Shown here in pieces: positions 1 to 64,000 of a DNA stretch of 64,000 nucleotides. Within the stretch, counting starts at the first letter, position 1. Each line of letters opens with the position of its first letter. The stretch spans positions 62,001 to 126,000 of the forward strand of contig NZ_BDBR01000002.1 in assembly GCF_001613085.1 (NCBI RefSeq), read 5' to 3'. The stretch comes from Nocardia salmonicida NBRC 13393 (GTDB lineage Bacteria > Actinomycetota > Actinomycetes > Mycobacteriales > Mycobacteriaceae). The notes below the pieces were generated by a model. The model ran no database searches. It was not told where the DNA came from and was given only the letters and a program-made list of their open reading frames with translations. The position numbers and the translations under genes were made by a program.

Positions 1-766
1 TCAGCGCCAGGACGAGCTTCGGATCCCATACATCGGTCAGATTCACCGGTGACCCGTCTAGCACCGGAATCAGGAAGGCGTTGACCATGCCGATGAAGTG
101 CCCGACGGGGGCCGCGGTGAGTTGTTTACCGCGTTCGGGCGGGTACCAGGCGGCCAGCTGCCGGGTTTCGTGACCGAGGGTCTCGTGGCTGTGCACCACG
201 CCTTTGGGTGCGCTGGTGGTCCCCGAGGTGAAGGCGATCAGCGCGGGGCCCGCCGGATCGGTCGCCAGGAACCCGGGCATCGGGTCATCGGCGAGCAGCT
301 CGTCGAAGTCGCGTCCCACGACGCCGACGATCGGGATGTCGGCGCAGAGATCGGCCTGGTACTCCAGGCGCCCGAACCTGTCGGCCGTGATGAACACCCG
401 TGGCGCGGTCGCCTCGAGAATGTAGGTGAGTTCCTTGCGGCCGTAGAAGTGCACGATGGGCACCACCACAGCGCCGAGGAAGGCCGAGGCCCAGAAGGTC
501 GCCGCGGCCTCCATCCAGTTGGGCAGTTGGAACGCCACGACGTCGCCGGGACCGACTCCGCGAGCACGCAGGCCGGCGGCGAGACGCCGAGCCCGATGCT
601 CGACCTCGCCGAAGGTGCCCGACCAGGGACGCTCGGCCGAGTGCACCCGGAACTCGGTGTCCGGTGCGGCGGCCAGACCGCGCGTGAGCAACTCGCCGAT
701 CGGTTCGCCGGTCCACCACCCCTGTGTTCGGTAATGCTCGATCAAGTCGGCGGGAATGCTGCGCAC
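1..766 (-). CDS. Acyl-CoA ligase (AMP-forming), 3' end beyond window
   Basis: Class I adenylate-forming ligase that would activate a carboxylic acid to its CoA thioester through an acyl-adenylate. Only about 255 N-terminal residues lie in the window; the C-terminal domain runs off the left edge. The translation contains a QLPNWMEAAA segment typical of the family and the P-loop FTSGTTSAPKG followed by VVHSH. The start is GTG at 764-766, preceded by GGAG eight bases upstream; no ATG is available. It diverges from the crotonase at 857. The N-terminal style (GWWTGEPIGELL) reminds me of cyclohexanecarboxylate-CoA ligases, but the substrate is not certain. Confidence 0.85.
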   Translation of the reverse strand, partial: MRSIPADLIEHYRTQGWWTGEPIGELLTRGLAAAPDTEFRVHSAERPWSGTFGEVEHRARRLAAGLRARGVGPGDVVAFQLPNWMEAAATFWASAFLGAVVVPIVHFYGRKELTYILEATAPRVFITADRFGRLEYQADLCADIPIVGVVGRDFDELLADDPMPGFLATDPAGPALIAFTSGTTSAPKGVVHSHETLGHETRQLAAWYPPERGKQLTAAPVGHFIGMVNAFLIPVLDGSPVNLTDVWDPKLVLAL

Positions 767-856
767 GTGAGACTCCAATGCCCGATCCGAGGTCCTGCGG
801 CGATGATGTTATTCTCTGAAATCAAGAATGACAATCTCGCGATGGGAGAATCTCAG
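767..856. promoter_or_regulatory. Divergent promoter region, ligase / crotonase
   Basis: Ninety bases separate two divergent genes. The AT-rich stretch 808-835 contains an imperfect inverted repeat (ATTCT at 811-815, AGAAT at 825-829). It does not match either of the two operator families found elsewhere in the window. Promoter function is inferred from position and base composition. Confidence 0.4.
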
Positions 857-1576
857 ATGGTCGACCTCGAGTTGGATGAGGGTGTCGCGGTCGTCACGAT
901 CGATCGACCACAGGCCCGCAACGCCATCGCGCCGAGCACCATGGACGAGCTCGACGACGCGCTCGACAAGGCGAAAGGCGCGCGCGCCCTGGTCATTCGA
1001 GGGGCCGGTGACCGCGCGTTCGTCTCCGGCGGCGACCTGAAAGAACTGAGCGCGCTGCGCACCGAGGAACAGGCCGCTGCGATGGCGTGGCGGATGCGGT
1101 CGATTTGCGACCGGTTGGCGAATTTCCCCGCCCCGGTGATCGCCGCGCTGAACGGGCACGCGCTCGGCGGCGGTGCCGAAGTCGCTGTCGCCGCGGACAT
1201 CCGGATCGCCGCCGACGACATCAAGATCGGATTCAACCAGTCCGCCCTGGCGATCATGCCCGCCTGGGGTGGGGCCGAGCGGCTCGCCGCCCTGGTCGGC
1301 AAGAGTCGGGCATTGCTGCTCGCGGGTGCAGGGACCATTCTCGAGGTGGCCGAGGCCGAGCGACTCGGGCTGGTGGACCGGGTACTGCCACGGGCCGATT
1401 TCGAGGCGGGCTGGCGTGCGGCGGCCCGTTCGCTGGCGACTGCGCAGGCCGGCGAGATCAAGCGAGTCGTCGCCGGGGTGTCGGCGCAGGAGGCCGTCGA
1501 CGCCTTCGCGCGGTTGTGGGTGGCCGATGAGCACTGGGTCGCCGCCGACGCGGTGCTCACCCGCCGGACCACTTAG
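857..1576 (+). CDS. Crotonase-family protein lacking both catalytic glutamates
   Basis: Enoyl-CoA hydratase/isomerase fold protein of 239 residues. The two oxyanion-hole segments are clear: FVSGGDLKEL and HALGGGAEVAVAAD. At the positions of the two hydratase glutamates (rat enzyme E144 and E164) the sequence reads NQSALAI and ALLLAG, so both are missing. The following IMPAWGGAERL resembles the PSWGGASRL stretch I recall from ethylmalonyl-CoA decarboxylase (ECHDC1), so a decarboxylase or other non-hydratase reaction is plausible. The start at 857 was chosen because GGGAGA lies seven bases upstream; an in-frame ATG at 842 would sit before that ribosome site. It ends seven bases from the convergent CMD-family gene. 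Confidence 0.8.
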   Translation: MVDLELDEGVAVVTIDRPQARNAIAPSTMDELDDALDKAKGARALVIRGAGDRAFVSGGDLKELSALRTEEQAAAMAWRMRSICDRLANFPAPVIAALNGHALGGGAEVAVAADIRIAADDIKIGFNQSALAIMPAWGGAERLAALVGKSRALLLAGAGTILEVAEAERLGLVDRVLPRADFEAGWRAAARSLATAQAGEIKRVVAGVSAQEAVDAFARLWVADEHWVAADAVLTRRTT

Positions 1577-1583
1577 CCCGCGA

Positions 1584-2192
1584 TCACCCGTCGGCGGGCA
1601 GAAACGGAACAAGCGCCGCCTCGGCGGGCACCGCGAACGAGTTCAGGGCCATCGCGAGCATCGTGTACGTGCCGACGACGAACACCAGATCCATCAGCTG
1701 GTGTTCGTCGAACTCGGTCGCCAGGGCGTTCCAGGTGTCGTCGCGCACCACGCCGTCGGCGAGCAGTTCGTCGACGGCGGTGAGCAACCGCCGATCGGTC
1801 GCCGACCACCCCGGTGCGGCCGGGCCCTCCGAGATCCGGGTGATCTCCTCGGGTCCCAGACCCGCGCCCGCGGCCAGGATCACGTGCTGTGCCCACTCGT
1901 AGCCGCACCGCCGGACCGCCGCCACCCGGAGCACGAGCAGCTCCCGCTGCCGGGCCGTGAGAGTGGAGCCGGACAGGAAATGGCCGGTGAAGGTCAAGAA
2001 CGGTTTCGCCAGCGCCGGGTACCTGGCCAAGGTGCCCAGGAGATTGGCGCCGCTCTGGCGGCCGCCGGACGGCTCGGCCCCGGTGGCGGCGGCGCTGCGG
2101 AATCCGGCCAGGAAGGTAGTCATCTCGGTGGACCATTCCGCCGTCGGAAGAGGCGAGATGCGTGGCTGCGCGGGATCGTCCGTCGCGGTCAT
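1584..2192 (-). CDS. Carboxymuconolactone decarboxylase / AhpD-like protein
   Basis: A 202-residue protein of the CMD/AhpD helical fold. Residues 83-110 (RELLVLRVAAVRRCGYEWA..H) carry the family Glu (E99) and His (H103), with one cysteine (C96) instead of the CxxC of peroxidatic AhpD. Members act as decarboxylases, hydroperoxide reductases or have unknown roles. It is the last gene of the long minus operon that starts at 13576, and its ATG overlaps the stop of the SDR gene (ATGA). A role in clearing a peroxide or finishing a ring-cleavage step is inference only. Confidence 0.8.
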   Translation of the reverse strand: MTATDDPAQPRISPLPTAEWSTEMTTFLAGFRSAAATGAEPSGGRQSGANLLGTLARYPALAKPFLTFTGHFLSGSTLTARQRELLVLRVAAVRRCGYEWAQHVILAAGAGLGPEEITRISEGPAAPGWSATDRRLLTAVDELLADGVVRDDTWNALATEFDEHQLMDLVFVVGTYTMLAMALNSFAVPAEAALVPFLPADG

Positions 2193-2932
2193 GTGTTGCG
2201 CCCGCCGTTGACGCCGATGACCTGGCCGGTGAGATAGCCTGCTTCTTCGCTGACCAGGAACGCGCAGGTGGCGGCGACATCGGCGGGAGTGCCGATCCGG
2301 CCGACCGGGGTGCGCGCGATCTGGGCGTCGACGTCGATGAACCCGCGCTCCTCCGTCCGGCGCAGCATCGGTGTGTCGATGAATCCCGGCGGGATGGTGT
2401 TCACCGTGATCCCCCGCTTGGCGAATTCGAGCGCCAACACCTTGGTCAGGCCGACCACGCCCGACTTCGCCGAGACATAGCCCGCCAAACCGGCTGCGCC
2501 ACTGTGGATACTCGACGACGAGATGTTGACGATGCGGCCCCAGCCCTGCTCGATCATGTCCGGGATCACCGCCTGACAGCAGTCGAACGTCCCGGTGAGA
2601 TTGATCGCCAGGGCCCGGCTCCAGGCCGCCGCGGTGATGTCGAGGAACGGGCCGTCGAGGGTCAGTCCGGCGCTGTTCACCAACACCGTCGGGCGGCCGA
2701 GGCGGGCGCGTACTTCGGCGAGACCGGCATCGATGGCCGTGCGGTCGGTGACATCGACGGTCAGGCCGATGGCCTTGCCCCCGACGTTCTCGATCTCCGC
2801 CGCTGCCGCCTCGGCCGCGGCACCATCGATGTCGAAGATGGCGACGAGCGCGCCGTCCGCGGCCAGCCGGGTGCTGATCGCACCGCCGATCCCGGAGGCG
2901 CCGCCGGTGACAACGGCTGTGCGAGAACTCAT
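2189..2932 (-). CDS. SDR oxidoreductase, paralogue of 50874-51578
   Basis: Classical short-chain dehydrogenase/reductase of 247 residues, probably oxidising a hydroxy group made by the adjacent TauD-type dioxygenase. The cofactor loop TGGASGIG is at residues 9-16, NSAG near 86-89, catalytic Ser in the NISSSS run (138-141) and YVSAK with Y152 and K156. The ending ITGQ/LTGQ..GVNGGRNT is nearly the same as in the SDR at 50874, which also sits directly after a TauD gene. The start ATG overlaps the TauD stop (ATGA), and the stop overlaps the CMD start (ATGA), so all three are translationally coupled. Confidence 0.9.
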   Translation of the reverse strand: MSSRTAVVTGGASGIGGAISTRLAADGALVAIFDIDGAAAEAAAAEIENVGGKAIGLTVDVTDRTAIDAGLAEVRARLGRPTVLVNSAGLTLDGPFLDITAAAWSRALAINLTGTFDCCQAVIPDMIEQGWGRIVNISSSSIHSGAAGLAGYVSAKSGVVGLTKVLALEFAKRGITVNTIPPGFIDTPMLRRTEERGFIDVDAQIARTPVGRIGTPADVAATCAFLVSEEAGYLTGQVIGVNGGRNT

Positions 2933-3756
2933 TTGATCGCCTCCTCGCCCCGCAGGGTGGTGCGGTGCATCCGGCGAGGTTCGCGCCGGTCGAAGGCGCA
3001 GGCCCGGTGGACCAGGCCGCGGTTGTCCCAGATCACCAGGTCGCCGACCGACCAGGCATGGCGCAGCACACGATCCGGGGCCGTGGCTCGCTCCTGGAGT
3101 TCGGCCAGCAACGATCGGCCCGCTTCGGTGTCCATGCCGAGAACGTGCGAGGCGGTCGCCCCGAAAACCAGTGAGCGACGCCCTGTTTCGTGCTCCCACA
3201 CCAGCGGATGTTCGCGGACCGTCCGCGAAGCCCACTCGCTCAGCTGTTCCGCGGTGGGGTCCGGGTAGGTCAGCCGCTGAATGGCCTCGAAGGTATGGAT
3301 CACCCGCAGCTGGGCGAAATCACGCTTCTCGGTATCGGAGAGGTTGTCGTAGGCGGCGTAGGTGCTGGCGAACTCCGTTTCGCCGCCCTCGGTGGCGATC
3401 ACGTGGGCACTGAGCATCGACGCCTTCGCCGGGATGGCGTCCAGCGCCCCGTCCAGGTGCCAGAAATCGTTGCTGGCGAAGTACTCGGCATTCGGATTGT
3501 CCGGGTCGAAACTGATCTGCATGACATCGGGATTCGCGTAGAGCGGGAACTGCACCAGCTCGCCCAGGCGGCGCCCGAACGCCGCCTGCGCCTCGTCGCC
3601 GATGTGCAGTTCGCGAAACAGCAGGACGCCGTGCTCTTCGAGCGCCGCCATGCACGCCGCGGGGATATCGGGGTCGGTCAACAGCCGGTTGATGTCGGCG
3701 TCGAGCACTTCGACGCCGACCGTGTCGCTCAGCTTCTTCGTGGCAAGGGTTGGCAT
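2929..3756 (-). CDS. TauD/TfdA-type Fe(II)/2-oxoglutarate dioxygenase (copy 1)
   Basis: Non-haem iron, 2-oxoglutarate-dependent dioxygenase of 275 residues; the family hydroxylates unactivated carbon and releases succinate and CO2. The iron-binding pair H100-x-D102 lies in FWHLDGA, and the distal histidine and 2OG-binding arginine are probably in RRMHRTTLRG near the C terminus. WSVGDLVIWDNRG is shared with the second copy at 51575. Start 3756 has AGGAG five bases upstream; an in-frame ATG at 3768 overlaps the stop of the aldehyde dehydrogenase and is an alternative. The natural substrate is unknown; neighbours suggest an alicyclic or terpenoid acid. Confidence 0.88.
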   Translation of the reverse strand: MPTLATKKLSDTVGVEVLDADINRLLTDPDIPAACMAALEEHGVLLFRELHIGDEAQAAFGRRLGELVQFPLYANPDVMQISFDPDNPNAEYFASNDFWHLDGALDAIPAKASMLSAHVIATEGGETEFASTYAAYDNLSDTEKRDFAQLRVIHTFEAIQRLTYPDPTAEQLSEWASRTVREHPLVWEHETGRRSLVFGATASHVLGMDTEAGRSLLAELQERATAPDRVLRHAWSVGDLVIWDNRGLVHRACAFDRREPRRMHRTTLRGEEAIK

Positions 3757-3764
3757 CGCGCTCC

Positions 3765-5195
3765 TCATTCTTCCGGCGGTGCGTACCCGAGTACGCCCTT
3801 GATCTCGAGGTAGTCGTGGAAGCCGAATTCGCCCCATTCGCGACCGTTGCCGCTCTTCTTGTAGCCGCCGAAGGGGACCTCGAAGTCGAACCCGTCGTTG
3901 ATCGAGACCGACCCCGCTCTGATCCGGCGGGCCACCGCACGCGCCCGCGCCAGGTCGGTGCCTGCGACGAAGCCGGCCAGCCCGTAGTCGGTGTCGTTGG
4001 CGATGTCGACGGCGTGATCGAGATCGTCGTAGCCCAGGATCGTCAGAACCGGCCCGAAGATCTCCTCGCGGGCGATGGTCATGTCGTTGGTGACCTCGGC
4101 GAAGACCGTTGGCCGCACGAAGTAGCCGGTGCTCAGGCCCTCCGGCCGCCCCGGCCCGCCCGCCACCAGTGTCGCGCCTTCGCCGATGCCCTTCTGGATC
4201 AGCGCCTGGATCTTGTCGAACTGCGCGCCGGACACCACAGGGCCGATGGCGAAATCGCCCAGTGGATCACCGACGGTGACCCCCTCGGCCGCGCCACGGG
4301 CGACCTCGATCGCCTCGGCCATCCGCGAATGTGGCACCAGCATGCGCGAGGGCGCGCTACAGGTCTGGCCCGAGTTGAGCATCATGCTCACCACGCCCTT
4401 GCCGACGTTCTCGGCGAAGGCGTCGTCGTCGAGAATGATGTTGGGGCTCTTGCCGCCGAGCTCCTGGGTGACCCGTTTGACCCCGGCCGCCGCGTTGCGC
4501 GCGATGTCGATGCCCGCCCTGACCGACCCGGTGAAGGAGACCATGTCGACGTCGGGATGACTCGTCAGCGGCACGCCGACGGCGAGGCCGTCGCCCTGCA
4601 CCAGATTGAACACCCCGGCGGGAACGCCTGCGGCATCGAGGATCTCGGCAAAGATCTGCCCCGTGAACGGTGACAGTTCCGAGGGCTTGAGCACCATCGT
4701 GCAGCCGGTGGCCAGCGCCGGGAACACCTTCACCGCGATCAGGTTCAGCGGCCAATTCCAGGGGGTGATCAGCGCGCACACCCCGATCGGCTCCTTGACG
4801 ATCAGTGAGGCGCCGCGCTGTTCGTCGAAGCGGAACCGTTCGAGGATCTCGATCGCGGTGCTCAGCTGGCCCGCCCCCAGATCCACCTGGAATCCGTTGG
4901 CCAGGGCGGCCGGTGCCCCCAATTCCTCGATCAGCGCCGCCCCGAGGTCGGGGGCGCGCTTCTGATATTCGGCGAGGACGGCGCGCAACAGCGCGATCCG
5001 TTGCGCGGGATCGGTGCTCGACCAGCCGGGGAAGGCGGCGCGCGCGGCGGCGACCGCGCGATCCACATCTGCCGCCGTGCCGACGGCCACGGTGCCGCAC
5101 ACCTGTTCGGTGGCCGGGTTCACCACGTCGATGGTGCCTGGCTCGGCGGGGTCGATCCACTGTCCGTCGATATAGAACGTCAGATATTCACGCAT
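3765..5195 (-). CDS. Aldehyde dehydrogenase (NAD(P)+)
   Basis: Aldehyde dehydrogenase of 476 residues, the usual family length. Visible active-site residues are N147 in TPWNWPL, E245 in ELGGKSPN and nucleophile C279 in NSGQTCSAP. The start ATG at 5195 follows GAGGAAATC and agrees with the family N terminus (FYIDGQWI). It lies seven bases after the stop of the ThDP enzyme, so its substrate may be an aldehyde released by that lyase (inference). It ends against the TauD gene. Confidence 0.92.
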   Translation of the reverse strand: MREYLTFYIDGQWIDPAEPGTIDVVNPATEQVCGTVAVGTAADVDRAVAAARAAFPGWSSTDPAQRIALLRAVLAEYQKRAPDLGAALIEELGAPAALANGFQVDLGAGQLSTAIEILERFRFDEQRGASLIVKEPIGVCALITPWNWPLNLIAVKVFPALATGCTMVLKPSELSPFTGQIFAEILDAAGVPAGVFNLVQGDGLAVGVPLTSHPDVDMVSFTGSVRAGIDIARNAAAGVKRVTQELGGKSPNIILDDDAFAENVGKGVVSMMLNSGQTCSAPSRMLVPHSRMAEAIEVARGAAEGVTVGDPLGDFAIGPVVSGAQFDKIQALIQKGIGEGATLVAGGPGRPEGLSTGYFVRPTVFAEVTNDMTIAREEIFGPVLTILGYDDLDHAVDIANDTDYGLAGFVAGTDLARARAVARRIRAGSVSINDGFDFEVPFGGYKKSGNGREWGEFGFHDYLEIKGVLGYAPPEE

Positions 5196-5202
5196 GATTT
5201 CC

Positions 5203-6909
5203 TCACTGAGTTCCTTCCGCATACCAGGTGCGGAATTCGTCATAACTCGGCATTTCTTCCGAATTCGCCTTGGGGTCGACCGCGACATGGATGACGCCAG
5301 GTCGTCCGCTGGCGTAGGCGCGTTTGATGGCGGGGGCGATGTCCTCGTCGCGTTCGACATATTCGCCGTAGCAACCGAAACCCTCGGCGACCTTGTCCAA
5401 GCGGGTGTTCGTGCTCCAGTGGACGCCGGTCTCGAGCGAGCCCTGTCCATAGGTGCGCTTGTAGACGCCGACCTCGAGCCCCCACGCGTAGTCGACCGCG
5501 ACCACGCAGACCAGCGGAAGGTTCAGCCGTGCCGCGGTTTCCAGTTCGGCGATGTGGAACTGGAACGAGGAATCGCCGGTGATCAGCATCAGCGGCCGTT
5601 TCCCGCCGTCGGCCACACCGGCGCCGACGGCGTAGGGCAGGCCGGTGCCCAGATGCCCGAAGTTCTGATTCCACATCACGTCATGGGGTTTGGCCTGGGA
5701 GTAGGTCCAGCCGAAGATGGTGGTCGCGCCGCCGTCGCGCACCATGATGCCGTCGGCCGGGAACGACTTCGTCGCTTCCACGATCAGCCGCGCCGGGTGC
5801 ACCGGCGACATCCCCGACGGCGCGGTCTCGGCCAGTTCGGCGAGCTGGGCCGCGTCCTGTTCGATCCAGCCCGCGAGCTCGGGAGTGGGGGTGCGCGGGG
5901 TGTCGCGCAGTGCCTCGACCAGCTGCGGGACGATCGCGCGCAGGTCGCCGACCAGCGGCACGTCCACCGACCGGTTCACCCCGATGGCCTCGGGGTCCTG
6001 CTCGACGAGGATCCACTTGCGGTTGGCCTCGTTGGCGACCCAGTGCCTGCCGCGACCGTAGTGCACCGGCTCGCCCAATTCGGTGCCGATGGCCAGGCAC
6101 AGATCGGATTTCACCACCGCGTCGATCGCCGCCGCCGAGAAACCGTACGGGAAGGTGCGGTCCTCGAGCCCGGGGATGAAGGAGGTGCCGCCCGAGGTCT
6201 GGATGACCGGGCAAGCCATGGCCTCGGCGAGCGCGCGGACCGACGCGCCCGCGCGCGTGGTGTGCACGCCATGCCCCACGAGCAGCACGGGCTGGCTCGC
6301 CGCCCTGATGTACTCGACCGCCTCGGCGATCCGGTCCGGACCCGCTGTCTGCCCGACCAGGCGATAGGCCGAGGGCGCCAGCGCGGGCGCGACGTCGAGT
6401 TCTTCCTGGATCACGTGCGAGGGGTACTCGATGTACACCGGGCCCGGGGTGCCCGCGAGCGCCTTGCGCAGACCCTCGCGGATGACCTCGTCGGTCTGGT
6501 CGGCGTATTCGATACTGGCGCAATACTTCACCGACGGTTCGAACAGCGCGGCCTGCTTGACGAACTGGATACGGCCGCGCCGCACCCGCTGCTCGGTGAT
6601 CCGCGCGCGCTGCCCGCCGAGGAAGATCACCGGCGAGTTCTCGACCTTGGCGCACATCATCGCGCCGGCCAGGTTGGCGACGCCGGGGCCGAGCGTGCCG
6701 ATGCACACCGCGGCTTTTCCGGTCATCCGGGAGACGGCCTCGGCCATGAAACCGGCGGACTCCTCGTGGTGCGGGGCCACCACCTGCCAACCGCGTTCTT
6801 CGGCGAGGTGGAACATGTGCACGAAGTTCGGATCGGGAATGCCGAAGAGGGTGTTGATGCCTTCGGCCTCGAAGAGTTGCAGAATGCGTTCGTAGACTTT
6901 AACCGACAT
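5203..6909 (-). CDS. Thiamine diphosphate-dependent lyase/carboligase, acetolactate synthase-like
   Basis: A 568-residue protein with the three-domain plan of the acetolactate synthase / 2-hydroxyacyl-CoA lyase / benzoylformate decarboxylase superfamily. The cofactor-activating Glu is E49 in PHHEESAGFMAEA. The pyrophosphate-domain motif begins GDSSFQF, but the canonical Asn-Asn end is replaced by VDYAWG, so metal coordination differs from standard members. The start follows GGAGGG inside the end of the preceding SDR (11-base overlap). Cleavage of a 2-hydroxyacyl compound to an aldehyde, passed to the aldehyde dehydrogenase next door, fits context but is not proven. Confidence 0.85.
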   Translation of the reverse strand: MSVKVYERILQLFEAEGINTLFGIPDPNFVHMFHLAEERGWQVVAPHHEESAGFMAEAVSRMTGKAAVCIGTLGPGVANLAGAMMCAKVENSPVIFLGGQRARITEQRVRRGRIQFVKQAALFEPSVKYCASIEYADQTDEVIREGLRKALAGTPGPVYIEYPSHVIQEELDVAPALAPSAYRLVGQTAGPDRIAEAVEYIRAASQPVLLVGHGVHTTRAGASVRALAEAMACPVIQTSGGTSFIPGLEDRTFPYGFSAAAIDAVVKSDLCLAIGTELGEPVHYGRGRHWVANEANRKWILVEQDPEAIGVNRSVDVPLVGDLRAIVPQLVEALRDTPRTPTPELAGWIEQDAAQLAELAETAPSGMSPVHPARLIVEATKSFPADGIMVRDGGATTIFGWTYSQAKPHDVMWNQNFGHLGTGLPYAVGAGVADGGKRPLMLITGDSSFQFHIAELETAARLNLPLVCVVAVDYAWGLEVGVYKRTYGQGSLETGVHWSTNTRLDKVAEGFGCYGEYVERDEDIAPAIKRAYASGRPGVIHVAVDPKANSEEMPSYDEFRTWYAEGTQ

Positions 6910-7825
6910 GCGTGCTGCCCTCCATGGCTGTCGCGAAGCTCTTGGTGATGTGGTCGAGATGGCCGGAGGGAACCACCGGCAGGATCCACGGGTTCTCGGT
7001 CGCGCGGATCTCGTCGATCCGTGCGCCCACCTCCTCGATCGACCAGGACGGTTGATACACCCCGGGGGTCTCGGCGATGAACGCTCGCGCCACCCGTCCG
7101 GCGATCGACACCAGCATTTCGCCGGTGATCGAACAGGATTCGTGCGCGAGCCACCCCACCACCGGCGCCGCCAGCTCCGGGTCCATGGGCGGGTAGGCCG
7201 AGGTGTCGATGCCCTCGGCGAGGCGGGTGAGCGCGGCGGGAACGATCACGTTGCAGCGGACGCCGTGCTCGGCGCCCTCGAGCGCGACCACGTTCGACAG
7301 TCCGATCAGACCTGCCTTGGCCGCGCCGTAGTTGGCGACCCGGTGGTTGCCGTACAGCCCGCCGATCGACGAGGTGAGGACCACCCGGCCGTATCCGGCG
7401 GCGCACATCAGCGGGAAGGCGGGCCGCACCACATGGAACGCGCCGCGCAGGTGGACATCGAGCACGGCGTCGAAGTCCTCGTAGGTCATCTCCGAGAGTG
7501 GCGCGTACCGGTTGTTGCCCGCATTGTGGACGATGATGTCGATCCGGCCGAAGGCGTCGAGCGCGGTCCGCACGATCGCCTGACCGCCCTGCGCGGTCGC
7601 CACCGAATCGGTGCAGGCCACCGCCGTACCGCCGGCGTCGGTGATCTCGCGGACCACTGTCTCGGCGACTCCGGCGTCGCCGCTGTCGCCGCTGATGGTG
7701 CTGCCGGGGTCGTTGACGACGACCCGGGCCCCCTTCGCGGCGAGCAGCAACGCGTAGGCGCGGCCCAATCCTCTTCCGGCGCCGGTGATCACGGCGACTC
7801 TGCCCTCGAAACCGGGTTCAGACAT
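6899..7825 (-). CDS. SDR, multifunctional-enzyme-2-like 3-hydroxyacyl-CoA dehydrogenase type
   Basis: Short-chain dehydrogenase of 308 residues with an extended C terminus. TGAGRGLG binds the cofactor, VNDPG follows strand beta-2, HNAGNN and the TSS...YGAAK catalytic set are present. The GRVAVITGAGRGLGRAYALLLAAKGA start and the VVNDPG turn are typical of the dehydrogenase domain of peroxisomal-type multifunctional enzyme 2, which oxidises 3-hydroxyacyl-CoA. It sits between the Baeyer-Villiger enzyme and the ThDP lyase in the long minus operon. Confidence 0.87.
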   Translation of the reverse strand: MSEPGFEGRVAVITGAGRGLGRAYALLLAAKGARVVVNDPGSTISGDSGDAGVAETVVREITDAGGTAVACTDSVATAQGGQAIVRTALDAFGRIDIIVHNAGNNRYAPLSEMTYEDFDAVLDVHLRGAFHVVRPAFPLMCAAGYGRVVLTSSIGGLYGNHRVANYGAAKAGLIGLSNVVALEGAEHGVRCNVIVPAALTRLAEGIDTSAYPPMDPELAAPVVGWLAHESCSITGEMLVSIAGRVARAFIAETPGVYQPSWSIEEVGARIDEIRATENPWILPVVPSGHLDHITKSFATAMEGSTHVG

Positions 7826-7849
7826 GGTGCGCTCCGTTCACCGCGCTCC

Positions 7850-9691
7850 TCATCGGGCCGGTTCGGGCGGGGTGCCGAGGGCAAGGCCGGGCAGCTCGCC
7901 GGTGTCGCGCCACGCCTGGAGCAGATCCTCGAAGGCGTAGAAGCCGGGCCAGTACGGGTCACCGAGGTGGGAGCGGATCTGCTGCTCGCCCTCGTTGTTG
8001 TAGTAGCCGGGGGTGCACTCGCGCTGGAAGTTGCTGTTGTCGATCGCGCTCTCGCGCACGGTGGTGCACCACTGCTCCTGCGCCTCGGCGGTGGGTTCCA
8101 CCGTGGTCGCGCCACGGGCCAGCGTTTCCTTGATGATGTAGGCGATGTGGGTGGCCTGCTGCTCGAACATGGCCGTCGTGCTCGCGGTCACCCCGCCCTG
8201 GACGAAGCCGGTGAAGAACTGGTTCGGGAAGCCGGTGGTCATCGTGCCGTGCAGGGTGCGATATCCCTTGGCCCAGTGGTCGTAGAGCGAGAGCTCGTCG
8301 CGGCCCGCGAAGGGGGCGATGCCGAAGCGCCGGTCGAGGTCGGTGGTGATCTCGAAGCCGCTGGCGAAGATGATGCAGTCGACCTCGTGTTCGACACCGT
8401 CGGCGACGATGCCCCCGGCGGTGATCCGTTCGACGCCCTTGGTGCCCGACACGTCGACGAGGGTGACGTTGGGGCGGTTGAACGTCGGCAGATAGTCGTC
8501 GTTGAAACAGGGCCGCTTGCACAGGAATCGGTAGTACGGCTTGAGCGCCTCCGCTGTGGCCGTATCGGTGACGACGGCATCGACACGGTCGCGCACCCGC
8601 TGCATCGCCTGATAGTCCAGCAGCTCCCGCAGCTCCATGAACTTCTCCGGCGTCAGCTCCGCCCAGCCGCCGGTGCGGTCGAGGTGATCGCGCACATTGC
8701 GGCTGACCTCGGTCCATCCGTCGCAGACCAGATCGTTCTGACCGGGACCGTAGGCTTCGAACGCGCCGGTGTGGAAGTTGCGACGCAACTCCTCCTGCCA
8801 ACCCGGCTGCAAGGTCTGTGCCCACGCGGGGTCGGTCGGCACGTTGCCGCGCTCGTAGATGTAGGACGGGGTGCGCTGGAAGACGGTCAGGTGCTGCGCG
8901 GAGCGGGCGAGGTGGGGGATCGACTGCACCCCGCTGGCGCCGGTGCCGATGATCGCCACCCGCTTGTCGGCGAGCTTGTCCAGCCCGCCGCGCATGTCGC
9001 CGCCGGTGTAGGCGTAGTCCCAGCGCGCGGTGTGGAAAGTGTGGCCCGCGAAATCGGCGATCCCGGGGATGCCGGGGAGCTTGGGCCGGTTGAACGGGCC
9101 CTGGCACATGATGACGAAGCGCGCGCGGATCTCGTCGCCCCGGTTGGTGCCGATCCGCCAGCGCTGAATCGACGCGTCCCACGTCATCGAACGGGTCAGG
9201 GTGCCGAAGATCGCCTTCTCGTAGAGGCCGAAGTGCTTGCCGATGCGTTGGCAGTGCTCGAAGACCTCGTCGCCGAAGGAGTACTTCTGCTGGGGGATGT
9301 AGCCCACTTCCTCGAGCAGCGGCAGGTAGCAGTAGCAGTCGGTGTCGCACTGGATGCCGGGGTAGCGGTTCCAGTACCAGGCGCCGCCGAAATCACCGGC
9401 GTGCTCGATGATGCGGAAGTTCTCCACCCCGGCACCGGTGATCCGGGCCGCGGTGACGAGTCCGGCCAGTCCGCCGCCGAGGATCGCGACATCGATGTCC
9501 TGCGAGATCGGCGGCCGCGCTACGACCGGGGTGTAGGGATCGGACTCGTGGTACTCGGCGAATTCCGCCTCGGCCTCCACGTACTGCTGCTGGCCCTCCG
9601 GGCGGATCCGCTTGTCGCGCTCGGCGAGATACCTCGCTCGGAGCGCGTCGCGATCGACCTCGGGCGTCTGCGTCGGTTCGCAGGTGTGCAT
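7850..9691 (-). CDS. Type I Baeyer-Villiger monooxygenase
   Basis: FAD- and NADPH-dependent monooxygenase of 613 residues that would insert oxygen next to a ketone, giving an ester or lactone. The Baeyer-Villiger fingerprint FxGxxxHxxxW is exact at residues 214-224 (F214, G216, H220, W224). Two Rossmann motifs flank it: LGGGLAG near 71-77 and IGTGASG. An N-terminal extension of about 60 residues (RARYLAERDKRIRPEG) is typical of the longer cyclopentadecanone/steroid monooxygenase branch. The start ATG at 9691 follows GAGGAATTCGCC; open frame upstream overlaps the Rieske gene and is not coding. Position beside a lactonase-like gene supports a ketone-to-lactone-to-hydroxyacid route. Confidence 0.93.
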   Translation of the reverse strand: MHTCEPTQTPEVDRDALRARYLAERDKRIRPEGQQQYVEAEAEFAEYHESDPYTPVVARPPISQDIDVAILGGGLAGLVTAARITGAGVENFRIIEHAGDFGGAWYWNRYPGIQCDTDCYCYLPLLEEVGYIPQQKYSFGDEVFEHCQRIGKHFGLYEKAIFGTLTRSMTWDASIQRWRIGTNRGDEIRARFVIMCQGPFNRPKLPGIPGIADFAGHTFHTARWDYAYTGGDMRGGLDKLADKRVAIIGTGASGVQSIPHLARSAQHLTVFQRTPSYIYERGNVPTDPAWAQTLQPGWQEELRRNFHTGAFEAYGPGQNDLVCDGWTEVSRNVRDHLDRTGGWAELTPEKFMELRELLDYQAMQRVRDRVDAVVTDTATAEALKPYYRFLCKRPCFNDDYLPTFNRPNVTLVDVSGTKGVERITAGGIVADGVEHEVDCIIFASGFEITTDLDRRFGIAPFAGRDELSLYDHWAKGYRTLHGTMTTGFPNQFFTGFVQGGVTASTTAMFEQQATHIAYIIKETLARGATTVEPTAEAQEQWCTTVRESAIDNSNFQRECTPGYYNNEGEQQIRSHLGDPYWPGFYAFEDLLQAWRDTGELPGLALGTPPEPAR

Positions 9692-9741
9692 GGCGAATTC
9701 CTCGGTGTGATGCGGTGTTTCGGGTGAGCGGGGCACGGGAC

Positions 9742-11124
9742 TCAGGCGAGATCGCGCGGTGCGCCGGTGCCCATGTAGGTGGCCAGGTTGTGGTGCAGGT
9801 TGACGACGCTGCGTTCGCGATACGGGTTGGGCTTGGGTCCGGAGAACCCGCGCGTCTTCATGCCCCGTTGGACCGCGGCCATGTTGGAGAAGTCCTGGGG
9901 CAGCACCGTGCGCCACGCCGGATCGTCCTCGGCGGTGTACTCCCACTCGGTCTTCGGCTCCTGGCCCGCCGGGAACAGTTCGTAGACCGCGGCTTCGAAG
10001 ATGCACTTGTCCGGGTCGTAGCCGAAGGGTCTGGCGCTGTAGCAGAGCATGTTGTTGAGCGCGTGACCGATCTGGAAGTTGGGAAAGATCTGCCATGCGG
10101 TACCGGCGGCGGCGACCACCTGCGGGTCCACCGTCGGCCACACCACTCCGCGGTCGGCGTCGTAGTTCCTGGCCGATTGCAGCCAGTGCTTGAGCACCTG
10201 ATCGGCCGGCGTGCCCTCCGGCAGTTCGGCTACTAGGCGATTCGCGGCGTCGACCAGGGTCCTCGTGGTGTTGGTGTTGGCGTTCTCCCAGGTGAAGTTC
10301 TGTAGTTCGGCCGTGGACATGCGGGCGTCCGGCCCGGCCCCGAGCCGCAATTTCGCCTGGTTCTCCTCCATACCTTTCGGTGCGTCGTAGCCGATGTTGC
10401 TGTGCTTGCCCTGGGCGCGCGACCATCCGAGGAAGTTGCCGAAGTTCATGAACTCGGGGTGGGTGTAGGGCACGTGGTAGGTCTCCATGAAGGCCTCCAG
10501 CGCGACCTTCCAATTGCAGTCGAAGACCAACCAGCGCCGCCAGCGGTAGCGCATGTTCTCCAGCTGGAACGGATCGAGCAGGCTCGCGGCCGGTTCCAGA
10601 TAGTCCCGCAGCGATTCGGCGTCGGGGTCCATGTTGATCCAGATCCACCCGCCCCAGGTGTCGACCCTGACCTGGGAGAGCCGAGTCTTGTCCGGGGTCA
10701 GACCGCGCGGCCAGTCCTGCTGCTCGGCCGCGAAGGTGTTGTTGCCCTCCAGGTCGTAGCGCCAGCCGTGGAAACCGCAGACGAATTGCTTGCAGCTGCC
10801 GTGTGTATCGCGCGAGTACGGGGCGGTGTCGACCAGCCTGCGACCCCGATGCGAGCAGACGTTGTAGTACGCGCGAAGGGTGTCCGGTCCCGACCGCGTC
10901 ACGATGATCGAGTCGTCGAGGATGTCGTAGGTGAGGAAATCTCCGACCTTCGCCAACTCCTCGACCCGGCCGACCTGCTGCCACACCTTGGCCCACAGTT
11001 TGTCGCGTTCGGCGCGGGCGTACTCCTCGGACAGATAGGCCTCGACGCCGATGGTGCGCGGCGTCGACAGCGCTTCTTCGGTTGCGGCGACCGCGGATTC
11101 GATGTTGTCGACAGTGTCGGTCAT
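9742..11124 (-). CDS. Rieske non-haem iron oxygenase, large (alpha) subunit
   Basis: Ring-hydroxylating or demethylating oxygenase alpha subunit of 460 residues. The Rieske [2Fe-2S] ligands are C90-x-H92 and C116-x-x-H119; the 23 residues between H92 and C116 exceed the usual 15-17. The mononuclear iron site has H217 and H222 in METYHVPYTH. No beta subunit, ferredoxin or reductase is adjacent, so electrons must come from elsewhere, perhaps a shared ferredoxin-reductase system. Start ATG overlaps the upstream SDR stop (ATGA). Substrate unknown. Confidence 0.92.
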   Translation of the reverse strand: MTDTVDNIESAVAATEEALSTPRTIGVEAYLSEEYARAERDKLWAKVWQQVGRVEELAKVGDFLTYDILDDSIIVTRSGPDTLRAYYNVCSHRGRRLVDTAPYSRDTHGSCKQFVCGFHGWRYDLEGNNTFAAEQQDWPRGLTPDKTRLSQVRVDTWGGWIWINMDPDAESLRDYLEPAASLLDPFQLENMRYRWRRWLVFDCNWKVALEAFMETYHVPYTHPEFMNFGNFLGWSRAQGKHSNIGYDAPKGMEENQAKLRLGAGPDARMSTAELQNFTWENANTNTTRTLVDAANRLVAELPEGTPADQVLKHWLQSARNYDADRGVVWPTVDPQVVAAAGTAWQIFPNFQIGHALNNMLCYSARPFGYDPDKCIFEAAVYELFPAGQEPKTEWEYTAEDDPAWRTVLPQDFSNMAAVQRGMKTRGFSGPKPNPYRERSVVNLHHNLATYMGTGAPRDLA

Positions 11125-11981
11125 GGCTTCTCCTCACGGGTGATGGCGGCTCGGAACGCGGCGTCCTCGAGGAACAGGGAGGTGTGGTCGGCGTCGAGGT
11201 GGGTCCACTTGAGGTCGAGCCCGCCGTCGACCAGCAGGGTCTGGCCCGTGATGTAGGTCGACAGGTCCGAGAGCAGGAACAAGATCGCGCCCGCCTGCTC
11301 GTCAGGTCGACCGCGTCGGCCCATGGCGATGGCCCGGCGGTCGCGCTCGGCGTCCTCGCCGACATAGGTGGCCGAGGCCGGGGTCTTGGTCACTCCGGGG
11401 GCCACGGCGTTCACCCGGATTCCGTCGGCGGCGAGTTCCACGGCCAGTGTCCGGGTCGCGGCCACCAGCGCGGCCTTGGCTGTGCCGTAGCCGATATGGA
11501 AGGGCGCGGTGTTCATCCCGCTGATCGAGGAGATCGACACGATCGAGCCGGGCCGCTGTCGTGCTTTCAGTTCGGCGGCCACAGCCTGACTCATGAAGAA
11601 CATCGTTTCCAGGTTCTGGGTGAACAACGCGCGCCAATCCGCGCGGCTCACCCGCAGCGCGGGCATCCACGTCGCCGGCGCGGCGCCGCCGGCGACATTG
11701 ACCAGCCCGTGCAGCTCGCCCTCGGTTGCGCGGATCTGCGCGAGCACCGTGGCGATGCCGTCGTCGGTCGAGGCGTCGGCGGCCACCGGAACAATCGAGA
11801 GCCCCTGCGCCACCAGCGGATCGACGTGAGTGGCGAGGTTGTCCGGAGATCGGCTCACCGCGATCACGGTGGCCCCGGCCCGTGCGACCATCTCGACCAC
11901 CGAGGTCCCGATCCCGCCGCCCGCCGCGCCGGACACGACGACGACGCGTCCGGTGAGATCGGTCGGCACGGCCCGGCTCAT
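11121..11981 (-). CDS. SDR oxidoreductase
   Basis: Short-chain dehydrogenase of 286 residues. The cofactor loop is unusual, SGAAGGGIG, with one extra glycine compared with TGxxxGIG. NVAGG, the SISSISG serine strand, YGTAK and ITGQTLLVDGG are all present. The C terminus extends about 30 residues past the SDR core. It overlaps both neighbours (ATGA with the Rieske gene downstream and with the propeller gene upstream), so its product probably acts directly before or after the Rieske oxygenase. Confidence 0.87.
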   Translation of the reverse strand: MSRAVPTDLTGRVVVVSGAAGGGIGTSVVEMVARAGATVIAVSRSPDNLATHVDPLVAQGLSIVPVAADASTDDGIATVLAQIRATEGELHGLVNVAGGAAPATWMPALRVSRADWRALFTQNLETMFFMSQAVAAELKARQRPGSIVSISSISGMNTAPFHIGYGTAKAALVAATRTLAVELAADGIRVNAVAPGVTKTPASATYVGEDAERDRRAIAMGRRGRPDEQAGAILFLLSDLSTYITGQTLLVDGGLDLKWTHLDADHTSLFLEDAAFRAAITREEKP

Positions 11982-13576
11982 GGCGTGCGTCGCAGCGCGA
12001 GCACGCTGCCCTCGGCGTCGGCCGACAGGTACAGCGTGCCGTCGGGTCCGGCGGTGATCCCGGCGAAGGGGCCCTGCGGTCCGGAGAACGGCGGCAATCC
12101 GCGCAGCGGCTTGGGCGTGACTCCGGGCGGAGCGCCGACCGGCAGGTTCTCAGCGAGCGTGGTGCGCACCTTGGTCGCGAGATCCACGCTGATCAGCGAC
12201 TTGCTGCCGACATCGACGACATAGAGCGCGCCCTCGCGCACCAGGATTCCCTGGGGCTGCTCCAGGCCGTCCACCACCGTGTCGACGCCGGCGCTGCTCA
12301 CCGAAACGATGCGTCCCGCACCGGATTCGGCGACCAGGCAGGTCCCGTCCGGTGTGAACGCGACGCCGATCGGCTGGTGCAGGTCGGCGGCCAGCTGTTC
12401 GACGCGGCCGCCGGATCGCACGGCCAGCACCCTGCCCGTGCCGAACTCCGTGGCGACGATGTCACCGCTGGGTGCGACCGCGACACCGTAGAGCTGGTCG
12501 AGTTCGTCGGCCAGCACCTCGCTCTCCTGGGTCGCGGGCCGGTAGCGCGTGATCTGACCGCCCGAGGTGGTGACGATGAATTCGCCTGCGCCGACAGCGG
12601 TTACGCCGCGGATGAAGCCCGGATAGCCGGGGCTGAACAGCATCCCCACCGTCTCCGGCGCGCTTCCCGGCCGCAGGACATAGAAGTAGGTGCCGTCGGC
12701 GACGTAGAGTTCGCCGTCGCTGTCGACGGTGAGATCCAGCGGCCAGTTCAGGCCGCCGGGCAGGGTTGTGCGGGTCCGGCCGCCGTCGAGGATCTCGGTG
12801 ATCTCGCCGGTGAAGTTCGAGACGAACAGCCTGCCGTCGACGAAGGTGCAGTTGTCCAAACCGGGGTTCAGCGTGGCCAGCACGGTGCGCTCACCGGTGC
12901 GGGGATCGATGCGCAGCACCTCGCCGGTACTGACCTGGGTGGAGACGATGTTGCCCGCCGCGTCGAACTTCACCGAGTCGGGGACACCGAGATCGCCCAC
13001 CACTCGTTCGGGTTCGCCCCCGAGCGGGTCGATGCGCCAGATGTCGTTGGTGCCCATCACCGGGTAGTAGAGGAGCCCGTCGGGGCCGACCTCCATGGCG
13101 TTGGGCATCGCGAGGTTCTCCGCGAGAACGCGGGGCTCACTGCCGTCGGTGAACAGTTCCATCAGTCGCCCGCCGACACGACATTCGTTGACGAACAATC
13201 TGTTCTGATGCACGGTGATGCCGTTCGCGCTCGGCAGGTCGTCGCGCAGGACCCGAGTCCGGCCGTCGGCGCCGCGCATGCTGACGCGCCCGTCCATCAC
13301 CTCGGTGGCGAACAGATTGCCCTGGTCGTCGAAGGCCAGATCGTCGGGCGCGATGATGTCGCCGCCCTTGGCGCTGATCGTCTCGAGTCGACCGGTCGTG
13401 ATGTCGAGTGCGCTGATCTGGCTGCCGGTCACCTGGGCGACATAGACGCGCCCGTCGGGGCCGGTGCGCAGACCGTTCGCGCCGAAGAGCCGGCTCGGCG
13501 GAGTGAGGCGTTCCAAGCTCCACCCTTCGGCGAGGCTCATTGCTGTGGTGTTGATGTAGCGCGCCCCTTGCGTCAC
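11978..13576 (-). CDS. SMP-30/gluconolactonase-like beta-propeller protein
   Basis: A 532-residue protein made of repeated NHL/SMP-30-type blades (GPDGRVYVAQ, AFDDQGNLFATE, GPDGLLYYP, DSDGELYVAD, APSGDIVATE, TPDGTCLVAE, GPDGTLYLS). This is longer than single-propeller lactonases of about 300 residues and may hold two propellers. Family members include calcium-dependent lactonases; hydrolysis of the lactone made by the Baeyer-Villiger enzyme in the same operon is a reasonable inference. The GTG start at 13576 follows GGAGGAGG by seven bases; the frame remains open further upstream but would run through the promoter. No signal peptide is seen. First gene of the long minus operon. Confidence 0.8.
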   Translation of the reverse strand: MTQGARYINTTAMSLAEGWSLERLTPPSRLFGANGLRTGPDGRVYVAQVTGSQISALDITTGRLETISAKGGDIIAPDDLAFDDQGNLFATEVMDGRVSMRGADGRTRVLRDDLPSANGITVHQNRLFVNECRVGGRLMELFTDGSEPRVLAENLAMPNAMEVGPDGLLYYPVMGTNDIWRIDPLGGEPERVVGDLGVPDSVKFDAAGNIVSTQVSTGEVLRIDPRTGERTVLATLNPGLDNCTFVDGRLFVSNFTGEITEILDGGRTRTTLPGGLNWPLDLTVDSDGELYVADGTYFYVLRPGSAPETVGMLFSPGYPGFIRGVTAVGAGEFIVTTSGGQITRYRPATQESEVLADELDQLYGVAVAPSGDIVATEFGTGRVLAVRSGGRVEQLAADLHQPIGVAFTPDGTCLVAESGAGRIVSVSSAGVDTVVDGLEQPQGILVREGALYVVDVGSKSLISVDLATKVRTTLAENLPVGAPPGVTPKPLRGLPPFSGPQGPFAGITAGPDGTLYLSADAEGSVLALRRTP

Positions 13577-13704
13577 GGTGGGGCCTCCTCCGGGGTGAGA
13601 GCGTCGGGGTCCGCGAGGGGTGGCGTCGCACTCGGCCGGATCGCCGGATCGTGATGCGGACCACTTCGTCGGTGGATCGGAGCCTGCCAGCAAGTGGTGA
13701 GCAT

Positions 13705-13733
13705 TACAAGTATTGTTATCCTTGTAAGGATTG
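13705..13733 (-). promoter_or_regulatory. Probable GntR operator, site 1
   Basis: TACAAGTATTGTTATCCTTG followed by TAAGGATTG. It contains a perfect inverted repeat ATCCTT-GT-AAGGAT (13718-13731) and a second one TTACAAG...CTTGTAA (13704-13727). It lies about 130 bases upstream of the lactonase-like gene, the first of the long minus operon. The same element precedes the GntR gene, its divergent dehydrogenase and the acuI-like gene. Regulator assignment is inference from proximity. Confidence 0.65.
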
Positions 13734-13946
13734 TTTAGCATGCGCGACGAGAGAGAATCGCAATCTCATTGCTTGCAAGTCGCACTCTACTGCTGTTGAC
13801 GTGCGCTTTTGTGAAGAATTGTCAGGAGAGCTAGGCGCGAGTGGGCGCCGAGTCCGGCGGCAGGAGTGGCGACGCGAGGCTGGTGTCCGTCAGCCGGGGT
13901 GAACGCAGCGGCGTGCGGCCGCTGGGTGTCGTGGCGCTAGCGACGG

Positions 13947-13981
13947 CACGGCAGGGGTGAATGTTGTTGTGCCCCGCCGTG
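13947..13981 (-). terminator. Terminator-like hairpin after GntR gene
   Basis: CACGGCAGGGG (13947-13957) pairs with CCCCGCCGTG (13972-13981), ten base pairs with one bulged A and a 14-base loop. It lies about 75 bases after the GntR stop on the minus strand. No T-run follows, which is common in actinobacteria. Confidence 0.45.
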
Positions 13982-14054
13982 AATCGGCAACCCGCGTCGG
14001 CCTTGATTCGAACGCGCGAAGTCGAAGGGAGCTCGACCGGGCCCGCGGGTGCGG

Positions 14055-14906
14055 CTAGATACGTGCGCGGTGGCTGGATTGGATCGACTGGCGTGACATG
14101 GCCGACGAGGCGTTGACGACGCCGCCGTCGAAACGTTCGAGCACCACTGCCTGCGTCGCGGCCAGGTGTGCGCGCGCCAGCCGCTCGGCCTCCTCCGCTC
14201 GACCCGCGGCGATCTCGTCGACGAGCCGGCGATGGAAGCGCACGGCGTCTTGCGCGTCGGCCTCGGAGGGGTACTCGCCGCGTCGGGTCGTCGCTTCCGC
14301 CCAGGCTTGCTCCTGTGCTGACCACAGGGCCACGAGCGTGCTGACGACGTAGCGGACGGTCACGTTCGGCGTGAACGAGACGACGAGATCGTGGAACTCG
14401 CGGGCGGATTGGGTGAAGGCCACGCCGTCGCCGACCATGGTGGCCGAGGCGTCGACGGCGGCCTGGAGGGCGGGGACGACCACTTCGGCGCGGTCCTCGC
14501 GCCGGGCGCATTCGGCGGCACACATCGGCTCGAGCGCCTGTAGTCCGGACGCGAGATCGCCCAGTGTCACCCGGGCGCCCTGCAGGGCGAGGCCGAGGTG
14601 ATAGGCCGCCGAGACCTCGTCGGGTCGGTGTACCTCGGCGCCTCCGACATTGCCGCGGCGGACGGTGACCAAGCCCTCGGTCTCCAGGATGCGCAGCGAT
14701 TCCCGGATCGAGGGATAGCTGACGCCGAAGTCCTTGACCAGTTGATCCTGGGTCGGGAGACGGTAGTTGTCGTCGGAGAGGATGTGGTCGCGCAGTTCCG
14801 CCGCGACGGTTTCCGCGATGCGGCGCTGCGGAACCCGGCCCCGTCTCGGGGTGGTCAACGAACCCGCCGATCGTCCATGGCGGGAGTGTAATTGATCGCG
14901 GGTCAA
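14055..14906 (-). CDS. GntR-family transcription regulator, FadR/FCD type
   Basis: A 283-residue regulator. A winged helix-turn-helix spans about residues 29-95 (LPTQDQLVKDFGVSYPSIRESL, then ILETEGLV). The C-terminal FCD domain follows, with three histidines (REFHDLV, VRFHRRLVDE, ARAHLAAT) that usually hold a metal at the effector site. FCD regulators commonly respond to organic acids or acyl-CoA. The start is uncertain: TTG at 14906 is given, TTG at 14858 is possible, and neither has a good ribosome site. Two operator-like repeats lie directly upstream between this gene and the divergent acyl-CoA dehydrogenase gene, suggesting autoregulation. Confidence 0.88.
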   Translation of the reverse strand: MTRDQLHSRHGRSAGSLTTPRRGRVPQRRIAETVAAELRDHILSDDNYRLPTQDQLVKDFGVSYPSIRESLRILETEGLVTVRRGNVGGAEVHRPDEVSAAYHLGLALQGARVTLGDLASGLQALEPMCAAECARREDRAEVVVPALQAAVDASATMVGDGVAFTQSAREFHDLVVSFTPNVTVRYVVSTLVALWSAQEQAWAEATTRRGEYPSEADAQDAVRFHRRLVDEIAAGRAEEAERLARAHLAATQAVVLERFDGGVVNASSAMSRQSIQSSHRARI

Positions 14907-14910
14907 CCAT

Positions 14911-14964
14911 TCAAGTATTGCTATCCTTATGCTGTCAAATATTGCTATCCTTATGAGGATTAAC
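14911..14964. promoter_or_regulatory. Probable GntR operators, sites 2 and 3 (tandem)
   Basis: TCAAGTATTGCTATCCTTAT (14911-14930) is repeated at 14935-14954 with one change (TCAAATATTGCTATCCTTAT), a 24-base period. The second copy continues to an imperfect inverted repeat ATCCTT-AT-GAGGAT (14947-14960). The pair lies in the short gap between the divergent GntR gene and the acyl-CoA dehydrogenase gene at 14977, so binding would control both. Confidence 0.75.
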
Positions 14965-14976
14965 TACAGTCTGATC

Positions 14977-16137
14977 ATGGATTTCACGATGGGTACGGCT
15001 GCCGCGGACCTGCGGGGGGAGCTGCGCCGACTGGTGGACGAGCACGTCCCGGCTGATTTTCTGGGCGCCTTCACCGACGATCCGGCCGATTTCGCTGCTG
15101 CCCAGCGGTTTTCCCGTCTGCTCGCCGAACGGGGTCTGCTCTGTCTGGCCTGGCCCGCCGAGTTCGGCGGCCGCGATGCCTCGCTCTGGGAACAGACCGT
15201 GGTGCGCGAGGAGATGTGGGCGCATCACGAGCCCCGCGGCGCGCAATACATGGGCGTGAACTGGGTGGGGCCGACGATCATGCGACACGGCACCGCGGCC
15301 CAGCAGCGGACCCATCTGCCCCCGATCGCGCGCGGGGAGGTGATCTGGTGTCAGGGTTTCAGCGAGCCGGATTCGGGCTCGGACCTGGCGTCGTTGCGCA
15401 CCGCGGCCCGCCGCGACGGTGACGGCTGGCGGATCTCCGGTCAGAAGGTCTGGACCTCCTACGCCGCGATGGCCCAGTGGTGCTTCCTGCTGGCCCGGAC
15501 CTCGACCGGGGAACGCAAGCAGTCCGGTCTGACGATCTTTCTCGTCCCGATGTCCAACCCGGCCATCGTCGTTCGCCCGATACGCTCCATGATCGGCCCG
15601 CACCACCTCAACGAGGTCTTCTTCGACGATCTGCGGGTCACCGAAGCCGATGTGCTCGGCCCGGTCGACGAGGGCTGGAAAGTGGTCCAGGAGGTGCTGG
15701 CCTTCGAGCGGGTGGGTATCGCCCGCTACGCCCGGTGCGAACGTCTGCTGCGCGCCGCGCCCACGGCGCTCGGTGACCGGTGGGACGAACTGCCCGCCGA
15801 ACTGCGTGGCCGGTGGGCGCGCATGCTGACCCATTGCCGGCGGGCTCGGTTGCTCGCCTATCGGGTGCTCGCGCTGCAACGTGTCGGCCGGGTACGTCCC
15901 AGCGACGCCGCGGCCTATCGGATCGCGGTGACCACCCTCGACCAGGACAGCGCCGAGGTGCTGGTGGAGATCGCCGCCTACGCCGGATCGACCGAATCCT
16001 CGAATGATGAAGGGCTTCAACGGTTCCGCCGCGAGTCCGAGGAGCACTGGCGCTATTCGCAAGCCGCGACCGTGGCCTCGGGAAGTATCGAGATGCAGCG
16101 GATTCTGCTGGCCCGAGCATTGCTGGCGGTGTCGTGA
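14977..16137 (+). CDS. Acyl-CoA dehydrogenase, alpha subunit (pair 1)
   Basis: FAD-dependent acyl-CoA dehydrogenase of 386 residues that introduces an alpha-beta double bond. WCQGFSEPDSGSDLASL is the mid-region signature and GSIEMQRILLARALL the C-terminal FAD/oligomer motif. E244 in LAFERVG is at the place where isovaleryl-CoA dehydrogenase and FadE26-type alpha subunits carry the catalytic base. The neighbour at 16134 lacks this Glu, so the two probably form an alpha2beta2 heterotetramer. Starts at 14953 or 14989 are possible; the transcript may be leaderless since the operator reaches 14964. Confidence 0.9.
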   Translation: MDFTMGTAAADLRGELRRLVDEHVPADFLGAFTDDPADFAAAQRFSRLLAERGLLCLAWPAEFGGRDASLWEQTVVREEMWAHHEPRGAQYMGVNWVGPTIMRHGTAAQQRTHLPPIARGEVIWCQGFSEPDSGSDLASLRTAARRDGDGWRISGQKVWTSYAAMAQWCFLLARTSTGERKQSGLTIFLVPMSNPAIVVRPIRSMIGPHHLNEVFFDDLRVTEADVLGPVDEGWKVVQEVLAFERVGIARYARCERLLRAAPTALGDRWDELPAELRGRWARMLTHCRRARLLAYRVLALQRVGRVRPSDAAAYRIAVTTLDQDSAEVLVEIAAYAGSTESSNDEGLQRFRRESEEHWRYSQAATVASGSIEMQRILLARALLAVS

Positions 16138-17084
16138 ACATCGATCTGAGCGCGGATGCGCTCGAGTTCGGCTCGCAGGCCTCGCGCGCGCTGGAAGCGG
16201 CGGGCGGTGACCAGTTGGTTCAGCTCGCGGAGCGTGAACCGGGGCGGCGCGCGAGTCTGGTCGCGCCGGTGCTGAGTGGACTGGGTGCCTGGGATCTCGA
16301 CCCGCGCAACGATGCCGACGAGCTGGAGGCGGCGGCTGCGCTGTGCCGTAGCGCGGGCTATTGGGCTGTGCCCTATCCGCTGGCCGAACGGCTCTCGCGG
16401 CCCGTCGATCTCGAGGTCGACGGCCTGCTCGTGATCGCCGACCACCGCCCGGAGGCGCCCGTCGCCGACCTCGAATTGCGGTGGGCGGCAGTTACATTGT
16501 CGGGCCGCCGCAGCAATGTGGCGGTAGGACCGTCGCGGTCGCCACGCGGCTCGTCGTTCGTGACCTCGCTCGAGCTGGGATATCTCGACGACGACGGCGC
16601 GGCCGACGTGGCACTCGGGCTGGTGCTGCCGTGCTGGACATTGCTCGGCATGCTCGACCGCGCGATGGATCTCACCCGCGCCCACGTACTGCTGCGTGAG
16701 CAGTTCGGCAAGCCGCTCGCGCAACTGCAGGGCGTGCAGTTCCAGCTCACCGAAGCCGAGGTGGAGCGCACCGGTCTCGACGTGCTGGCGAAGTACGCGC
16801 TGTGGAGCATCCAGGTGGGTCGCGACGAGGCACTCGACGACGCGCTCGCACTGCGGTCGGCCGCGATCGAGGCGGCCGAGATCGTCTTCCGGGTGGCCCA
16901 CCAGTTGCACGGCGCGATCGGCTTCTGCGACGAGTCGACGCTGTCGTGGCTCTCGCGCTACAGCTTGCCGCTGCGGCGTTTGCCGCTCGGATTGTCGGGC
17001 ACCGGCGACGCGTTGACGCGGCGCGTCGGGCGCACCGGCCTGACCGGTTTGTTCGACGAGGACCCCGCGGCGGTGACCGGGTGA
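16134..17084 (+). CDS. Acyl-CoA dehydrogenase, beta subunit (pair 1)
   Basis: A 316-residue acyl-CoA dehydrogenase-like protein, shorter than the 380-400 of full subunits. The C-terminal half is recognisable (LLREQFGKPLAQLQGVQFQLTE, then HQLHGAIGFCDES). No Glu matches the catalytic base of its partner, and the N-terminal and middle domains are reduced. The GTG start overlaps the stop of the partner gene (GTGA), consistent with co-translational assembly. Probable structural or FAD-contributing partner in a FadE26/FadE27-like heterotetramer. Confidence 0.82.
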   Translation: MNIDLSADALEFGSQASRALEAAGGDQLVQLAEREPGRRASLVAPVLSGLGAWDLDPRNDADELEAAAALCRSAGYWAVPYPLAERLSRPVDLEVDGLLVIADHRPEAPVADLELRWAAVTLSGRRSNVAVGPSRSPRGSSFVTSLELGYLDDDGAADVALGLVLPCWTLLGMLDRAMDLTRAHVLLREQFGKPLAQLQGVQFQLTEAEVERTGLDVLAKYALWSIQVGRDEALDDALALRSAAIEAAEIVFRVAHQLHGAIGFCDESTLSWLSRYSLPLRRLPLGLSGTGDALTRRVGRTGLTGLFDEDPAAVTG

Positions 17085-17863
17085 ACTACGACCTGCCCGA
17101 CGAACTGATCGTGGAACGCGACGGCCCGATCCGCACCGTGGTGATCAACCGACCCGGTGAGCTGAACGCGGTGAACAAGGCTCTGCACTGGGCGCTCGCG
17201 AATGTCTGGCGGCAGCTCGCCGCCGATCCCGAAGCCGGGGTCGTGATCCTCACCGGGGCGGGCCGGGCTTTCAGCGCGGGCGGCGATCTCGACTGGATCA
17301 CCTCGTTTCTCGACGATCCCCTCGCACGCGACGAGAGCATCAGAGAGGGGGCACAGATCATCGAGGAGATGCTGCGCTTCCCGCTGCCGGTGATCGCGGC
17401 GGTCAACGGACCGGCGGTAGGGCTCGGCGGCAGCCTCGCGGTGCTGTGCGATGTGGTGCTCATTTCCGAGCGGGCATATCTGGCCGACCCGCATGTCGCG
17501 GTCGGCCTGGTCGCCGGGGACGGCGGGGCCGCGTTCTGGCCGTTGCTCACGCCGATCCTGCGGTCGCGGGAGTTCCTGTTCACCGGTGATCGGATCAGCG
17601 CGGCCACCGCCGTCGAGCTCGGGCTCGCCACCCGCAGCACCGCCCCCGACGCCCTGCTCACCGAGGCGCATGCGCTCGCCCGACGGTTGGCCGCGTTGCC
17701 GCCCGAGGCCGTGCGCGGTACCAAACGGATCGTGAACATGTATCTGTCCCAGGCGCTCGGTGGTCCGATGCAGGCCGGTTTCGCGGCGGAGGTCGCGACC
17801 ATGGAGTCCGCCGCGCACCGTGACCGGCTGCGCGCGCTGCACGAGCAGGCGCGCAGCCGGTGA
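17081..17863 (+). CDS. Enoyl-CoA hydratase/isomerase family protein
   Basis: Crotonase of 260 residues. Oxyanion-hole segments FSAGGDLDW and GPAVGLGGSLAVLCD are present. The first hydratase glutamate position falls in ADPHVAVG and is a histidine; the second is kept as Glu in REFLFTG. GLVAGDGGA..WPLL is a stretch I associate with a common actinobacterial EchA subgroup. The GTG start overlaps the upstream stop (GTGA), and the stop overlaps the next GTG start. Placed between two acyl-CoA dehydrogenase pairs, it probably hydrates the enoyl-CoA made by one of them. Confidence 0.87.
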   Translation: MNYDLPDELIVERDGPIRTVVINRPGELNAVNKALHWALANVWRQLAADPEAGVVILTGAGRAFSAGGDLDWITSFLDDPLARDESIREGAQIIEEMLRFPLPVIAAVNGPAVGLGGSLAVLCDVVLISERAYLADPHVAVGLVAGDGGAAFWPLLTPILRSREFLFTGDRISAATAVELGLATRSTAPDALLTEAHALARRLAALPPEAVRGTKRIVNMYLSQALGGPMQAGFAAEVATMESAAHRDRLRALHEQARSR

Positions 17864-19026
17864 CGGGGGAGTCCCGGACCCTCGACGACTTTCGCACCGA
17901 GGTCCGACAGTGGTGCCGGACGAACATTCCCGTCGACTGGCGCACAGCCCAGACCGGCGTCTCGGACCGGGAGTTCGTCGAGTTCCAGCAGTCCTGGTTC
18001 CAGCGATTGCGGGCAGGCGGGTTCGCGGTGCCGCACTGGCCGAAGGAATACGGCGGCGGGATGTCGTCGGCCGAGCAGGTGGTGCTCTATCAGGAACTCG
18101 CCGCCCACGACGCGCCCCGGCTGGTACTGGCTTTCGTCTCGATCCACCACGCGGCGGCCACGCTGCTCGCCGCGGGGACCGACGAGCAACGCCGACGCCA
18201 CCTTCCGGCCATCCTGGACGGCGAGATCTGGTGCCAGGGCTTCTCCGAGCCCGGCGCGGGTTCGGACCTGGCCGCGCTCGCCACCACCGCGCGCCGAGGA
18301 CCCGACGGTTATGTCGTCAACGGGCAGAAGCTGTGGGCCAGCGGCGCGCAGTACGCGGATTGGTGCCTGCTGCTCGCCCGCACTGATCCCGATGCGCCCG
18401 CGCGACAGGGCATTTCGTACTTCCTGCTGGACATGCGGTCACCCGGCGTCGAGGTCAGGCCCATCCGTCAGGCGACGGGGGAGTCGCACTTCTGTGAGAT
18501 CTTCCTCGACGACGTGGTCATCGCGACCGACCGTCTGGTCGGCCGGGAGAACATCGGGTGGCAGGTCGCGCAGCGAACCCTGGGCGCCGAACGCGGCATG
18601 ACGATGCTGGAACTGGCCGAGCGACTCGGCAACGGTGGTTTCGGCCGGCTGGTCGAGAGCTGTCCGCTCGACGACCCCGTGGTGCTCGACCGTCTCGCGG
18701 CACTCGAGATCGAGCTCACCGGGCTGCGCGCCCTGTGCGCCGACTTCGTCGCCGAGGCCGCGCCCGGACCGGCCGACGCCTCGATCGTGAAGTTGTACTA
18801 CAGCGAGCTGCTGCAACGCATGACCGACTTCGGCACCGAGGTGGCGGGTCTGGCCGCGCACACCGAGTTACGAAAGCCGCTGTCGAGCGGCTGGGAGTCC
18901 GGCGCCTGGATGCTGGATTTCCTCGGTTCGTGGGAGTGGACGATTCCGGGTGGCACCAGCGAAATCCAGCGCACCATCATCGGCGAGCGCGGCCTCGGCC
19001 TACCTCGCGAGCCCAGAGGGAAGTGA
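17860..19026 (+). CDS. Acyl-CoA dehydrogenase, alpha subunit (pair 2)
   Basis: FAD acyl-CoA dehydrogenase of 388 residues. WCQGFSEPGAGSDLAAL and GGTSEIQRTIIGERGLGLP are the two family signatures. Candidate catalytic base E244 lies in LGAERGM, the same residue number as in pair 1. GTG start overlaps the crotonase stop, and the stop overlaps the ATG of its beta partner (TGATG). Similarity of layout to M. tuberculosis FadE28/FadE29-type pairs suggests a bulky cyclic or branched acyl-CoA substrate (inference). Confidence 0.9.
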   Translation: MTGESRTLDDFRTEVRQWCRTNIPVDWRTAQTGVSDREFVEFQQSWFQRLRAGGFAVPHWPKEYGGGMSSAEQVVLYQELAAHDAPRLVLAFVSIHHAAATLLAAGTDEQRRRHLPAILDGEIWCQGFSEPGAGSDLAALATTARRGPDGYVVNGQKLWASGAQYADWCLLLARTDPDAPARQGISYFLLDMRSPGVEVRPIRQATGESHFCEIFLDDVVIATDRLVGRENIGWQVAQRTLGAERGMTMLELAERLGNGGFGRLVESCPLDDPVVLDRLAALEIELTGLRALCADFVAEAAPGPADASIVKLYYSELLQRMTDFGTEVAGLAAHTELRKPLSSGWESGAWMLDFLGSWEWTIPGGTSEIQRTIIGERGLGLPREPRGK

Positions 19027-20117
19027 TGAACTCGAACCACACCGACGACCTCGCCGAGCTGCACGCCGAGGTGGCCGCGGTAGCGCGGGAACTGCTCGCC
19101 GACTCCGCACCCCGCTGGGCGACGATCGCGCAAGCGGGATGGCCGGGGCTGGAAGTATCGGCGGCGTTCGACGGCGCCGACGCCGGCTTCGCCGAGGTCG
19201 CCGTGGTTCTCACCGAGATCGGTCGGGCCGCCGCGTCCGGGCCGTACCCGGCGGTCGCGGCGCTCGCTGTCGGAGCCCTCGATCATGCTGTGCCGACACC
19301 GGATAGGGACCGACTCCTGCGCGAGACCGCTGTGGGCGCCGTCGTCCCGATCGTGGCGCTGGCCGCAGAAGGCATGGAGGAGAAGCTGTTTCGGATCGAG
19401 GACTCACCGCGTGGGCCGCTGCTGCGCGGCGCGGCGGATTTCGTCCTCGACGCGCCCGGCGCGGGGCGGCTGCTGGTCCCCGCCGTCGATCCGGCGGGCG
19501 AGGTCGTCCTCGTCGACCTCGACCCCCGTGCGCGCGGGCTGCTCGTCACCGAGCGACCGGTGCTCGACGCCACCCGGAGCTTCGGCGACATCATCGCCGA
19601 GGACGTCGCGGTTTCACCGGAGTCGTTGTGGCACTTCGAAGACGGCTATCAGGCCGATGCGCTGCGTGATCGGGCCGCTGTCGCGGTGGCCTGCGACAGT
19701 CTCGGCCTGAGCCGGGCGATGCTCGACGCCACCGTCGCCCACGTCGGGGTGCGAGAACAGTTCGGCCGCGCCATCGGGTCGTTTCAGGCCGTCAAGCACG
19801 CGTGTGCCGACATGCTCGTTCAGGTGACGGTCGCGGGGAAGCTGGTCGACGCGGCGGTACGCGCAGTCACCGCCTCCGGTGCCGATGCGGCGACCTCGGT
19901 CTCGATGGCCAAGTCCTACGCGTGCGCGACGGCAGTGGATATCGCCGGCAAGGCGATGCAGTTGCACGGGGGAATGGGCTACACCTGGGAGAGCGGCGTC
20001 CACGTCTACCTCAAGCGCGCCGCGCTCAACCGGTCGCTGTTCGGTTCGCCCGCTCAGCATCGCGCGCGGCTGGCCCGGCGGTATTCCGTTCAGACGCCGC
20101 ACCGTTGGGGCGCCTGA
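19026..20117 (+). CDS. Acyl-CoA dehydrogenase, beta subunit (pair 2)
   Basis: A 363-residue subunit with GVREQFGRAIGSFQAVKHACADM, QLHGGMGYTWESGVHVYLKRA and a poorly conserved N-terminal domain. The catalytic Glu of the alpha subunit is replaced (SLGLSRAML), so activity should depend on the partner encoded just upstream. The ATG overlaps the upstream stop by one base. Last gene of the plus operon starting at 14977; it converges on the CoA ligase 12 bases away. Confidence 0.88.
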   Translation: MNSNHTDDLAELHAEVAAVARELLADSAPRWATIAQAGWPGLEVSAAFDGADAGFAEVAVVLTEIGRAAASGPYPAVAALAVGALDHAVPTPDRDRLLRETAVGAVVPIVALAAEGMEEKLFRIEDSPRGPLLRGAADFVLDAPGAGRLLVPAVDPAGEVVLVDLDPRARGLLVTERPVLDATRSFGDIIAEDVAVSPESLWHFEDGYQADALRDRAAVAVACDSLGLSRAMLDATVAHVGVREQFGRAIGSFQAVKHACADMLVQVTVAGKLVDAAVRAVTASGADAATSVSMAKSYACATAVDIAGKAMQLHGGMGYTWESGVHVYLKRAALNRSLFGSPAQHRARLARRYSVQTPHRWGA

Positions 20118-20129
20118 ACGGCAAGTCGC

Positions 20130-21836
20130 TCACGACCGCAGGCGCGCCTCTGCCAGCTCGCGCAGGTCGCTCGACTTGATCTTGGCGCTCCCGGTGAGCG
20201 CGATGTCCGCGTCGTCGAAGAACAGCACGTGCCTCGGCACCTTGTAGCTGGCGAGCCGGTCCCGCAGGAAAGCACGGATCTCCTCGGCGAGCGGACGCGC
20301 GCCGTCATGGGGCACGATGCACGCGACGACGACCTCGCCGAGCGTCGGATGAGCGACGCCGACGGTGCGGGTGACCTTCACTCCGGGATGGTCGTTCAGG
20401 GCGGCGTCGACCTCGAGCGGCGAGACGTTGGCCCCGCCGGTCTTGATGATGTCGGTGAGCCTGCCCTCCCAGTACAGCCGACCGGTCTCGTCGAGGTAGC
20501 CGCCGTCGCCGGTGTGGAAATACCCGTCGGCGTCGAAGGTCTCCTCGCGGCGGACGCCGAGGTAGCCGAGCATCAGGGTGGCGCCCTTGACACAGATCTC
20601 GCCGCGCGTGCCGCGCGCCGTCAGGGTCCCGGTGAGCGCGTCGACGATCTTGATCGTCATGCCGGGCAGCGCGATACCGCTGCTGCCCGCATGCACCTCG
20701 GTCGGCGTATCGGCCGGGAAACAGGTGGCGATGGTGAAGGTTTCGGTGCACCCGTAGGCGCGGCCGGGTTCGAACCACTTCGTCGACACCGTGGGGTGTC
20801 GCGCGATCGGGGTGTGGAAGTCCACGAACCGCATGCCGCTCAGATCGACGGTGTCCCAGTTGGGCGCGCCCTCGAGTTGGGCCCACTGGTGCGGCCAGGC
20901 GACCGGGAAGTTCACTCGCCGCGCGGCCATCAGCTCGAGCGCCTCGACGGCCACGAAGGTCGGTTGCAGGACGAGGGCGCCGCCCGCGGCGAGCGTCGAG
21001 CCGAGCGCCTGCGCGAAATTGCCGGACCAGAAGAAACCGTTGGCGGCCCAGCACCGCACGTCGTCGGCGGGCCCGAAGCCGAACAGGCGCTGGAAACGCC
21101 ACATCTGGATCGTCACCCCCGCATGGGCGCTGAGGATGCCCTTCGGGGTGCTCGTCGAGCCCGAGGAGAAGAACAGCACCGCGGTATCGCTGGGCCGCAC
21201 CGCCGCGGCGGTGGCCTCGACCAGTTCGCGAGCGGTGCCACGACCACGGTCGAGAAACGCGTCCCACGTGTCGATCGCGGTGCTCGCCGCCGCCTCGCCG
21301 ATCATGGCCAGTCCGCGCAGGAAGGGGTATGCCGCCGAGTGCAGGGCGCCCGGCGTCGCCTCGGCGATCTTCGGTTCCAGCTCGGTCAGCACCGCCGCGA
21401 AGTCCTTGTCGGCCACGGTGCGCTCGAACAGCAACACCGAGACGCTGGACTCGCGCAGCAGGAAGTCCAGCTCGGCGCGCGTCGAGAAAGTGCTCAGGGC
21501 GACGGCGACGCCGCCCGCGAGCGCGGTGCCGAACACCGCGGCGAGCCACTCGGGACGGTTGGTCATCAGGACACCGACCCGGCCGTCCTTGCCGAGACCG
21601 CAGGCGCGCAGCGCCATGGCCACCTCGACGGCCCGCTCCCACAGATCGCTGTAGGTCCAGCGGATGTCGCCGTCGGCGGTCCGCGCGAGCACCGCCTCGC
21701 GGTCGCCATATCGCTGGGTCACCTCCCGCAGGAACCCGGGCAGGGTGAGCGGTCCGAGTCCCGGTTCGGTGCTCAGATCGGGACCCGTCACGAGCGAAAC
21801 AGCCTGTGCGGATACGGTTTCGGACTCCACGCCCAT
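20130..21836 (-). CDS. Acyl-CoA ligase (AMP-forming)
   Basis: Class I adenylate-forming CoA ligase of about 568 residues. The P-loop is FFSSGSTSTPKGI, slightly changed from the usual TSGTTGxPKG; YGCTETF, GDGGYLDETGRLYWEGR and IKTGGANVSPLEV are the later core motifs, with the catalytic lysine in LTGSAKIKSSDL. ATG 21836 is six bases after GAGAGG; ATG 21839 directly precedes it. It follows the MaoC-like gene by 31 bases and ends convergently with the dehydrogenase operon. Confidence 0.9.
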   Translation of the reverse strand: MGVESETVSAQAVSLVTGPDLSTEPGLGPLTLPGFLREVTQRYGDREAVLARTADGDIRWTYSDLWERAVEVAMALRACGLGKDGRVGVLMTNRPEWLAAVFGTALAGGVAVALSTFSTRAELDFLLRESSVSVLLFERTVADKDFAAVLTELEPKIAEATPGALHSAAYPFLRGLAMIGEAAASTAIDTWDAFLDRGRGTARELVEATAAAVRPSDTAVLFFSSGSTSTPKGILSAHAGVTIQMWRFQRLFGFGPADDVRCWAANGFFWSGNFAQALGSTLAAGGALVLQPTFVAVEALELMAARRVNFPVAWPHQWAQLEGAPNWDTVDLSGMRFVDFHTPIARHPTVSTKWFEPGRAYGCTETFTIATCFPADTPTEVHAGSSGIALPGMTIKIVDALTGTLTARGTRGEICVKGATLMLGYLGVRREETFDADGYFHTGDGGYLDETGRLYWEGRLTDIIKTGGANVSPLEVDAALNDHPGVKVTRTVGVAHPTLGEVVVACIVPHDGARPLAEEIRAFLRDRLASYKVPRHVLFFDDADIALTGSAKIKSSDLRELAEARLRS

Positions 21837-21867
21837 CATCGGCCTCTCTGCGTATGTCTCGGCGCCG

Positions 21868-23064
21868 TCAGAACGGCAGCTCGACCTCGGCGGTGCAGTC
21901 CACCAGCACGCCGAGGTCCTGATTGGTCAGGCGCAGCTTGATCTGCACGATCGGAACGCCCCACGACGACTCCGCGTCCTTACCGATCACCTCGGCGTCG
22001 AAGTAGGTCACATCGCCCTCGAAGGCGGGCAGGCGGAAGTTCGCCTTGGAATGCCGAACCATGCCGTCGTAGCCGGCCCAGTAGGCGAGATAGTCGGTGC
22101 ACCAGGCGCCCATGGTGGCGCCGTATCCGTAGGCACGTGCCATCCCGACCTCGCTGGCCTTGTCCGCGTCGATATGGCCACGCGACGGTCCGACATAGAG
22201 GCCGTCGCGCTTGCGCGGATCGATCTTGGCCCCCTCCTCGTCGAAGGCGAAGCCCTCCACCCAGCCCGGATCCTGATACACCCAGGGGTCGGCGATGCCG
22301 GGCGGGGCGACCCAGCCGAAGGTGCCCCAGATGTTGAACAGGAACGCCCGGTACTCGGTGGTGAAACTGGCGACCGTGTGCGGTCCGATCACCCTGCGCG
22401 GCAAGGTGTCTCCGACCTTCACCTCGTCGAAACGCGGCGAGACGCCGTGTCGATTCGACATCAACCAGTCGGTGCGCAGCGCGTCGACCGAGGCGAGTTC
22501 GGCAGGGGTCCAGCTCTTCACCGTGCCGTACTGGTTCTCGTAGAGACCGCGCTCGGCGGCCTGGGCGGCGAGATAGCGGATCGCGGTGGACCGTTCGCGC
22601 GCCACCAGCACGCCGTGCTGATTGGTGTGGGTGGTGTCGCCGCGCGAGAACATGGTCGGCCCGGCGAATTTCGTGTCGGCGACCTTGTAGTCGTGGAAGC
22701 GGCGCTGCTGGAACAGGGTGTCGCCGGGGCGAACCGGGCAGCCGTAGAACCACCATTCCTCGCCACCGAAGATCAGGTGACTGCCGGGAATGTGGCCGAC
22801 GCACGCGGGCGCCGCGCCGTGCCCGTAGTCGAGGGCGACGGCGATCGACTGCGGCGCCACGAGTCCGCCGAAGCGGGACGCACGGGCGAATTCGTGATCC
22901 CAGTGCACCGGATTGGGGTAATCCATCGCCATCACCCAGCGACGAATGTCGGAGGTACTGCACGGATCCCACAGTTGGCCGCCGCCGATCGGCTGACCGA
23001 CCCGGTGATCGACGTCGGACAGGTCGAGTTCGGTGATCGCGGGTCGGCTCGGCTTTGTGCTCAC
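21868..23064 (-). CDS. MaoC-like double hot-dog hydratase
   Basis: A 398-residue protein with two hot-dog domains, as in bacterial relatives of hydratase 2 that add water to 2-enoyl-CoA with R stereochemistry. The N-terminal half carries the hydratase motif with D and H in MDYPNPVHWDHEFARAS followed by FGGLVAPQ. The C-terminal half has ARAYGYGATMGAW. Start GTG at 23064 with AGGAGCA just upstream; the open frame upstream overlaps the reductase gene and was not used. It lies between the acuI-like gene and the CoA ligase, so it likely acts in the same beta-oxidation branch. Confidence 0.82.
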   Translation of the reverse strand: MSTKPSRPAITELDLSDVDHRVGQPIGGGQLWDPCSTSDIRRWVMAMDYPNPVHWDHEFARASRFGGLVAPQSIAVALDYGHGAAPACVGHIPGSHLIFGGEEWWFYGCPVRPGDTLFQQRRFHDYKVADTKFAGPTMFSRGDTTHTNQHGVLVARERSTAIRYLAAQAAERGLYENQYGTVKSWTPAELASVDALRTDWLMSNRHGVSPRFDEVKVGDTLPRRVIGPHTVASFTTEYRAFLFNIWGTFGWVAPPGIADPWVYQDPGWVEGFAFDEEGAKIDPRKRDGLYVGPSRGHIDADKASEVGMARAYGYGATMGAWCTDYLAYWAGYDGMVRHSKANFRLPAFEGDVTYFDAEVIGKDAESSWGVPIVQIKLRLTNQDLGVLVDCTAEVELPF

Positions 23065-23077
23065 AACTGCTCCTGAA

Positions 23078-24061
23078 CTATCGATTGACGTCGACGACGA
23101 TGCGACCACGCACCGTGCCCGCGATGAGTCGTTCGGCGGCGGCGATCGTGTCGGCCAGCGCGATCTCCTCGACGATCGCCTCGATGGCGTCCGGCGCGAG
23201 GTCGCGGGAGAGCCGGGACCAGGCCGCGTCTCGTCGCGATCGCGGCGCCATGACGCTGTCGATGCCGTACAGGGTGACCCCACGCAGAATGAACGGCGCG
23301 ACCGAGGACGGGAAGTCCATGCCCTGCGCCAGCCCGCATGCGGCGACGGCGCCGCCGTAGCGGGTCTGGGCGCAGGCGTTGGCCAGGGTGTGACTGCCGA
23401 CCGAGTCGACGACGCCCGCCCAGCGCTCCTTCTGCAGCGGCTTGCCGCCCGCGGCCAGTTCGGCGCGGTCGAGCACCGTGGTTGCGCCGAGGTGACGCAG
23501 ATAGTCGGCCTCGTCGGTCTTTCCGGTCGCGGCGGCCACGGTGAAGCCGGCCGCGGCGAGCAAGGCGATCGCGATGCCGCCGACCCCGCCGGTCGCGCCG
23601 GTGACCAGGACCTCGCCCTGCTCGGGTCGCACGCCGTGGTCGAGTAGAGCGCTCACGCACAGACTCGCGGTGTAGCCCGCGGTGCCGATCGCCATCGCCT
23701 GGCGGGAGGTGAACGCGGCGGGCAGCGGTACGAGCCAGTCGCCGTCGAGGCGGGCGCGCTGGGCAAGGCCGCCCCAGTGGGTCTCCCCGACGCCCCAGCC
23801 GTTGAGCACCACGCGGTCGCCCTTGGTCCAGTCCGGGTGCGCGCTGTCGGTGACGATGCCGGCGAGGTCGATGCCGGGCACCATCGGAAAGCTGCGCACC
23901 ACGGGGGATTTGCCGGTGATCGCCAGTGCGTCCTTGTAATTCAGCGTCGAGTACTCGACCTCGATGTCGACGGTGCCGTCCGGGAGCGCGGATTCGGCCA
24001 CGCTCGTCAGCGCGACTCTTCGTCCCGCATCGTCTTTTTCGATCAGCACCGCGGAGAACAT
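23078..24061 (-). CDS. acuI: Acrylyl-CoA reductase (NADPH), AcuI/YhdH family
   Basis: Zinc-free medium-chain dehydrogenase of 327 residues. [40 protein letters not shown] and [10 protein letters not shown] match E. coli YhdH/AcuI closely from memory; that enzyme reduces acrylyl-CoA to propionyl-CoA. The start was set at 24061 because MFSAVLIE aligns with the YhdH N terminus; upstream in-frame ATGs at 24070 and 24082 and GTG at 24091 are alternatives, and none has a clear ribosome site. It is the first gene after GntR-type site 4. It may reduce a short or branched enoyl-CoA from this pathway. Confidence 0.88.
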
Positions 24062-24097
24062 CGCCGCCATCGTGTCGTCCATGGCGAGCACATTACT

Positions 24098-24130
24098 TCA
24101 ATCCTATTAAGGATAGCAATGCTTGACTGT
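24098..24130 (-). promoter_or_regulatory. Probable GntR operator, site 4
   Basis: Read on the minus strand: CAGTCAAGCATTGCTATCCT followed by TAATAGGATTGAA. It matches sites 1-3 and includes the inverted repeat ATCCT-nnnn-AGGAT (24101-24114). It lies in the 76-base gap before the acuI-like gene and probably controls the acuI, MaoC and ligase genes. Confidence 0.7.
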
Positions 24131-24137
24131 TCAATGG

Positions 24138-24923
24138 TCAGCGTGCGGTCCAGCCGCCGTCGACCACGATCGTCTGGCCGGTGACGTAGCTGCCCGCGTC
24201 GCTCGCCAGCCAGGCAACGGCCCCGACGATGTCCTCGGCGGTGCCCTCCTTCGGCAGCGGAGTGTTGCGCCGCAGATACGCCGCGGCGCGCTCGCTCTCG
24301 TAGAGCGGTCCGGTGATCTCGCTGCGAAAGAAGCCCGGCGCCACCGTGTTCACCCGGATCGAATGCCGTGCCCACTGCACCGCGAGTTCGGCGGTGAGCC
24401 CGGACAATCCGGCCTTGCTCGCGGCGTAGGACGCCTGCGGGATGCCGGGGATGCCGACCCGGCCGCTGATCGAGGAGATGTTGACGATCGTGCCGCGCCC
24501 GAGCGTGCGCATATGCGGAAAGACCTGCTGCGACAGCCGCAACGGCGCGACGAGGTTGAGGTCCATGGTCGCGCGGATGGCGTCGACAGGTTCGTCCTCG
24601 GCGCGTTCGGTGGTGAACATCGTGCCTGCGGCGTTGATCAGGATTTCCGGTGGACCCAGTTCGGCGACGACCGCGGGGACAATCGCCTCCAGTCCGTCGG
24701 CGCCGTCGAGCTCGGACAGATCGCACGCGACGACGAATCCGTCGATCCGGTCGGCGATTGCGGTCAACCGGTCCCTGCGCCGGGCCACCACCGCGACCCG
24801 GGCGCCGAGTGCGGCCAGGGTCGATGCCACCGCGGCGCCGAGGCCCGACGACGCGCCGGTCACTATCGCCACACGGCCGTCGAGGTCGAAAAGGCTTGCG
24901 GCCGTGCCGCGATCGGGTGTCAT
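24138..24923 (-). CDS. SDR oxidoreductase
   Basis: Classical SDR of 261 residues. TGASSGLG cofactor loop, ARRRDRL after beta-2, NAAG, NISSISG and YAASK catalytic set, and VTGQTIVVDGGWTAR at the end. The ATG at 24923 follows GAGGACACCGCC. It lies ten bases after the CoA ligase stop, so the two form an operon read from the 26.5-kb promoter region. Substrate unknown; 3-hydroxyacyl-CoA or a ring alcohol are both possible. Confidence 0.87.
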   Translation of the reverse strand: MTPDRGTAASLFDLDGRVAIVTGASSGLGAAVASTLAALGARVAVVARRRDRLTAIADRIDGFVVACDLSELDGADGLEAIVPAVVAELGPPEILINAAGTMFTTERAEDEPVDAIRATMDLNLVAPLRLSQQVFPHMRTLGRGTIVNISSISGRVGIPGIPQASYAASKAGLSGLTAELAVQWARHSIRVNTVAPGFFRSEITGPLYESERAAAYLRRNTPLPKEGTAEDIVGAVAWLASDAGSYVTGQTIVVDGGWTAR

Positions 24924-24933
24924 GGCGGTGTCC

Positions 24934-26478
24934 TCAGGCTTGCGTGGAGTGTGGTCGTCGGGCGGCGAGTGCGGGCAGTTTCGTCCGCTCGACCTTGCCC
25001 ATCGCGTTGACCGGCAGGGCGTCGACCACGGACCAGATCTCGGGCACCTTGTACGGCGAGAGCTCACGCCGGCACAGTGCGGTGAGTTCCGCGACATCGA
25101 TCGCGACACCGCCGCTTTCGATCACGGCGGCGACGCGGTGGCCGAGCCGGTCGTCGGCGATGCCACATACCGCGACCTTGGCGACAGCGGGGTGCGCGGC
25201 GATGACTCGTTCCACCTCGAGCGGATAGACGTTCGCCCCGCCCCGGATGATGACGAGCTTCTTACGGTCGAGCACGGTCAGCCAGCCGTCCGCGTCGACG
25301 GTCCCGATGTCACCGGTCGGGATCGGACCGGGGTCCGGTGCGCGGATGCCCTCGGGTTCCCAGTAGCCAAGCATCGGTCGCCACCGATTCGCCCACGGTC
25401 CGGTGGTGGTGCCGCTCAGGCGCAATTCGCCGAGCTCGCCCGCCGGGAGCCGGTGGCCGTCGTCGTCGTAGGCCGCGACGGTGTACTGCGGCAATACCTG
25501 CCCGCAGGTTCCGGGACGCGGCGGGGTTCGCGGCGGGTCGATGGAGACGACGGTCGGCGCCTCGGTCAGGCCATAGGTGACGCGGGGGAGGAGCCCGTGC
25601 GCCGCGTGGAACGCCTGGCGCAGCGATTCCGGGGTGTCGCCGCCGCCGCTCCACACCTCGGTGAGTGAGCTGAGATCGAGATCGGGGCGGCGGGCGAGAT
25701 CGTAGAGCTGGGCGGGCGCGCCGTTCCACACGGTGATCCGCCGTGTGGCGATCCAATCGGCGACGCCGTCGACGTCGCGGCGGTTCATCACCACTGCGCA
25801 TCCGCCCGCCTGTGCGGTGAGCAGAGTGGACAGGACCATGAGATTGAGAATGGTGAGCGGAAAGCTGTCGCCCTTGCGCAGCTCGGGGCCCCAGCCACGG
25901 GTGGCGACGAGAGCCGCGCCGGGCAGGAGCAGGTTGCGCTGGCTGTGCACCACGGCTTTGGGCTGTCCCGACGTGCCGCTGGTGAAGGCGATGGCGGCAG
26001 GCGCGTCGACCTCGGTCTCGACGGGCGGTGCCACCGCGCCGGTGGCCATCAGCTCCGCCCATCGGTCGGAATCGACGCCCGCGGACGAGGTCACTCGGCA
26101 CTGTGGCCCGGCGAGCACGACCATCGGAGCGCAGAGGTCGTCCAGATAGCGCTGCTCACTCGCCGTGAGTGCCTCGCCGATCCCCGCCCAGATCGCGCCG
26201 ATCCGCTGCGCGCCGTGAAACGCCGCGACGATGTCGAGGTCGTTGGGCAGGCAGGCGGCGACCCGGTCGCCGGGCCGCACGCCGAGTAACCACAGCGCCC
26301 CCGCCGCCCGGTCGGCCCGATCGTTCAGTTCGGCATAGGTCCAGACGCCGGAAACCGCTTCCACCGCTGCGGCGTCGGGGCGGTCGCGGCGGGCGGCGTC
26401 GAGTACCGCGGCGATGGTCCCGGTCGTGCGCCGCGGCCGGTGGGAGCTCGGTGGGTCATGGCTGTCGATGTCGTCCAC
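24934..26478 (-). CDS. Acyl-CoA ligase (AMP-forming)
   Basis: Class I adenylate-forming ligase of 514 residues. AFTSGTSGQPKAVVHSQ is the P-loop, TYGLTEAPTV the A5 motif, PTGDIGTVDADGWLTVLDRKK the hinge and VNAMGKVERTKL the catalytic-lysine end. GTG at 26478 follows AGGAAAG by four bases and is preferred; ATG at 26511 would place the start inside the promoter. It diverges from the CoA-transferase operon at 26642. Confidence 0.88.
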   Translation of the reverse strand: MDDIDSHDPPSSHRPRRTTGTIAAVLDAARRDRPDAAAVEAVSGVWTYAELNDRADRAAGALWLLGVRPGDRVAACLPNDLDIVAAFHGAQRIGAIWAGIGEALTASEQRYLDDLCAPMVVLAGPQCRVTSSAGVDSDRWAELMATGAVAPPVETEVDAPAAIAFTSGTSGQPKAVVHSQRNLLLPGAALVATRGWGPELRKGDSFPLTILNLMVLSTLLTAQAGGCAVVMNRRDVDGVADWIATRRITVWNGAPAQLYDLARRPDLDLSSLTEVWSGGGDTPESLRQAFHAAHGLLPRVTYGLTEAPTVVSIDPPRTPPRPGTCGQVLPQYTVAAYDDDGHRLPAGELGELRLSGTTTGPWANRWRPMLGYWEPEGIRAPDPGPIPTGDIGTVDADGWLTVLDRKKLVIIRGGANVYPLEVERVIAAHPAVAKVAVCGIADDRLGHRVAAVIESGGVAIDVAELTALCRRELSPYKVPEIWSVVDALPVNAMGKVERTKLPALAARRPHSTQA

Positions 26479-26641
26479 GATTCTTTCCTCACTATTCTTA
26501 TAATGATTCATACTATAGGCTCGGTCCCGCTGTCCCGGAGTGCGCGCGAGCTCCTGGACATGGCTTCCGCCGATGCCGAATCCTCCCGGCCGCCAACGTC
26601 TCCCGGCTGCCGGTTCCCTGTGACGGAGGAGAGGTCGAGCC
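26479..26641. promoter_or_regulatory. Divergent promoter region with face-to-face -10 elements
   Basis: The AT-rich core 26490-26520 holds a perfect TATAAT (26499-26504) on the plus strand and TATAGT on the minus strand (26512-26517). The nine-base ATGATTCAT (26503-26511) between them is an odd-length palindrome. It matches neither the GntR- nor the TetR-type operator of this window. A strong GGAGGAGAGG ribosome site (26625-26634) serves the CoA-transferase gene. Confidence 0.5.
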
Positions 26642-27833
26642 GTGATGGCACCTCGAACAACGACGCGCTCCGGACCACTGTCCGAGCTGCGTGTCCTCGA
26701 TCTGACCGCGATGGTGATGGGCCCCTACTGCACCCAGATCATGGCCGATATGGGCGCGGACGTCGTCAAGATCGAACCGCCCGCCGGGGACAACACCCGC
26801 TACATCTCGGTCGGCCCCGACCCGACGATGGGCGGGGTGTTCGTCAATGTGAACCGGGGCAAACGCAGCGTGGTCCTGGATCTGCGATCGGAGTCGGGCA
26901 AGGACGCGTTGCGCGCACTGATCGCCGACGCCGACGTGTTCGTCCATTCGATGCGCGCCACGGCGATCGCCGGACTCGGATTCGACTACGCCGCGGTGTC
27001 GGCGATCAATCCCTCGATCGTCTACACCAACTGCTACGGGTACGGCCGACGCGGCCCCTACGCGAATTTCACCGCCTACGACGACACCATCCAAGCCGAG
27101 AGCGGCCTGCTCTCCGCGCAGGAGCAGCTGACCGGAACGGCGGGCTACGTCGGCACCATCCTGGCGGACAAGGTGGCCGGGTTGACGGCGCTGTACGCCA
27201 CCACCATGGCGTTGTTCCATCGGGAGCGGACCGGGGAGGGGCAGGAGGTCGAAGTCGCCATGTTCGAGACCATGGCCGCGTTCATGCTGGTGGAACACGC
27301 CAACGGCGCGCTGTTCAGCCCACCGCTCGGTCCCGCCGTGTACCCCCGCGCTGTCACGCCGAATCGCAAGCCCTACCGAACCAGCGACGGCGGCTATGTC
27401 TGCGCGCTGGTCTACAACGACAAGCAGTGGTCGGCGTTCGTCGACGCCGTCCAGCCGCCGTGGGCCGGACCGCATTTCGCCACCCTCGCCCAGCGCGCGG
27501 CCCGGATCGACACCGTCTACGGCCTGCTGAGCGAGACGTTCGCCGAGCGCACGACGCAGGAATGGCTCGATCTGCTGCACGCGCTGGATATCCCGGCCGC
27601 CCCGGTCCGCACTCTCGACGAACTCTTCGACGACCCGCACCTGAACGCGGCCGGATTCTTCGAGACGGTCCAGACCGAGTACGGCGCCGTCCGCTTTCCG
27701 GGCCCGCCGACCTGGTTCTCCCGCACGCCCGGCCGCATCGCCGCCGGCGCGCCCGGACTCGGCGCCCACACCACGGAAGTACTCGACGAGAGACAGCCCC
27801 ATCGAATCGACCGAAGAATTGGAGAAGCAATGA
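26642..27833 (+). CDS. CaiB/BaiF family (class III) CoA transferase; 3' end frame-disturbed
   Basis: Class III CoA transferase moving CoA between carboxylic acids. LTAMVMGPYCTQIMADMGAD and the NRGKRSVVLDL segment are typical, and the aspartate nucleophile is probably D147 in TAYDDTIQAESG. The GTG at 26642 (ATG at 26645) follows GGAGGAGAGG. The listed frame stays open into the CitE-like gene, giving one 692-residue product. A one-base shift after GLGAHTTEVL would instead end the protein as RDSPIESTEELEKQ with a TGA at 27831-27833, overlapping the next ATG. I take that as the likely true end; see the fused-frame entry. Confidence 0.85.
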
Positions 27834-28720
27834 CCAGTATCGGAGAAGCCTTTCGCGCGCGTTCCTGGCTCTTCGCGCCGGGCGACAGCAGGCGGAAGAT
27901 GGAAAAGGCCGCGGCGAGCGCGGCCGACATCGTCATCTTCGACCTGGAGGACGCCGTCCGCGACGCGGCGAAAGCCCAGGCCCGCACGATGATCGCCGAT
28001 CTGCTCACCGCCCGCCCCGCGGACGCGAGCAGGCTGTGGGTGCGGGTCAACCCGCTCGACGGTCCGCACACCCTGGCCGATCTGGCGGCCATCGTCCCGG
28101 CCGGGCCCGGCGGCATCATGCTGCCCAAGTCGCGCGGTCGTGCCGACGTCGAAGTCCTCGACCACTATCTGAGCGCGCTGGAGGCAGCCGCCGGAATCGA
28201 ACAGGGCTCGACCAAGGTCATCGTGTTGGTGACCGAGACCGCCGAAGCCATGTTCACCACCGGCTCCTACCGTGGGGCGCCCCGGGTCGTCGCGATGACC
28301 TGGGGAGCGGAGGATCTCGCCGATTCGGTCGGCGCCGCCGAGAACCGAAACCCGGACGGGAGTTACGGATTCACCTACGAGCTGGCGCGGAGTCTGTGTC
28401 TGCTCGGCGCCACCGCCGCCGGGGTAGCGGCGGTCGAGACCATCCAGGGCGATTTCCGCGACCTGGTGGGACTGCGCGCCAGAGTCGAGCAGGTGCGCCG
28501 CGACGGTTACAGCGGCATGCTCGCCATCCACCCCGATCAGGTCGAGGTGATCAACGCGGCGTTCACCCCGTCGGCCGAGGAATTGGCCGCGGCCCAGGAG
28601 ATCGTCGATCTGTTCGCCGCCCATCCCGGCGTCGGTGCCATCGGTCATCGCGGCGCCATGCTCGATCGTCCGCACCTGGCCCGCGCGCAGGCGCTGTTGG
28701 CGTCCGGCGGACGCGCGTGA
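27830..28720 (+). CDS. HpcH/HpaI-family CitE-like (acyl-CoA) lyase
   Basis: A 296-residue TIM-barrel lyase of the citrate lyase beta / malyl-CoA lyase family, which breaks or forms C-C bonds in beta-hydroxyacyl-CoA compounds using Mg2+. SWLFAPGDSRRKMEKAA, IFDLEDAV, VRVNPLDG, MLPKSRG, TETAEAM, TWGAEDLADSVGA and GMLAIHPDQ are all present; E in IFDLEDAV and TETAEA probably coordinate or position the metal. ATG 27830 has GGAG five bases upstream. Beside CoA transferases and a crotonase, a malyl- or citramalyl-CoA-type cleavage is a fair guess. Confidence 0.88.
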   Translation: MTSIGEAFRARSWLFAPGDSRRKMEKAAASAADIVIFDLEDAVRDAAKAQARTMIADLLTARPADASRLWVRVNPLDGPHTLADLAAIVPAGPGGIMLPKSRGRADVEVLDHYLSALEAAAGIEQGSTKVIVLVTETAEAMFTTGSYRGAPRVVAMTWGAEDLADSVGAAENRNPDGSYGFTYELARSLCLLGATAAGVAAVETIQGDFRDLVGLRARVEQVRRDGYSGMLAIHPDQVEVINAAFTPSAEELAAAQEIVDLFAAHPGVGAIGHRGAMLDRPHLARAQALLASGGRA

Positions 28721-29988
28721 GCGTCCGCGCCGAGGTGACAGATCTGGATCTGGGTCGATACCTGCGCCACGGCGACCGCATCGTCATCGGTCAGGCGTGT
28801 GGTGAGCCGACCACCCTGGTCGAAGCGTTGATCGCGGGCGGTCGCGAGATCGGCGGGCTCTCGGCGTTCATCGCCACCAGCTTCTCGGGACTGTTCACCC
28901 CCGAGACAGCCGACAGCTTCGCCCTGTCGAGCATGGGAGCGATCGGCACGTTGCGGTCGATGACCAAGGCGCACAAGCTGACCGTGATCCCGTGCCACGT
29001 GGGCAGGGTCGCGCCGATGATCGAGGCGGGCACGATCGGGTGCGACATCGCCTTCGTCCAGGTGAGCCCGGCCGACGCGCACGGCAACCACAGCCTCGGG
29101 CTGATCAGCGACTACGTCCGGGCCGCGGTCACGAAGGCGCGCGTCGTGGTCGCCGAGGTGAACGAGCGGGTGCCCTACACCCACGGCGCGCTGCTCGCGA
29201 GCTCCGACATCGACTGTGCCGTCAGGGTTTCGCGGGCGCCGGTCACCGTCGCGCCGACCGCCGCCGACCCGACCGACGACGCCATCGCGGGACACGCCGC
29301 GCACTACATCGGCGACGGCACCGTCCTGCAGGTCGGTGTCGGCGCGGTGCCGGACGCGGTCTTGCGACTCCTGCACGATCGCACGGACCTCGGCGTGCAC
29401 TCGGGCATGATCGGCGACGGCGTCGTCGATCTCATCGAGTCGGGCGCGATCACCAACGCCCGCAAAGGCATCGACCGAGGAATATCGATCACCGGGGCGC
29501 TGATCGGCACCGAACGGCTCTATTCCTTCGCCCACCGCAACGCGCTGATCGGCATGCGCGCCACCTCCTACACCCACGACGCCGCCGTGCTGTCGACGCT
29601 GGACAACCTGGTTTCGCTCAATTCGGCGCTCGAGGTGGATCTGACCGGCCAGGTGAACGCCGAACAGAGCGGATCGGCCTATCTCGGCGGCACCGGTGGT
29701 CAAGTGGACTTCGTCCGCGCCGGCCTGCGCTCACCGGGCGGGCACGCCGTGATCGCGCTGCCCGCCACGGCGAAAGGCGGCACGGTCAGCCGGATCACCG
29801 CGCGGCTGTCCGGGCCGGTGACCACCGCGCGCAGCGAGGTGGATGTGATCGTGACCGAATTCGGCGCGGCCGAACTCGCGGGTAGGTCGGTGGCCGAGCG
29901 CGCGCGCCGACTGATCGCCATCGCCCATCCCGACTTCCGGGCGGAGCTCGACCGGGCCGCCCACCTGATCCAGCAGCGAGGTTTCTGA
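28717..29988 (+). CDS. Acetyl-CoA hydrolase / 4-hydroxybutyrate CoA-transferase family protein
   Basis: Class I CoA transferase of the Cat1/4-hydroxybutyrate family, 423 residues in one chain. The glutamate nucleophile is probably in QVNAEQSG, followed by LGGTGGQVDFVRAG and SPGGHAVIALP, the usual C-terminal signature. QVGVGAVPDAVL and HSGMIGDGVVDL are also conserved features. GTG start overlaps the CitE stop (GTGA), and the stop overlaps the next ATG. It may recycle CoA from an end product such as acetate or a hydroxyacid. Confidence 0.88.
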   Translation: MSVRAEVTDLDLGRYLRHGDRIVIGQACGEPTTLVEALIAGGREIGGLSAFIATSFSGLFTPETADSFALSSMGAIGTLRSMTKAHKLTVIPCHVGRVAPMIEAGTIGCDIAFVQVSPADAHGNHSLGLISDYVRAAVTKARVVVAEVNERVPYTHGALLASSDIDCAVRVSRAPVTVAPTAADPTDDAIAGHAAHYIGDGTVLQVGVGAVPDAVLRLLHDRTDLGVHSGMIGDGVVDLIESGAITNARKGIDRGISITGALIGTERLYSFAHRNALIGMRATSYTHDAAVLSTLDNLVSLNSALEVDLTGQVNAEQSGSAYLGGTGGQVDFVRAGLRSPGGHAVIALPATAKGGTVSRITARLSGPVTTARSEVDVIVTEFGAAELAGRSVAERARRLIAIAHPDFRAELDRAAHLIQQRGF

Positions 29989-30755
29989 TGAACGACGCCG
30001 TGCTCTTCGACGCCAGGGCCGACGGCATCGCCGTGATCACCCTGAACCGACCGGAAACCCGCAACTGTCTGGACGCCGATGTGCGCGCGGGTCTGTACGC
30101 AGCGTGGGATCGTTTCGAGCACGATCCCACGCTGCGCGTCGCCGTGCTCACCGGCGCGGGTGACAAGGCGTTCTGTGCCGGCGGCGATCTCAAGGAGATG
30201 GTGGACACCGGGATGCGGGTGCCGCCGCCCGCGATGTTCCCGCTGCCCTACGACACCGTCGAGCTGTCCAAGCCCACGATCGCCGCGGTCAACGGCGCCG
30301 CGTTCGCCGGTGGCTGGATGATCGCCCAGGCCTGCGACCTGTGCGTGGCGAGCACGGCGGCGACGTTCGCGATCACCGAGGTCAAGGTGGGGCGCAGCTC
30401 GCCGTGGGCCGCGCCGCTGATTCATATGATCCCGCAGCGGATCATGATGGAACTGCTGCTCACCGGCGCGCCGATCACCGCGGGCCGGGCCTACGAGGTC
30501 GGCCTCGTCAACCGCCTCGCCGAGCCGGGCGCGGTCCTGACGGCGGCACTGGAACTGGCGGCCGAGATCCTGCGCGGCGCGCCGCTGTCGGTGCGGGCGG
30601 CGCGGGACACAGTCATGCTGGCCACCGAGATGGGGCGGTCCGACGCGCTGCGGGCCGCCAGGACCGCCGCCGTCGAGTGCTACGACAGTGCCGACGCGCA
30701 GGAGGGTCCGCGCGCGTTCGCGGAGAAGCGAACCCCGATCTGGCTGGGCCGTTGA
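29988..30755 (+). CDS. Enoyl-CoA hydratase
   Basis: Crotonase of 255 residues. FCAGGDLKEM and GAAFAGGWMIAQACDL form the oxyanion hole. Both hydratase glutamates appear conserved, in AITEVKVG and MMELLLTG, unlike the crotonase at 857, so true hydratase activity is likely. The ATG overlaps the CoA-transferase stop by one base. It ends the operon begun at 26642. Confidence 0.9.
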   Translation: MNDAVLFDARADGIAVITLNRPETRNCLDADVRAGLYAAWDRFEHDPTLRVAVLTGAGDKAFCAGGDLKEMVDTGMRVPPPAMFPLPYDTVELSKPTIAAVNGAAFAGGWMIAQACDLCVASTAATFAITEVKVGRSSPWAAPLIHMIPQRIMMELLLTGAPITAGRAYEVGLVNRLAEPGAVLTAALELAAEILRGAPLSVRAARDTVMLATEMGRSDALRAARTAAVECYDSADAQEGPRAFAEKRTPIWLGR

Positions 30756-30921
30756 GGCATTCGGCTGCTGCCACGACGTATTCGGCTGGTGCACCGGGAA
30801 ATTCGGTACGTGCCCGTGGGCCGAATCCGGGCGAGGGGAATGCGGTTCCCCCAGCCCGGTTCGGATGCCCTCGGTGGTCGTTCCATCGACCGTCGCGAGC
30901 GTCAAGGCGTGCCGACCGTGG

Positions 30922-31686
30922 TCATTTCGGCGGGAATCGCAGTGCGCCGTCGAGGCGGATCACCTCGCCGTTGAGGTAGTCGTTCTCGATGATGGACTGC
31001 ACCAGCTGCCCGTATTCCGGCGACTGCCCCATCCGCTTGGGATGCGGTACCTGCTTGCTCCAGTACACCTCCAGCTGCTCGGCCGCCTTGCCGTAGGCGG
31101 GAGTGTTGAAGGTGCCGGGGGCGATCGTGACTACGCGAATGCCCAACGGGGACAGGTCGCGGGCCGCGACCAGGGTCATCCCGACCACGCCGCCCTTGGC
31201 CGCGGCGTAGGGGAGTTGACCGATCTGACCCTCGTAGGCGGCGATCGAGGCGGTGTTGACGATGACGCCGCGGCTGCCTTCGTCGAGCGGTTCCTGCTTG
31301 GCGATGGCGGCGGCGGAGAGTCGCAGCACATTGAACACGGCGGTCAGATAGAACTCGATCGTGGTGCGGAAGCCGTCGAGCGCGAGGGGGCTGCCGTCTT
31401 TGCCGACGAGTCGTCCGCCGCTGGCGGGACCGCCGTGCGTGTCGACCGAAATCCGCAGCGGGCCGAGGGATTGCGCCTCCTCGATGGCGGCCTGCACGGA
31501 CTCCTCACTGGTGGCGTCGGTGTGCACGTAGCGGATGCCGAGTTCGTCCTCGAGTTCCTTGCCCTTGTCGTCGGCGACGTCGGCGACGACCACCTTCGCC
31601 CCCGCGGCGTGCAGGCGGTGAACGGTGGCCGCCCCGAGCCCGCCGGTGCCGCCGACCACGATGGCGGAACTACCACTGATATCCAT
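30922..31686 (-). CDS. SDR, 3-hydroxyacyl-CoA dehydrogenase type II (HSD10)-like
   Basis: SDR of 254 residues. VVGGTGGLGAATVHRL cofactor loop, ADVADDKG after beta-2, NTASIAAYEGQIGQLPYAAAKGG with the catalytic Ser/Tyr/Lys, and APGTFNTP, all typical of the 17beta-HSD10 / 3-hydroxy-2-methylbutyryl-CoA dehydrogenase group. ATG 31686 follows AGAGGG. It diverges from the CoA ligase at 31740 across a TetR-type palindrome and probably supplies the dehydrogenase step between a crotonase and the thiolase at 33169. Confidence 0.88.
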   Translation of the reverse strand: MDISGSSAIVVGGTGGLGAATVHRLHAAGAKVVVADVADDKGKELEDELGIRYVHTDATSEESVQAAIEEAQSLGPLRISVDTHGGPASGGRLVGKDGSPLALDGFRTTIEFYLTAVFNVLRLSAAAIAKQEPLDEGSRGVIVNTASIAAYEGQIGQLPYAAAKGGVVGMTLVAARDLSPLGIRVVTIAPGTFNTPAYGKAAEQLEVYWSKQVPHPKRMGQSPEYGQLVQSIIENDYLNGEVIRLDGALRFPPK

Positions 31687-31723
31687 GTTGTTTCCCTCTC
31701 TTGAAATTAGCACTCTCTTGCTG

Positions 31724-31740
31724 TGAGAATAATGTTCTCA
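31724..31740. promoter_or_regulatory. Probable TetR operator, site 1
   Basis: TGAGAATAATGTTCTCA, arms TGAGAA/TTCTCA around five bases. It lies between the divergent SDR and ligase genes, its last base being the A of the ligase ATG. The same 17-base pattern precedes operons near 35.1, 52.4, 52.5 and 62.0 kb. Confidence 0.75.
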
Positions 31741-33176
31741 TGAATATTGGCATGATCCTAGACATGGCCGCCTCGGCCGGGAGTCGATCGGTGATCACGG
31801 TCGACGACCGCTCGCTGTCCGCGGCAGACCTGCTCGACCGCGCCCGGCGAGCGGCCCCTCGCTTCCATGAGCACCCCGCGGTGCTGTATCTGGGCACGAA
31901 CCACCTGGCCTATCCGGTAGCGCTGTTCGGCGCCGTGCTGGCCGGTGTGCCGTTCGTGCCGTTGAACTACCGGCTCGGCGACGCCCAGCTGAGCGCACTG
32001 CTCGAACGACATCCGGGCGCGCTGATCTTGCGACCGGAGGACCTCGACGCCCTGGTGGCCGTCGACCCCGCGCAGCCGGGCCCGCTGGAGCTGCCGACGC
32101 CGTGGGACGCGGACTCGGTGGCGGTGATCCTCTACACCAGCGGCACCACCTCCGCGCCCAAGGCGGCGCTGCTGCGGCACCGGCATCTGATGGCCTACCT
32201 GCTCAACACCGTGGAGTTCGGTGCCGCCGCGACCACCGATGCGACGCTGGTGTCGGTGCCGCCGTATCACATCGCGGGGCTGACGAACCTGCTCTCGAAC
32301 CTCTACGCCGGACGCCGGGTGGTCTACCTGTCCGCGTTCGACCCCGCCGAGTGGCTGGCGACCGTTCGCCGGGAACGGATCACGCAGGCGATGCTGGTGC
32401 CGACCATGCTGGCCCGCATCGTCGGCGAGGTCGAGGGGCCCGACGCGGGCACTCCGACCCTGGCGACGCTGGCCTACGGCGGTTCCCGGATGCCGCGCCC
32501 GGTCCTGGACCGCGCGCTTCGGGTGTTCCCCGAGACCGGCTTCGTCAACGCCTACGGACTCACCGAGACCGCGTCTTCCGTCGCGGTCCTCGGGCCGGAG
32601 GATCACCGTGCCGCCGCCACCTCCGACGACCCGCTCGTTCGCGACCGGCTCGGTTCGGTGGGTCGCCCACTTCCCGGCATCGAGTTCGAGATCCGCAGTG
32701 CCGCAGATGAACCCGTAGCGGTGGGGGAGCCCGGGCTGGTCTTCGTCCGTGGTGAGCAGATCTCGGGCGAATATGGCGGACGCAGCGCCCTCGACGCCGA
32801 CGGCTGGTTCCCCACCGGCGATCTCGGCAAGCTCGACGACGCCGGCTACCTGTTCATCGAGGGTCGCGCCGACGACACGATCATCCGAGGCGGGGAGAAC
32901 ATCGCACCGGCCGAGATCGAGGACGTGCTCCTCGAATACCCCGGCATCACCGAGGCCGCGGTCGTCGGCGTGCCCGATCCGGAATGGGGTCAGCGCCTGG
33001 TCGCGGTGGTCGTCGGGGTCGGCGACGAGGCGCGGATCAAACAGTGGGTCAAAGAGCGGCTGCGCTCGTCCAAGACACCCGACGTCATCGTGTTCCGCAC
33101 CGAGCTGCCCAAGACTGACACCGGAAAACTATTGCGACGCAACCTTGTTGCCGAATTGGAGGACACCCGTGCCTGA
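31740..33176 (+). CDS. Acyl-CoA ligase (AMP-forming), short FadD type
   Basis: Class I ligase of 478 residues. ILYTSGTTSAPKAALLRH is the P-loop, AYGLTETASS the A5 motif, PTGDLGKLDDAGYLFIEGR the hinge and LPKTDTGKLLRRNL the catalytic-lysine end. ATG 31740 is given; ATG 31752 is an alternative. No ribosome site is visible and the operator touches the start codon, so the transcript may be leaderless. It overlaps the thiolase gene by eight bases. Confidence 0.87.
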   Translation: MNIGMILDMAASAGSRSVITVDDRSLSAADLLDRARRAAPRFHEHPAVLYLGTNHLAYPVALFGAVLAGVPFVPLNYRLGDAQLSALLERHPGALILRPEDLDALVAVDPAQPGPLELPTPWDADSVAVILYTSGTTSAPKAALLRHRHLMAYLLNTVEFGAAATTDATLVSVPPYHIAGLTNLLSNLYAGRRVVYLSAFDPAEWLATVRRERITQAMLVPTMLARIVGEVEGPDAGTPTLATLAYGGSRMPRPVLDRALRVFPETGFVNAYGLTETASSVAVLGPEDHRAAATSDDPLVRDRLGSVGRPLPGIEFEIRSAADEPVAVGEPGLVFVRGEQISGEYGGRSALDADGWFPTGDLGKLDDAGYLFIEGRADDTIIRGGENIAPAEIEDVLLEYPGITEAAVVGVPDPEWGQRLVAVVVGVGDEARIKQWVKERLRSSKTPDVIVFRTELPKTDTGKLLRRNLVAELEDTRA

Positions 33177-34314
33177 AGCAGTCATCGTCTCCGCGCTACG
33201 CACGCCCATCGGGACCGCACGGAAGGGGACACTGCGCGACACCGACGCCTTCACGCTGGCCGATCATGTAGTCGCCGCCGTGGCCGACGGCCTCGATCCG
33301 AGCCGAATCGACGACGTCGTTCTCGGGGAAGGCCGCTACGGCGGCGGAGTGCTGGCCCGGCACGCCGCGGTCACCGCCGGGCTGACCACAGTGCCCGGCC
33401 TCGCCACGAACCGGCACTGCGCGGCGGGGATGGCGGCGGTGCAGTCCGCCGCGGCGAGCATTCGCGCGGGCATGGACCGGCTCGTCATCGCCGGTGGCGT
33501 GAACTCCGACTCCACCGCGCCACGCCTGCGTTTCCGGGTGGGCGAGGACGAATGGCTCGAGCCCTGGACCTCACCCAGTCACCCCGATCGTCCGGATGCG
33601 CCGAATCTGGACATGTCCATCACTGTCGGCTGGAACGCGGCGGTCAAAGCCGGTATCTCGCGCGCGGAAATGGACGCCTGGGCGCTGCGCTCGCACCGCA
33701 ATGCCATCGCCGCCATCGACGAGGGGCGCTTCGCCGACGAGATCGTGCCGATCAAGACCCCGCACGGCCTGTTCGAGGTCGACGAGCACCCACGGCGCGA
33801 CACCACGCTGGAGAAGCTGGCCGGATTGAAGGTTCTGCACCCCGAGATCGAGGGTTTCAGCATCACGGCGGGCAATGCCGCGGGCGCCAACGACGGCGCC
33901 GCGGCGCTGGCCATCGCCAGCGATCGTCTCGGGCTGCCCGCGCTCGGTGTGATCCGGGCCTGGGCATCGGTCGGGGTCGACCCGGCCGTCACGGGGCTGG
34001 CGCCCATCGAGGCGATCGCGAAAGCTGTTTCCCGGGCCGGTATTTCGCTGTCCCAGGTGAGTTTGTTCGAAATCAACGAGGCGTTCGCCGTGGTGCCCCT
34101 GGCCACGATCAAGGCACTCGACATCGACCCGGACCTGGTCAATGTCAGCGGCAGTGGATGCTCGCTCGGTCATCCGGTCGCGGCGACCGGTGCCAGGATG
34201 ATCGCCACCCTGGTGCACGAATTGCGGCGGCGCGGTGGCGGTTTCGGTATCGCCGCGCTGTGTGCGGGCGGCGGAATGGGTTCGGCGACAGTCGTCGAGG
34301 TGGCCGCGCCATGA
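33169..34314 (+). CDS. Thiolase (acetyl-CoA C-acyltransferase)
   Basis: Degradative thiolase of 381 residues. Nucleophile C84 in TNRHCAAGM, the NEAFA segment, GCSLGHPVAATGAR with the catalytic histidine, and CAGGGMG with the second cysteine are all present, so thiolytic cleavage of 3-ketoacyl-CoA is expected. GTG 33169 follows GGAGGACACCC, inside the end of the ligase gene. It is followed at once by a bidirectional terminator. Confidence 0.92.
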   Translation: MPEAVIVSALRTPIGTARKGTLRDTDAFTLADHVVAAVADGLDPSRIDDVVLGEGRYGGGVLARHAAVTAGLTTVPGLATNRHCAAGMAAVQSAAASIRAGMDRLVIAGGVNSDSTAPRLRFRVGEDEWLEPWTSPSHPDRPDAPNLDMSITVGWNAAVKAGISRAEMDAWALRSHRNAIAAIDEGRFADEIVPIKTPHGLFEVDEHPRRDTTLEKLAGLKVLHPEIEGFSITAGNAAGANDGAAALAIASDRLGLPALGVIRAWASVGVDPAVTGLAPIEAIAKAVSRAGISLSQVSLFEINEAFAVVPLATIKALDIDPDLVNVSGSGCSLGHPVAATGARMIATLVHELRRRGGGFGIAALCAGGGMGSATVVEVAAP

Positions 34315-34319
34315 ACGGT

Positions 34320-34348
34320 GACCGGGTGGCCGCATCGGCCACCCGGTC
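34320..34348. terminator. Bidirectional terminator, thiolase / TetR
   Basis: A perfect 12-base stem GACCGGGTGGCC (34320-34331) and GGCCACCCGGTC (34337-34348) with loop GCATC. It lies in the 37-base gap between two convergent genes. Confidence 0.85.
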
Positions 34349-34351
34349 GGT

Positions 34352-35017
34352 TCAGGCCTTGGCGAACCCGAACGCGCAGAAGTCCCAGACTTCACCCGCG
34401 GTGATCGGGTGCGCGGAGTCCTCGTCGGTACCGCCCGCCGACTGCGCGGTGAACATGACCGTCTGCATCACCACGGCGGCCATGCGGCGCGGGTTGAGGT
34501 CATCGCGCAGCGCACCGGCCTCCTTGGCCTGTTCCATCAGGTCGGTGAACAGGCTCAGCAGTGGCGCGTGCGCGATCTTGACCTGGGTGGGATGCGAGAC
34601 CAGCAGTTGCGGCGCGAAATCGGTGAACAGCGGACGCTGCGCGACCGGGTCGGGCCTACACAGTTCGAACAGCAATTCGACGGTGACCCGAAGGCGGTCC
34701 AGCGGTTCGGTCTTGCCCTCGGCGGCCGCCGCCAGCTGATCCGCGGTCCGGTTCAGCGCGTCCTCGAACAGGGCGAGCAACAGCTCGTGCTTGCCGTCGA
34801 ACTGCAGGTAGAAGCTGCGCAGTGACTGACGCGAACGGTCGACCACTTCTTGGACGGTGAAGTCGGTGGTGCCCTTTTCGGTGATGATGGCCTGCGCCGC
34901 GTCGAGGAACTTTTGCACCCGCTGCTCGGCGCGCAGTTTCGCCCCGCGGATGGACCGCTCGACGGCCCGCTGCTTCCAGGCGGGCTCTTCGCTGACGCTG
35001 GTCACGGTCGCCTCCAT
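34352..35017 (-). CDS. TetR-family transcription regulator
   Basis: A 221-residue regulator. The helix-turn-helix lies at about residues 50-80 (TTDFTVQEVVDRSRQSLRSF, then YLQFDGKHELL), after a charged N-terminal arm of about 30 residues. The C-terminal ligand domain (about 95-215) is not diagnostic. The divergent acyl-CoA dehydrogenase operon starts 164 bases away, with a GAGAATGCTATTCTC palindrome between them. Copies of that palindrome elsewhere suggest this protein governs most operons from 31.7 to 62 kb. Acyl-CoA ligands are common for TetR regulators of this kind. Confidence 0.9.
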   Translation of the reverse strand: MEATVTSVSEEPAWKQRAVERSIRGAKLRAEQRVQKFLDAAQAIITEKGTTDFTVQEVVDRSRQSLRSFYLQFDGKHELLLALFEDALNRTADQLAAAAEGKTEPLDRLRVTVELLFELCRPDPVAQRPLFTDFAPQLLVSHPTQVKIAHAPLLSLFTDLMEQAKEAGALRDDLNPRRMAAVVMQTVMFTAQSAGGTDEDSAHPITAGEVWDFCAFGFAKA

Positions 35018-35124
35018 CCTCGGTTATGTGTGCAGAACATGGATGCACTGTACCGGAGAACGTCATATCCATCGGTGGTCAGCCCTGCGTGTCCGCGATC
35101 TTGGAGACCATTACTTTCTTTCTA

Positions 35125-35141
35125 AGAGAATGCTATTCTCC
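35125..35141. promoter_or_regulatory. Probable TetR operator, site 2
   Basis: AGAGAATGCTATTCTCC, containing the perfect palindrome GAGAAT-GCT-ATTCTC (35126-35140). It lies in the divergent gap between the TetR gene and the acyl-CoA dehydrogenase gene at 35181. Confidence 0.8.
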
Positions 35142-35180
35142 GTACTGTTATCGACATCAGCCGACAAGGAGGCCCTCCGG

Positions 35181-36179
35181 ATGCTCGTGGAGTTCGACTC
35201 CGATCAACGGCTGTGGCAGGAGACTGTCCGCGCCGTTCTCGCCAAGGAGTGTCCGCCCGCACTGATCCGTGCGGTCGTGGACAAGGACGCCGATCCGGCC
35301 CCGCTGTGGCATACCTATGTCGAGCTGGGCTGGACCGAATTGACCGACGCCGCCGACGCGGTGGAACTGGCCATCGTGCTCGAGGAGCTGGGCCGGGCCA
35401 CCGATCCGACGCCCTATCTGGCGACCCTGAGCCAGTTCGCCCCGCTCGCGGCACAATTCGCGCAGGGCCCTCGCTCGGGGACGGCCGTGTTCACCGGTGT
35501 CACGGTGCAACGCGACGGCTCGGACTGGGTGCTCAACGGCACCGGCCACCATGTCCTCGACGGTGATCGAGCCGAGCAGTTCGCGGTCGTCACCGATGTC
35601 GGGGTGTTCGTCGTGGAGGCTTCCGAGGCGATCGCCCGGCGCACAGCGGTGTTCGACCCGGTCCTGCACCTCGCCGACGTGAGCTTCGTCGGGGTACGGG
35701 TGCGCGACGACCGCCGCGTCACCACCGTGCCGGAACGCGCTCGCCATCTCGCCCTGACCGGTTTGGCACTGACCATGGTCGGTGCCTGCCAGCGCATTCT
35801 GGACCTGGTGCTCGAGCATGTGCGCACGCGTCAGCAGTTCGGCGTCGCGCTCGGCTCGTTCCAGGCGGTCAAGCACAAGGCCGCAGACATGCAGATCGCC
35901 ATCGAACGGGCAAGGGCGCTGGCCTATTTCGCGGCGCTGACCATCGCCGCTGATGATCCACGCCGCCGGATCGCGGCCTCGATGGCCAAGGCCGCCGCCG
36001 GTGAATGCCAGTCCCTGGTGTTCCGTCACGGTGTGCAGTTGTTCGGCGGCATGGGCTTCACCTGGGAAAACGACCTGCAATTCGCGCTCAAGCGGGCCAA
36101 GGCCGGCGAGCTGCTGCTCGGCGGCGCGCACACGCATCGGGCGCTGATCGCCGAGGAGTACCGTGCAACTGACTTTTGA
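35181..36179 (+). CDS. Acyl-CoA dehydrogenase, beta subunit (pair 3)
   Basis: A 332-residue acyl-CoA dehydrogenase subunit with a shortened middle domain. RTRQQFGVALGSFQAVKHKAADM and QLFGGMGFTWENDLQFALKRA are the recognisable parts. No Glu occupies the alpha-subunit catalytic position (VGACQRIL). ATG 35181 follows AAGGAGG by eight bases. It overlaps its partner by 17 bases. The order small dehydrogenase, large dehydrogenase, crotonase resembles fadE18-fadE17-echA13 of M. tuberculosis as I recall it. Confidence 0.87.
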   Translation: MLVEFDSDQRLWQETVRAVLAKECPPALIRAVVDKDADPAPLWHTYVELGWTELTDAADAVELAIVLEELGRATDPTPYLATLSQFAPLAAQFAQGPRSGTAVFTGVTVQRDGSDWVLNGTGHHVLDGDRAEQFAVVTDVGVFVVEASEAIARRTAVFDPVLHLADVSFVGVRVRDDRRVTTVPERARHLALTGLALTMVGACQRILDLVLEHVRTRQQFGVALGSFQAVKHKAADMQIAIERARALAYFAALTIAADDPRRRIAASMAKAAAGECQSLVFRHGVQLFGGMGFTWENDLQFALKRAKAGELLLGGAHTHRALIAEEYRATDF

Positions 36180-37341
36180 CGCCGACGTCGAAGCCTTCCG
36201 GGCCGAATTCGTGGCCTTCCTGGCCGAGAACCTGCCCGACGCGGCGGTCGCGGGAGCGGACCGGGCTGGTTCCAGCGCCGATATTCCCGGCTGGGCTCGC
36301 GAGTGGCAGCGTCGCCAATTCGACAGCGGCTGGCTGCTTCCCGGCAACGCCCCGGAATACGGCGGCCGCAACGCGACCCTCGTGCAGCAGTATGTGCACC
36401 TGCAAGAGCTGTCCAAGCGGCACATGTATCACAGCTTCAACCCCCAGGGACTCGGCATCATCGCCGCCTCGTTGCTCTCCTTCGGCACCGAAGAGCAGAA
36501 GAAGAACTGGGCGGTGCCGATCCTGCGCGCCGAGATCACCGCGGCGCTCGGCATGAGCGAACCGGGCGCCGGGTCCGACCTGGCCGGTCTGCGGACCCGC
36601 GCCGTGCTCGACGGCGACCACTTCGTCGTGAACGGGCAGAAGGTCTGGACCTCCGGCGCCCACGACGCCGACGTGCTGCTCACTTTCGTCCGTACCGACC
36701 CGGACCTCCCCAAACACAAGGGGATCAGCGTGCTGCTGATCCCGACCGACACCCCGGGGGTGACGCGGCGGCCGTTCGCCTCGATCTGCGGTCCGCACGA
36801 CCTGGACTTCAACGAGGTGTTCTTCGAAAACGTGGTGGTGCCCGCGGAGAACCTCGTCGGCCCGCTGCACGGTGGCTGGGGTGTGGCCAACGGTTCGCTC
36901 GGCCACGAGCGCACACTGCTGTGGCTCAGCTTCGCCGAGCGGCTGCGGGAACTGATCGAAGACTTCCGGCCGAGCACGGTGCTAGAGCGCGACCACTACG
37001 CGACGATGGTCATGGACAACCAGGCCTTGCGCCTGCTCGGCTCGGCGGCACTGGCTCGCGCGGCCCGCGGCGACCAGGACGTCGCCGCGCTGTCGGTGCT
37101 CAAGGTGTTCGGCTCTGAGGCCGTGCAGAGCGCGGCGGAGCAGACCCTGCTCGCGGCGGGCTCGGACGGGCTCGTGCATCCGGCCATGACCGCGCCGTTC
37201 AATCCGCTGAATCTGGACAACTTCTCGTGCAGTTGGTTCGAGCGTTACGCGCGTAGCTTCGCGGGCACCATCGCCGGCGGCACCTCGGAAATCCAACGCA
37301 ACATCATCGCCGAGCGTGTGCTCGGTCTCCCTCGGAGCTGA
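36163..37341 (+). CDS. Acyl-CoA dehydrogenase, alpha subunit (pair 3)
   Basis: FAD acyl-CoA dehydrogenase of 392 residues. LGMSEPGAGSDLAGL and GGTSEIQRNIIAERVLGLP are the family signatures. E249 in LGHERTLL is the candidate catalytic base. GTG 36163 follows GAGGAG inside the preceding gene. The pair plus the crotonase form the first part of an operon that diverges from the TetR gene. Confidence 0.92.
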   Translation: MQLTFDADVEAFRAEFVAFLAENLPDAAVAGADRAGSSADIPGWAREWQRRQFDSGWLLPGNAPEYGGRNATLVQQYVHLQELSKRHMYHSFNPQGLGIIAASLLSFGTEEQKKNWAVPILRAEITAALGMSEPGAGSDLAGLRTRAVLDGDHFVVNGQKVWTSGAHDADVLLTFVRTDPDLPKHKGISVLLIPTDTPGVTRRPFASICGPHDLDFNEVFFENVVVPAENLVGPLHGGWGVANGSLGHERTLLWLSFAERLRELIEDFRPSTVLERDHYATMVMDNQALRLLGSAALARAARGDQDVAALSVLKVFGSEAVQSAAEQTLLAAGSDGLVHPAMTAPFNPLNLDNFSCSWFERYARSFAGTIAGGTSEIQRNIIAERVLGLPRS

Positions 37342-37351
37342 GGAGCTCGCT

Positions 37352-38134
37352 GTGTACATCCGCTACGAAGTCGCCGACAAGATCGCGACCATCACCCTGG
37401 ATCGGCCGGAGGCGGCCAACGCCCAGAACTCGGACCTGCTCGACGAACTCGACGCCGCGTGGACCCGCGCCGCCCAGGATCCCGAGGTCGCGGTGATCGT
37501 GTTGCGCGGCGAGGGTAAACACTTCTCGGCCGGTCACGATCTGAAAGATCGCTGGCCCTCCTCCGACGACATCACCCTGGAGTGGATCTATCAGAACGAG
37601 AGCCGACGCTACCTCGAGTACTCCCTGCGCTGGCGCAATGTGCCCAAGCCGTCCATCGCCGCGGTGCAGGGCCGGTGCATCGCCGGTGGTCTCCTGCTGT
37701 GCTGGCCCTGCGACCTGATCGTCGCCGCCGACGACGCGCTGTTCTCCGACCCGGTCGTGCTCATGGGCATCGGCGGCGTCGAATACCACGGGCACACCTG
37801 GGAACTCGGCGCGCGCAAGGCCAAGGAGATCCTGTTCACCGGCCGCGCGGTGACCGCGACGGAGGCCGAACAGGTCGGCATGGTGAACAAGGTGGTGCCG
37901 CGGGCCGAGCTCGACGAGCAGACCCGCGCGCTCGCTACCCGGATCGCCGCGATGCCGTCGTTCGGCTTGCGGCAGGCCAAACGCGCGGTCAACCAGACGC
38001 TCGACGTCCAGGGCTTCTACGCCGCCATCCAGTCCGTCTTCGATGTGCACTCGACCGGTCACGGGAACGCGTTGAGCGTGAACGGCTTTCCGATCCTGAT
38101 GGCGCTGGACGAGATGAAACAGAAGATCGAGTGA
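37352..38134 (+). CDS. Enoyl-CoA hydratase/isomerase family protein
   Basis: Crotonase of 260 residues. FSAGHDLKDRW and GRCIAGGLLLCWPCDL form the oxyanion hole. The first hydratase Glu position reads SDPVVLMG (no Glu), the second is kept in KEILFTG, and GIGGVEYHGHTWELG is distinctive. One catalytic Glu only suggests an isomerase, hydrolase or altered hydratase role. GTG 37352 follows AGGAG by seven bases and was chosen over an ATG at 37316 inside the previous gene. Confidence 0.87.
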   Translation: MYIRYEVADKIATITLDRPEAANAQNSDLLDELDAAWTRAAQDPEVAVIVLRGEGKHFSAGHDLKDRWPSSDDITLEWIYQNESRRYLEYSLRWRNVPKPSIAAVQGRCIAGGLLLCWPCDLIVAADDALFSDPVVLMGIGGVEYHGHTWELGARKAKEILFTGRAVTATEAEQVGMVNKVVPRAELDEQTRALATRIAAMPSFGLRQAKRAVNQTLDVQGFYAAIQSVFDVHSTGHGNALSVNGFPILMALDEMKQKIE

Positions 38135-38163
38135 TCCGTCGCTCATGAAGAGAGGTTCCACCA

Positions 38164-38664
38164 ATGCGAAATACACTGCGCCGCAAAGCGATGGCCTGTT
38201 GCGGTCTCGCGGCGATCGCCGTCGTCACGGTCACCGGCTGTGGCTCCGACGACGAGGGTTCGAGTAGTTCGTCGACCACCTCGGCGGTCGCCACCTCGGC
38301 CACGACCGCGGCGGCCGACCCGGCTGCGGTCAAGTCCATCACCGATGCCTACGTGCTGTTCTTCGACGGCAAGGCGCCGGCGGACAAGAAGGTCGCGGTC
38401 GTCGAGAAGGGTGCCGCGTTCACCCCGCTGCTGCAGGCCCAGGCGGCCAACCCGCAGGCGCAGAGCACCTCGGTCACCGTGGGCGGGGTGAAGCTGATCG
38501 ACGCCGACAATGCCGACGTCACCTATTCGCTGCTCATGAACGGCACCCCGGTGCTTCCCGATCAGACCGGTCAGGCGGTGCGTGAGGGCGGCCAGTGGAA
38601 GGTCGCCGCGGCCACCTACTGCGCGTTGATGGCGATTCAGGGCGGTACCTCGCCGGCTTGTTGA
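38164..38664 (+). CDS. MTB12-like secreted lipoprotein
   Basis: A 166-residue protein with a lipoprotein signal: charged start, hydrophobic stretch, and lipobox VTGC with C26 as the modified cysteine. A Ser/Thr-rich linker (residues 28-49) leads to a domain (about 52-166) with YVLFFDGKAPADKKVAVVEKG and a final TYCALMA..GGTSPAC, which I recognise as like the low-molecular-weight antigen MTB12 of mycobacteria. The molecular role of that family is not known to me. It sits 29 bases after the crotonase stop and before a strong terminator, so it belongs to the acyl-CoA dehydrogenase operon and could assist uptake at the envelope. Confidence 0.75.
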   Translation: MRNTLRRKAMACCGLAAIAVVTVTGCGSDDEGSSSSSTTSAVATSATTAAADPAAVKSITDAYVLFFDGKAPADKKVAVVEKGAAFTPLLQAQAANPQAQSTSVTVGGVKLIDADNADVTYSLLMNGTPVLPDQTGQAVREGGQWKVAAATYCALMAIQGGTSPAC

Positions 38665-38677
38665 GGTAGCCGAAACA

Positions 38678-38713
38678 GTGTGGCGCTCAGCGGTTTTCCG
38701 CTGGGCGCCACAC
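38678..38713 (+). terminator. Strong hairpin terminator
   Basis: GTGTGGCGCTCAGCGG (38678-38693) pairs with CCGCTGGGCGCCACAC (38698-38713) with one G-T wobble; loop TTTT. It separates the lipoprotein gene from the ABC transporter operon. Confidence 0.85.
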
Positions 38714-38805
38714 GTGTGCGCGGGGTGTGGCGAACGGCTGTCGATCACCGCCGCAAGGATTCGACATCGATCTTTCGTCAAAGTGTTAACTTTATTCTCT
38801 CTGAG

Positions 38806-38822
38806 TGAGAAGATGATTTCCG
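38806..38822. promoter_or_regulatory. Weak TetR-type operator before ABC operon
   Basis: TGAGAAGATGATTTCCG shares GAGAA and ATTTCC with the degenerate site at 52543. Just upstream, TTCTC (38795-38799) and GAGAA (38807-38811) form a further inverted repeat. The region 38785-38822 is the AT-rich part of the 238-base gap before the transporter operon and is the probable promoter. Confidence 0.4.
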
Positions 38823-38902
38823 ATATGGAGAGCGTCGACCGTAGACGCCTCGTTCGATGAGGAGCAGGGCTCGGCCGCCGAGCTTGTGTCAGGAGGACAT
38901 CG

Positions 38903-40279
38903 GTGAGATCGCAGCGAATATTCGTCGCCTTGATGGCGACTACGTTGTTGGTGGCGGGCTGTAGCGGCCGCACCGGCAGTGGCGTCGAAGAGACCGCCGC
39001 ACCGGGCGGCAAGGCGGTGACGAGCGAGTTCGGTGATCTGACCGGCGTCTGTCAGTCCGGCACGTCGACGAGTTCGCCCGCGCAGGGGGTGACGCCGCAG
39101 CAGATCGAAGTCGGTGTGTTCACCGACATGGGCTTCACCAAGAACCCCGAACTGGTCGATGCCGCCAAGGTCTTCACCTCCTGGTGCAACGACAACGGCG
39201 GAATCAACGGTCGCAAGCTGGCTTTCAACATCCGTGACGCGAAACTGCTCGAGGTCCGCCAGCGGATGCTGGAAGCCTGCCGCGAGGACTTCGCGCTGGT
39301 CGGCGGCTCCGCCGCACTCGATTCCCTCGGGGTCAAAGATCGGCTCTCCTGCACGCTGCCCGAGTTCCCCTCACAGGTGAGCCAGGCCGAGAACACCGGT
39401 TCGGATCTCCAAGTGGGGTCCGGCGCTTCCTCCGCGCGCCCCTACGACACCTACGCGGGCATGCATCAGTGGCTGTTCAAAGAGGCGTACCCGGCGTCGG
39501 CGGCCGCTGTCGGCATCATCGTGGCCGACTCGCCGGTGGTGAAATCCATGGCGGATCGGTACGGGGAGTCGTTGCCCGCCGAGGGCGCGACCCTGATCTA
39601 CAACGACCTCTACCCGGCGGCCGGAGTCTCGGATTGGACGCCCTACGCACAGTCCATCAAGGCGAAGGGCGTGAAGGGCCTGATCTTCCTCGGTGACTTC
39701 CGCAGCCTCGCCAAGCTCGAGGATGTGCTCACCAGCATGGACTACAAGCTGGACTGGGTCGACGTCACCAGCAACGCCTACACCCCCGCGTTCCTCGAAC
39801 TCGCCCGCACGTCCCTGTCCGCCCAGAACAACTTCGCCGACCTGTCGGGGACGGTGCCGCTGGAGTCTGCCGACAGTGCCCCCGCGGTGCAGCGGGCGAA
39901 GGATCTGTACGCACGGTACGCACCCGACGGGAAACTGACCTACAACGGGCTGCGCTCGCTGATCCAGTGGCTGTTGTTCGCGAAGGCGGCTTCGAGCTGC
40001 GGTGACAACCTCACCCGCACCTGCGTCGTGGAGACCGCGCGCAAGGAGACCGCGTGGACCGCGGGCGGTTTGCAGGCTCCCGCCGACATGTCGACCCACA
40101 CCGTGCCGCCCAAGTGCTTCAACGTGATGAAGGCGACCGCGCAGGGCTGGACGATCGCGGACTTCAAGCCCGACACCGGCCCGTTCCGCTGCGACATGAA
40201 GCCCTACGTCTACACCAAGGAATACGGCCGCCCGCTGACACTGGCCGACGTCGGCAAGAGCATGAGCGACGTCAAATAA
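38903..40279 (+). CDS. Branched-chain-type ABC transporter substrate-binding lipoprotein
   Basis: A 458-residue periplasmic-binding-fold protein (LivK/Peripla_BP_6 type). Lipobox LVAGC with C20, then a Ser/Thr/Gly-rich linker. The binding fold starts about residue 70 (IEVGVFTDMGFTKNPEL). It is longer than amino-acid-binding LivK and many relatives bind aromatic or alicyclic acids, which would suit the pathway. GTG 38903 follows AGGAGG. First gene of a five-gene transporter operon. Confidence 0.9.
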   Translation: MRSQRIFVALMATTLLVAGCSGRTGSGVEETAAPGGKAVTSEFGDLTGVCQSGTSTSSPAQGVTPQQIEVGVFTDMGFTKNPELVDAAKVFTSWCNDNGGINGRKLAFNIRDAKLLEVRQRMLEACREDFALVGGSAALDSLGVKDRLSCTLPEFPSQVSQAENTGSDLQVGSGASSARPYDTYAGMHQWLFKEAYPASAAAVGIIVADSPVVKSMADRYGESLPAEGATLIYNDLYPAAGVSDWTPYAQSIKAKGVKGLIFLGDFRSLAKLEDVLTSMDYKLDWVDVTSNAYTPAFLELARTSLSAQNNFADLSGTVPLESADSAPAVQRAKDLYARYAPDGKLTYNGLRSLIQWLLFAKAASSCGDNLTRTCVVETARKETAWTAGGLQAPADMSTHTVPPKCFNVMKATAQGWTIADFKPDTGPFRCDMKPYVYTKEYGRPLTLADVGKSMSDVK

Positions 40280-42399
40280 TGGAGCAGTTCATCGCTTTCG
40301 GCATCGTCGGGCTCAGTACCGCCGCGATCTACGCCATCATCGGTAGCGGCCTGGTCCTGACCTTCACCACGACCGGTGTCTTCAACTTCGCGCACGGCGC
40401 GGCGGGCATGATGTCGGCCTTCGTGTACTGGCAGTTCACGGTGGGCTGGGGCGTGCCGACGCCGATCGCGGTGGCCCTGGTGTTACTGGTGTTCGCGCCG
40501 CTGTTCGGGTTGGCGTTCGCGCAGGCACTGGCGCCGACCCAGGGGCTCGGCGACGCCGAGAAACTGGTCATGACGGTGGCGTTGCTCAGCGGCCTGATGC
40601 TCACCGCGCGCTGGATCTGGAATCCGGACGTGGCGCGCACCCTGCCGCGGTTCTTCGCCGAGCAACGTCCGCTGCACCTGGGATCGGTGACCATCACCTG
40701 GCATCAGGCGTTGACGATGGTCGTCGCGGTGGCCGTGGCCGTCGCTCTGCGCATTCTGCTGTACCGGACCAGAACCGGCGCGGAGATGCGGGCCACCGTC
40801 GACGATCGGGCCCTGGTCGGGCTCACCGGCGCCGACCCGCAGCGTGCCAACCGGGTGGCCTGGATGCTCGGCATCGAGTTGGCGGCCGTCGGCGGTATCC
40901 TCATCGCGCCGATGGTGGCCCTGGACGCGGCGCAGCTGTCGTTGCTGATCGTCAGCGCCTACAGCGCCGCGATCTTCGGGCGGCTGCGCAGTCTGCCGAT
41001 GACCTTTCTCGGTGCGGTCGTCGTCGGCTGCCTGGAGAGCTACCTCACGGGGTACCTGCCGCAGAACGAGTATCTGCCCGGATTGCGGCTGGCCGCGCCC
41101 GCGCTGCTGCTGCTGCTCGCGCTGCTGTTGTTCCCGCACGGGCGGTTGCGTGGGCGTGATCGGCGGTTGAGCCCCGTGCCGCTGCCGACTGTGCGTGGTT
41201 CGGCCGTGTTCGCGGTCGTCGTCGCGGTGGTCGGGGTCATGCTCGCCACTTTGCTCAGCGAAGCGGATCTGATCACCTACGGCCTGATCTTCGCCTTCGG
41301 GGTGATCGCGCTGTCGTTCGTCCCGCTCGCCGGTTTCGCGGGCCAGATCTCGCTGTGTCAGCTGAGCATCGCCGGGATCGGCGCGGTTGCCTACGCGCAT
41401 CTGGGGGCCGACGGGCAATGGTGGGCGTTGCTCGCCGCCATGGCGATCGCGGGCGCCGTCGGCGCGCTGATCGCGTTGCCTGCGCTGCGGTTGTCCGGGG
41501 TGTATCTCGCGCTCGGCACGGCCGCGTTCGCGGTCGTGCTCGACCGCTGGATCTTCACCCTGCCGTCGTTCGAGGTGTTCGGGGTGCGGATCGCCCTGTT
41601 CGATCAAGGATCGGTGGATCTGGTCGGCCCCAGCCTGTTCGGGATCCAGTTGACCAGTACCGCGCAGGTGACCGTTTTCGCGGCGGTCGTGCTCGGGCTG
41701 GCCGGATTCGGGGTGGCGATGCTGCGCCGGAGCCGACTCGGCAGACGGTTGATCGCCCTGCGCGACAGCGAGGCCGCCTACGCCACGCTCGGAGGGAACC
41801 TGCTGGCGGCCAAGATGCTGGTGTTCTCGCTGTCGGCGGCGATCGCCGGACTCGGCGGGGCGCTCTACGGTATGCAGTTGCGGTCGGTGACCGCCGAACA
41901 GTTCGGATTCGTCGCCGGCCTGCCGATCTTCTTGATCGTGGTGATCGCCGGGCTCGGCGCGGTCGGCAGCGGCTTGTTCACCGGCGCCGTCTATTCGGGA
42001 CCGCTCAACGCGATTCCGGTGCTGTTCCCGGCGCTGATGAACCTCGTCCACGTGTTGCCCGCGCTGGGTGGTATCGCGTTCAGCGGTGGATTCCTCGGCC
42101 AGGGCGCGTTGGCGCATATGCGCCGCGAATGGGCTGCGGCACTGCGTGATCGAGTCGTGATGGCGGTGCTGATCGGCGGCCTGGCCCTGCTGTGGGCGCT
42201 GCGCGTGGGTGACGTCGTCAACGGCTACGTGTTCACCGCCGGCGCGCTGATCGCCGCCATCGTCGTGCCGCGCTGGGCGAGTCGGCGTAACCGTCCGCCC
42301 ACGCCCGCGCAGGTGCCGGTCGAATGGCTCGGCATCGAACGGCCGTGGACCACAGCAGACAAGGAGATGCTCGATCGTGGCATCACTACTCGAAGTTGA
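40279..42399 (+). CDS. Fused LivH-LivM ABC transporter permease
   Basis: A 706-residue membrane protein joining the two permeases of a branched-chain-type ABC importer. The LivH-like half (about 1-295) starts GLSTAAIYAIIGSGLVLTF with the NFAHGA signature. The LivM-like half (about 310-650) has SLCQLSIAGIGAVAYAHLG, ALRLSGVYLALGTAAFA and RLIALRDSEAAYATLG, the EAA-type loop contacting the ATPase. A further hydrophobic pair and a hydrophilic tail (PPTPAQVPVEW) end the protein. ATG 40279 overlaps the previous stop. One chain can replace the usual heterodimer. Confidence 0.92.
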   Translation: MEQFIAFGIVGLSTAAIYAIIGSGLVLTFTTTGVFNFAHGAAGMMSAFVYWQFTVGWGVPTPIAVALVLLVFAPLFGLAFAQALAPTQGLGDAEKLVMTVALLSGLMLTARWIWNPDVARTLPRFFAEQRPLHLGSVTITWHQALTMVVAVAVAVALRILLYRTRTGAEMRATVDDRALVGLTGADPQRANRVAWMLGIELAAVGGILIAPMVALDAAQLSLLIVSAYSAAIFGRLRSLPMTFLGAVVVGCLESYLTGYLPQNEYLPGLRLAAPALLLLLALLLFPHGRLRGRDRRLSPVPLPTVRGSAVFAVVVAVVGVMLATLLSEADLITYGLIFAFGVIALSFVPLAGFAGQISLCQLSIAGIGAVAYAHLGADGQWWALLAAMAIAGAVGALIALPALRLSGVYLALGTAAFAVVLDRWIFTLPSFEVFGVRIALFDQGSVDLVGPSLFGIQLTSTAQVTVFAAVVLGLAGFGVAMLRRSRLGRRLIALRDSEAAYATLGGNLLAAKMLVFSLSAAIAGLGGALYGMQLRSVTAEQFGFVAGLPIFLIVVIAGLGAVGSGLFTGAVYSGPLNAIPVLFPALMNLVHVLPALGGIAFSGGFLGQGALAHMRREWAAALRDRVVMAVLIGGLALLWALRVGDVVNGYVFTAGALIAAIVVPRWASRRNRPPTPAQVPVEWLGIERPWTTADKEMLDRGITTRS

Positions 42400-43090
42400 G
42401 GAGGTCTCGGTGACCTTCGGTGGTCACCGCGCCCTCGACCGGGCCGGGTTGTGCGCCGAGGCGGGCCGGGTGACCGGCCTGATCGGTCCGAACGGCGCGG
42501 GCAAGAGCACCCTGTTCGACGTGATCTGCGGGTTGCGGCGACCGGTGACCGGCCGGGTCACGATGAACGGCCGCAATGTCACCCGGCTCGGGCCCGCCCG
42601 CCGGGCCGGGCACGGGCTGGCACGGACCTTTCAGCGGCTGGAACTGTTCGGCCGCTTGAGTGTTCGCGACAATCTACTGGTCGCCGCCGAGCTCGGACGA
42701 CACCGGCGCGACGCCGCCAGGATCGTCGACGAACTCCTCGGCAGGCTCGGCCTGGACGAGGTCGCCGACACCACCGCCGACGAGCTGCCGACCGGTACCG
42801 GTCGGCTGGTCGAGGTGGGCCGGGCGATGGCGGCTCGGCCCAGCGTGGTCCTGCTCGACGAGCCGGCGGCCGGCCTGGACCACACCGAAACCGAGCGGTT
42901 CGCCGCGCTGTTGCGGTCGCTGGCCGACGACGGTGTCGCGGTTCTGCTCGTGGAGCACGACATGGGCCTGGTCATGAACGTGTGCGATCAGCTCTACGTG
43001 CTCGACCTGGGCAAGATCATCAGCTCCGGTCCGCCCGAGGTGATCCGCCGTGACGCAGCCGTACTCGCCGCCTACCTAGGAGAAGGATGA
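42377..43090 (+). CDS. livG: ABC transporter ATP-binding protein, LivG type
   Basis: ATPase subunit of 237 residues. Walker A GPNGAGKS, Q-loop region ARTFQRLELF, signature region LPTGTGRLVEVGRAM, Walker B VVLLDEPAAGL and the switch histidine in LVEHDMGLV. GTG start lies 23 bases inside the permease gene. Pairs with the LivF-type ATPase downstream. Confidence 0.93.
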   Translation: MASLLEVEEVSVTFGGHRALDRAGLCAEAGRVTGLIGPNGAGKSTLFDVICGLRRPVTGRVTMNGRNVTRLGPARRAGHGLARTFQRLELFGRLSVRDNLLVAAELGRHRRDAARIVDELLGRLGLDEVADTTADELPTGTGRLVEVGRAMAARPSVVLLDEPAAGLDHTETERFAALLRSLADDGVAVLLVEHDMGLVMNVCDQLYVLDLGKIISSGPPEVIRRDAAVLAAYLGEG

Positions 43091-43791
43091 CCTTCGCACT
43101 CGAACTACACGGTGTCCGTGCGGCTTACGATGCGATCACCGTGCTGCACGGGCTCGACCTGCGGGTCGCCGCGGGCGAGGTGGTCGCGTTGCTCGGGCCC
43201 AACGGTGCGGGCAAGACGACCACGCTGCGCGTCGCGGCCGGGGTACACGCGGTCACGACCGGCCGACTCGTGCTCGGCGGCCGCGACGTCACCGGGGCAG
43301 ACCCTCGCGATCTGGCCGCCGCCGGGGTCTGCCTGATCCCCGAGGGGCGTGGCGTGTTCCCCAACCTGTCGGTGAGCGACAACCTGCTGATGATGACCTT
43401 CACCGGCAAGACCCACGCCGAGATCGAGGAGGTGGCGTTCAGCCGATTCCCGATTCTCGCCCAGCGCGCCGATCAGATCGCCGGCACGATGTCGGGCGGC
43501 GAACAGCAAATGCTCGCCCTTGCCAGAGGATTGGCCACCGATCCCGCCGTGCTGCTGCTCGACGAACTGTCCATGGGCTTGGCCCCGTTGGTGGTCGAGC
43601 GACTCTACGAGCAGGTCGCCGAGATCGCTCGGCAAGGCGTGGCGGTGCTGGTGGTCGAGCAGTTCGCCGCCGCCGTGCTCGACATCGCCGATCACGCGGC
43701 CGTGCTGGTGCGTGGCCGCATCGAATACCAGGGGCCCGCCGACGGCGAACTCCGTCGCGAACTGGCCAACCTCTACCTAGGAAGTCAATGA
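43087..43791 (+). CDS. livF: ABC transporter ATP-binding protein, LivF type
   Basis: ATPase subunit of 234 residues. Walker A GPNGAGKT, EGRGVFPNLSVSDNLLM typical of LivF, signature MSGGEQQMLALARGL, Walker B VLLLDELSMGLAP and VEQFAAAVLDIAD. ATG overlaps the LivG stop (ATGA). Confidence 0.93.
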   Translation: MTFALELHGVRAAYDAITVLHGLDLRVAAGEVVALLGPNGAGKTTTLRVAAGVHAVTTGRLVLGGRDVTGADPRDLAAAGVCLIPEGRGVFPNLSVSDNLLMMTFTGKTHAEIEEVAFSRFPILAQRADQIAGTMSGGEQQMLALARGLATDPAVLLLDELSMGLAPLVVERLYEQVAEIARQGVAVLVVEQFAAAVLDIADHAAVLVRGRIEYQGPADGELRRELANLYLGSQ

Positions 43792-44162
43792 TGACCGAAA
43801 CACGTGCCGACCGCTTCGCCCGCGAACTGGCCGAATTGAAGATCCCCGATCCGGCCGCTGGCCGGGGCAGTCTGTGGCTGCGCCTCGGCGCCGTCCTGAT
43901 GGTGGCGGGCCCGGCGCTGGCCGTGCTGTCCTATTTCCTGGCGCACAACACCTCTGATCCGCTCGCCCAGCGCGACGCGCTGGCGCTGGCACTCACCGGA
44001 GTGGCGGGCAGCGTCGTCGGCGCCGCACTGTTCGTGCGCTACTCGCTGACCGGTGTTCTTCGCTTCTGGATGGCGCGCCAGTCCTACGACCTCGACCGGC
44101 TCGGGGATCGACTGTCGGAGAACCGGATTCAACTCGACGACACGGCCGCAGCGGCTCGATGA
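43788..44162 (+). CDS. Small two-helix membrane protein of the transporter operon
   Basis: A 124-residue protein with two likely transmembrane helices (about residues 30-52 and 67-86) between charged ends. I do not recognise a family. ATG overlaps the LivF stop by four bases (ATGA), so it is produced with the transporter; an accessory or stabilising role is possible. It precedes a terminator hairpin. Confidence 0.75.
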   Translation: MMTETRADRFARELAELKIPDPAAGRGSLWLRLGAVLMVAGPALAVLSYFLAHNTSDPLAQRDALALALTGVAGSVVGAALFVRYSLTGVLRFWMARQSYDLDRLGDRLSENRIQLDDTAAAAR

Positions 44163-44166
44163 GGAT

Positions 44167-44207
44167 CTGATCGGGAGCGCCCCGGGGTGGGGAGCGCCCC
44201 CGATCAG
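44167..44207. terminator. Bidirectional terminator after ABC operon
   Basis: CTGATCGGGAGCGC (44167-44180) pairs with GCGCCCCCGATCAG (44194-44207) with one mismatch; 13-base loop. It lies between the transporter operon and the end of the opposing operon. Confidence 0.7.
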
Positions 44208-44502
44208 CGGTCCTCCCCGCGGGGTTCCCGCTCGTCGAGGAACGACAGGACGCCATCGGCATCGGACTCGGTGCCGATCACCGACTGCCAATGGCTGAGT
44301 CTGCGGGTGTCGCGGAGAACCCGAACTTCGTCGTGGCCGAGGCGATGATGACGTCGCTGCCGTGCAGCAGTTCCAGCCCGCCGCTCACCGCGGTGCCGTT
44401 GGCCGCGCCGATCACGGGAATGCGGTGCCGGCCCGTGGCCAGTCGGACGAACGCGGCGTACTGCGGACCGCCGAGGAAGTCGGCGCCGTCGGCCGAGGTC
44501 AT
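44204..44502 (-). pseudogene. Enoyl-CoA hydratase remnant, truncated and internally deleted
   Basis: From ATG 44502 the frame encodes a crotonase core (RHRIPVIGAANGTAVSGGLE, then DVIIASATTKFGF) and stops at 44278 after ADSAIGSR. Read one base out of phase from about 44295, the DNA encodes a crotonase C terminus (SHWQSVIGTE, then GVLSFLDEREPR) ending with TGA at 44204-44206. The N-terminal about 55 residues and about 100 residues between the two parts are missing. ATG 44502 still overlaps the upstream dehydrogenase stop (ATGA), so this was once the last gene of the operon. Confidence 0.8.
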
Positions 44503-45320
44503 GGCCTGCGCTCCGAATCGAGGAATTGGGCGTCGATGGCGGTGTCGAGTGCGCCCATGGGCGCGCCGAGTTCGGCGGCCAGCATGCGCACCACGGCGAC
44601 GTCCTTGCGGATGAATTCGCCGACCGAGGCCCTGAACGCGGCCACCGAGCCTTTGGCCGCGACGCTCGCGGCGGCGCGGCTGGCCCCGCTGGCGTGCTGG
44701 AGGGCCGTGAGTACGGTCGATTCGTCCACGCCGAGTCGGGCGGCCAACTGGACGGCTTCGGTGACCAGGCCGAGTTGGGCCGCGAAGAGCGCGTTGTTGA
44801 CCAGCTTCACCCGCTGCCCCGTGCCGAGTGGGCCCACGTGCAACACCGGGTCGCCGTAGCATCGCAACACGGGTCCGGCACGGGCGACGGCCTTTTCGGT
44901 GCCGCCGGCGAACAGGGTGAGGGTGCCCGCGTCGATATCGGGTGGTCCGCCACTGATCGGAGCGTCCACGACGCTGATATCGCGAGTAGCGGCCAGCGCG
45001 GCGACATCTTCGATGGTTCGTGGGCTACCGGTGGTGTGCACGATGAGCACCGACCCTGTCGGCATGCTCGACAGCAACGGAGTGTCGAGACAGACTTCAC
45101 GGACCTGATCATCGGTGAACACGCAGATCACGACCGCGGCGGCCCCGGTGCCGACCGCCGCGGTGAACGACACCGGCTCGGCGCCCGACGCGGTCACCCG
45201 CTTGCGCGCCCCGCTGGACCGCCCGAGCGCGCGCACCTCGTGTCCGGCCGCGACGAGGCGGCGCACCATCGGAGCGCCCATTCGCCCCACCCCGACGAAC
45301 CCCACCCGAAGGGCAGTCAC
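44499..45320 (-). CDS. Beta-hydroxyacid dehydrogenase, 3-hydroxyisobutyrate dehydrogenase-like (copy 2)
   Basis: NAD-binding 6-phosphogluconate-dehydrogenase-like protein of 273 residues. FVGVGRMGAPM is the cofactor loop, DAPISGGPPDIDAGTLTLFA the substrate loop and KLVNNAL carries the catalytic lysine. GTG 45320 overlaps the stop of the homologous upstream gene (GTGA). The tandem pair may oxidise or reduce short 3-hydroxyacids or tartronate-type products at the end of the pathway. Confidence 0.88.
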   Translation of the reverse strand: MTALRVGFVGVGRMGAPMVRRLVAAGHEVRALGRSSGARKRVTASGAEPVSFTAAVGTGAAAVVICVFTDDQVREVCLDTPLLSSMPTGSVLIVHTTGSPRTIEDVAALAATRDISVVDAPISGGPPDIDAGTLTLFAGGTEKAVARAGPVLRCYGDPVLHVGPLGTGQRVKLVNNALFAAQLGLVTEAVQLAARLGVDESTVLTALQHASGASRAAASVAAKGSVAAFRASVGEFIRKDVAVVRMLAAELGAPMGALDTAIDAQFLDSERRP

Positions 45321-46129
45321 CGAGCGTGACCGATCAGGTTCAGCGTGGCATCGGCCGCGGTCAGCGCCACACCGGTGTCCGCGTCGGACCCGGTCGCGAG
45401 ATCGGCGAGTAGTTGGATGTCTTTGCGCAGCGTGTGCCCGGCGTGCTCGCCGATCCGGGCCATGGTGCCCGCCAGGATGCGGCCGAGGGCGAAACTGTTC
45501 GCTGACCCGTGCGCGATCACCTCGCCGAGCTTGGCCTCGTCGACACCGAGGTCGCGGCCGAGCGCCAGGGTGCTCGCCGAGGTCGCGAGATTGGCGGTGA
45601 ACAACAGATTGTTGAGCAGTTTGGTGACCTGGCCTGCCCCGATATCGCCCAGGTGCACAACAGGATCGGCGTAGGTCTCGAACACCGGTCGACACAGATC
45701 GACCGCTTCGGTCGGGCCGCCGACCATGACGAGCAGACGCCCCTGGGCGACCGCGGGCGCGCCACCACTGACCGCCGCGTCGATCAACGTGACACCCTGT
45801 GCCGCGGCCTTGTCGGCGAGTTCGCGGCAGGTGTCGGGATGAATCGTGCTGTGCACGGCCACGATCGCGCCCGGAGCCAGTCCGCCGAGTACTCCGTCCT
45901 CACCGGTCAGGACGTCGCGGATGTCGGCGTCGTTGCCCACGCACAGGCAGACCAAGTCGCTGGCCTGTGCGAGGGCGCGCGGCGTAGGGGCGACCTCGGC
46001 CGCGGTGTCGGCGAAAGGCTCGAGCGTGGCGGGTCTACGGGCCCACAGGGTGGTCCGGTACCCGGCCGCCACGATCCGCTGCGCCATCGGCGCACCCTGA
46101 CTACCCAATCCGATGAATCCGACGCGCAT
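45317..46129 (-). CDS. Beta-hydroxyacid dehydrogenase, 3-hydroxyisobutyrate dehydrogenase-like (copy 1)
   Basis: A 270-residue member of the same family. FIGLGSQGAPM cofactor loop, DAAVSGGAPAVAQGRLLVMV substrate loop and TKLLNNLLF with the catalytic lysine. The two tandem proteins are clearly related but divergent, arguing for an old duplication with distinct substrates. It starts 28 bases after the DoxX gene. Confidence 0.88.
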   Translation of the reverse strand: MRVGFIGLGSQGAPMAQRIVAAGYRTTLWARRPATLEPFADTAAEVAPTPRALAQASDLVCLCVGNDADIRDVLTGEDGVLGGLAPGAIVAVHSTIHPDTCRELADKAAAQGVTLIDAAVSGGAPAVAQGRLLVMVGGPTEAVDLCRPVFETYADPVVHLGDIGAGQVTKLLNNLLFTANLATSASTLALGRDLGVDEAKLGEVIAHGSANSFALGRILAGTMARIGEHAGHTLRKDIQLLADLATGSDADTGVALTAADATLNLIGHAR

Positions 46130-46157
46130 CAGCGCACCTCCAGTTCGAATGTGCCGC

Positions 46158-46661
46158 TCACGCAGTCTGTTCGGGCTGTGGACGCCAGAACAGCGCGAGC
46201 AGTCCCGCTGTCGACACGACGGCTACGCCGAGGGCGATGCCGCCGCCCGCCCAGCCGGTGACGGTGATATCGGCGGCATGGTCGATCGACAGCCGCCCCG
46301 GTCCGAGGAAGGCCAGCGCCAGCGCCACCACCGCCAGGACTAGCACGTACTCGTACCCCTCCTTGAACACGAAGAATCCGTTCGCCCGGTGCGCGAGCAA
46401 CCCGGCGACGAGCATGACCGCGATCACCGCCGCGCACGCCAGTGGCGTACCGAGGCCGAGGATCAGCAGCACGCCTGCCCCGACCTCGGTGAGCACACTC
46501 GCCCACGCCTGCAGGACCCCGTTACGCAGGCCGAGGCCGGCGAACCAGCGGGCCGTGCCCGCGATCCGGCCGCCGCCGAGCCAATGATTGAGTCCGTGCG
46601 CGATCATCGTGGCGCCGACGACCAGCCGCAGCAGGGTCGGCGCCACATCGGTGACATCCAT
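46158..46661 (-). CDS. DoxX-family membrane protein
   Basis: A 167-residue membrane protein with four predicted helices. LLRLVVGATMIAHGLNHW and the TEVGAGVLLILGLGTPLA stretch are typical of DoxX/DoxD-like proteins. Roles of family members in redox homeostasis or quinone-linked oxidation are only partly known. It lies 39 bases after the DUF35-thiolase gene in the P450 operon. Confidence 0.8.
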   Translation of the reverse strand: MDVTDVAPTLLRLVVGATMIAHGLNHWLGGGRIAGTARWFAGLGLRNGVLQAWASVLTEVGAGVLLILGLGTPLACAAVIAVMLVAGLLAHRANGFFVFKEGYEYVLVLAVVALALAFLGPGRLSIDHAADITVTGWAGGGIALGVAVVSTAGLLALFWRPQPEQTA

Positions 46662-46700
46662 GAGTTACCTCCTGAGCCACGACTGCGCGGCTCGATCGAA

Positions 46701-48359
46701 TCAGTTCTCGCTGGTCAACAGGAGCACACCGCTGGGCGTCAGACCACCGCTGCTGGTCACCGCGACCCGCGCACCGGCGACCTGTCTCGGCCCGGCCTCC
46801 CCGCGCAGCTGGCTGACCGCCTCGTGCAACAACCCCATGCCGTGGGTCCGGCCGTGCGAGAGCTGGCCGCCGTGGGTGTTGAGGGGGAGCAGGCCGTCGC
46901 GGGCGATGTTCTTGCCACCCTCCAGGAAGTCCTTGGCCTCGCCGATCCCGCAGAAGCCGAGGGCTTCGATCCAGGACAGGCAGTTGAAGGTGAAACCGTC
47001 GTAGAGTTCGGCGACATCGACATCGGCCGGGCGCAGTGAGGTACGCGACCACAGGTGCGCGGCCTGGCCGAGGACCTGCGGTTCGTGGGTGAGGGTGCTC
47101 TGGTCCCACTCGATCCGTTCGAGGATCTGGGTACCGACCGCGGCCACCCGCACCGGCGGTTTGGCCAGATCCGGGGTGGTGTCGATCGCCGAGACCAGCA
47201 CGGCGACAGCTCCGTCACAGGGCACGTCACAGTCGTAGAGCCCGAACGGGGTGGTGACCGGTCTGGCCTCGAGGTAGTCCTGCATCGTGAGCGGATCGCG
47301 GTAGACCGCAGTGGGATTCAGCTCGGCGTTGGCTCGTTGGTTCAATGCGATCCAGCCCAGCGTTTCCCTGGTGGTGCCGTAGCGGTGGAAATGTCGTTGG
47401 GCGTTCTGCGCCAACGTATGCGCGGCCGAGGTGGCGCCGAAGGGCATCATCCAACTCGTGGTCCGGCCGCCCGTCGGCGTGATCTTGCCGGTGCGGATCA
47501 GCTCGTTGTACGTCGCCTCCCACACGGTACGGAAGCACAGCACGTGCCGGGCCAGACCGCCGGCGACGGCCAGCATCGCCGCGATCACCGACCCGCCGGG
47601 ACCGAAGGTCTCGAAACCGCCGTTGTACCAGGTCGGTCGGAGACCGAGCGCGGCCTCGAGCGCGCTCACCCCGCCCTCGCCGAAACCACCGACATTGCCG
47701 CCACCGGGATAGGTCGACAGGCCGTCGATGTCGGCCATGGTGAGACCGGCATCGGCGACGGCGCGCTCGCACGCTTGCATCGTCAGCGACAGCGGCGAAA
47801 CCATCAGACGCCGACCGATATCCGACATGCCGATGCCGGTGATGGCGACCTTGTCCTCGAACTTGTCCCGGCCGATCATCGGCCGCACGTGCTCGCCGAA
47901 CCGGTTCGGCTCGATCTCGTCGGTGGGCAGGGGTGCGGGTTCCGGCTGTTCGGTGGTGGGCCGGAACAGCGGCAACCACACGTCCGCGTCCTGTTCGAAG
48001 ACGACCTCCATCCGCATCCCCAGCACGAGGTCGGCCGGATCGCAGCCCACCACATTGGTGGTGAGCCGGACCCGGGGATCCTCCTCGACCGCGACCTGGG
48101 CCACGACATACGGCGCGGTCAGCCCCGGCACGCTGAACCGTTGGTTGACGGTGAAGCCGATGAGTGTGGCGAAGCCGGAGACATCGCGGACACCGAGGGT
48201 GTGCCCGTGGCAGTACCGGCACACCGGCTGCGGTGGATGGATCAGGGCCGCGCAAGAACCGCACTCCTGGATCCGCAGGCGACCATCGGCGCCTGCGGTC
48301 CAGAAGAATTCGTTCTCCGCGGTCACCAGGGGCAGTGGCCGCCCCGATGCCTCCGACAT
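46701..48359 (-). CDS. DUF35/OB-fold - thiolase-like (Ltp2-type) fusion protein
   Basis: A 552-residue fusion. Residues about 1-160 form a DUF35 unit: a zinc ribbon with C33, C36, C47, C50 and an OB fold (VSGFATLIGFTVNQ). Residues about 168-552 are a thiolase-superfamily domain of the lipid-transfer-protein type (GIGMSDIGRR, AELYDGFTFN, GGQLSHGRTHG). The usual thiolase nucleophile Cys region reads FGPGGSVIAAM, without Cys. In steroid side-chain degradation Ltp2 with the DUF35 domain of ChsH2 is a retro-aldolase; here the two parts are joined, so C-C cleavage of a tertiary hydroxyacyl-CoA is the best guess. Start ATG 48359 is eight bases after the P450 stop. Confidence 0.85.
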   Translation of the reverse strand: MSEASGRPLPLVTAENEFFWTAGADGRLRIQECGSCAALIHPPQPVCRYCHGHTLGVRDVSGFATLIGFTVNQRFSVPGLTAPYVVAQVAVEEDPRVRLTTNVVGCDPADLVLGMRMEVVFEQDADVWLPLFRPTTEQPEPAPLPTDEIEPNRFGEHVRPMIGRDKFEDKVAITGIGMSDIGRRLMVSPLSLTMQACERAVADAGLTMADIDGLSTYPGGGNVGGFGEGGVSALEAALGLRPTWYNGGFETFGPGGSVIAAMLAVAGGLARHVLCFRTVWEATYNELIRTGKITPTGGRTTSWMMPFGATSAAHTLAQNAQRHFHRYGTTRETLGWIALNQRANAELNPTAVYRDPLTMQDYLEARPVTTPFGLYDCDVPCDGAVAVLVSAIDTTPDLAKPPVRVAAVGTQILERIEWDQSTLTHEPQVLGQAAHLWSRTSLRPADVDVAELYDGFTFNCLSWIEALGFCGIGEAKDFLEGGKNIARDGLLPLNTHGGQLSHGRTHGMGLLHEAVSQLRGEAGPRQVAGARVAVTSSGGLTPSGVLLLTSEN

Positions 48360-48367
48360 CTCGTTCC

Positions 48368-49729
48368 TCACTGTGTGCCGGCGTCCCGCTGGGCCGTGAC
48401 GGGTGCCGCGAGTTGCTCCTCGTCGCAGATCTTCTGCAGTTTCACCAGCGTGTCGTCGAGCCCGAGCCCGAGGCGTGGTCCGGGGGTGAACGTCGCCGGA
48501 AGGTGCCGCATGCCCTGGATGACCCCGATGGTGTCGTAGTGCACCGTGGTTTCGGGATCGCAGCGGTAGTCCGGCATCCGGTCGAGAACGGCGAGCAGCA
48601 TGCGCTTGAACACGGTGCGCGCCACGTTCGAACCGATGCACCGGTGGACGCCGAGCCCGAAGCTGTAGTGCCGGTTGCGTCGTCGGTCCAGGATGACCTC
48701 GTTCGGGTCGTCGAAGACGGCCGGATCACGATTGGCCATCGCCCACGACAGCCACACCCGGTCGCCTTCCTTGAACTCGGTGCCGACGACCTCGCAATCC
48801 TCGGCGATCGTGCGCCCGTCACCCGGGGCGGGCGTGTAGTAGCGCAAGAATTCCTCGGTCGCGGAATCGAGGAGATCGTCTCGATCCCGGCTCAGCGTCT
48901 CGCGCTGGTCCGGGTTCTCCGACAGCCACTCCAGGGCATGGGCGGTGAGCGCGGTCGTGGTGTCGAAGCCACCGCCGATGAGCAGCCCGAGCATGCCGAG
49001 CATTTCCATATCGGGGAGCTGTTCGCCGTTCATCGTCGCGTTGTTGATCGCGTTGATCAGGCCGGGTCGTGGGTTCTCCCGGATCTCGAACAGGTTCTGC
49101 AACAGGTCGATTCCCATCGTCCGGTGCATTTCCGCCACCCGCGGATACTCCGGGGAATCCGGCGGTGTGTACACCGACGCATGGGCCGGCTCGTTGTAGA
49201 TAGTCCATTTCGCGAGCGGGATGCCCAACATGCCCAGCGTCAGCACGGCGGGCACGATATTGGCCAGGTCGTCGACGAAATCGATCCGGCCCGACTCGAT
49301 CTTCTCGTCGATCGCGGCCCGCACGATCTCGTCGATGAACGGGATCCAGCGTGCGACGGCCGCGGGGGACAGGTAGGGGTTCAGTGCCGAACGCACCTCG
49401 CGATGCTCGGGCTCGTCCATCTCCAGGATGCCGCCCCGAACCCCGCTGGCCCGTGGGGCTTTCGGAATCGAGATGCCCTTGTAGCCGCGCCGCACCCCGG
49501 CCGTATCGTGGTCGTTGGAGATGTGCGGGCAGCGTGCGAGTTCGAAGACTTCACGGTTGCCCGCCGCGACCCAGTGCCCGTCGTGGGTGTCGGTCCAGGC
49601 GATCGGGCATTGTGCCTGCATGGATTCGGTGGTCGCGACGAATTCGTCGCGGTATCCGGGGGCGAATCGATCGAACGAGAAATTCGGTTTCTTGCGTGCC
49701 TCGTCGGTCGCCACATCGTTGACGCTCAT
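48368..49729 (-). CDS. Cytochrome P450
   Basis: P450 monooxygenase of 453 residues. The haem-binding loop FGLGVHRCIG has C364 as thiolate ligand. The I-helix has GGGFDTTTA with T257/T258 for oxygen activation, and ExxR is E293-x-x-R296 in EEFLRYYTP. No membrane anchor. It lies 12 bases after the ferredoxin gene, which is its likely electron donor; no reductase gene is in the window. The subfamily is not clear to me. Confidence 0.95.
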   Translation of the reverse strand: MSVNDVATDEARKKPNFSFDRFAPGYRDEFVATTESMQAQCPIAWTDTHDGHWVAAGNREVFELARCPHISNDHDTAGVRRGYKGISIPKAPRASGVRGGILEMDEPEHREVRSALNPYLSPAAVARWIPFIDEIVRAAIDEKIESGRIDFVDDLANIVPAVLTLGMLGIPLAKWTIYNEPAHASVYTPPDSPEYPRVAEMHRTMGIDLLQNLFEIRENPRPGLINAINNATMNGEQLPDMEMLGMLGLLIGGGFDTTTALTAHALEWLSENPDQRETLSRDRDDLLDSATEEFLRYYTPAPGDGRTIAEDCEVVGTEFKEGDRVWLSWAMANRDPAVFDDPNEVILDRRRNRHYSFGLGVHRCIGSNVARTVFKRMLLAVLDRMPDYRCDPETTVHYDTIGVIQGMRHLPATFTPGPRLGLGLDDTLVKLQKICDEEQLAAPVTAQRDAGTQ

Positions 49730-49741
49730 GGCGGTGTCCTC

Positions 49742-49933
49742 TCAGGAAATAGCGATGGCGCGTTCCGGGCAGGAGTGAGCTGCTTCGCGCACCTGCTCCT
49801 CCTGGTCGGGCGAGACATCCTCGCTGACCGGCGACGAATGGCCGTCGAACTCGCTCAACTCGAATGATTGGGGAGCGGTCATCGCGCACAGGGTATGGCC
49901 CTGGCAGCGCTCTGAATCGACTCGAACCTTCAC
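49742..49933 (-). CDS. 3Fe-4S ferredoxin for the P450
   Basis: A 63-residue ferredoxin, starting GTG 49933 after AAGGAATTCCCGCT. Cluster ligands are in CQGHTLC, where His replaces the second Cys, and in HSCPERAIAI near the end; this CxxHxxC...CP pattern is usual for [3Fe-4S] ferredoxins serving actinobacterial P450s. It lies 12 bases before the P450 gene. Confidence 0.9.
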   Translation of the reverse strand: MKVRVDSERCQGHTLCAMTAPQSFELSEFDGHSSPVSEDVSPDQEEQVREAAHSCPERAIAIS

Positions 49934-49947
49934 AGCGGGAATTCCTT

Positions 49948-50808
49948 TCAGGCGTGGTAGTCGTACCACTTCAGATATCCGCCCGCGTCCACCCGCAACT
50001 GCGTGCCGGTGATGAAACGGGACTCGTCGGATGCCAGGAACAGCACCGCGTCGCTGATGTCCTCGGGCTCGACATAGGGGACCGGCATGGCTTGCATGGT
50101 GTGGAAGGCGGGTTCGGCGTCCGCGCGGGTCGGATGCTCGAGATCGGGACGGAACGAGCGGTACATCGGCTCGCTCTGCAACATCGGGGTGTTGCAGTTG
50201 GTCGGGTGAATGACGTTGGCGCGGATCTTCTTCGGCGCGATATGGGTGGCGAGTTCGTGCACGATCATCGACAGCGCGCGCTTGGCGACCATGTACGCGA
50301 CGCCGCCCGGATCCTTGCCCGGCTGGTCCACCTTGCTGATATCCATCAGCGCGGCGAGGGAGCCGGTGGCGATGATCGAGGCGCCGGCTTCGAGATGGGG
50401 CAGCCCGGCGTGGATGGCGTTGAGCACGCCGGTCAGGTTGGTGTCGAGCACATCGGTCCAGGCCTGCCACTGCGGCTCGCCCTTCATCCCGGCGATACCG
50501 GCCTGAGCCACCACGATGTCGAGGCGGCCCAGCTCCTGCACCCCGTGCGCGACGGCGTCGCGCATCTGTGCGGCATCGCGCACATCGGCCTGGACGGTGA
50601 CGATGCGCCGCCCCGACTTCTCGACCAGTCGAGCCGTTTCGTCCAGGTCCTCCGGACGCGACAGCGGGTATCCGATGGAGTCGATGTCCTGGCAGATATC
50701 GACGGCGATGATGTCGGCGCCCTCGGCGGCCAAACGCACCGCATGACTGCGGCCCTGGCCTCGTGCGGCTCCGGTGATAAAGGCGACCTTGCCCTCGACG
50801 CGTCCCAC
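49948..50808 (-). CDS. Mycofactocin-coupled SDR
   Basis: SDR of 286 residues. FITGAARGQGRSHAVRLAAE is followed by the insertion characteristic of mycofactocin-dependent SDRs (VDICQDIDSIGYPLSRPEDL). NIIHPTNCNTPML-type C-terminal text (VIHPTNCNTPML) also fits. Such enzymes hold NAD tightly and pass electrons to the peptide-derived cofactor mycofactocin, so this should be an alcohol dehydrogenase step. GTG 50808 follows AAAGGAATTCCC. No mycofactocin biosynthesis genes are in the window. Confidence 0.88.
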   Translation of the reverse strand: MGRVEGKVAFITGAARGQGRSHAVRLAAEGADIIAVDICQDIDSIGYPLSRPEDLDETARLVEKSGRRIVTVQADVRDAAQMRDAVAHGVQELGRLDIVVAQAGIAGMKGEPQWQAWTDVLDTNLTGVLNAIHAGLPHLEAGASIIATGSLAALMDISKVDQPGKDPGGVAYMVAKRALSMIVHELATHIAPKKIRANVIHPTNCNTPMLQSEPMYRSFRPDLEHPTRADAEPAFHTMQAMPVPYVEPEDISDAVLFLASDESRFITGTQLRVDAGGYLKWYDYHA

Positions 50809-50873
50809 GGGAATTCCTTTCGATGTATGCGGTGCCCACCGGAAGGTGGTGAGCCCGTTTCGGTTTGGTACGG

Positions 50874-51578
50874 CTAGGTGTTGCGTCCGCCGTTGACGCC
50901 GAGGATCTGCCCGGTGATGTACCCGGCGCTCTCGGAGATCAGGAACGAGCACGCGGCGGCGATGTCCTCGGGTTGTCCGACTCGCCGCACGGGGGTGCGC
51001 TGGATGTGGTCGTCGATCGTGCCGCCGAGCAACTTGGCCGACTCGGCCTTGCGCAGCATCGGGGTGTCGATGAAGCCGGGCGGGATGGCGTTGACCGTGA
51101 TGCCCACCGGACCGAGTTCGAGCGCCAACGACTTCGTCAGCCCGTTCACCGCGGACTTGGCCGAGACGTAGTGCGCCATGAACGGTTGACCCGAATGCGT
51201 GCTCGATGAGGAGATGTTGACGATGCGGCCCCATTTGGCCTCGAGCATGTCGGGCAGCACGGCTTGGATGCAGTGGTAGACGCCGTTGAGGTTGACGTCG
51301 ACCACCCGCTGCCACTGCGCGAAGTCGATATCGACGAATCGGCCGGTGCCGTCGAGCCCCGCGGCGTTGACCAGGATCGTCACCGGACCGAGCGCGGTGC
51401 GGACCGCGTCGAGCGCGGCGCGCACCTGCTCGGGATCGGCGACATCGGCGGCATGGGCGAATTCGGTTTCGGTCGGCCGCAGATCGAGGGTGGCGACGTG
51501 ATACCCGTCGGCCCTGAGTCGTTGCGCGATGGCGAGTCCGATGCCGGAGCCGCCGCCGGTGACCACTGCGGTTTTCAC
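50874..51578 (-). CDS. SDR oxidoreductase, paralogue of 2189-2932
   Basis: SDR of 234 residues. TGGGSGIG cofactor loop, NAAG, NISSSS serine strand and YVSAK with Y137 and K141; ending YITGQILGVNGGRNT is almost the same as in the SDR at 2189. GTG 51578 is seven bases after GGAGG and overlaps the TauD stop (GTGA); GTG 51584 is too close to the ribosome site. The TauD-SDR order matches the copy at 2189-3756. Confidence 0.9.
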   Translation of the reverse strand: MKTAVVTGGGSGIGLAIAQRLRADGYHVATLDLRPTETEFAHAADVADPEQVRAALDAVRTALGPVTILVNAAGLDGTGRFVDIDFAQWQRVVDVNLNGVYHCIQAVLPDMLEAKWGRIVNISSSSTHSGQPFMAHYVSAKSAVNGLTKSLALELGPVGITVNAIPPGFIDTPMLRKAESAKLLGGTIDDHIQRTPVRRVGQPEDIAAACSFLISESAGYITGQILGVNGGRNT

Positions 51579-52381
51579 GCCCACGCCTCCTCGCCGGCCA
51601 GGGTGGTCCGGTGCAGCTCGCGTTCGGAGGACGCCTGGTAGGGCAACGCCCGGTGCAGGATTCCGGTGTTGTCCCAGATCACCAGGTCGCCGACGGACCA
51701 GTCATGGGTGTAGCCGAAGCGCTCCTGCGTCGACCAGTCGAGCAACTCGTCCAGCAGCGCCCGACCTTCCCCGGGATCCATGCCGACGATGTGATCGGCC
51801 GTGGCGCCGATCACCAGGGACTTGCGGCCGTCCGCGCGCTCCCAGACCAGGGCCGTCTCGTGGGAGGGCTGGGTACGCCAGTCGGCGACCTGTTCGGGTG
51901 TCGGGTCAGGGTGCACCAGTCGCTGCGACGCTTCGAAGCTGTGCACCACCCGTAGCCCCTCGTAGCGCTTGCGGTCCGCTTCGGGGAGGTTCTCGTAGGC
52001 GGCATAGGTGCTGGCGAACTGGGTGCCGCCGCCTTCCATGGCGACATGGCGAGCGGTGAGCACGGTGGCCTTGGCCGGCACCTCGTTGGTGGTGTCGTCG
52101 ATGTGCCAGAAGAACGTGCCCTCCAGGTATTTGGCCGCCCGGTTCTTCGCGGGATCGAGGGTGATCGTGAAGATCTCCCGGCCGCCGGGGGCCAACACCG
52201 TGCCCAGCTCGCGGCAGAACGCGAGTTGCGCGTCGTCGTCGAGGTGCAGACCGCGCACGACCAGCACACCGCGCCATTTCAGTGCCTCGAGGCACCGGCT
52301 GACCACCGTCTCGTCGTGCAGATCGGCGACGCCCGTGACTTCCACCCCGATCGTGGGACGCAGCGCTGTAGTGTGGATCAC
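51575..52381 (-). CDS. TauD/TfdA-type Fe(II)/2-oxoglutarate dioxygenase (copy 2)
   Basis: 2-oxoglutarate-dependent dioxygenase of 268 residues. Iron ligands H93-x-D95 lie in FFWHIDDT; the C-terminal ELHRTTLAGEE region probably supplies the distal His and the 2OG arginine. WSVGDLVIWDN and SFEASQRL are shared with copy 1 at 2929. GTG 52381 follows GGGAG. A TetR-type palindrome lies at 52402, so this is the first gene of the long P450 operon. Confidence 0.88.
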   Translation of the reverse strand: MIHTTALRPTIGVEVTGVADLHDETVVSRCLEALKWRGVLVVRGLHLDDDAQLAFCRELGTVLAPGGREIFTITLDPAKNRAAKYLEGTFFWHIDDTTNEVPAKATVLTARHVAMEGGGTQFASTYAAYENLPEADRKRYEGLRVVHSFEASQRLVHPDPTPEQVADWRTQPSHETALVWERADGRKSLVIGATADHIVGMDPGEGRALLDELLDWSTQERFGYTHDWSVGDLVIWDNTGILHRALPYQASSERELHRTTLAGEEAWA

Positions 52382-52401
52382 AAGAATCTCCCTTCCAGTT
52401 G

Positions 52402-52418
52402 CGAGAACCGTACTCTCG
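52402..52418. promoter_or_regulatory. Probable TetR operator, site 3
   Basis: CGAGAACCGTACTCTCG, arms CGAGA/TCTCG with the same 17-base register as the other sites (12 of 17 bases equal to the site at 61986). It lies 21 bases upstream of the TauD start. Confidence 0.6.
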
Positions 52419-52530
52419 CCGAGAGTTACTCCGCAAGGCCTGATATTCCCCTTCTTGGCGAGTGGCCTGCTGCTGATCGGGGTGTCGTCGCGGCATTCGG
52501 CTGATACGCGACACGGTCTATGGATATATT

Positions 52531-52559
52531 GTTCTCTTGAAGAGAGAATCACATTTCCA
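52531..52559. promoter_or_regulatory. Probable TetR operator, site 4
   Basis: AGAGAATCACATTTCCA (52543-52559) matches TGAGAATCATATTCTCA with a degenerate right arm. It overlaps another inverted repeat, TTCTCT-TGAAG-AGAGAA (52532-52548). It lies just upstream of the aldehyde dehydrogenase gene at 52580. Confidence 0.55.
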
Positions 52560-52579
52560 ACGCTCAGCGAGGAGACGGG

Positions 52580-54097
52580 ATGTCATCCCAGGACACGGAC
52601 TCGGTCGGCGCGTCGGCGCCGACCACGGCAGTCACCAAGCGGCTTCTGATAGACGGAGAGCTGGTCGAGGCGGAACAGACGTTCGCCTCGCTCAATCCCG
52701 CGACCGGCGAGGTGTACGGCTACGCCCCCGAGGCCACGCTCGAACAGACCGAGGCGGCCATCGTGGCCGCCCGTCGAGCCTTCGACACCACCACCTGGTC
52801 GACCGATGCCGCGTTCAGGGCCCACTGCCTCGGCCAACTCCATGGGGCACTGCTCGACAACGTGGAGGACCTGCGCGAGCTGACCATCGCCGAGGTCGGC
52901 GCCACCCGGCGGCTCACCCACGGCAATCAGCTCGACTTCCCGATCGAGATCGCTCGCTACTACGCCGATCTCCTGCCCGCGTACGCGTTGACCGAGGAAC
53001 TCGGCGAGCTCGAGATCCGCGGTGAGCGCCACCGGCGCTGGATCGAAAAGGAAGCCGCCGGAGTCGTTTCGGCGATCGTGGCCTACAACTACCCGCACCA
53101 GTTGGCCCTGGCCAAACTCATGCCCGCCCTGGCCGCCGGCTGCACGGTCGTACTCAAGGCCGCCCCCGACACCCCCTTGGCCACGCTCGCGCTCGGGGAA
53201 CTGATCGCCGAGCACACCGACATTCCGCCCGGCGTGGTGAACGTGTTGTCGGCCGCCGATGTCGCGGTCGGCAAACTGATGACCACCCATCCTGACGTGG
53301 ACCTGATCACCTTCACCGGCTCCACCCCGGTCGGGCGCCAGATCATGGCGGCGGCGAGTGAATCGCTCAAGCGGGTTTTCCTCGAGCTGGGCGGCAAATC
53401 CGCCATGGTCCTGCTCGATGACGCCGACTTCGCCACCACGGCCGTCTTCGCCGCGTTCACCATCTGCACGCACGCCGGACAGGGCTGCGCGCTCACCTCC
53501 CGGCTGCTGGTACCGCGGGCCCGCCACGACGAGATCGTCGAACTGGTCGCCACCAATCTCGGCTGGGTCAGCAGCGGCGACCCCAGTGACCCGAAAACGT
53601 ATATGGGGCCATTGATCAGCGCCAAACAGCGCGACAAGGTGCACGGCCTGGTCGACCGGGCGGTCGCCGCCGGAGCCACGCTGGTCACCGGTGGTACGAA
53701 GGTCGACCCGGGCTTCTTCTACGCGCCGACTCTGCTCGCCGGCGTCGACCCCGACAGCGAGATCGCCCAGGAAGAGGTTTTCGGACCGGTGCTGGTTGTG
53801 ATTCCCTACGACGATGACGACGATGCCGTGCGCATCGCCAACAATTCGATCTACGGCCTCTCCGGTGCGATCTTCAGCGCCGATGCCGACCGTGCGCTCG
53901 CGCTCGCCCGGCGGATCCGCAGCGGTACGTTCAGCATCAACGGTGGTAACTACTTCTCGCCGGACGCCCCGTTCGGCGGTTTCAAGCAGTCGGGAATCGG
54001 CAGAGAGAGCGGCGTCGCCGGGCTCGAGGAATTCCTGGAGAGCAAGACCTACGCCGCAGTAGTCGGGTTGAGCGAAGCGTCGGGCGGGGCCGAGTAG
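52580..54097 (+). CDS. Aldehyde dehydrogenase (NAD(P)+)
   Basis: Aldehyde dehydrogenase of 505 residues. N170 in VAYNYPHQ, E269 in LELGGKSAM and nucleophile C303 in HAGQGCALTS. The Asn-Tyr-Pro in place of the usual PWNxP is a small deviation. ATG 52580 follows GAGGAGACGGG. It diverges from the TauD operon and is followed by a CoA transferase, so an aldehyde formed by oxidation would become an acid and then a CoA ester. Confidence 0.92.
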   Translation: MSSQDTDSVGASAPTTAVTKRLLIDGELVEAEQTFASLNPATGEVYGYAPEATLEQTEAAIVAARRAFDTTTWSTDAAFRAHCLGQLHGALLDNVEDLRELTIAEVGATRRLTHGNQLDFPIEIARYYADLLPAYALTEELGELEIRGERHRRWIEKEAAGVVSAIVAYNYPHQLALAKLMPALAAGCTVVLKAAPDTPLATLALGELIAEHTDIPPGVVNVLSAADVAVGKLMTTHPDVDLITFTGSTPVGRQIMAAASESLKRVFLELGGKSAMVLLDDADFATTAVFAAFTICTHAGQGCALTSRLLVPRARHDEIVELVATNLGWVSSGDPSDPKTYMGPLISAKQRDKVHGLVDRAVAAGATLVTGGTKVDPGFFYAPTLLAGVDPDSEIAQEEVFGPVLVVIPYDDDDDAVRIANNSIYGLSGAIFSADADRALALARRIRSGTFSINGGNYFSPDAPFGGFKQSGIGRESGVAGLEEFLESKTYAAVVGLSEASGGAE

Positions 54098-55302
54098 TGC
54101 GGCCGCTGGAGGGAATTCGCGTACTCGAGGTCGCGATGTACGGCTTCGTGCCGTCGGCGGGAGCGGTGCTGGCCGATTGGGGCGCCGATGTCATCAAGGT
54201 CGAACACGCGGTCACTGGCGATCCGCAACGCGGCCTTCGACAGATCGGGCGCTTCCGGGTCGACGGTGACCCCAATCCCAATGTCGAACATGCCAATCGG
54301 GGCAAACGCAGCATCGGCGTCGACATGTCGGTGCCAGAGGGGCGCGAGGTTATCCACGAGCTCGTCCGTGGTGCGGATGTGTTCCTCACCAGCTTTCTGC
54401 CCCAGGCGCGCACGAAATTCGGGATCGACGTGGACGACATCCGCGCCGTGAACCCGAAGATCGTCTACGCCCGCGGCAGTGCGCTCGGCCCACGCGGCGC
54501 GGAGTCGGACAAGGGCGGGTTCGACATGACCGCCTTCTGGTGCCGCGGTGCGGTCGCCGCCACCATCACCCCGCCGGGCACCGAGGGCATGATCTCGCCG
54601 CCGGGACCCGCCTTCGGCGACACCATCTCCGGGACGAACCTCGCGGGGGGTATCGCGGCCGCGCTGCTCAAGCGGGAACGCACGGGCGAGCCGTCGGTGG
54701 TCGATGTCTCGCTGCTCGGCAGCGGCCTGTGGGCGCTGGGCCACACCATCGCCCTCTCGGCGCATCTCGGGCAGCCGATGGTGGCACCGGTGCCGGGCGC
54801 CCATGGCGCGCCGACCAATCCGCTCTCGGGCCTGTACGCCACGGCGGACGGTCGCTACCTGTCGCTGGTGATGTTGCAGCCCACCAAATTCTGGGCTGAT
54901 GTGTGCCGCCATATCGGTCGTCCGGAGCTGGCGGCTGACCCCCGGTTCGGCACCGCCGCGGATATCGCGGCCAATACGCAGGAAGCTGTGGTGATCCTGC
55001 GGGAGGCGTTCGCGAGCGCAACCCTCGCCGAGTGGACCCAGCGTCTGACCACCCTGTCCGGACCGTGGGCGCCGGTGCAGGACAGCCTGCAGGTCGGCGA
55101 CGACCCGCAGATCCGGGCCAACGAATACCTGGTACGAGCCGGTGAGCTCGAATTGGTCTCCAACCCGGTGCAATTCGACGTCACCGCGCCCGAGTTGGCG
55201 CCCGGCCCCGAGTTCGCCGCGCAGACCGAGGAGATCCTCCTCGAACTCGGGCTGGACTGGGAACGGGTCATCGCCCTCAAGACAGCGGGCGCGATCACCT
55301 AG
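54097..55302 (+). CDS. CaiB/BaiF family (class III) CoA transferase
   Basis: Class III CoA transferase of 401 residues. LEVAMYGFVPSAGAVLADWG, the NRGKRSIGVDMS segment and FGDTISGTNLAGG are typical; the aspartate nucleophile is probably D143 in GGFDMTAFW. GTG 54097 overlaps the aldehyde dehydrogenase stop by one base. The C-terminal GLDWERVIALKTAGAIT is the normal ending that the other CaiB gene at 26642 lacks. Confidence 0.9.
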   Translation: MRPLEGIRVLEVAMYGFVPSAGAVLADWGADVIKVEHAVTGDPQRGLRQIGRFRVDGDPNPNVEHANRGKRSIGVDMSVPEGREVIHELVRGADVFLTSFLPQARTKFGIDVDDIRAVNPKIVYARGSALGPRGAESDKGGFDMTAFWCRGAVAATITPPGTEGMISPPGPAFGDTISGTNLAGGIAAALLKRERTGEPSVVDVSLLGSGLWALGHTIALSAHLGQPMVAPVPGAHGAPTNPLSGLYATADGRYLSLVMLQPTKFWADVCRHIGRPELAADPRFGTAADIAANTQEAVVILREAFASATLAEWTQRLTTLSGPWAPVQDSLQVGDDPQIRANEYLVRAGELELVSNPVQFDVTAPELAPGPEFAAQTEEILLELGLDWERVIALKTAGAIT

Positions 55303-55308
55303 GGCAAT

Positions 55309-55340
55309 CTCCGGCGGCGGCCGCTCGGTCGCCGCCGGAG
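55309..55340. terminator. Bidirectional terminator
   Basis: CTCCGGCGGCG (55309-55319) pairs with CGCCGCCGGAG (55330-55340), perfect 11-base stem with a 10-base loop. It lies in the 42-base gap between two convergent genes. Confidence 0.8.
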
Positions 55341-55344
55341 CCCT

Positions 55345-56592
55345 CTAACGGCCGTGCTGGACCTGATCGAACGGCAGACCCCGGTCGGCGGCCGCCTCGC
55401 GGGGCATGCCGAGTACCCGCTCGCTGATGATGTTGCGAGCCATCTCGGTGCTGCCGCCGGCCAGACTCCATGCCTGCCGCATCAGGTAGTCCTGTCCGGC
55501 CCGGCCTGCTCCGGCGTCCTCGACGTCGGCACCGGTGGCGGCCGCGGCGCCCGCGATCCGCACCGCCATATCGGCTTGCAGCCACGAATTCTGGGCGCTG
55601 AACAGGCGGACCATCGATCCGGCCGCGGGCACGAGCGCCCCGGCCGCGATGCCGCGGGTCACGCGGGCGATCAGCTGATCGTGCACCATGTTCAGCGCCC
55701 GCGCCTCGCCGATGTCTTCCCTGACCCGAGGATCGTCCAACTGTCCGGTCCGTCTTGCCAATTCGATGAGCGCGGACACGTCGCGCCCACTGTGGGTCTG
55801 GACACCGCTGGCGTAGGGCGACGCGCCTCCGACCGCGCTGCGCTCGTGGCTCAGCAGCCGGTTCGCGGTCGCCCAGCCCGCGTCGACCTCGCCGAGCACC
55901 GCATCGGCGGGCAGCACGACATCGTCGAAGAATTCCTGGCAGAACTCCTGCGACCCGTCGACCTGGGTGATCCGCTGGACGGTGACACCCGGCGCGTGTA
56001 CCGGAACCAGGAACATGGTGAGCCCGGCGTGTTTGGGCACCCCCCAGTCCGTGCGGGCCAGGCACAGACCGTAGTCGGCGGCGTAGGCCCCTGAGCTCCA
56101 GATCTTGGCGCCGTTGAGAACCCAGGTATCGCCCCTGCGTTCGGCGCGGGTGGTCAGTCCGGCCAGGTCCGAGCCACCACGCGGTTCGGACAGGAATTGC
56201 ACGAGCAGTTCCTCACCACGCAGCACCGCCGAGAGATGGGTGCGCTTCTGTTCCTCGCTGCCGATGTCCAGAATCGTCGGCGCGCAGATGGTCAGGGTCG
56301 GGATGTTGAGTGCCAGGGGCATTTCGTAGGCGCGCGACTCCTCGCTGAACACCCGCTGATGCGCGGGCGTCAGGCCGAGCCCGCCGTACTCCTTCGGAAA
56401 GCAGATCCCCGCGAAGCCACCGTCGTACAGGACGCGTTGCAGCTGTTTGGCGCGTTGCCAGGAGGCCTCGGACTTACTGGTCTCTCCGTGCTGGTTCGGT
56501 GGTGCGGGCGTGAGGTTGTCCGACAACCACCGTCGGGCGCGAACGCGGAACTCGTCGACGGGCTCGAGATCGGCGGTGCTCTGTTCGGTCAT
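55345..56592 (-). CDS. Acyl-CoA dehydrogenase, alpha subunit (pair 4)
   Basis: FAD acyl-CoA dehydrogenase of 415 residues. VQFLSEPRGGSDLAGL and AGGSTEMARNIISERVLGMP are the signatures; candidate catalytic base E250 in LSHERSAV. A longer helical C-terminal domain accounts for the extra length. ATG 56592 overlaps the beta-subunit stop (ATGA). Last gene of the minus operon that starts at 61964. Confidence 0.9.
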   Translation of the reverse strand: MTEQSTADLEPVDEFRVRARRWLSDNLTPAPPNQHGETSKSEASWQRAKQLQRVLYDGGFAGICFPKEYGGLGLTPAHQRVFSEESRAYEMPLALNIPTLTICAPTILDIGSEEQKRTHLSAVLRGEELLVQFLSEPRGGSDLAGLTTRAERRGDTWVLNGAKIWSSGAYAADYGLCLARTDWGVPKHAGLTMFLVPVHAPGVTVQRITQVDGSQEFCQEFFDDVVLPADAVLGEVDAGWATANRLLSHERSAVGGASPYASGVQTHSGRDVSALIELARRTGQLDDPRVREDIGEARALNMVHDQLIARVTRGIAAGALVPAAGSMVRLFSAQNSWLQADMAVRIAGAAAATGADVEDAGAGRAGQDYLMRQAWSLAGGSTEMARNIISERVLGMPREAAADRGLPFDQVQHGR

Positions 56593-57722
56593 GCGACCTT
56601 CCTGTCCAGGAGATCGGTGAGGCGACGCCGATGCTCCTCCGGCGTTCCGTACAACGCGCGTCCGAGGGTGACCCGCCGCAGGTAGAGATGGATATCGTGT
56701 TCCCAGGTCACCCCGATGCCGCCGTGGATTTGCACGCAATCCTGGAGCAGGCCGGGGGCGACAGCGCCGATATAGGACTTCGCGACGCTGACGGCCTCGG
56801 CGGTTCTGGTCGGGTCGCCGTGGAAGGAGTTGGCAGCGGCCCACGCGGTGGCACAGCACGCTTCGAGTGAGGTCTTGTGTTCTGCCGCACGATGTTTGAG
56901 CGCCTGATAGGACGCCAATTGCCGACCGAAGGTGTAGCGGTCCGACATCCACTGCAGGGTCAGTTCGAAGGCGTGCTCGGCCGCGCCGGTCGACTCCGCG
57001 GCGGTGAGCGCGGCGGCGACCTGCACCTGGGTATCCAGTGCCGCGGCGGTCTCGCCCGGATAGCGCTGGACCACCGCGTCTTCGCCGACCACGACGTCGA
57101 CGAAGGAGACCTTCGCGGTGCGGCGTACGAGGTCGAGCGTCCAGGTCGGGATGACGGTGACACCGGGTGCGTCGGCGGCGATCAGGACCTGGACCGGTCC
57201 GTCGGGACCGCGGGCCGACACCAGGAACACGTCCGCCTGATCACCGCACTCCACCCGGTCCTTGACACCGGAGATCCGGAAGCCGGTGCCCTCCGGCACC
57301 GCAAGGGTGTCGACCGCCGCGGCTTCCAGTCCGTGCCCCGGCTCGTAATGTGCCCAGGCGGCGATGGTTTCACCACTGCACACCGTGGCGAGCAGGTCCA
57401 CGAAGCGGTTCTGCTCCCTGACCAGGGAGGTCAGCACCGCACTCGTGGTGACGAGCGGGCCCGGTGCGCAGGCCCGCCCGAACTCCATCGCGACCAGTGC
57501 GAGGTCGGCCATCGGCACCGCCGAAACCGATCCGCCGCCGAGCCGCTCCGGGACCAGCGGTGCGGTCCAACCCAGTTCGGCACCTTGCCGCCACCACTCG
57601 CGGTCGAACCCGACGCCGGACGCGGCGAGGCCGCGCACGACGTCGAGGGGAACGGATTTCGCGAGGAATTCGCGGGTGGTCGAGCGAAACAACCGCTGGT
57701 CACCGGAGAGCTCGAAGTCCAT
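56589..57722 (-). CDS. Acyl-CoA dehydrogenase, beta subunit (pair 4)
   Basis: A 377-residue acyl-CoA dehydrogenase subunit. MDFELSGDQRLFRSTTREFL is a typical start; SDRYTFGRQLASYQALKHRAAE and QIHGGIGVTWEHDIHLYLRR follow. The residue matching the alpha-subunit catalytic Glu lies in a divergent stretch (AAESTGAAEHAF), so the partner at 55345 is the more likely catalytic chain. ATG overlaps the small-protein stop by one base. Confidence 0.88.
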   Translation of the reverse strand: MDFELSGDQRLFRSTTREFLAKSVPLDVVRGLAASGVGFDREWWRQGAELGWTAPLVPERLGGGSVSAVPMADLALVAMEFGRACAPGPLVTTSAVLTSLVREQNRFVDLLATVCSGETIAAWAHYEPGHGLEAAAVDTLAVPEGTGFRISGVKDRVECGDQADVFLVSARGPDGPVQVLIAADAPGVTVIPTWTLDLVRRTAKVSFVDVVVGEDAVVQRYPGETAAALDTQVQVAAALTAAESTGAAEHAFELTLQWMSDRYTFGRQLASYQALKHRAAEHKTSLEACCATAWAAANSFHGDPTRTAEAVSVAKSYIGAVAPGLLQDCVQIHGGIGVTWEHDIHLYLRRVTLGRALYGTPEEHRRRLTDLLDRKVA

Positions 57723-58024
57723 CAGAGTGATTCCCAGACAGTCACTTTCATGGCCGCCGGGTCGATGGCCGGGCTGAGCTGGATGCGCCCGTCAGCGGAG
57801 CGGGCCTGGATTTCCTTCAGCACCGGACCGGCGTCGCCGTCGATATCGTAGTCGGCCAGATAGGCGAATTCCGGGGGCTGCCCGCCTACCGGTTGGGCGC
57901 GAAATCGGTTGCAGGACTTGACCCCGGGTATCGCCAGCATGTCGGGGATGTGGACCTCGGTGTACCAGGTGTTGTATTCCTCGTCCATGCCCGCGCGCGG
58001 ACTGGAGAAAACGATCAGGTGCAT
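57722..58024 (-). CDS. Small EthD-like dimeric alpha/beta-barrel protein
   Basis: A 100-residue protein. EYNTWYTEVHIPDMLAIPGV and the following RFRAQP are typical of stand-alone dimeric alpha/beta-barrel (EthD/DUF-type) proteins, some of which act as cyclases, isomerases or monooxygenases without cofactor. ATG 58024 follows AAGGACGC. Its place between an amidohydrolase and acyl-CoA dehydrogenases suggests a specific pathway step rather than housekeeping. Confidence 0.78.
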   Translation of the reverse strand: MHLIVFSSPRAGMDEEYNTWYTEVHIPDMLAIPGVKSCNRFRAQPVGGQPPEFAYLADYDIDGDAGPVLKEIQARSADGRIQLSPAIDPAAMKVTVWESL

Positions 58025-58059
58025 GACAGCGTCCTTCGGTTGTTCGGTTGTTCGGGTGA

Positions 58060-59316
58060 TCAGCTGATGTGCTGGGCGGCATAGCGTTCGGCCCATTCCG
58101 CGCGAGGCCGGATGGTCAGGTCGACATCGCGGGCCTTGTTCCGCAGTGCCGCGACCGTCGCCTCCTCGCGGGAAATGTGGGTGAAGGGATCCCAGTTGAG
58201 GAATCGGCAGGCGTTCTGCCAGGTGATCTGATGGATGTCGCTGTCATCGGCGCCGGCGCTGGTGAGTTCTTCCAGGACGAATTCCGGGGCATCGGGAAAC
58301 AGTGAGTCCGAATGCGGGTAGTCGCACTCCCACGCGATGATGTCGATGCCGATCTCGTGGCGCATCTTGAGCGAATTGCGGTCGGTGACATAGCAGGCCA
58401 TGACGTGCTCGCGGAACACATCGCTCGGCATCCGGCCGCCGAAGTCGCGGCGCAGCCATTTCTGATTGGTGTAGTGGCGGTCGGAGCGGTCGAGGTAGAA
58501 CGGAATCCACCCGATCCCACCTTCGGACAGCGCGACCTTGAGACCGGGATAGGTACGCAGCGCCGGACCCCACAGCAGATCCTGGATCGCGATCTGGGAC
58601 ACCGTCGGCGCGAGGCACATGAGGTTGTCGATCGGCGCGTTCGGCGCCAAACGCAGCGCCCCGAAACCCTGTCCGATGTGCAGGTTCATCACCAGCCCGG
58701 TATCGGCGAGCGCGGCCCAGACCGGGCCCCAGTACTCGCCGTCGTGATAGGAGGGCAGTCCGTCGATGTGGGGGAGTTCGGGCATGGTGACGCCACGGAA
58801 TCCTTTGGCGGCCACCCGGTTGATCTCGGCGACGGCCAGCGCCGGTTCCCACAGCGGGAGAATGGCATTCGGAATGAACCGGCCGGGGTAGGTGGCGCAC
58901 CATTCATCGATGTGCCAGTCGTTGTAGGCGGAGATCACCGCGATGGTGATCTCGTCCTTGAACTGGCTCAGGTGTCCGGCGCTGAAGCCGGCGAAGGTCG
59001 GAAAGCACATCGAGGACAGGATGCCGTTGGCATTCATGTCCGCCACCCGGCTGTGGATGTCGTAGACCCCCGGACGCATCTCGGCGTAGCGGGCCGGATT
59101 CTTGTCCCACTCTTCCTTCGGCCACCCCACCACCGCGTTCAAGCCGGTGACACCCACCGGCTTACCTCGATAGACCCACTGATCGACGCCCTGGTCGTTG
59201 GTGATCAGTTTCGGGATGTACTCGGCGTGCTTCTTGGGCGTGTGCCGGGCGAACATATCGGCAGGCTCGACCACATGGTCATCGATGCTGACCAGGATCA
59301 TGTCGGTGAAGTTCAT
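58060..59316 (-). CDS. Amidohydrolase-family (ACMSD-like) protein, copy 2
   Basis: TIM-barrel metal-dependent hydrolase/decarboxylase of 418 residues (amidohydrolase 2 family). The metal-binding start motif DDHVVEP has D12 and H14; MNLHIGQGF, the SEGGIGWIPFYLDR stretch and ECDYPHSDS with the catalytic Asp are also present. Relatives decarboxylate or hydrolyse ring-derived acids. It shares its operon with a second, divergent member at 60771. Confidence 0.88.
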   Translation of the reverse strand: MNFTDMILVSIDDHVVEPADMFARHTPKKHAEYIPKLITNDQGVDQWVYRGKPVGVTGLNAVVGWPKEEWDKNPARYAEMRPGVYDIHSRVADMNANGILSSMCFPTFAGFSAGHLSQFKDEITIAVISAYNDWHIDEWCATYPGRFIPNAILPLWEPALAVAEINRVAAKGFRGVTMPELPHIDGLPSYHDGEYWGPVWAALADTGLVMNLHIGQGFGALRLAPNAPIDNLMCLAPTVSQIAIQDLLWGPALRTYPGLKVALSEGGIGWIPFYLDRSDRHYTNQKWLRRDFGGRMPSDVFREHVMACYVTDRNSLKMRHEIGIDIIAWECDYPHSDSLFPDAPEFVLEELTSAGADDSDIHQITWQNACRFLNWDPFTHISREEATVAALRNKARDVDLTIRPRAEWAERYAAQHIS

Positions 59317-59346
59317 GGAGGGTTCCTCGGAGTCAGGCGAATACGG

Positions 59347-60774
59347 TTAACGCAGTTGGTCTTTCATGACCTTGCCGGTGGCGTTGAGCGGTAACTCGTC
59401 GAGGAACCGCACGGATCGGGGTGCCTTGAATCCGGCCATCCGATCGCGGGCCCACGACACCAGTTCCGCCTCCGACACCGGGCTTTTCGCGACGACGAAG
59501 GCACGGCCGACCTGTCCGAGCCGCTCGTCGGGCACGCCGACCACAGCGACCTGGGCCACGGCGGGGTGCTCGAGCAGGAAGGCCTCGACCTCGGCGGGAT
59601 AGGCATTGAAGCCGCCGACGATGAACATGTCCTTCTTGCGCCCGTTGATCCGCAAGCGGCCGTCCAGGTCGAGACTGCCGAGGTCGCCGGTGTGCAGCCA
59701 GCCGTCGGCATCGATGGTCGCCGTGGTCGCGTCCGGATCGTCGAAATAGCCCTGCATGACGGAGTATCCGCGGACGAGCACTTCGCCGTCCTCGGCGATG
59801 CGCACCTCCACACCGTCACACGGGGTTCCCACGGTGGTCGCGACCTGCTCGAAGCTGTCGCCGGGACGGGATGCCGTCGCGGTTCCGGCTTCGGTGAGCC
59901 CGTAGCCGGTCATGATCGACTGGAACGGCAGTTCGGTCTTGACCCGCCGGATCAGTTCGACCGGAATATCGGCGGCCCCGGTGACCGCGGTCCGCAAGGA
60001 CGACAGATCGTGGGTATCGGGAGCGTCGAGCAGGGCGTGATACAGGGTGGGTGGCCCGGGGAGCATCGTCACCCGTTCACGTTCGACGAGTTCGAGCACC
60101 CGATCGATCTCGAACACCGGCACCGGCAGGATGGTGGCGCCGCGGATCAGCGAGCTGATCACCCCCGCCTTGTAGCCGAAGGTGTGGAAGAACGGGTTGA
60201 CGATCAGATAGCGGTCACCCTCGCGCAGGTCGGCCAGATCGCACCATTCCGAGTACAGCCGCAGGGTCTGCCGATGATTCATCATCACGCCCTTGGGGCG
60301 ACCCGTGGTGCCCGAGGTGTAGATGATGTCGGCGATGTCGGTGCCGTTCATCGTCCGTTCGAAAGGCTTACCGCTGGCAAGGAAGTCCGATTTCAGATCG
60401 ATCACCGGGACGCCCTGCGGGCCCGTGTAGTCCGTCCCGAGGAAGCCCTGCTGCACCAACAGCAGCTCGGCGCCGCTGCGCCGCACGACGTCGGCGGCTT
60501 CCTCGGCCTTGAATCGGGTGTTGATCGGTACCAGCACGCCCCCCGCGGTGACCAGCCCGAACGCGGCGATGATCCACTCGGCCGAGTTGGGCGCCCAGAT
60601 CGCCGCCCGATCGCCCTTCTCGATGCCCGCGGCCGCGAACGCGCCCGCGGCCCTGCGCACTCGGTTCGCGAGGTCGGTGAAGCTCAACCGCAGTGGTCCG
60701 TCGACGATCGCTTCGGCATCCCCGAAGCGATCGCCGGCGCTCAGGACCATCTGCGGGATGGTCTCCCATGTCAT
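59347..60774 (-). CDS. Acyl-CoA ligase (AMP-forming), FadD3-like
   Basis: Class I ligase of 475 residues. IIYTSGTTGRPKGVMMNH is the P-loop, GYGLTEAGTATA the A5 motif, HTGDLGSLDLDGRLRINGRK the hinge and LPLNATGKVMKDQL the catalytic-lysine end. The compact length and motif text resemble FadD3, which activates a steroid-derived dicyclic acid in mycobacteria, but the substrate here is unproven. Start ATG overlaps the amidohydrolase stop (ATGA). Confidence 0.88.
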   Translation of the reverse strand: MTWETIPQMVLSAGDRFGDAEAIVDGPLRLSFTDLANRVRRAAGAFAAAGIEKGDRAAIWAPNSAEWIIAAFGLVTAGGVLVPINTRFKAEEAADVVRRSGAELLLVQQGFLGTDYTGPQGVPVIDLKSDFLASGKPFERTMNGTDIADIIYTSGTTGRPKGVMMNHRQTLRLYSEWCDLADLREGDRYLIVNPFFHTFGYKAGVISSLIRGATILPVPVFEIDRVLELVERERVTMLPGPPTLYHALLDAPDTHDLSSLRTAVTGAADIPVELIRRVKTELPFQSIMTGYGLTEAGTATASRPGDSFEQVATTVGTPCDGVEVRIAEDGEVLVRGYSVMQGYFDDPDATTATIDADGWLHTGDLGSLDLDGRLRINGRKKDMFIVGGFNAYPAEVEAFLLEHPAVAQVAVVGVPDERLGQVGRAFVVAKSPVSEAELVSWARDRMAGFKAPRSVRFLDELPLNATGKVMKDQLR

Positions 60775-61964
60775 ACCTTCAGCAGCCTCGCGAGGTTGCC
60801 ACCCATGATCTTGGCCTGGTGTTCCAGGCTCAGATCCTTGATCTCATGGATGTAGCGCGCAGGCTCGGCCAAGCCCTCCGGATGCGGGTAGTCGGAGCCG
60901 AACAGGACGTTGTCCACTCCGATGAGGTCGGCGATCCCGCCGAGATCCTCTTCCCAGAACGGGCTGACGAAGATACTGCGTTTGAGCGCCTCGACCGGGT
61001 CCTGATGGCCGAAGCCCTCCGGCGCCTTCTTGGCGACATCGGCCAGATTCTCCAGCAGCGGCGCCAGCCACGACGCGCCGTTCTCGATGACCGCCACCTT
61101 GAGTTCGGGGAAGCGGAACAGCGCGCCGTGGCACACCCATGACGCCACCGCGTCCTGGATCGGGCGCCATTCGGTGGTCATCCGGAAGGTGTTCGTCTGG
61201 AACGGCAGCATCTCCAGGCTGGAGCCCTCCCACTCGGCGTTGTGGCGCGAATAGCCGCTGTCGGAGGAGTGCATGGTGACGAGAATGTCGTGCTCGACCA
61301 CCCGCTTCCAGAACGGGTCGAACTCCGGCAGCGCGAACGAGCGCATCCCGCGCAGACCGGGGACCGGGGCCGGGCGCACCAGAATGGCCTTGGCGCCGTG
61401 CTCGACGCACCAGTCGAGCTCCTCGATCGCCTTCTCGACGATGGGCAGGCTCACCACCGGGACGGTGAAGATGCGGTCCTTGTAGACGAAATTGCCGTCC
61501 TCGCCCCAGGTTTCGAGCAACCACCGGTTCAGCGAGTGAATCACCGCGTGGATCAGATCGGGGTGGTGACGCATCCGCTCTTCGACGAGGCTGGCCAGCG
61601 TGGGAAACATCAGCGAGCGATTCAACTGCAGCTCGTTCATGAGCTCCAGGCGCGCGCCCGGCTCACGGAAGGCCGGGATGGAGCGCATCGACTTGCCGAA
61701 GATCTCTCGCTTGCTCTTGCCCTCCGGATTGCCGTTCTTGAAGTAATCCTCCATCGCGCCGGGACGGGCGACAACCTCGAACGTGGGGTTGGGAATGTAC
61801 TCGCTGATCTGGCCGAGGACCGCAATCTTGGTGCGCCCGTTGATCTCGACGTACTTGATGGTCCCCTCGTACTCCGCGGGGAGGAACTTGGTCAGCGCCT
61901 CCTTGGTTTCGTAGAGGTGGTTGTCCGCGTCGAACAACTGATACGGCAGATCCAGCTGCGTCAT
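60771..61964 (-). CDS. Amidohydrolase-family (ACMSD-like) protein, copy 1
   Basis: Amidohydrolase 2 family protein of 397 residues. DADNHLYE gives D14-N-H16 for the metal, followed by VTMHSSDSG and VLFGSDYPHPEG with the catalytic Asp near the end. ATG 61964 follows AAGGAGG by six bases. A perfect TetR-type palindrome lies 22 bases upstream, so this is the first gene of the operon that ends at 55345. Confidence 0.88.
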   Translation of the reverse strand: MTQLDLPYQLFDADNHLYETKEALTKFLPAEYEGTIKYVEINGRTKIAVLGQISEYIPNPTFEVVARPGAMEDYFKNGNPEGKSKREIFGKSMRSIPAFREPGARLELMNELQLNRSLMFPTLASLVEERMRHHPDLIHAVIHSLNRWLLETWGEDGNFVYKDRIFTVPVVSLPIVEKAIEELDWCVEHGAKAILVRPAPVPGLRGMRSFALPEFDPFWKRVVEHDILVTMHSSDSGYSRHNAEWEGSSLEMLPFQTNTFRMTTEWRPIQDAVASWVCHGALFRFPELKVAVIENGASWLAPLLENLADVAKKAPEGFGHQDPVEALKRSIFVSPFWEEDLGGIADLIGVDNVLFGSDYPHPEGLAEPARYIHEIKDLSLEHQAKIMGGNLARLLKV

Positions 61965-61985
61965 GAGAGCCTCCTTGTTGGGTTA

Positions 61986-62002
61986 TGAGAATCATATTCT
62001 CA
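61986..62002. promoter_or_regulatory. Probable TetR operator, site 5 (perfect palindrome)
   Basis: TGAGAATCATATTCTCA, perfect seven-base arms around CAT. It is the best copy of the TetR-type element and lies between the amidohydrolase start and the end of the aldehyde dehydrogenase gene. Confidence 0.82.
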
Positions 62003-62029
62003 CAAGATGCGCATGGCAATATTCGATAG

Positions 62030-63487
62030 CTACATTTGCGCCCATACCGTCTTGGTCTGCAGGTAGGCCTCGAGCCCCGCCTTGCCTGCTTCGTAGCCCC
62101 AGCCCGACTGCTTGTAGCCGCCGAAGGGCATGGAGTGGTCGAACACCATCTGGCAGTTCAACGAGACGGTGCCGGCTTGCAGCTGTTTGGCCAGTCGATG
62201 GCCACGGCCGAGGTCCTTGGTCCAGACGGTGGCGGCCAGGCCGTAGGTGCTGTCGTTGGCCATCGCGACGACCTCCTCTTCGGTGTCGAAAGGCAGGATC
62301 GTGACGATCGGGCCGAAGATCTCCTCGCGGTAGAGGCGGCTGGTGGCGGGGTCGACACCGGTGGCCACGGTGGGGTGCACGAAGTACCCGGTTCGATCGA
62401 GACGCTGACCGCCGGCCACGAACTCGACGCCCTCGGATTTGCCCTGATCGACATAACCCAATACCCGAGTGAGCTGCTTGGCGCTGATCAGCGGGCCTGC
62501 CATGGTGCCCTCTTCCTTGGGCCCACCCATCTTCATGTTGTCGGCCAGGTTCGCGATGCCCGCCACGACCTTTTCGTAGGAGCCGCGCTGCACGAAGACG
62601 CGCGAACCGCACACACACGCCTGGCCCGAATGTACGAAGGCGCCGAATCCGGCCATCATGATCGCCATATCGAGATCGGCGTCGTCGAAGATCAGCACCG
62701 GTGATTTGCCGCCGAGTTCGAGGGTGATCTTGTTGAGGTTGCTCGCCGCCGAGGCTTGCACGATCGCCCGGCCGACTTCGGTGGAGCCGGTGAAGGCGAC
62801 CTTGTCCACGTCCGGGTGCGCGGTGATCGCCGCGCCGGTGGTGTGTCCGTGGCCGTTGACCAGATTGACCACGCCCTCCGGTACGCCGGCCTGGGCCAGG
62901 AGCCGGTCGAGTACCAGCGCCGAAAGAGGAGTCTCCTCGGCGGGTTTCACCACGCTGCTGCACCCGGCCGCGAGGGAGGGAGCGACCTTGGCGCAGTAGT
63001 TGAAGACCGGCCCGTTCCACGGGAAGATCAGCCCCACGACATCGTAGGGCTCCTTGAGGGTGTAGCCGTGCTGTCGCGATTCCACGCCGGTGAGCCCGCC
63101 GGCGTTCACGTCGTGAGCGATGCCGTCGATCTTGGTGCACCAACCGGCGTAGTAGCGGAACCATTCCGAACCGATGCCAACGGTGAGCGCGGCCTGGTTC
63201 TGTGGGATTCCGGCGTTGGCCGATTCGAGGTCGGCCAGCAACTCGGTGTTCTCGTCGATCAGATCCGCGACGCGCCAGAGGATCTTGGCCTTCTCGCTGC
63301 CCGCCAGGTTCTTCCAGATGCCGGATTTCGACGCCGCTTTCGCCCGTGCGACGGCGTCGTCGACGGCTTCGGCGCCGCCGTCGGTGAATTCGGTGAGCTG
63401 TTCCTCGGTGACGGGATCGACGACGGGGATCGCGTCTCCGGTGCCCGGTCGGTTGCGGATTTCGTCCAGCACATTCTGCACGGTCAT
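62030..63487 (-). CDS. Aldehyde dehydrogenase (NAD(P)+)
   Basis: Aldehyde dehydrogenase of 485 residues. N158 in FPWNGP, E257 in LELGGKSPV, and nucleophile C291 in HSGQACVCGS with a second cysteine at 293. Start ATG 63487 follows GAGGAGCTACACC. It lies upstream of the TetR-regulated operon but has its own leader containing a LacI-type palindrome, so its control may differ. Confidence 0.92.
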   Translation of the reverse strand: MTVQNVLDEIRNRPGTGDAIPVVDPVTEEQLTEFTDGGAEAVDDAVARAKAASKSGIWKNLAGSEKAKILWRVADLIDENTELLADLESANAGIPQNQAALTVGIGSEWFRYYAGWCTKIDGIAHDVNAGGLTGVESRQHGYTLKEPYDVVGLIFPWNGPVFNYCAKVAPSLAAGCSSVVKPAEETPLSALVLDRLLAQAGVPEGVVNLVNGHGHTTGAAITAHPDVDKVAFTGSTEVGRAIVQASAASNLNKITLELGGKSPVLIFDDADLDMAIMMAGFGAFVHSGQACVCGSRVFVQRGSYEKVVAGIANLADNMKMGGPKEEGTMAGPLISAKQLTRVLGYVDQGKSEGVEFVAGGQRLDRTGYFVHPTVATGVDPATSRLYREEIFGPIVTILPFDTEEEVVAMANDSTYGLAATVWTKDLGRGHRLAKQLQAGTVSLNCQMVFDHSMPFGGYKQSGWGYEAGKAGLEAYLQTKTVWAQM

Positions 63488-63561
63488 GGTGTAGCTCCTC
63501 GCGTGTCAGCGGTGTTCTCGAGCGCAACGGATTCGGTACGCGCAATCCACCGTCGTCGTTA

Positions 63562-63577
63562 GGTTAAGCGCATAACC
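63562..63577. promoter_or_regulatory. Probable LacI-type operator
   Basis: GGTTAAGCGCATAACC, near-perfect palindrome with a central GCGC, the form typical for LacI-family operators. It lies 75 bases upstream of the aldehyde dehydrogenase start and after the stop of the LacI-family gene. Confidence 0.6.
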
Positions 63578-63624
63578 ATCGGGGTGTCCAGACCCCGAAC
63601 GGCCTCTGGTGAGGAACCGGGAAG

Positions 63625-64000
63625 CTAGGTTGAAGCCCGCACGATCAGGTGGGCGACATCGGTCGGCTGGGGAGCGGGCGGTGCCGGATATCCCAGTTCG
63701 GTGAGGACAGCGGCGATCGCGGCGTCGGCGACCGCGGCGGGGTTGTACTCCACCGTGGTCAGCGGCGGATCACACAGCGCCCCCATGGGATTGGCGTCGA
63801 TGCCGATCACGGCGAGGTCGTGCGGGCAGCGCAAACCCGCCTCCCGGAGACCGTGCAACACCAGACCCGCGATCTCGTCGCTCTGCGCGCAGACCGCGCT
63901 CACCCCGTCGCGCACCCAGCCGGTGACCACCTCGGCCGCATTGCTCGCGGTGACCTCGTCCACCGTGATCGGCGGCAGGTCGTGCGCGCGCGCGGCGTCG
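63625..64000 (-). CDS. LacI-family transcription regulator, C-terminal part
   Basis: About 125 C-terminal residues of a LacI/PurR-type regulator whose start lies beyond the right edge. GVSAVCAQSDEIAGLVLHGL, DLAVIGIDANPMGALCDPPL and TTVEYNP match the end of the periplasmic-binding-like effector domain. The DNA-binding domain is not in the window. The palindrome between it and the aldehyde dehydrogenase gene is a likely target. Confidence 0.85.
   Translation of the reverse strand, partial: DAARAHDLPPITVDEVTASNAAEVVTGWVRDGVSAVCAQSDEIAGLVLHGLREAGLRCPHDLAVIGIDANPMGALCDPPLTTVEYNPAAVADAAIAAVLTELGYPAPPAPQPTDVAHLIVRAST

Follow-up and report, generated by a model that had tools for sequence, protein, structure and literature searches.

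We propose that a ten-gene operon of Nocardia salmonicida NBRC 13393 encodes the ring-opening half of a catabolic regulon whose substrate would be a bulky compound of terpenoid- or steroid-like type, probably polycyclic. Together with the scheme of steps given below, we hold this reading at somewhat better than even odds (roughly 0.55). The operon lies in the window, by which we mean the whole 64,000-nucleotide stretch analysed (contig NZ_BDBR01000002.1, positions 62,001 to 126,000). The gene families and their order, the operator-like site linking acyl-CoA genes to them, and the exchange of a ThDP-dependent enzyme plus aldehyde dehydrogenase (ALDH) for a luciferase-like enzyme (LLM) were read from the sequence and from genome comparison (Table 1).

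The operon comprises ten minus-strand genes, all in frame, running from 13540 to 1584 with spacings, in gene order, of -4, -4, 50, 24, -11, 7, 8, -4 and -4 bases. The original prediction had set its extent at 1584-13576, and 13576 proved to be an alternative GTG start of the propeller; every family that it named was confirmed by Pfam. It had also proposed looking for the same gene order in other genomes, and the comparison bears this out: among the best 80 of 344 relatives, picked by ThDP similarity, the first seven genes are found in order on one strand in 55 loci and all ten in 15 (a match being at least 50% identity, with intervening other genes allowed). The order is retained across many actinobacterial genera, with Nocardia, Rhodococcus and Mycobacterium among the soil bacteria that carry the gene set. 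The operon is real, and with its gene order kept across the loci of relatives the co-occurrence of its genes is not due to chance. Conserved order, a shared operator-like site and matching presence across genomes all argue that the genes act together, as had been claimed. They do not appear to be equal members, since TauD, SDR3 and CMD are optional (34, 32 and 31 of the best 80 of 344 loci).

Table 1. Features of the region. Counts out of 80 refer to the best 80 of 344 relatives; the 100-locus set is described in the text.
Feature	Coordinates	Strand	Evidence
CMD, carboxymuconolactone decarboxylase/AhpD-like, accessory	1584..2192	-	Pfam CMD 43.3 bits; 31/80 loci
SDR3, FabG-like dehydrogenase, accessory	2189..2932	-	Pfam adh_short_C2 208.2 bits; 32/80 loci
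TauD/TfdA Fe/2-oxoglutarate dioxygenase, accessory	2929..3756	-	Pfam TauD 200.3 bits; 34/80 loci
ALDH, aldehyde dehydrogenase, tracks ThDP gene	3765..5195	-	Pfam Aldedh 498.8 bits
ThDP-dependent enzyme (AHAS/OXC/benzaldehyde lyase superfamily), probable carbon-carbon lyase	5203..6909	-	three Pfam TPP domains
SDR2, short-chain dehydrogenase	6899..7825	-	Pfam adh_short 141.4 bits; 76/80 loci
BVMO, type I Baeyer-Villiger monooxygenase, PtlE-like, N-terminal extension	7850..9691	-	motif FAGHTFHTARWD at residue 214
Rieske non-heme iron oxygenase alpha subunit, Glu-bridged site (E214, H217, H222, D411)	9742..11124	-	Pfam Rieske + Ring_hydroxyl_A
SDR1, short-chain dehydrogenase	11121..11981	-	Pfam adh_short_C2 189.5 bits; 72/80 loci
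SGL, 520-aa tandem beta-propeller (SMP-30/NHL/ScyE-like), candidate lactonase	11978..13540	-	Pfam SGL
Operator-like site before ten-gene operon	13708..13723	+	AAGTATTGCTATCCTT, 1 mismatch
GntR/FCD-type regulator	14055..14906	-	Pfam GntR + FCD; relative of at least 50% identity in 48/80 loci
Two operator-like sites between gntR and acyl-CoA dehydrogenase operon	14913-14928, 14937-14952	+	0 and 1 mismatch
ACADa + ACADb, paired acyl-CoA dehydrogenase subunits	14929..17084	+	pimC_large (ACADa); Pfam Acyl-CoA_dh_1 (ACADb)
Enoyl-CoA hydratase	16802..17863	+	NCBIfam crotonase models, below cut-off
ACADc + ACADd, second acyl-CoA dehydrogenase pair	17860..20117	+	pimC_large 221.9 bits (cut-off 623.85); IpdE2 108.2 (cut-off 450)
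ACSL1, acyl-CoA ligase	20130..21839	-	FadD3 227.2, CasG 173.1 bits; all models listed below cut-off
MaoC-like hydratase	21868..23076	-	Pfam FAS1_DH_region 89.5 bits
MDR zinc-binding oxidoreductase, first gene of MDR-MaoC-ACSL1 operon	23078..24091	-	Pfam ADH_N, ADH_zinc_N
Operator-like site just before MDR-MaoC-ACSL1 operon	24109..24124	-	1 mismatch
Fused CaiB CoA-transferase + HpcH/CitE lyase	26642..28720	+	Pfam CoA_transf_3 + HpcH_HpaI; 39/100 loci

The functional unit appears to be larger than the ten genes originally proposed. A k-mer comparison of upstream regions revealed a shared operator-like site of 16 bases with five matches in the genome, four of which fall in this region and tie in two further operons. 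The ten-gene operon would thus be one part of a regulon that includes the acyl-CoA dehydrogenase and MDR-MaoC-ligase operons, and the GntR/FCD protein is its likely regulator. When up to 3 mismatches are allowed, 44 of 70 relatives have the site no more than 450 bases upstream of SGL (the 70 being those of the best 80 of 344 loci whose SGL match exceeds 80% coverage and which have 300 or more bases upstream). The motif itself had been derived from the window and from k-mers of the very upstream regions in which it was then counted. A reversed-pattern control gave 8 matches genome-wide at up to 3 mismatches; therefore, only sites with 0 or 1 mismatch carry weight. The site was not found in Mycobacterium loci, and a classical FadR-like TNGTN(1-4)ACNA site was present in only 3 of 44 upstream regions. 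The original prediction contained neither the operator-like site nor the other two operons nor the ThDP/luciferase-like exchange.

The linked operons carry acyl-CoA genes. ACADa scored 182.8 bits with the NCBIfam model pimC_large (cut-off 623.85), and ACADa and ACADb were found within 36 and 31 of 100 loci, a set in which at least three contigs are counted twice (L039/L069, L040/L096, L042/L100) and G045 and G036 each contribute two loci. In 13 of 32 Mycobacterium loci, acyl-CoA dehydrogenase genes sit between those for CaiB and ThDP. The crotonase part of the enoyl-CoA hydratase frame starts near residue 101. ACSL1 and the MaoC-like hydratase have counterparts in an acidobacterial locus (L130), with 60% and 69% identity, respectively. 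These acyl-CoA genes are similar to ones that serve steroid-ring and dicarboxylic acids, which suggests a polycyclic terpenoid- or steroid-like substrate.

The BVMO carries the motif FxGxxxHxxxW[PD] exactly, at residue 214 and between Rossmann GxGxx[GA] motifs at 72 and 249, as had been predicted, and by sequence it classifies as a type I Baeyer-Villiger monooxygenase. Its best PDB sequence match is 5mq6, which we take to be the polycyclic-ketone enzyme PockeMO. The closest curated model is PtlE, (neo)pentalenolactone D synthase, which aligns along almost the entire protein and scores 668.8 bits, short of the NCBIfam equivalog cut-off of 1100. This match and a weak match of TauD to PtlD (80.4 bits) would fit an operon that modifies or makes a secondary metabolite instead of degrading a growth substrate, like PtlE (BVMO) and PtlD (2-oxoglutarate dioxygenase) in pentalenolactone biosynthesis. 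We consider this improbable: both scores are far under their cut-offs (550 for PtlD), the biosynthetic context is not common to both systems, and a Pfam scan of 30 proteins turned up no terpene synthase, PKS or NRPS. Moreover, the regulon is linked with genes for acyl-CoA dehydrogenases, ligases and hydratases, and 32 of the 34 genomes sampled from one genus (g2) have the Rieske gene, a distribution unlike that of a strain-specific metabolite.

The first gene encodes a propeller of the Pfam SGL family (67.2 bits, cut-off 26.3), which also passes the ScyD/ScyE family NF033206 of NCBIfam (139.6 bits, cut-off 80). In propeller 1 of the predicted model (pLDDT 93.8), a ring of conserved Asn and Asp residues was located: in an alignment of a hand-picked, less redundant subset of loci, as were all our structure and motif alignments, N22, D66, N106, N147 and D229 are invariant in 34/34 sequences and D188 in 31/34. 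N22 presumably occupies the position of the Glu ligand in SMP-30. The predicted fold matches the lactonases 8djf and 3dr2 with Z of 27.9 and 27.6, and designed and NHL propellers with up to 30.3. Foldseek returned mostly LRP-type propellers and the VIA list was headed by designed and NHL propellers; neither list appears to indicate function. Of the SMP-30-like lactone opening originally proposed, the family therefore stands, whereas non-lactonase NHL propellers fit at least equally well; fold and polar ring make the protein a candidate lactonase.

Rieske enzymes often hydroxylate aromatic rings, and the PDB sequence matches of the Rieske protein include biphenyl and phthalate dioxygenases. The substrate might then be aromatic or small and alicyclic, with the Rieske enzyme starting on an aromatic ring, and pimeloyl-CoA dehydrogenase-like enzymes would suit simple dicarboxylates. 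Several observations make this unlikely. No beta subunit is adjacent to the Rieske gene, the site is Glu-bridged and the best PDB match is carnitine monooxygenase; no ring-cleavage dioxygenase was found among the 30 proteins scanned by Pfam, and the BVMO match 5mq6 presumably points to polycyclic ketones. The scan of these 30 proteins also revealed no ferredoxin or reductase for the enzyme. The predicted Rieske family is thus upheld, but ring hydroxylation becomes just one option given the lack of an adjacent beta subunit and the Glu-bridged site. The CxH...CxxH cluster and the His-His-Asp site (C90, H92, C116, H119, H217, H222 and D411) are invariant in 18/18 sequences, as is the bridging E214. 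The spacing E214-H217-H222 equals that of E205-H208-H213 in the carnitine monooxygenase CntA, as given in the available text of PMC7948474, and the bridging Glu of carnitine monooxygenase-like (Group V) Rieske enzymes is present. In contrast, the Cys pair beside the iron site of CntA (Cys206 and Cys209, according to the portions available of PMC7948474 and PMC10952381) is replaced here by T215 and V218, the latter invariant in 18 sequences.

The ThDP enzyme is a probable carbon-carbon lyase that appears to fall outside the named NCBIfam subfamilies tested. With all of the 25 best models listed its score stayed under the model's own cut-off, including the best acetolactate synthase model (274.2 versus 509 bits), oxalyl-CoA decarboxylase (OXC; 211 versus 557) and 2-hydroxyacyl-CoA lyase (192.6 versus 600). 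E49, D446 and D473, presumably the catalytic Glu and the Mg-binding GD...N/D motif, as read from alignments, are invariant in 14/14 sequences. The predicted structure (mean pLDDT 65.4) was too poor for a fold search. Because the best PDB sequence matches include OXC and 2-hydroxyacyl-CoA lyases (183-188 bits), the enzyme might be a 2-hydroxyacyl-CoA lyase that cleaves a 2-hydroxyacyl-CoA to aldehyde and formyl-CoA, with ALDH making the acid and CaiB reusing formyl-CoA, in a bacterial alpha-oxidation of branched acids left after ring opening. In 28/32 Mycobacterium loci, SDR2 is followed by a gene related to the CaiB half, ThDP being the next query gene in 6, and formyl-CoA transferase models give the CaiB half 184-187 bits. 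We regard such a lyase as doubtful, however. Catabolic acetolactate synthase is the better PDB match (211 bits), the CaiB half is closer to succinate-glutarate CoA-transferase (203.6 bits, all below cut-off), and CaiB remains in 8/8 LLM loci without ThDP. Furthermore, in three proteobacterial loci the neighbour kept beside ThDP is the Rieske gene, not a CoA-dependent enzyme.

Comparison across genomes offers a view of the central step. Among 298 genomes sampled from the order, 39 carry the Rieske enzyme, and all 39 also carry the BVMO. The ThDP enzyme was found in 31 genomes, all among these 39, and the luciferase-like enzyme in exactly the remaining 8, where its gene sits between Rieske and BVMO in every case. 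An ALDH ortholog is present in 31 of the 38 other Rieske genomes (30/30 with ThDP, 1/8 without, the single ortholog lying outside the operon). In 4 of the 31 ThDP genomes (G148, G195, G226 and G273), the operon still contains ALDH but ThDP is located elsewhere. Because ThDP and LLM exclude each other across these genomes, ThDP plus ALDH probably break a bond beside a carbonyl, and the luciferase-like enzyme probably does so in their place. In trees of 36 loci, one per genome (the window's own, G026 and G045 being left out of the 39), the ThDP/LLM label requires 3 changes for BVMO, 2 of them forced by well-supported branches, and 4 for Rieske, which indicates at least two independent exchanges; a sign test on the countable two to four exchanges was not significant (p 0.5 and 0.25). 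The best PDB sequence matches of LLM are alkanal monooxygenase/luciferase alpha. Its best NCBIfam model, F420-dependent LLM oxidoreductase (113.8 bits, cut-off 166.9), outscores luciferase alpha (84 bits, cut-off 600), so that LLM may be something other than a flavin monooxygenase. The Rhodococcus USK13 locus has a gene annotated as LLM, which was not counted as the exchanged enzyme, with just 33.5% identity to it over 173 residues.

In the catabolic pathway that we favour, an SDR would produce a ketone, the BVMO would convert the ring ketone to a lactone, and the propeller (in Sphingobium perhaps an alpha/beta hydrolase) would open it. The Rieske enzyme would hydroxylate next to a carbonyl and SDRs would set the oxidation state; the ThDP enzyme would cleave the carbon-carbon bond beside this carbonyl, and ALDH would oxidize the resulting aldehyde to an acid. 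A CoA ligase or CoA-transferase, the paired acyl-CoA dehydrogenases and the MaoC hydratase would feed the acids into beta-oxidation, and the FCD-type GntR regulator probably governs all three operons in response to the substrate. The gene set thus probably opens a bulky, ring-shaped natural compound, for which a terpenoid-like or alicyclic ketone is a fair guess. The exchange makes the central step testable, as ThDP plus ALDH on the one hand and LLM on the other should convert a given carbonyl compound to one and the same acid.

Cyclic-ketone catabolism, as for cyclohexanol, cyclododecanone and camphor, involves a BVMO and a lactone hydrolase. These clusters likewise unite an alcohol dehydrogenase, a BVMO, a lactone-opening enzyme and an aldehyde dehydrogenase; they are not known to contain a Rieske oxygenase, a ThDP enzyme, a propeller or heteromeric acyl-CoA dehydrogenases. 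Cyclohexane-1,2-dione hydrolase (PDB 2pgn), which we take to cleave a ring beside a carbonyl, belongs to the same ThDP superfamily but scores 120 bits by phmmer, versus 211 for acetolactate synthase. The available text of PMC8399759 describes heteromeric acyl-CoA dehydrogenases and the Rieske hydroxylase KshA in steroid and bile-acid catabolism, which has paired acyl-CoA dehydrogenases, MaoC-domain hydratases and a Rieske oxygenase in common with this region; in contrast, no extradiol dioxygenase was found among the 30 proteins scanned here by Pfam. The progesterone pdc cluster of Caenibius tardaugens comprises four genes (BVMO, LLM and two regulators), with BVMO and LLM reported as redundant on progesterone in the accessible part of PMC12239570. 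It is rejected as a match, as it holds only BVMO and LLM of this set; there the two interchange, whereas here the luciferase-like enzyme replaces ThDP plus ALDH. The bile-salt pathway of Sphingobium Chol11 was likewise rejected, the available parts of PMC8399759 and PMC8540908 containing no Baeyer- or thiamin- words; it was considered since Sphingobium plasmids carry the BVMO, Rieske and ThDP genes side by side. No published pathway or cluster combining Rieske, BVMO, ThDP enzyme and propeller was found in open-licence PMC papers, in agreement with the original prediction. As far as these papers go, breakdown of a substrate by such an enzyme combination is undescribed.

Of the 39 genomes with the Rieske-BVMO pair, 32 belong to genus g2, whose operon proteins are nearest to those of named Mycobacterium; relatives of Frankia and Actinomadura and some Proteobacteria have the operon as well. 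This distribution implies a common natural substrate. The region would provide BVMO, Rieske and ThDP enzymes for use on bulky ring substrates, and, if true, retro-acyloin or 1,2-dione cleavage by a ThDP enzyme would be new chemistry for the opening of terpenoid rings. A bolder version, that these genes are the first set for bacterial degradation of polycyclic isoprenoids, a very common class such as plant triterpenoids or bacterial hopanoids, with such a ring opening replaced by LLM more than once, is unlikely at present. A search of 59 genomes from the order of Steroidobacter found the ThDP enzyme in Steroidobacter itself only. BVMO, Rieske and ThDP genes are adjacent there, with ALDH in addition.

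The ten genes that the original prediction had joined into one operon lie on the minus strand, and they overlap or nearly overlap as it had stated, with neighbours spaced by -11 to +50 bases. Pfam backs every gene family that it had named, and the fingerprint of the Baeyer-Villiger enzyme (BVMO) is an exact motif in the window protein. The genome that carries these genes measures 8.25 Mb; among the named relatives found by the genome scan, Nocardia alba stands closest, with a ThDP enzyme 98% identical. Of 13 Rieske-domain matches in the window's genome (G000), five fall within ~130 kb of contig C2 (46-175 kb), which places the window inside a larger catabolic island.

A 16-base operator-like site, AAGTATTGCTATCCTT, is present in four copies in the window with 0-1 mismatch, where 0.03 copies would be expected by chance at up to three mismatches. 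Across the whole genome, five matches with at most three mismatches were found, four being the window sites and the fifth carrying three mismatches; a reversed-pattern control, given as a count alone, returned eight. Scanning the 450 bases before the propeller gene in 70 relatives revealed the site in 44 at up to three mismatches, in 22 at up to one and in 14 exactly, whereas 200 shuffled motifs matched a mean of 0.1 loci (maximum 4) at up to three mismatches in the same scan. Because the motif had been chosen using the window together with k-mers of 44 such upstream regions from the same set, the 44/70 documents conservation and is no blind test; an independent check comes from the whole-genome count.

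The site has no match in the Mycobacterium loci scanned, and at three that were inspected by eye a different GntR-like gene adjoins the propeller gene. The acyl-CoA dehydrogenase gene ACADa stands between the genes for the CoA-transferase CaiB and ThDP in 13 of 32 Mycobacterium loci and after CaiB in four of the eight loci with a luciferase-like enzyme (LLM); the genes for the zinc-binding oxidoreductase MDR and for MaoC follow the ALDH gene, before the stretch ends, in 2/32 Mycobacterium loci. Through this neighbourhood, the operon is tied to the acyl-CoA genes by more than the site. From the shared site and these neighbourhoods, we group the ten-gene operon, gntR and both acyl-CoA operons as one putative regulon.

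Coordinates of the features in the window
Feature	Position	Strand	Remark
Ten-gene operon	13540-1584	-	From 13576 if the start is GTG; order propeller (SGL), SDR1, Rieske, BVMO, SDR2, ThDP, ALDH, TauD, SDR3, CMD
Propeller gene	11978-13540		
ThDP gene	5203-6909		
Operator-like site	13708		Before the ten-gene operon
Operator-like sites	14913 and 14937		Between gntR and ACADa
Operator-like site	24109		Directly before the MDR gene
ACADa-ACADb-ECH-ACADc-ACADd operon (acyl-CoA dehydrogenases, enoyl-CoA hydratase)	14929-20117		Putative regulon member
MDR-MaoC-ACSL1 operon (ACSL1, acyl-CoA ligase)	24091-20130		Putative regulon member
CaiB-type CoA-transferase fused to HpcH/CitE-type lyase	26642-28720	+	692-aa frame
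Divergent TetR gene	34352-35017		Near the third acyl-CoA dehydrogenase pair
Third adjacent acyl-CoA dehydrogenase pair	34857-37341	+	
Enoyl-CoA hydratase	37316-38134		After the third pair
Branched-chain amino acid type ABC importer	38903-43791	+	Binding protein, permease, two ATPases

The same gene order was recovered in other actinobacteria. Among the best 80 of the 344 relatives obtained by a named-genome scan with ThDP, order and strand are conserved for the first seven genes at 55 loci, for all ten at 15 and for Rieske-BVMO-SDR2 at 75. Examples of the ten-gene order are Rhodococcus globerulus NBRC 14531 and R. phenolicus DSM 44812 (loci L060 and L069). Matches of at least 50% identity were present at these 80 loci for ThDP in 80, BVMO 79, Rieske 77, SDR2 76, ALDH 75, SDR1 72, propeller 71, GntR 48, TauD 34, SDR3 32 and CMD 31, counts that describe the company of ThDP, by which the loci were picked, and not prevalence. 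The loci span Nocardia, Rhodococcus, Williamsia, Actinomadura, Frankia relatives, Amycolatopsis, Streptacidiphilus, Mycobacterium and other actinobacteria, with two proteobacterial and one acidobacterial. Proteobacteria keep a smaller core than the actinobacterial operon. Sphingobium RAC03 carries BVMO-Rieske-ThDP, adjoined by an alpha/beta hydrolase gene and an SDR, with no propeller annotated in the stretch examined, for which the gene table is incomplete; Steroidobacter carries BVMO-Rieske-ThDP-ALDH, and a Halieaceae genome Rieske-ThDP with a divergent propeller. At the acidobacterial locus, BVMO, Rieske (only 38% identical) and ThDP lie within ~11 kb in a different order, with relatives of MaoC and ACSL1 between the three genes.

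In a 298-genome sample of the order, the Rieske protein was found in 39 genomes (E <=1e-60) and BVMO in 46 (E <=1e-200), including all 39, the seven extras scoring at most 769 bits. ThDP occurs in 31 genomes (E <=1e-120), every one among the 39; in four of them (G148, G195, G226 and G273) its gene is separate from the Rieske operon, in which ALDH remains. Eight genomes have Rieske and BVMO without ThDP (G088, G199, G207, G222, G230, G262, G281 and G297). An LLM gene between Rieske and BVMO was first found in three of these, and a search of all 298 genomes with the LLM protein (E <=1e-100) matched exactly these eight, with the gene in that position in 8/8. All eight bear the genus code g2, and at 32/32 g2 loci the best BVMO identity is at least 78% to named Mycobacterium and at most 67% to other named loci; the g2 genomes are therefore called Mycobacterium. 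Apart from the window's own genome, 38 genomes have the Rieske protein, and 31 of these hold an ALDH ortholog (E <=1e-170), namely all 30 with ThDP and the LLM genome G230, where it is far from the operon. The pattern is thus one of ThDP and ALDH loss, with LLM in their place. The ThDP/LLM label requires three changes on the BVMO tree (36 loci), two of them forced by well-supported branches, and four on the Rieske tree. Matched-pair tests on well-supported branches went in the expected direction for every pair, falling short of significance (p 0.5 and 0.25) because there were only two and three pairs. Two genomes, G045 and G036 (loci L049 and L050), hold an additional Rieske-BVMO pair whose proteins are 68-69% (Rieske) and 71-72% (BVMO) identical to those of the window; the 20-kb stretch around it contains none of SDR1, SDR2, ThDP and ALDH, and it is perhaps a paralogous pathway.

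Alkanal monooxygenase and luciferase oxidise carbonyls with reduced flavin and oxygen, and the solved structures nearest to LLM are alkanal monooxygenase and luciferase alpha (best 96.8 bits). Its best NCBIfam model, an F420-dependent LLM oxidoreductase (113.8 bits, cut-off 166.9), ranks ahead of luciferase alpha (84 bits), so its cofactor could be flavin or F420. Read most simply, ThDP together with ALDH would split the bond next to a carbonyl and oxidise the resulting aldehyde, and LLM would arrive at that product by a single oxidation; an acyloin, 1,2-dione, 2-oxo acid or 2-hydroxyacyl-CoA would fit this exchange. In progesterone breakdown, a BVMO and an LLM have been shown to perform the same Baeyer-Villiger step (PMC12239570).

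The window BVMO scores best among curated models with PtlE (668.8 bits, under the PtlE cut-off), and its best PDB sequence match is 5mq6, the polycyclic-ketone monooxygenase PockeMO. The Rieske cluster and iron-site residues are complete (C90, H92, C116, H119, E214, H217, H222 and D411, invariant in 18/18). E214-H217-H222 are spaced like E205-H208-H213 of CntA, (PMC7948474), whereas the Cys pair of CntA is missing; a scan of 30 proteins, encoded by part of the genes in the first 44 kb of the window, found no ferredoxin or reductase. ThDP retains an invariant catalytic Glu and magnesium ligands, and it falls short of the cut-off for all of the best 25 models listed, which leaves its subfamily undefined; its PDB scores are 211 bits for acetolactate synthase, ~187 for OXC/2-hydroxyacyl-CoA lyase, ~148 for benzaldehyde lyase and 120 for cyclohexane-1,2-dione hydrolase. 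The SGL protein appears to comprise two propellers, as read by eye from the strands of a predicted model (pLDDT 93.8) and its matches. The first repeats N/D about every 41 residues, invariant in 34/34 except D188 (31/34), with no comparable ring seen by eye in the second. Fold matches of the model include lactonases (Z ~28) and designed and NHL propellers (up to 30.3). The scytonemin cluster likewise pairs a ThDP enzyme with a propeller, of the ScyD/ScyE family.

Families, gene order, the shared site and the ThDP/LLM exchange are directly seen, whereas the mechanism is proposed. We hypothesize, at slightly better than even odds (about 0.55), that the regulon opens the rings of a bulky, probably polycyclic terpenoid- or steroid-like compound and delivers acids to beta-oxidation; this estimate was reduced because LLM matches an F420-type model and because ThDP is unlinked in four genomes. 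Listed in no particular order, the steps would comprise ketone formation, Baeyer-Villiger conversion of the ketone to a lactone, lactone opening, hydroxylation next to a carbonyl, breakage of a C-C bond by ThDP or by LLM, oxidation of aldehyde to acid, and CoA activation followed by beta-oxidation. The enzyme families are all known already. Searches of the open-licence PMC literature found no paper uniting them in one pathway, which is weak evidence of absence, and their combination, the 16-base site and the ThDP/LLM exchange appear undescribed.

The acyl-CoA dehydrogenases of the regulon are PimC- and IpdE2-like. IpdE1-IpdE2 and similar pairs are heterotetramers of steroid breakdown (PMC8399759), and this analogy favours a product that is steroid- or terpenoid-like or dicarboxylic in some other way. 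The CaiB-lyase fusion, which has no 16-base site at its gene in the window, shows a neighbourhood link in 39/100 loci; at locus L104 the CaiB and lyase matches are separate (18395 and 20516). The ABC importer beside the acyl-CoA genes could take up the substrate or an acid product.
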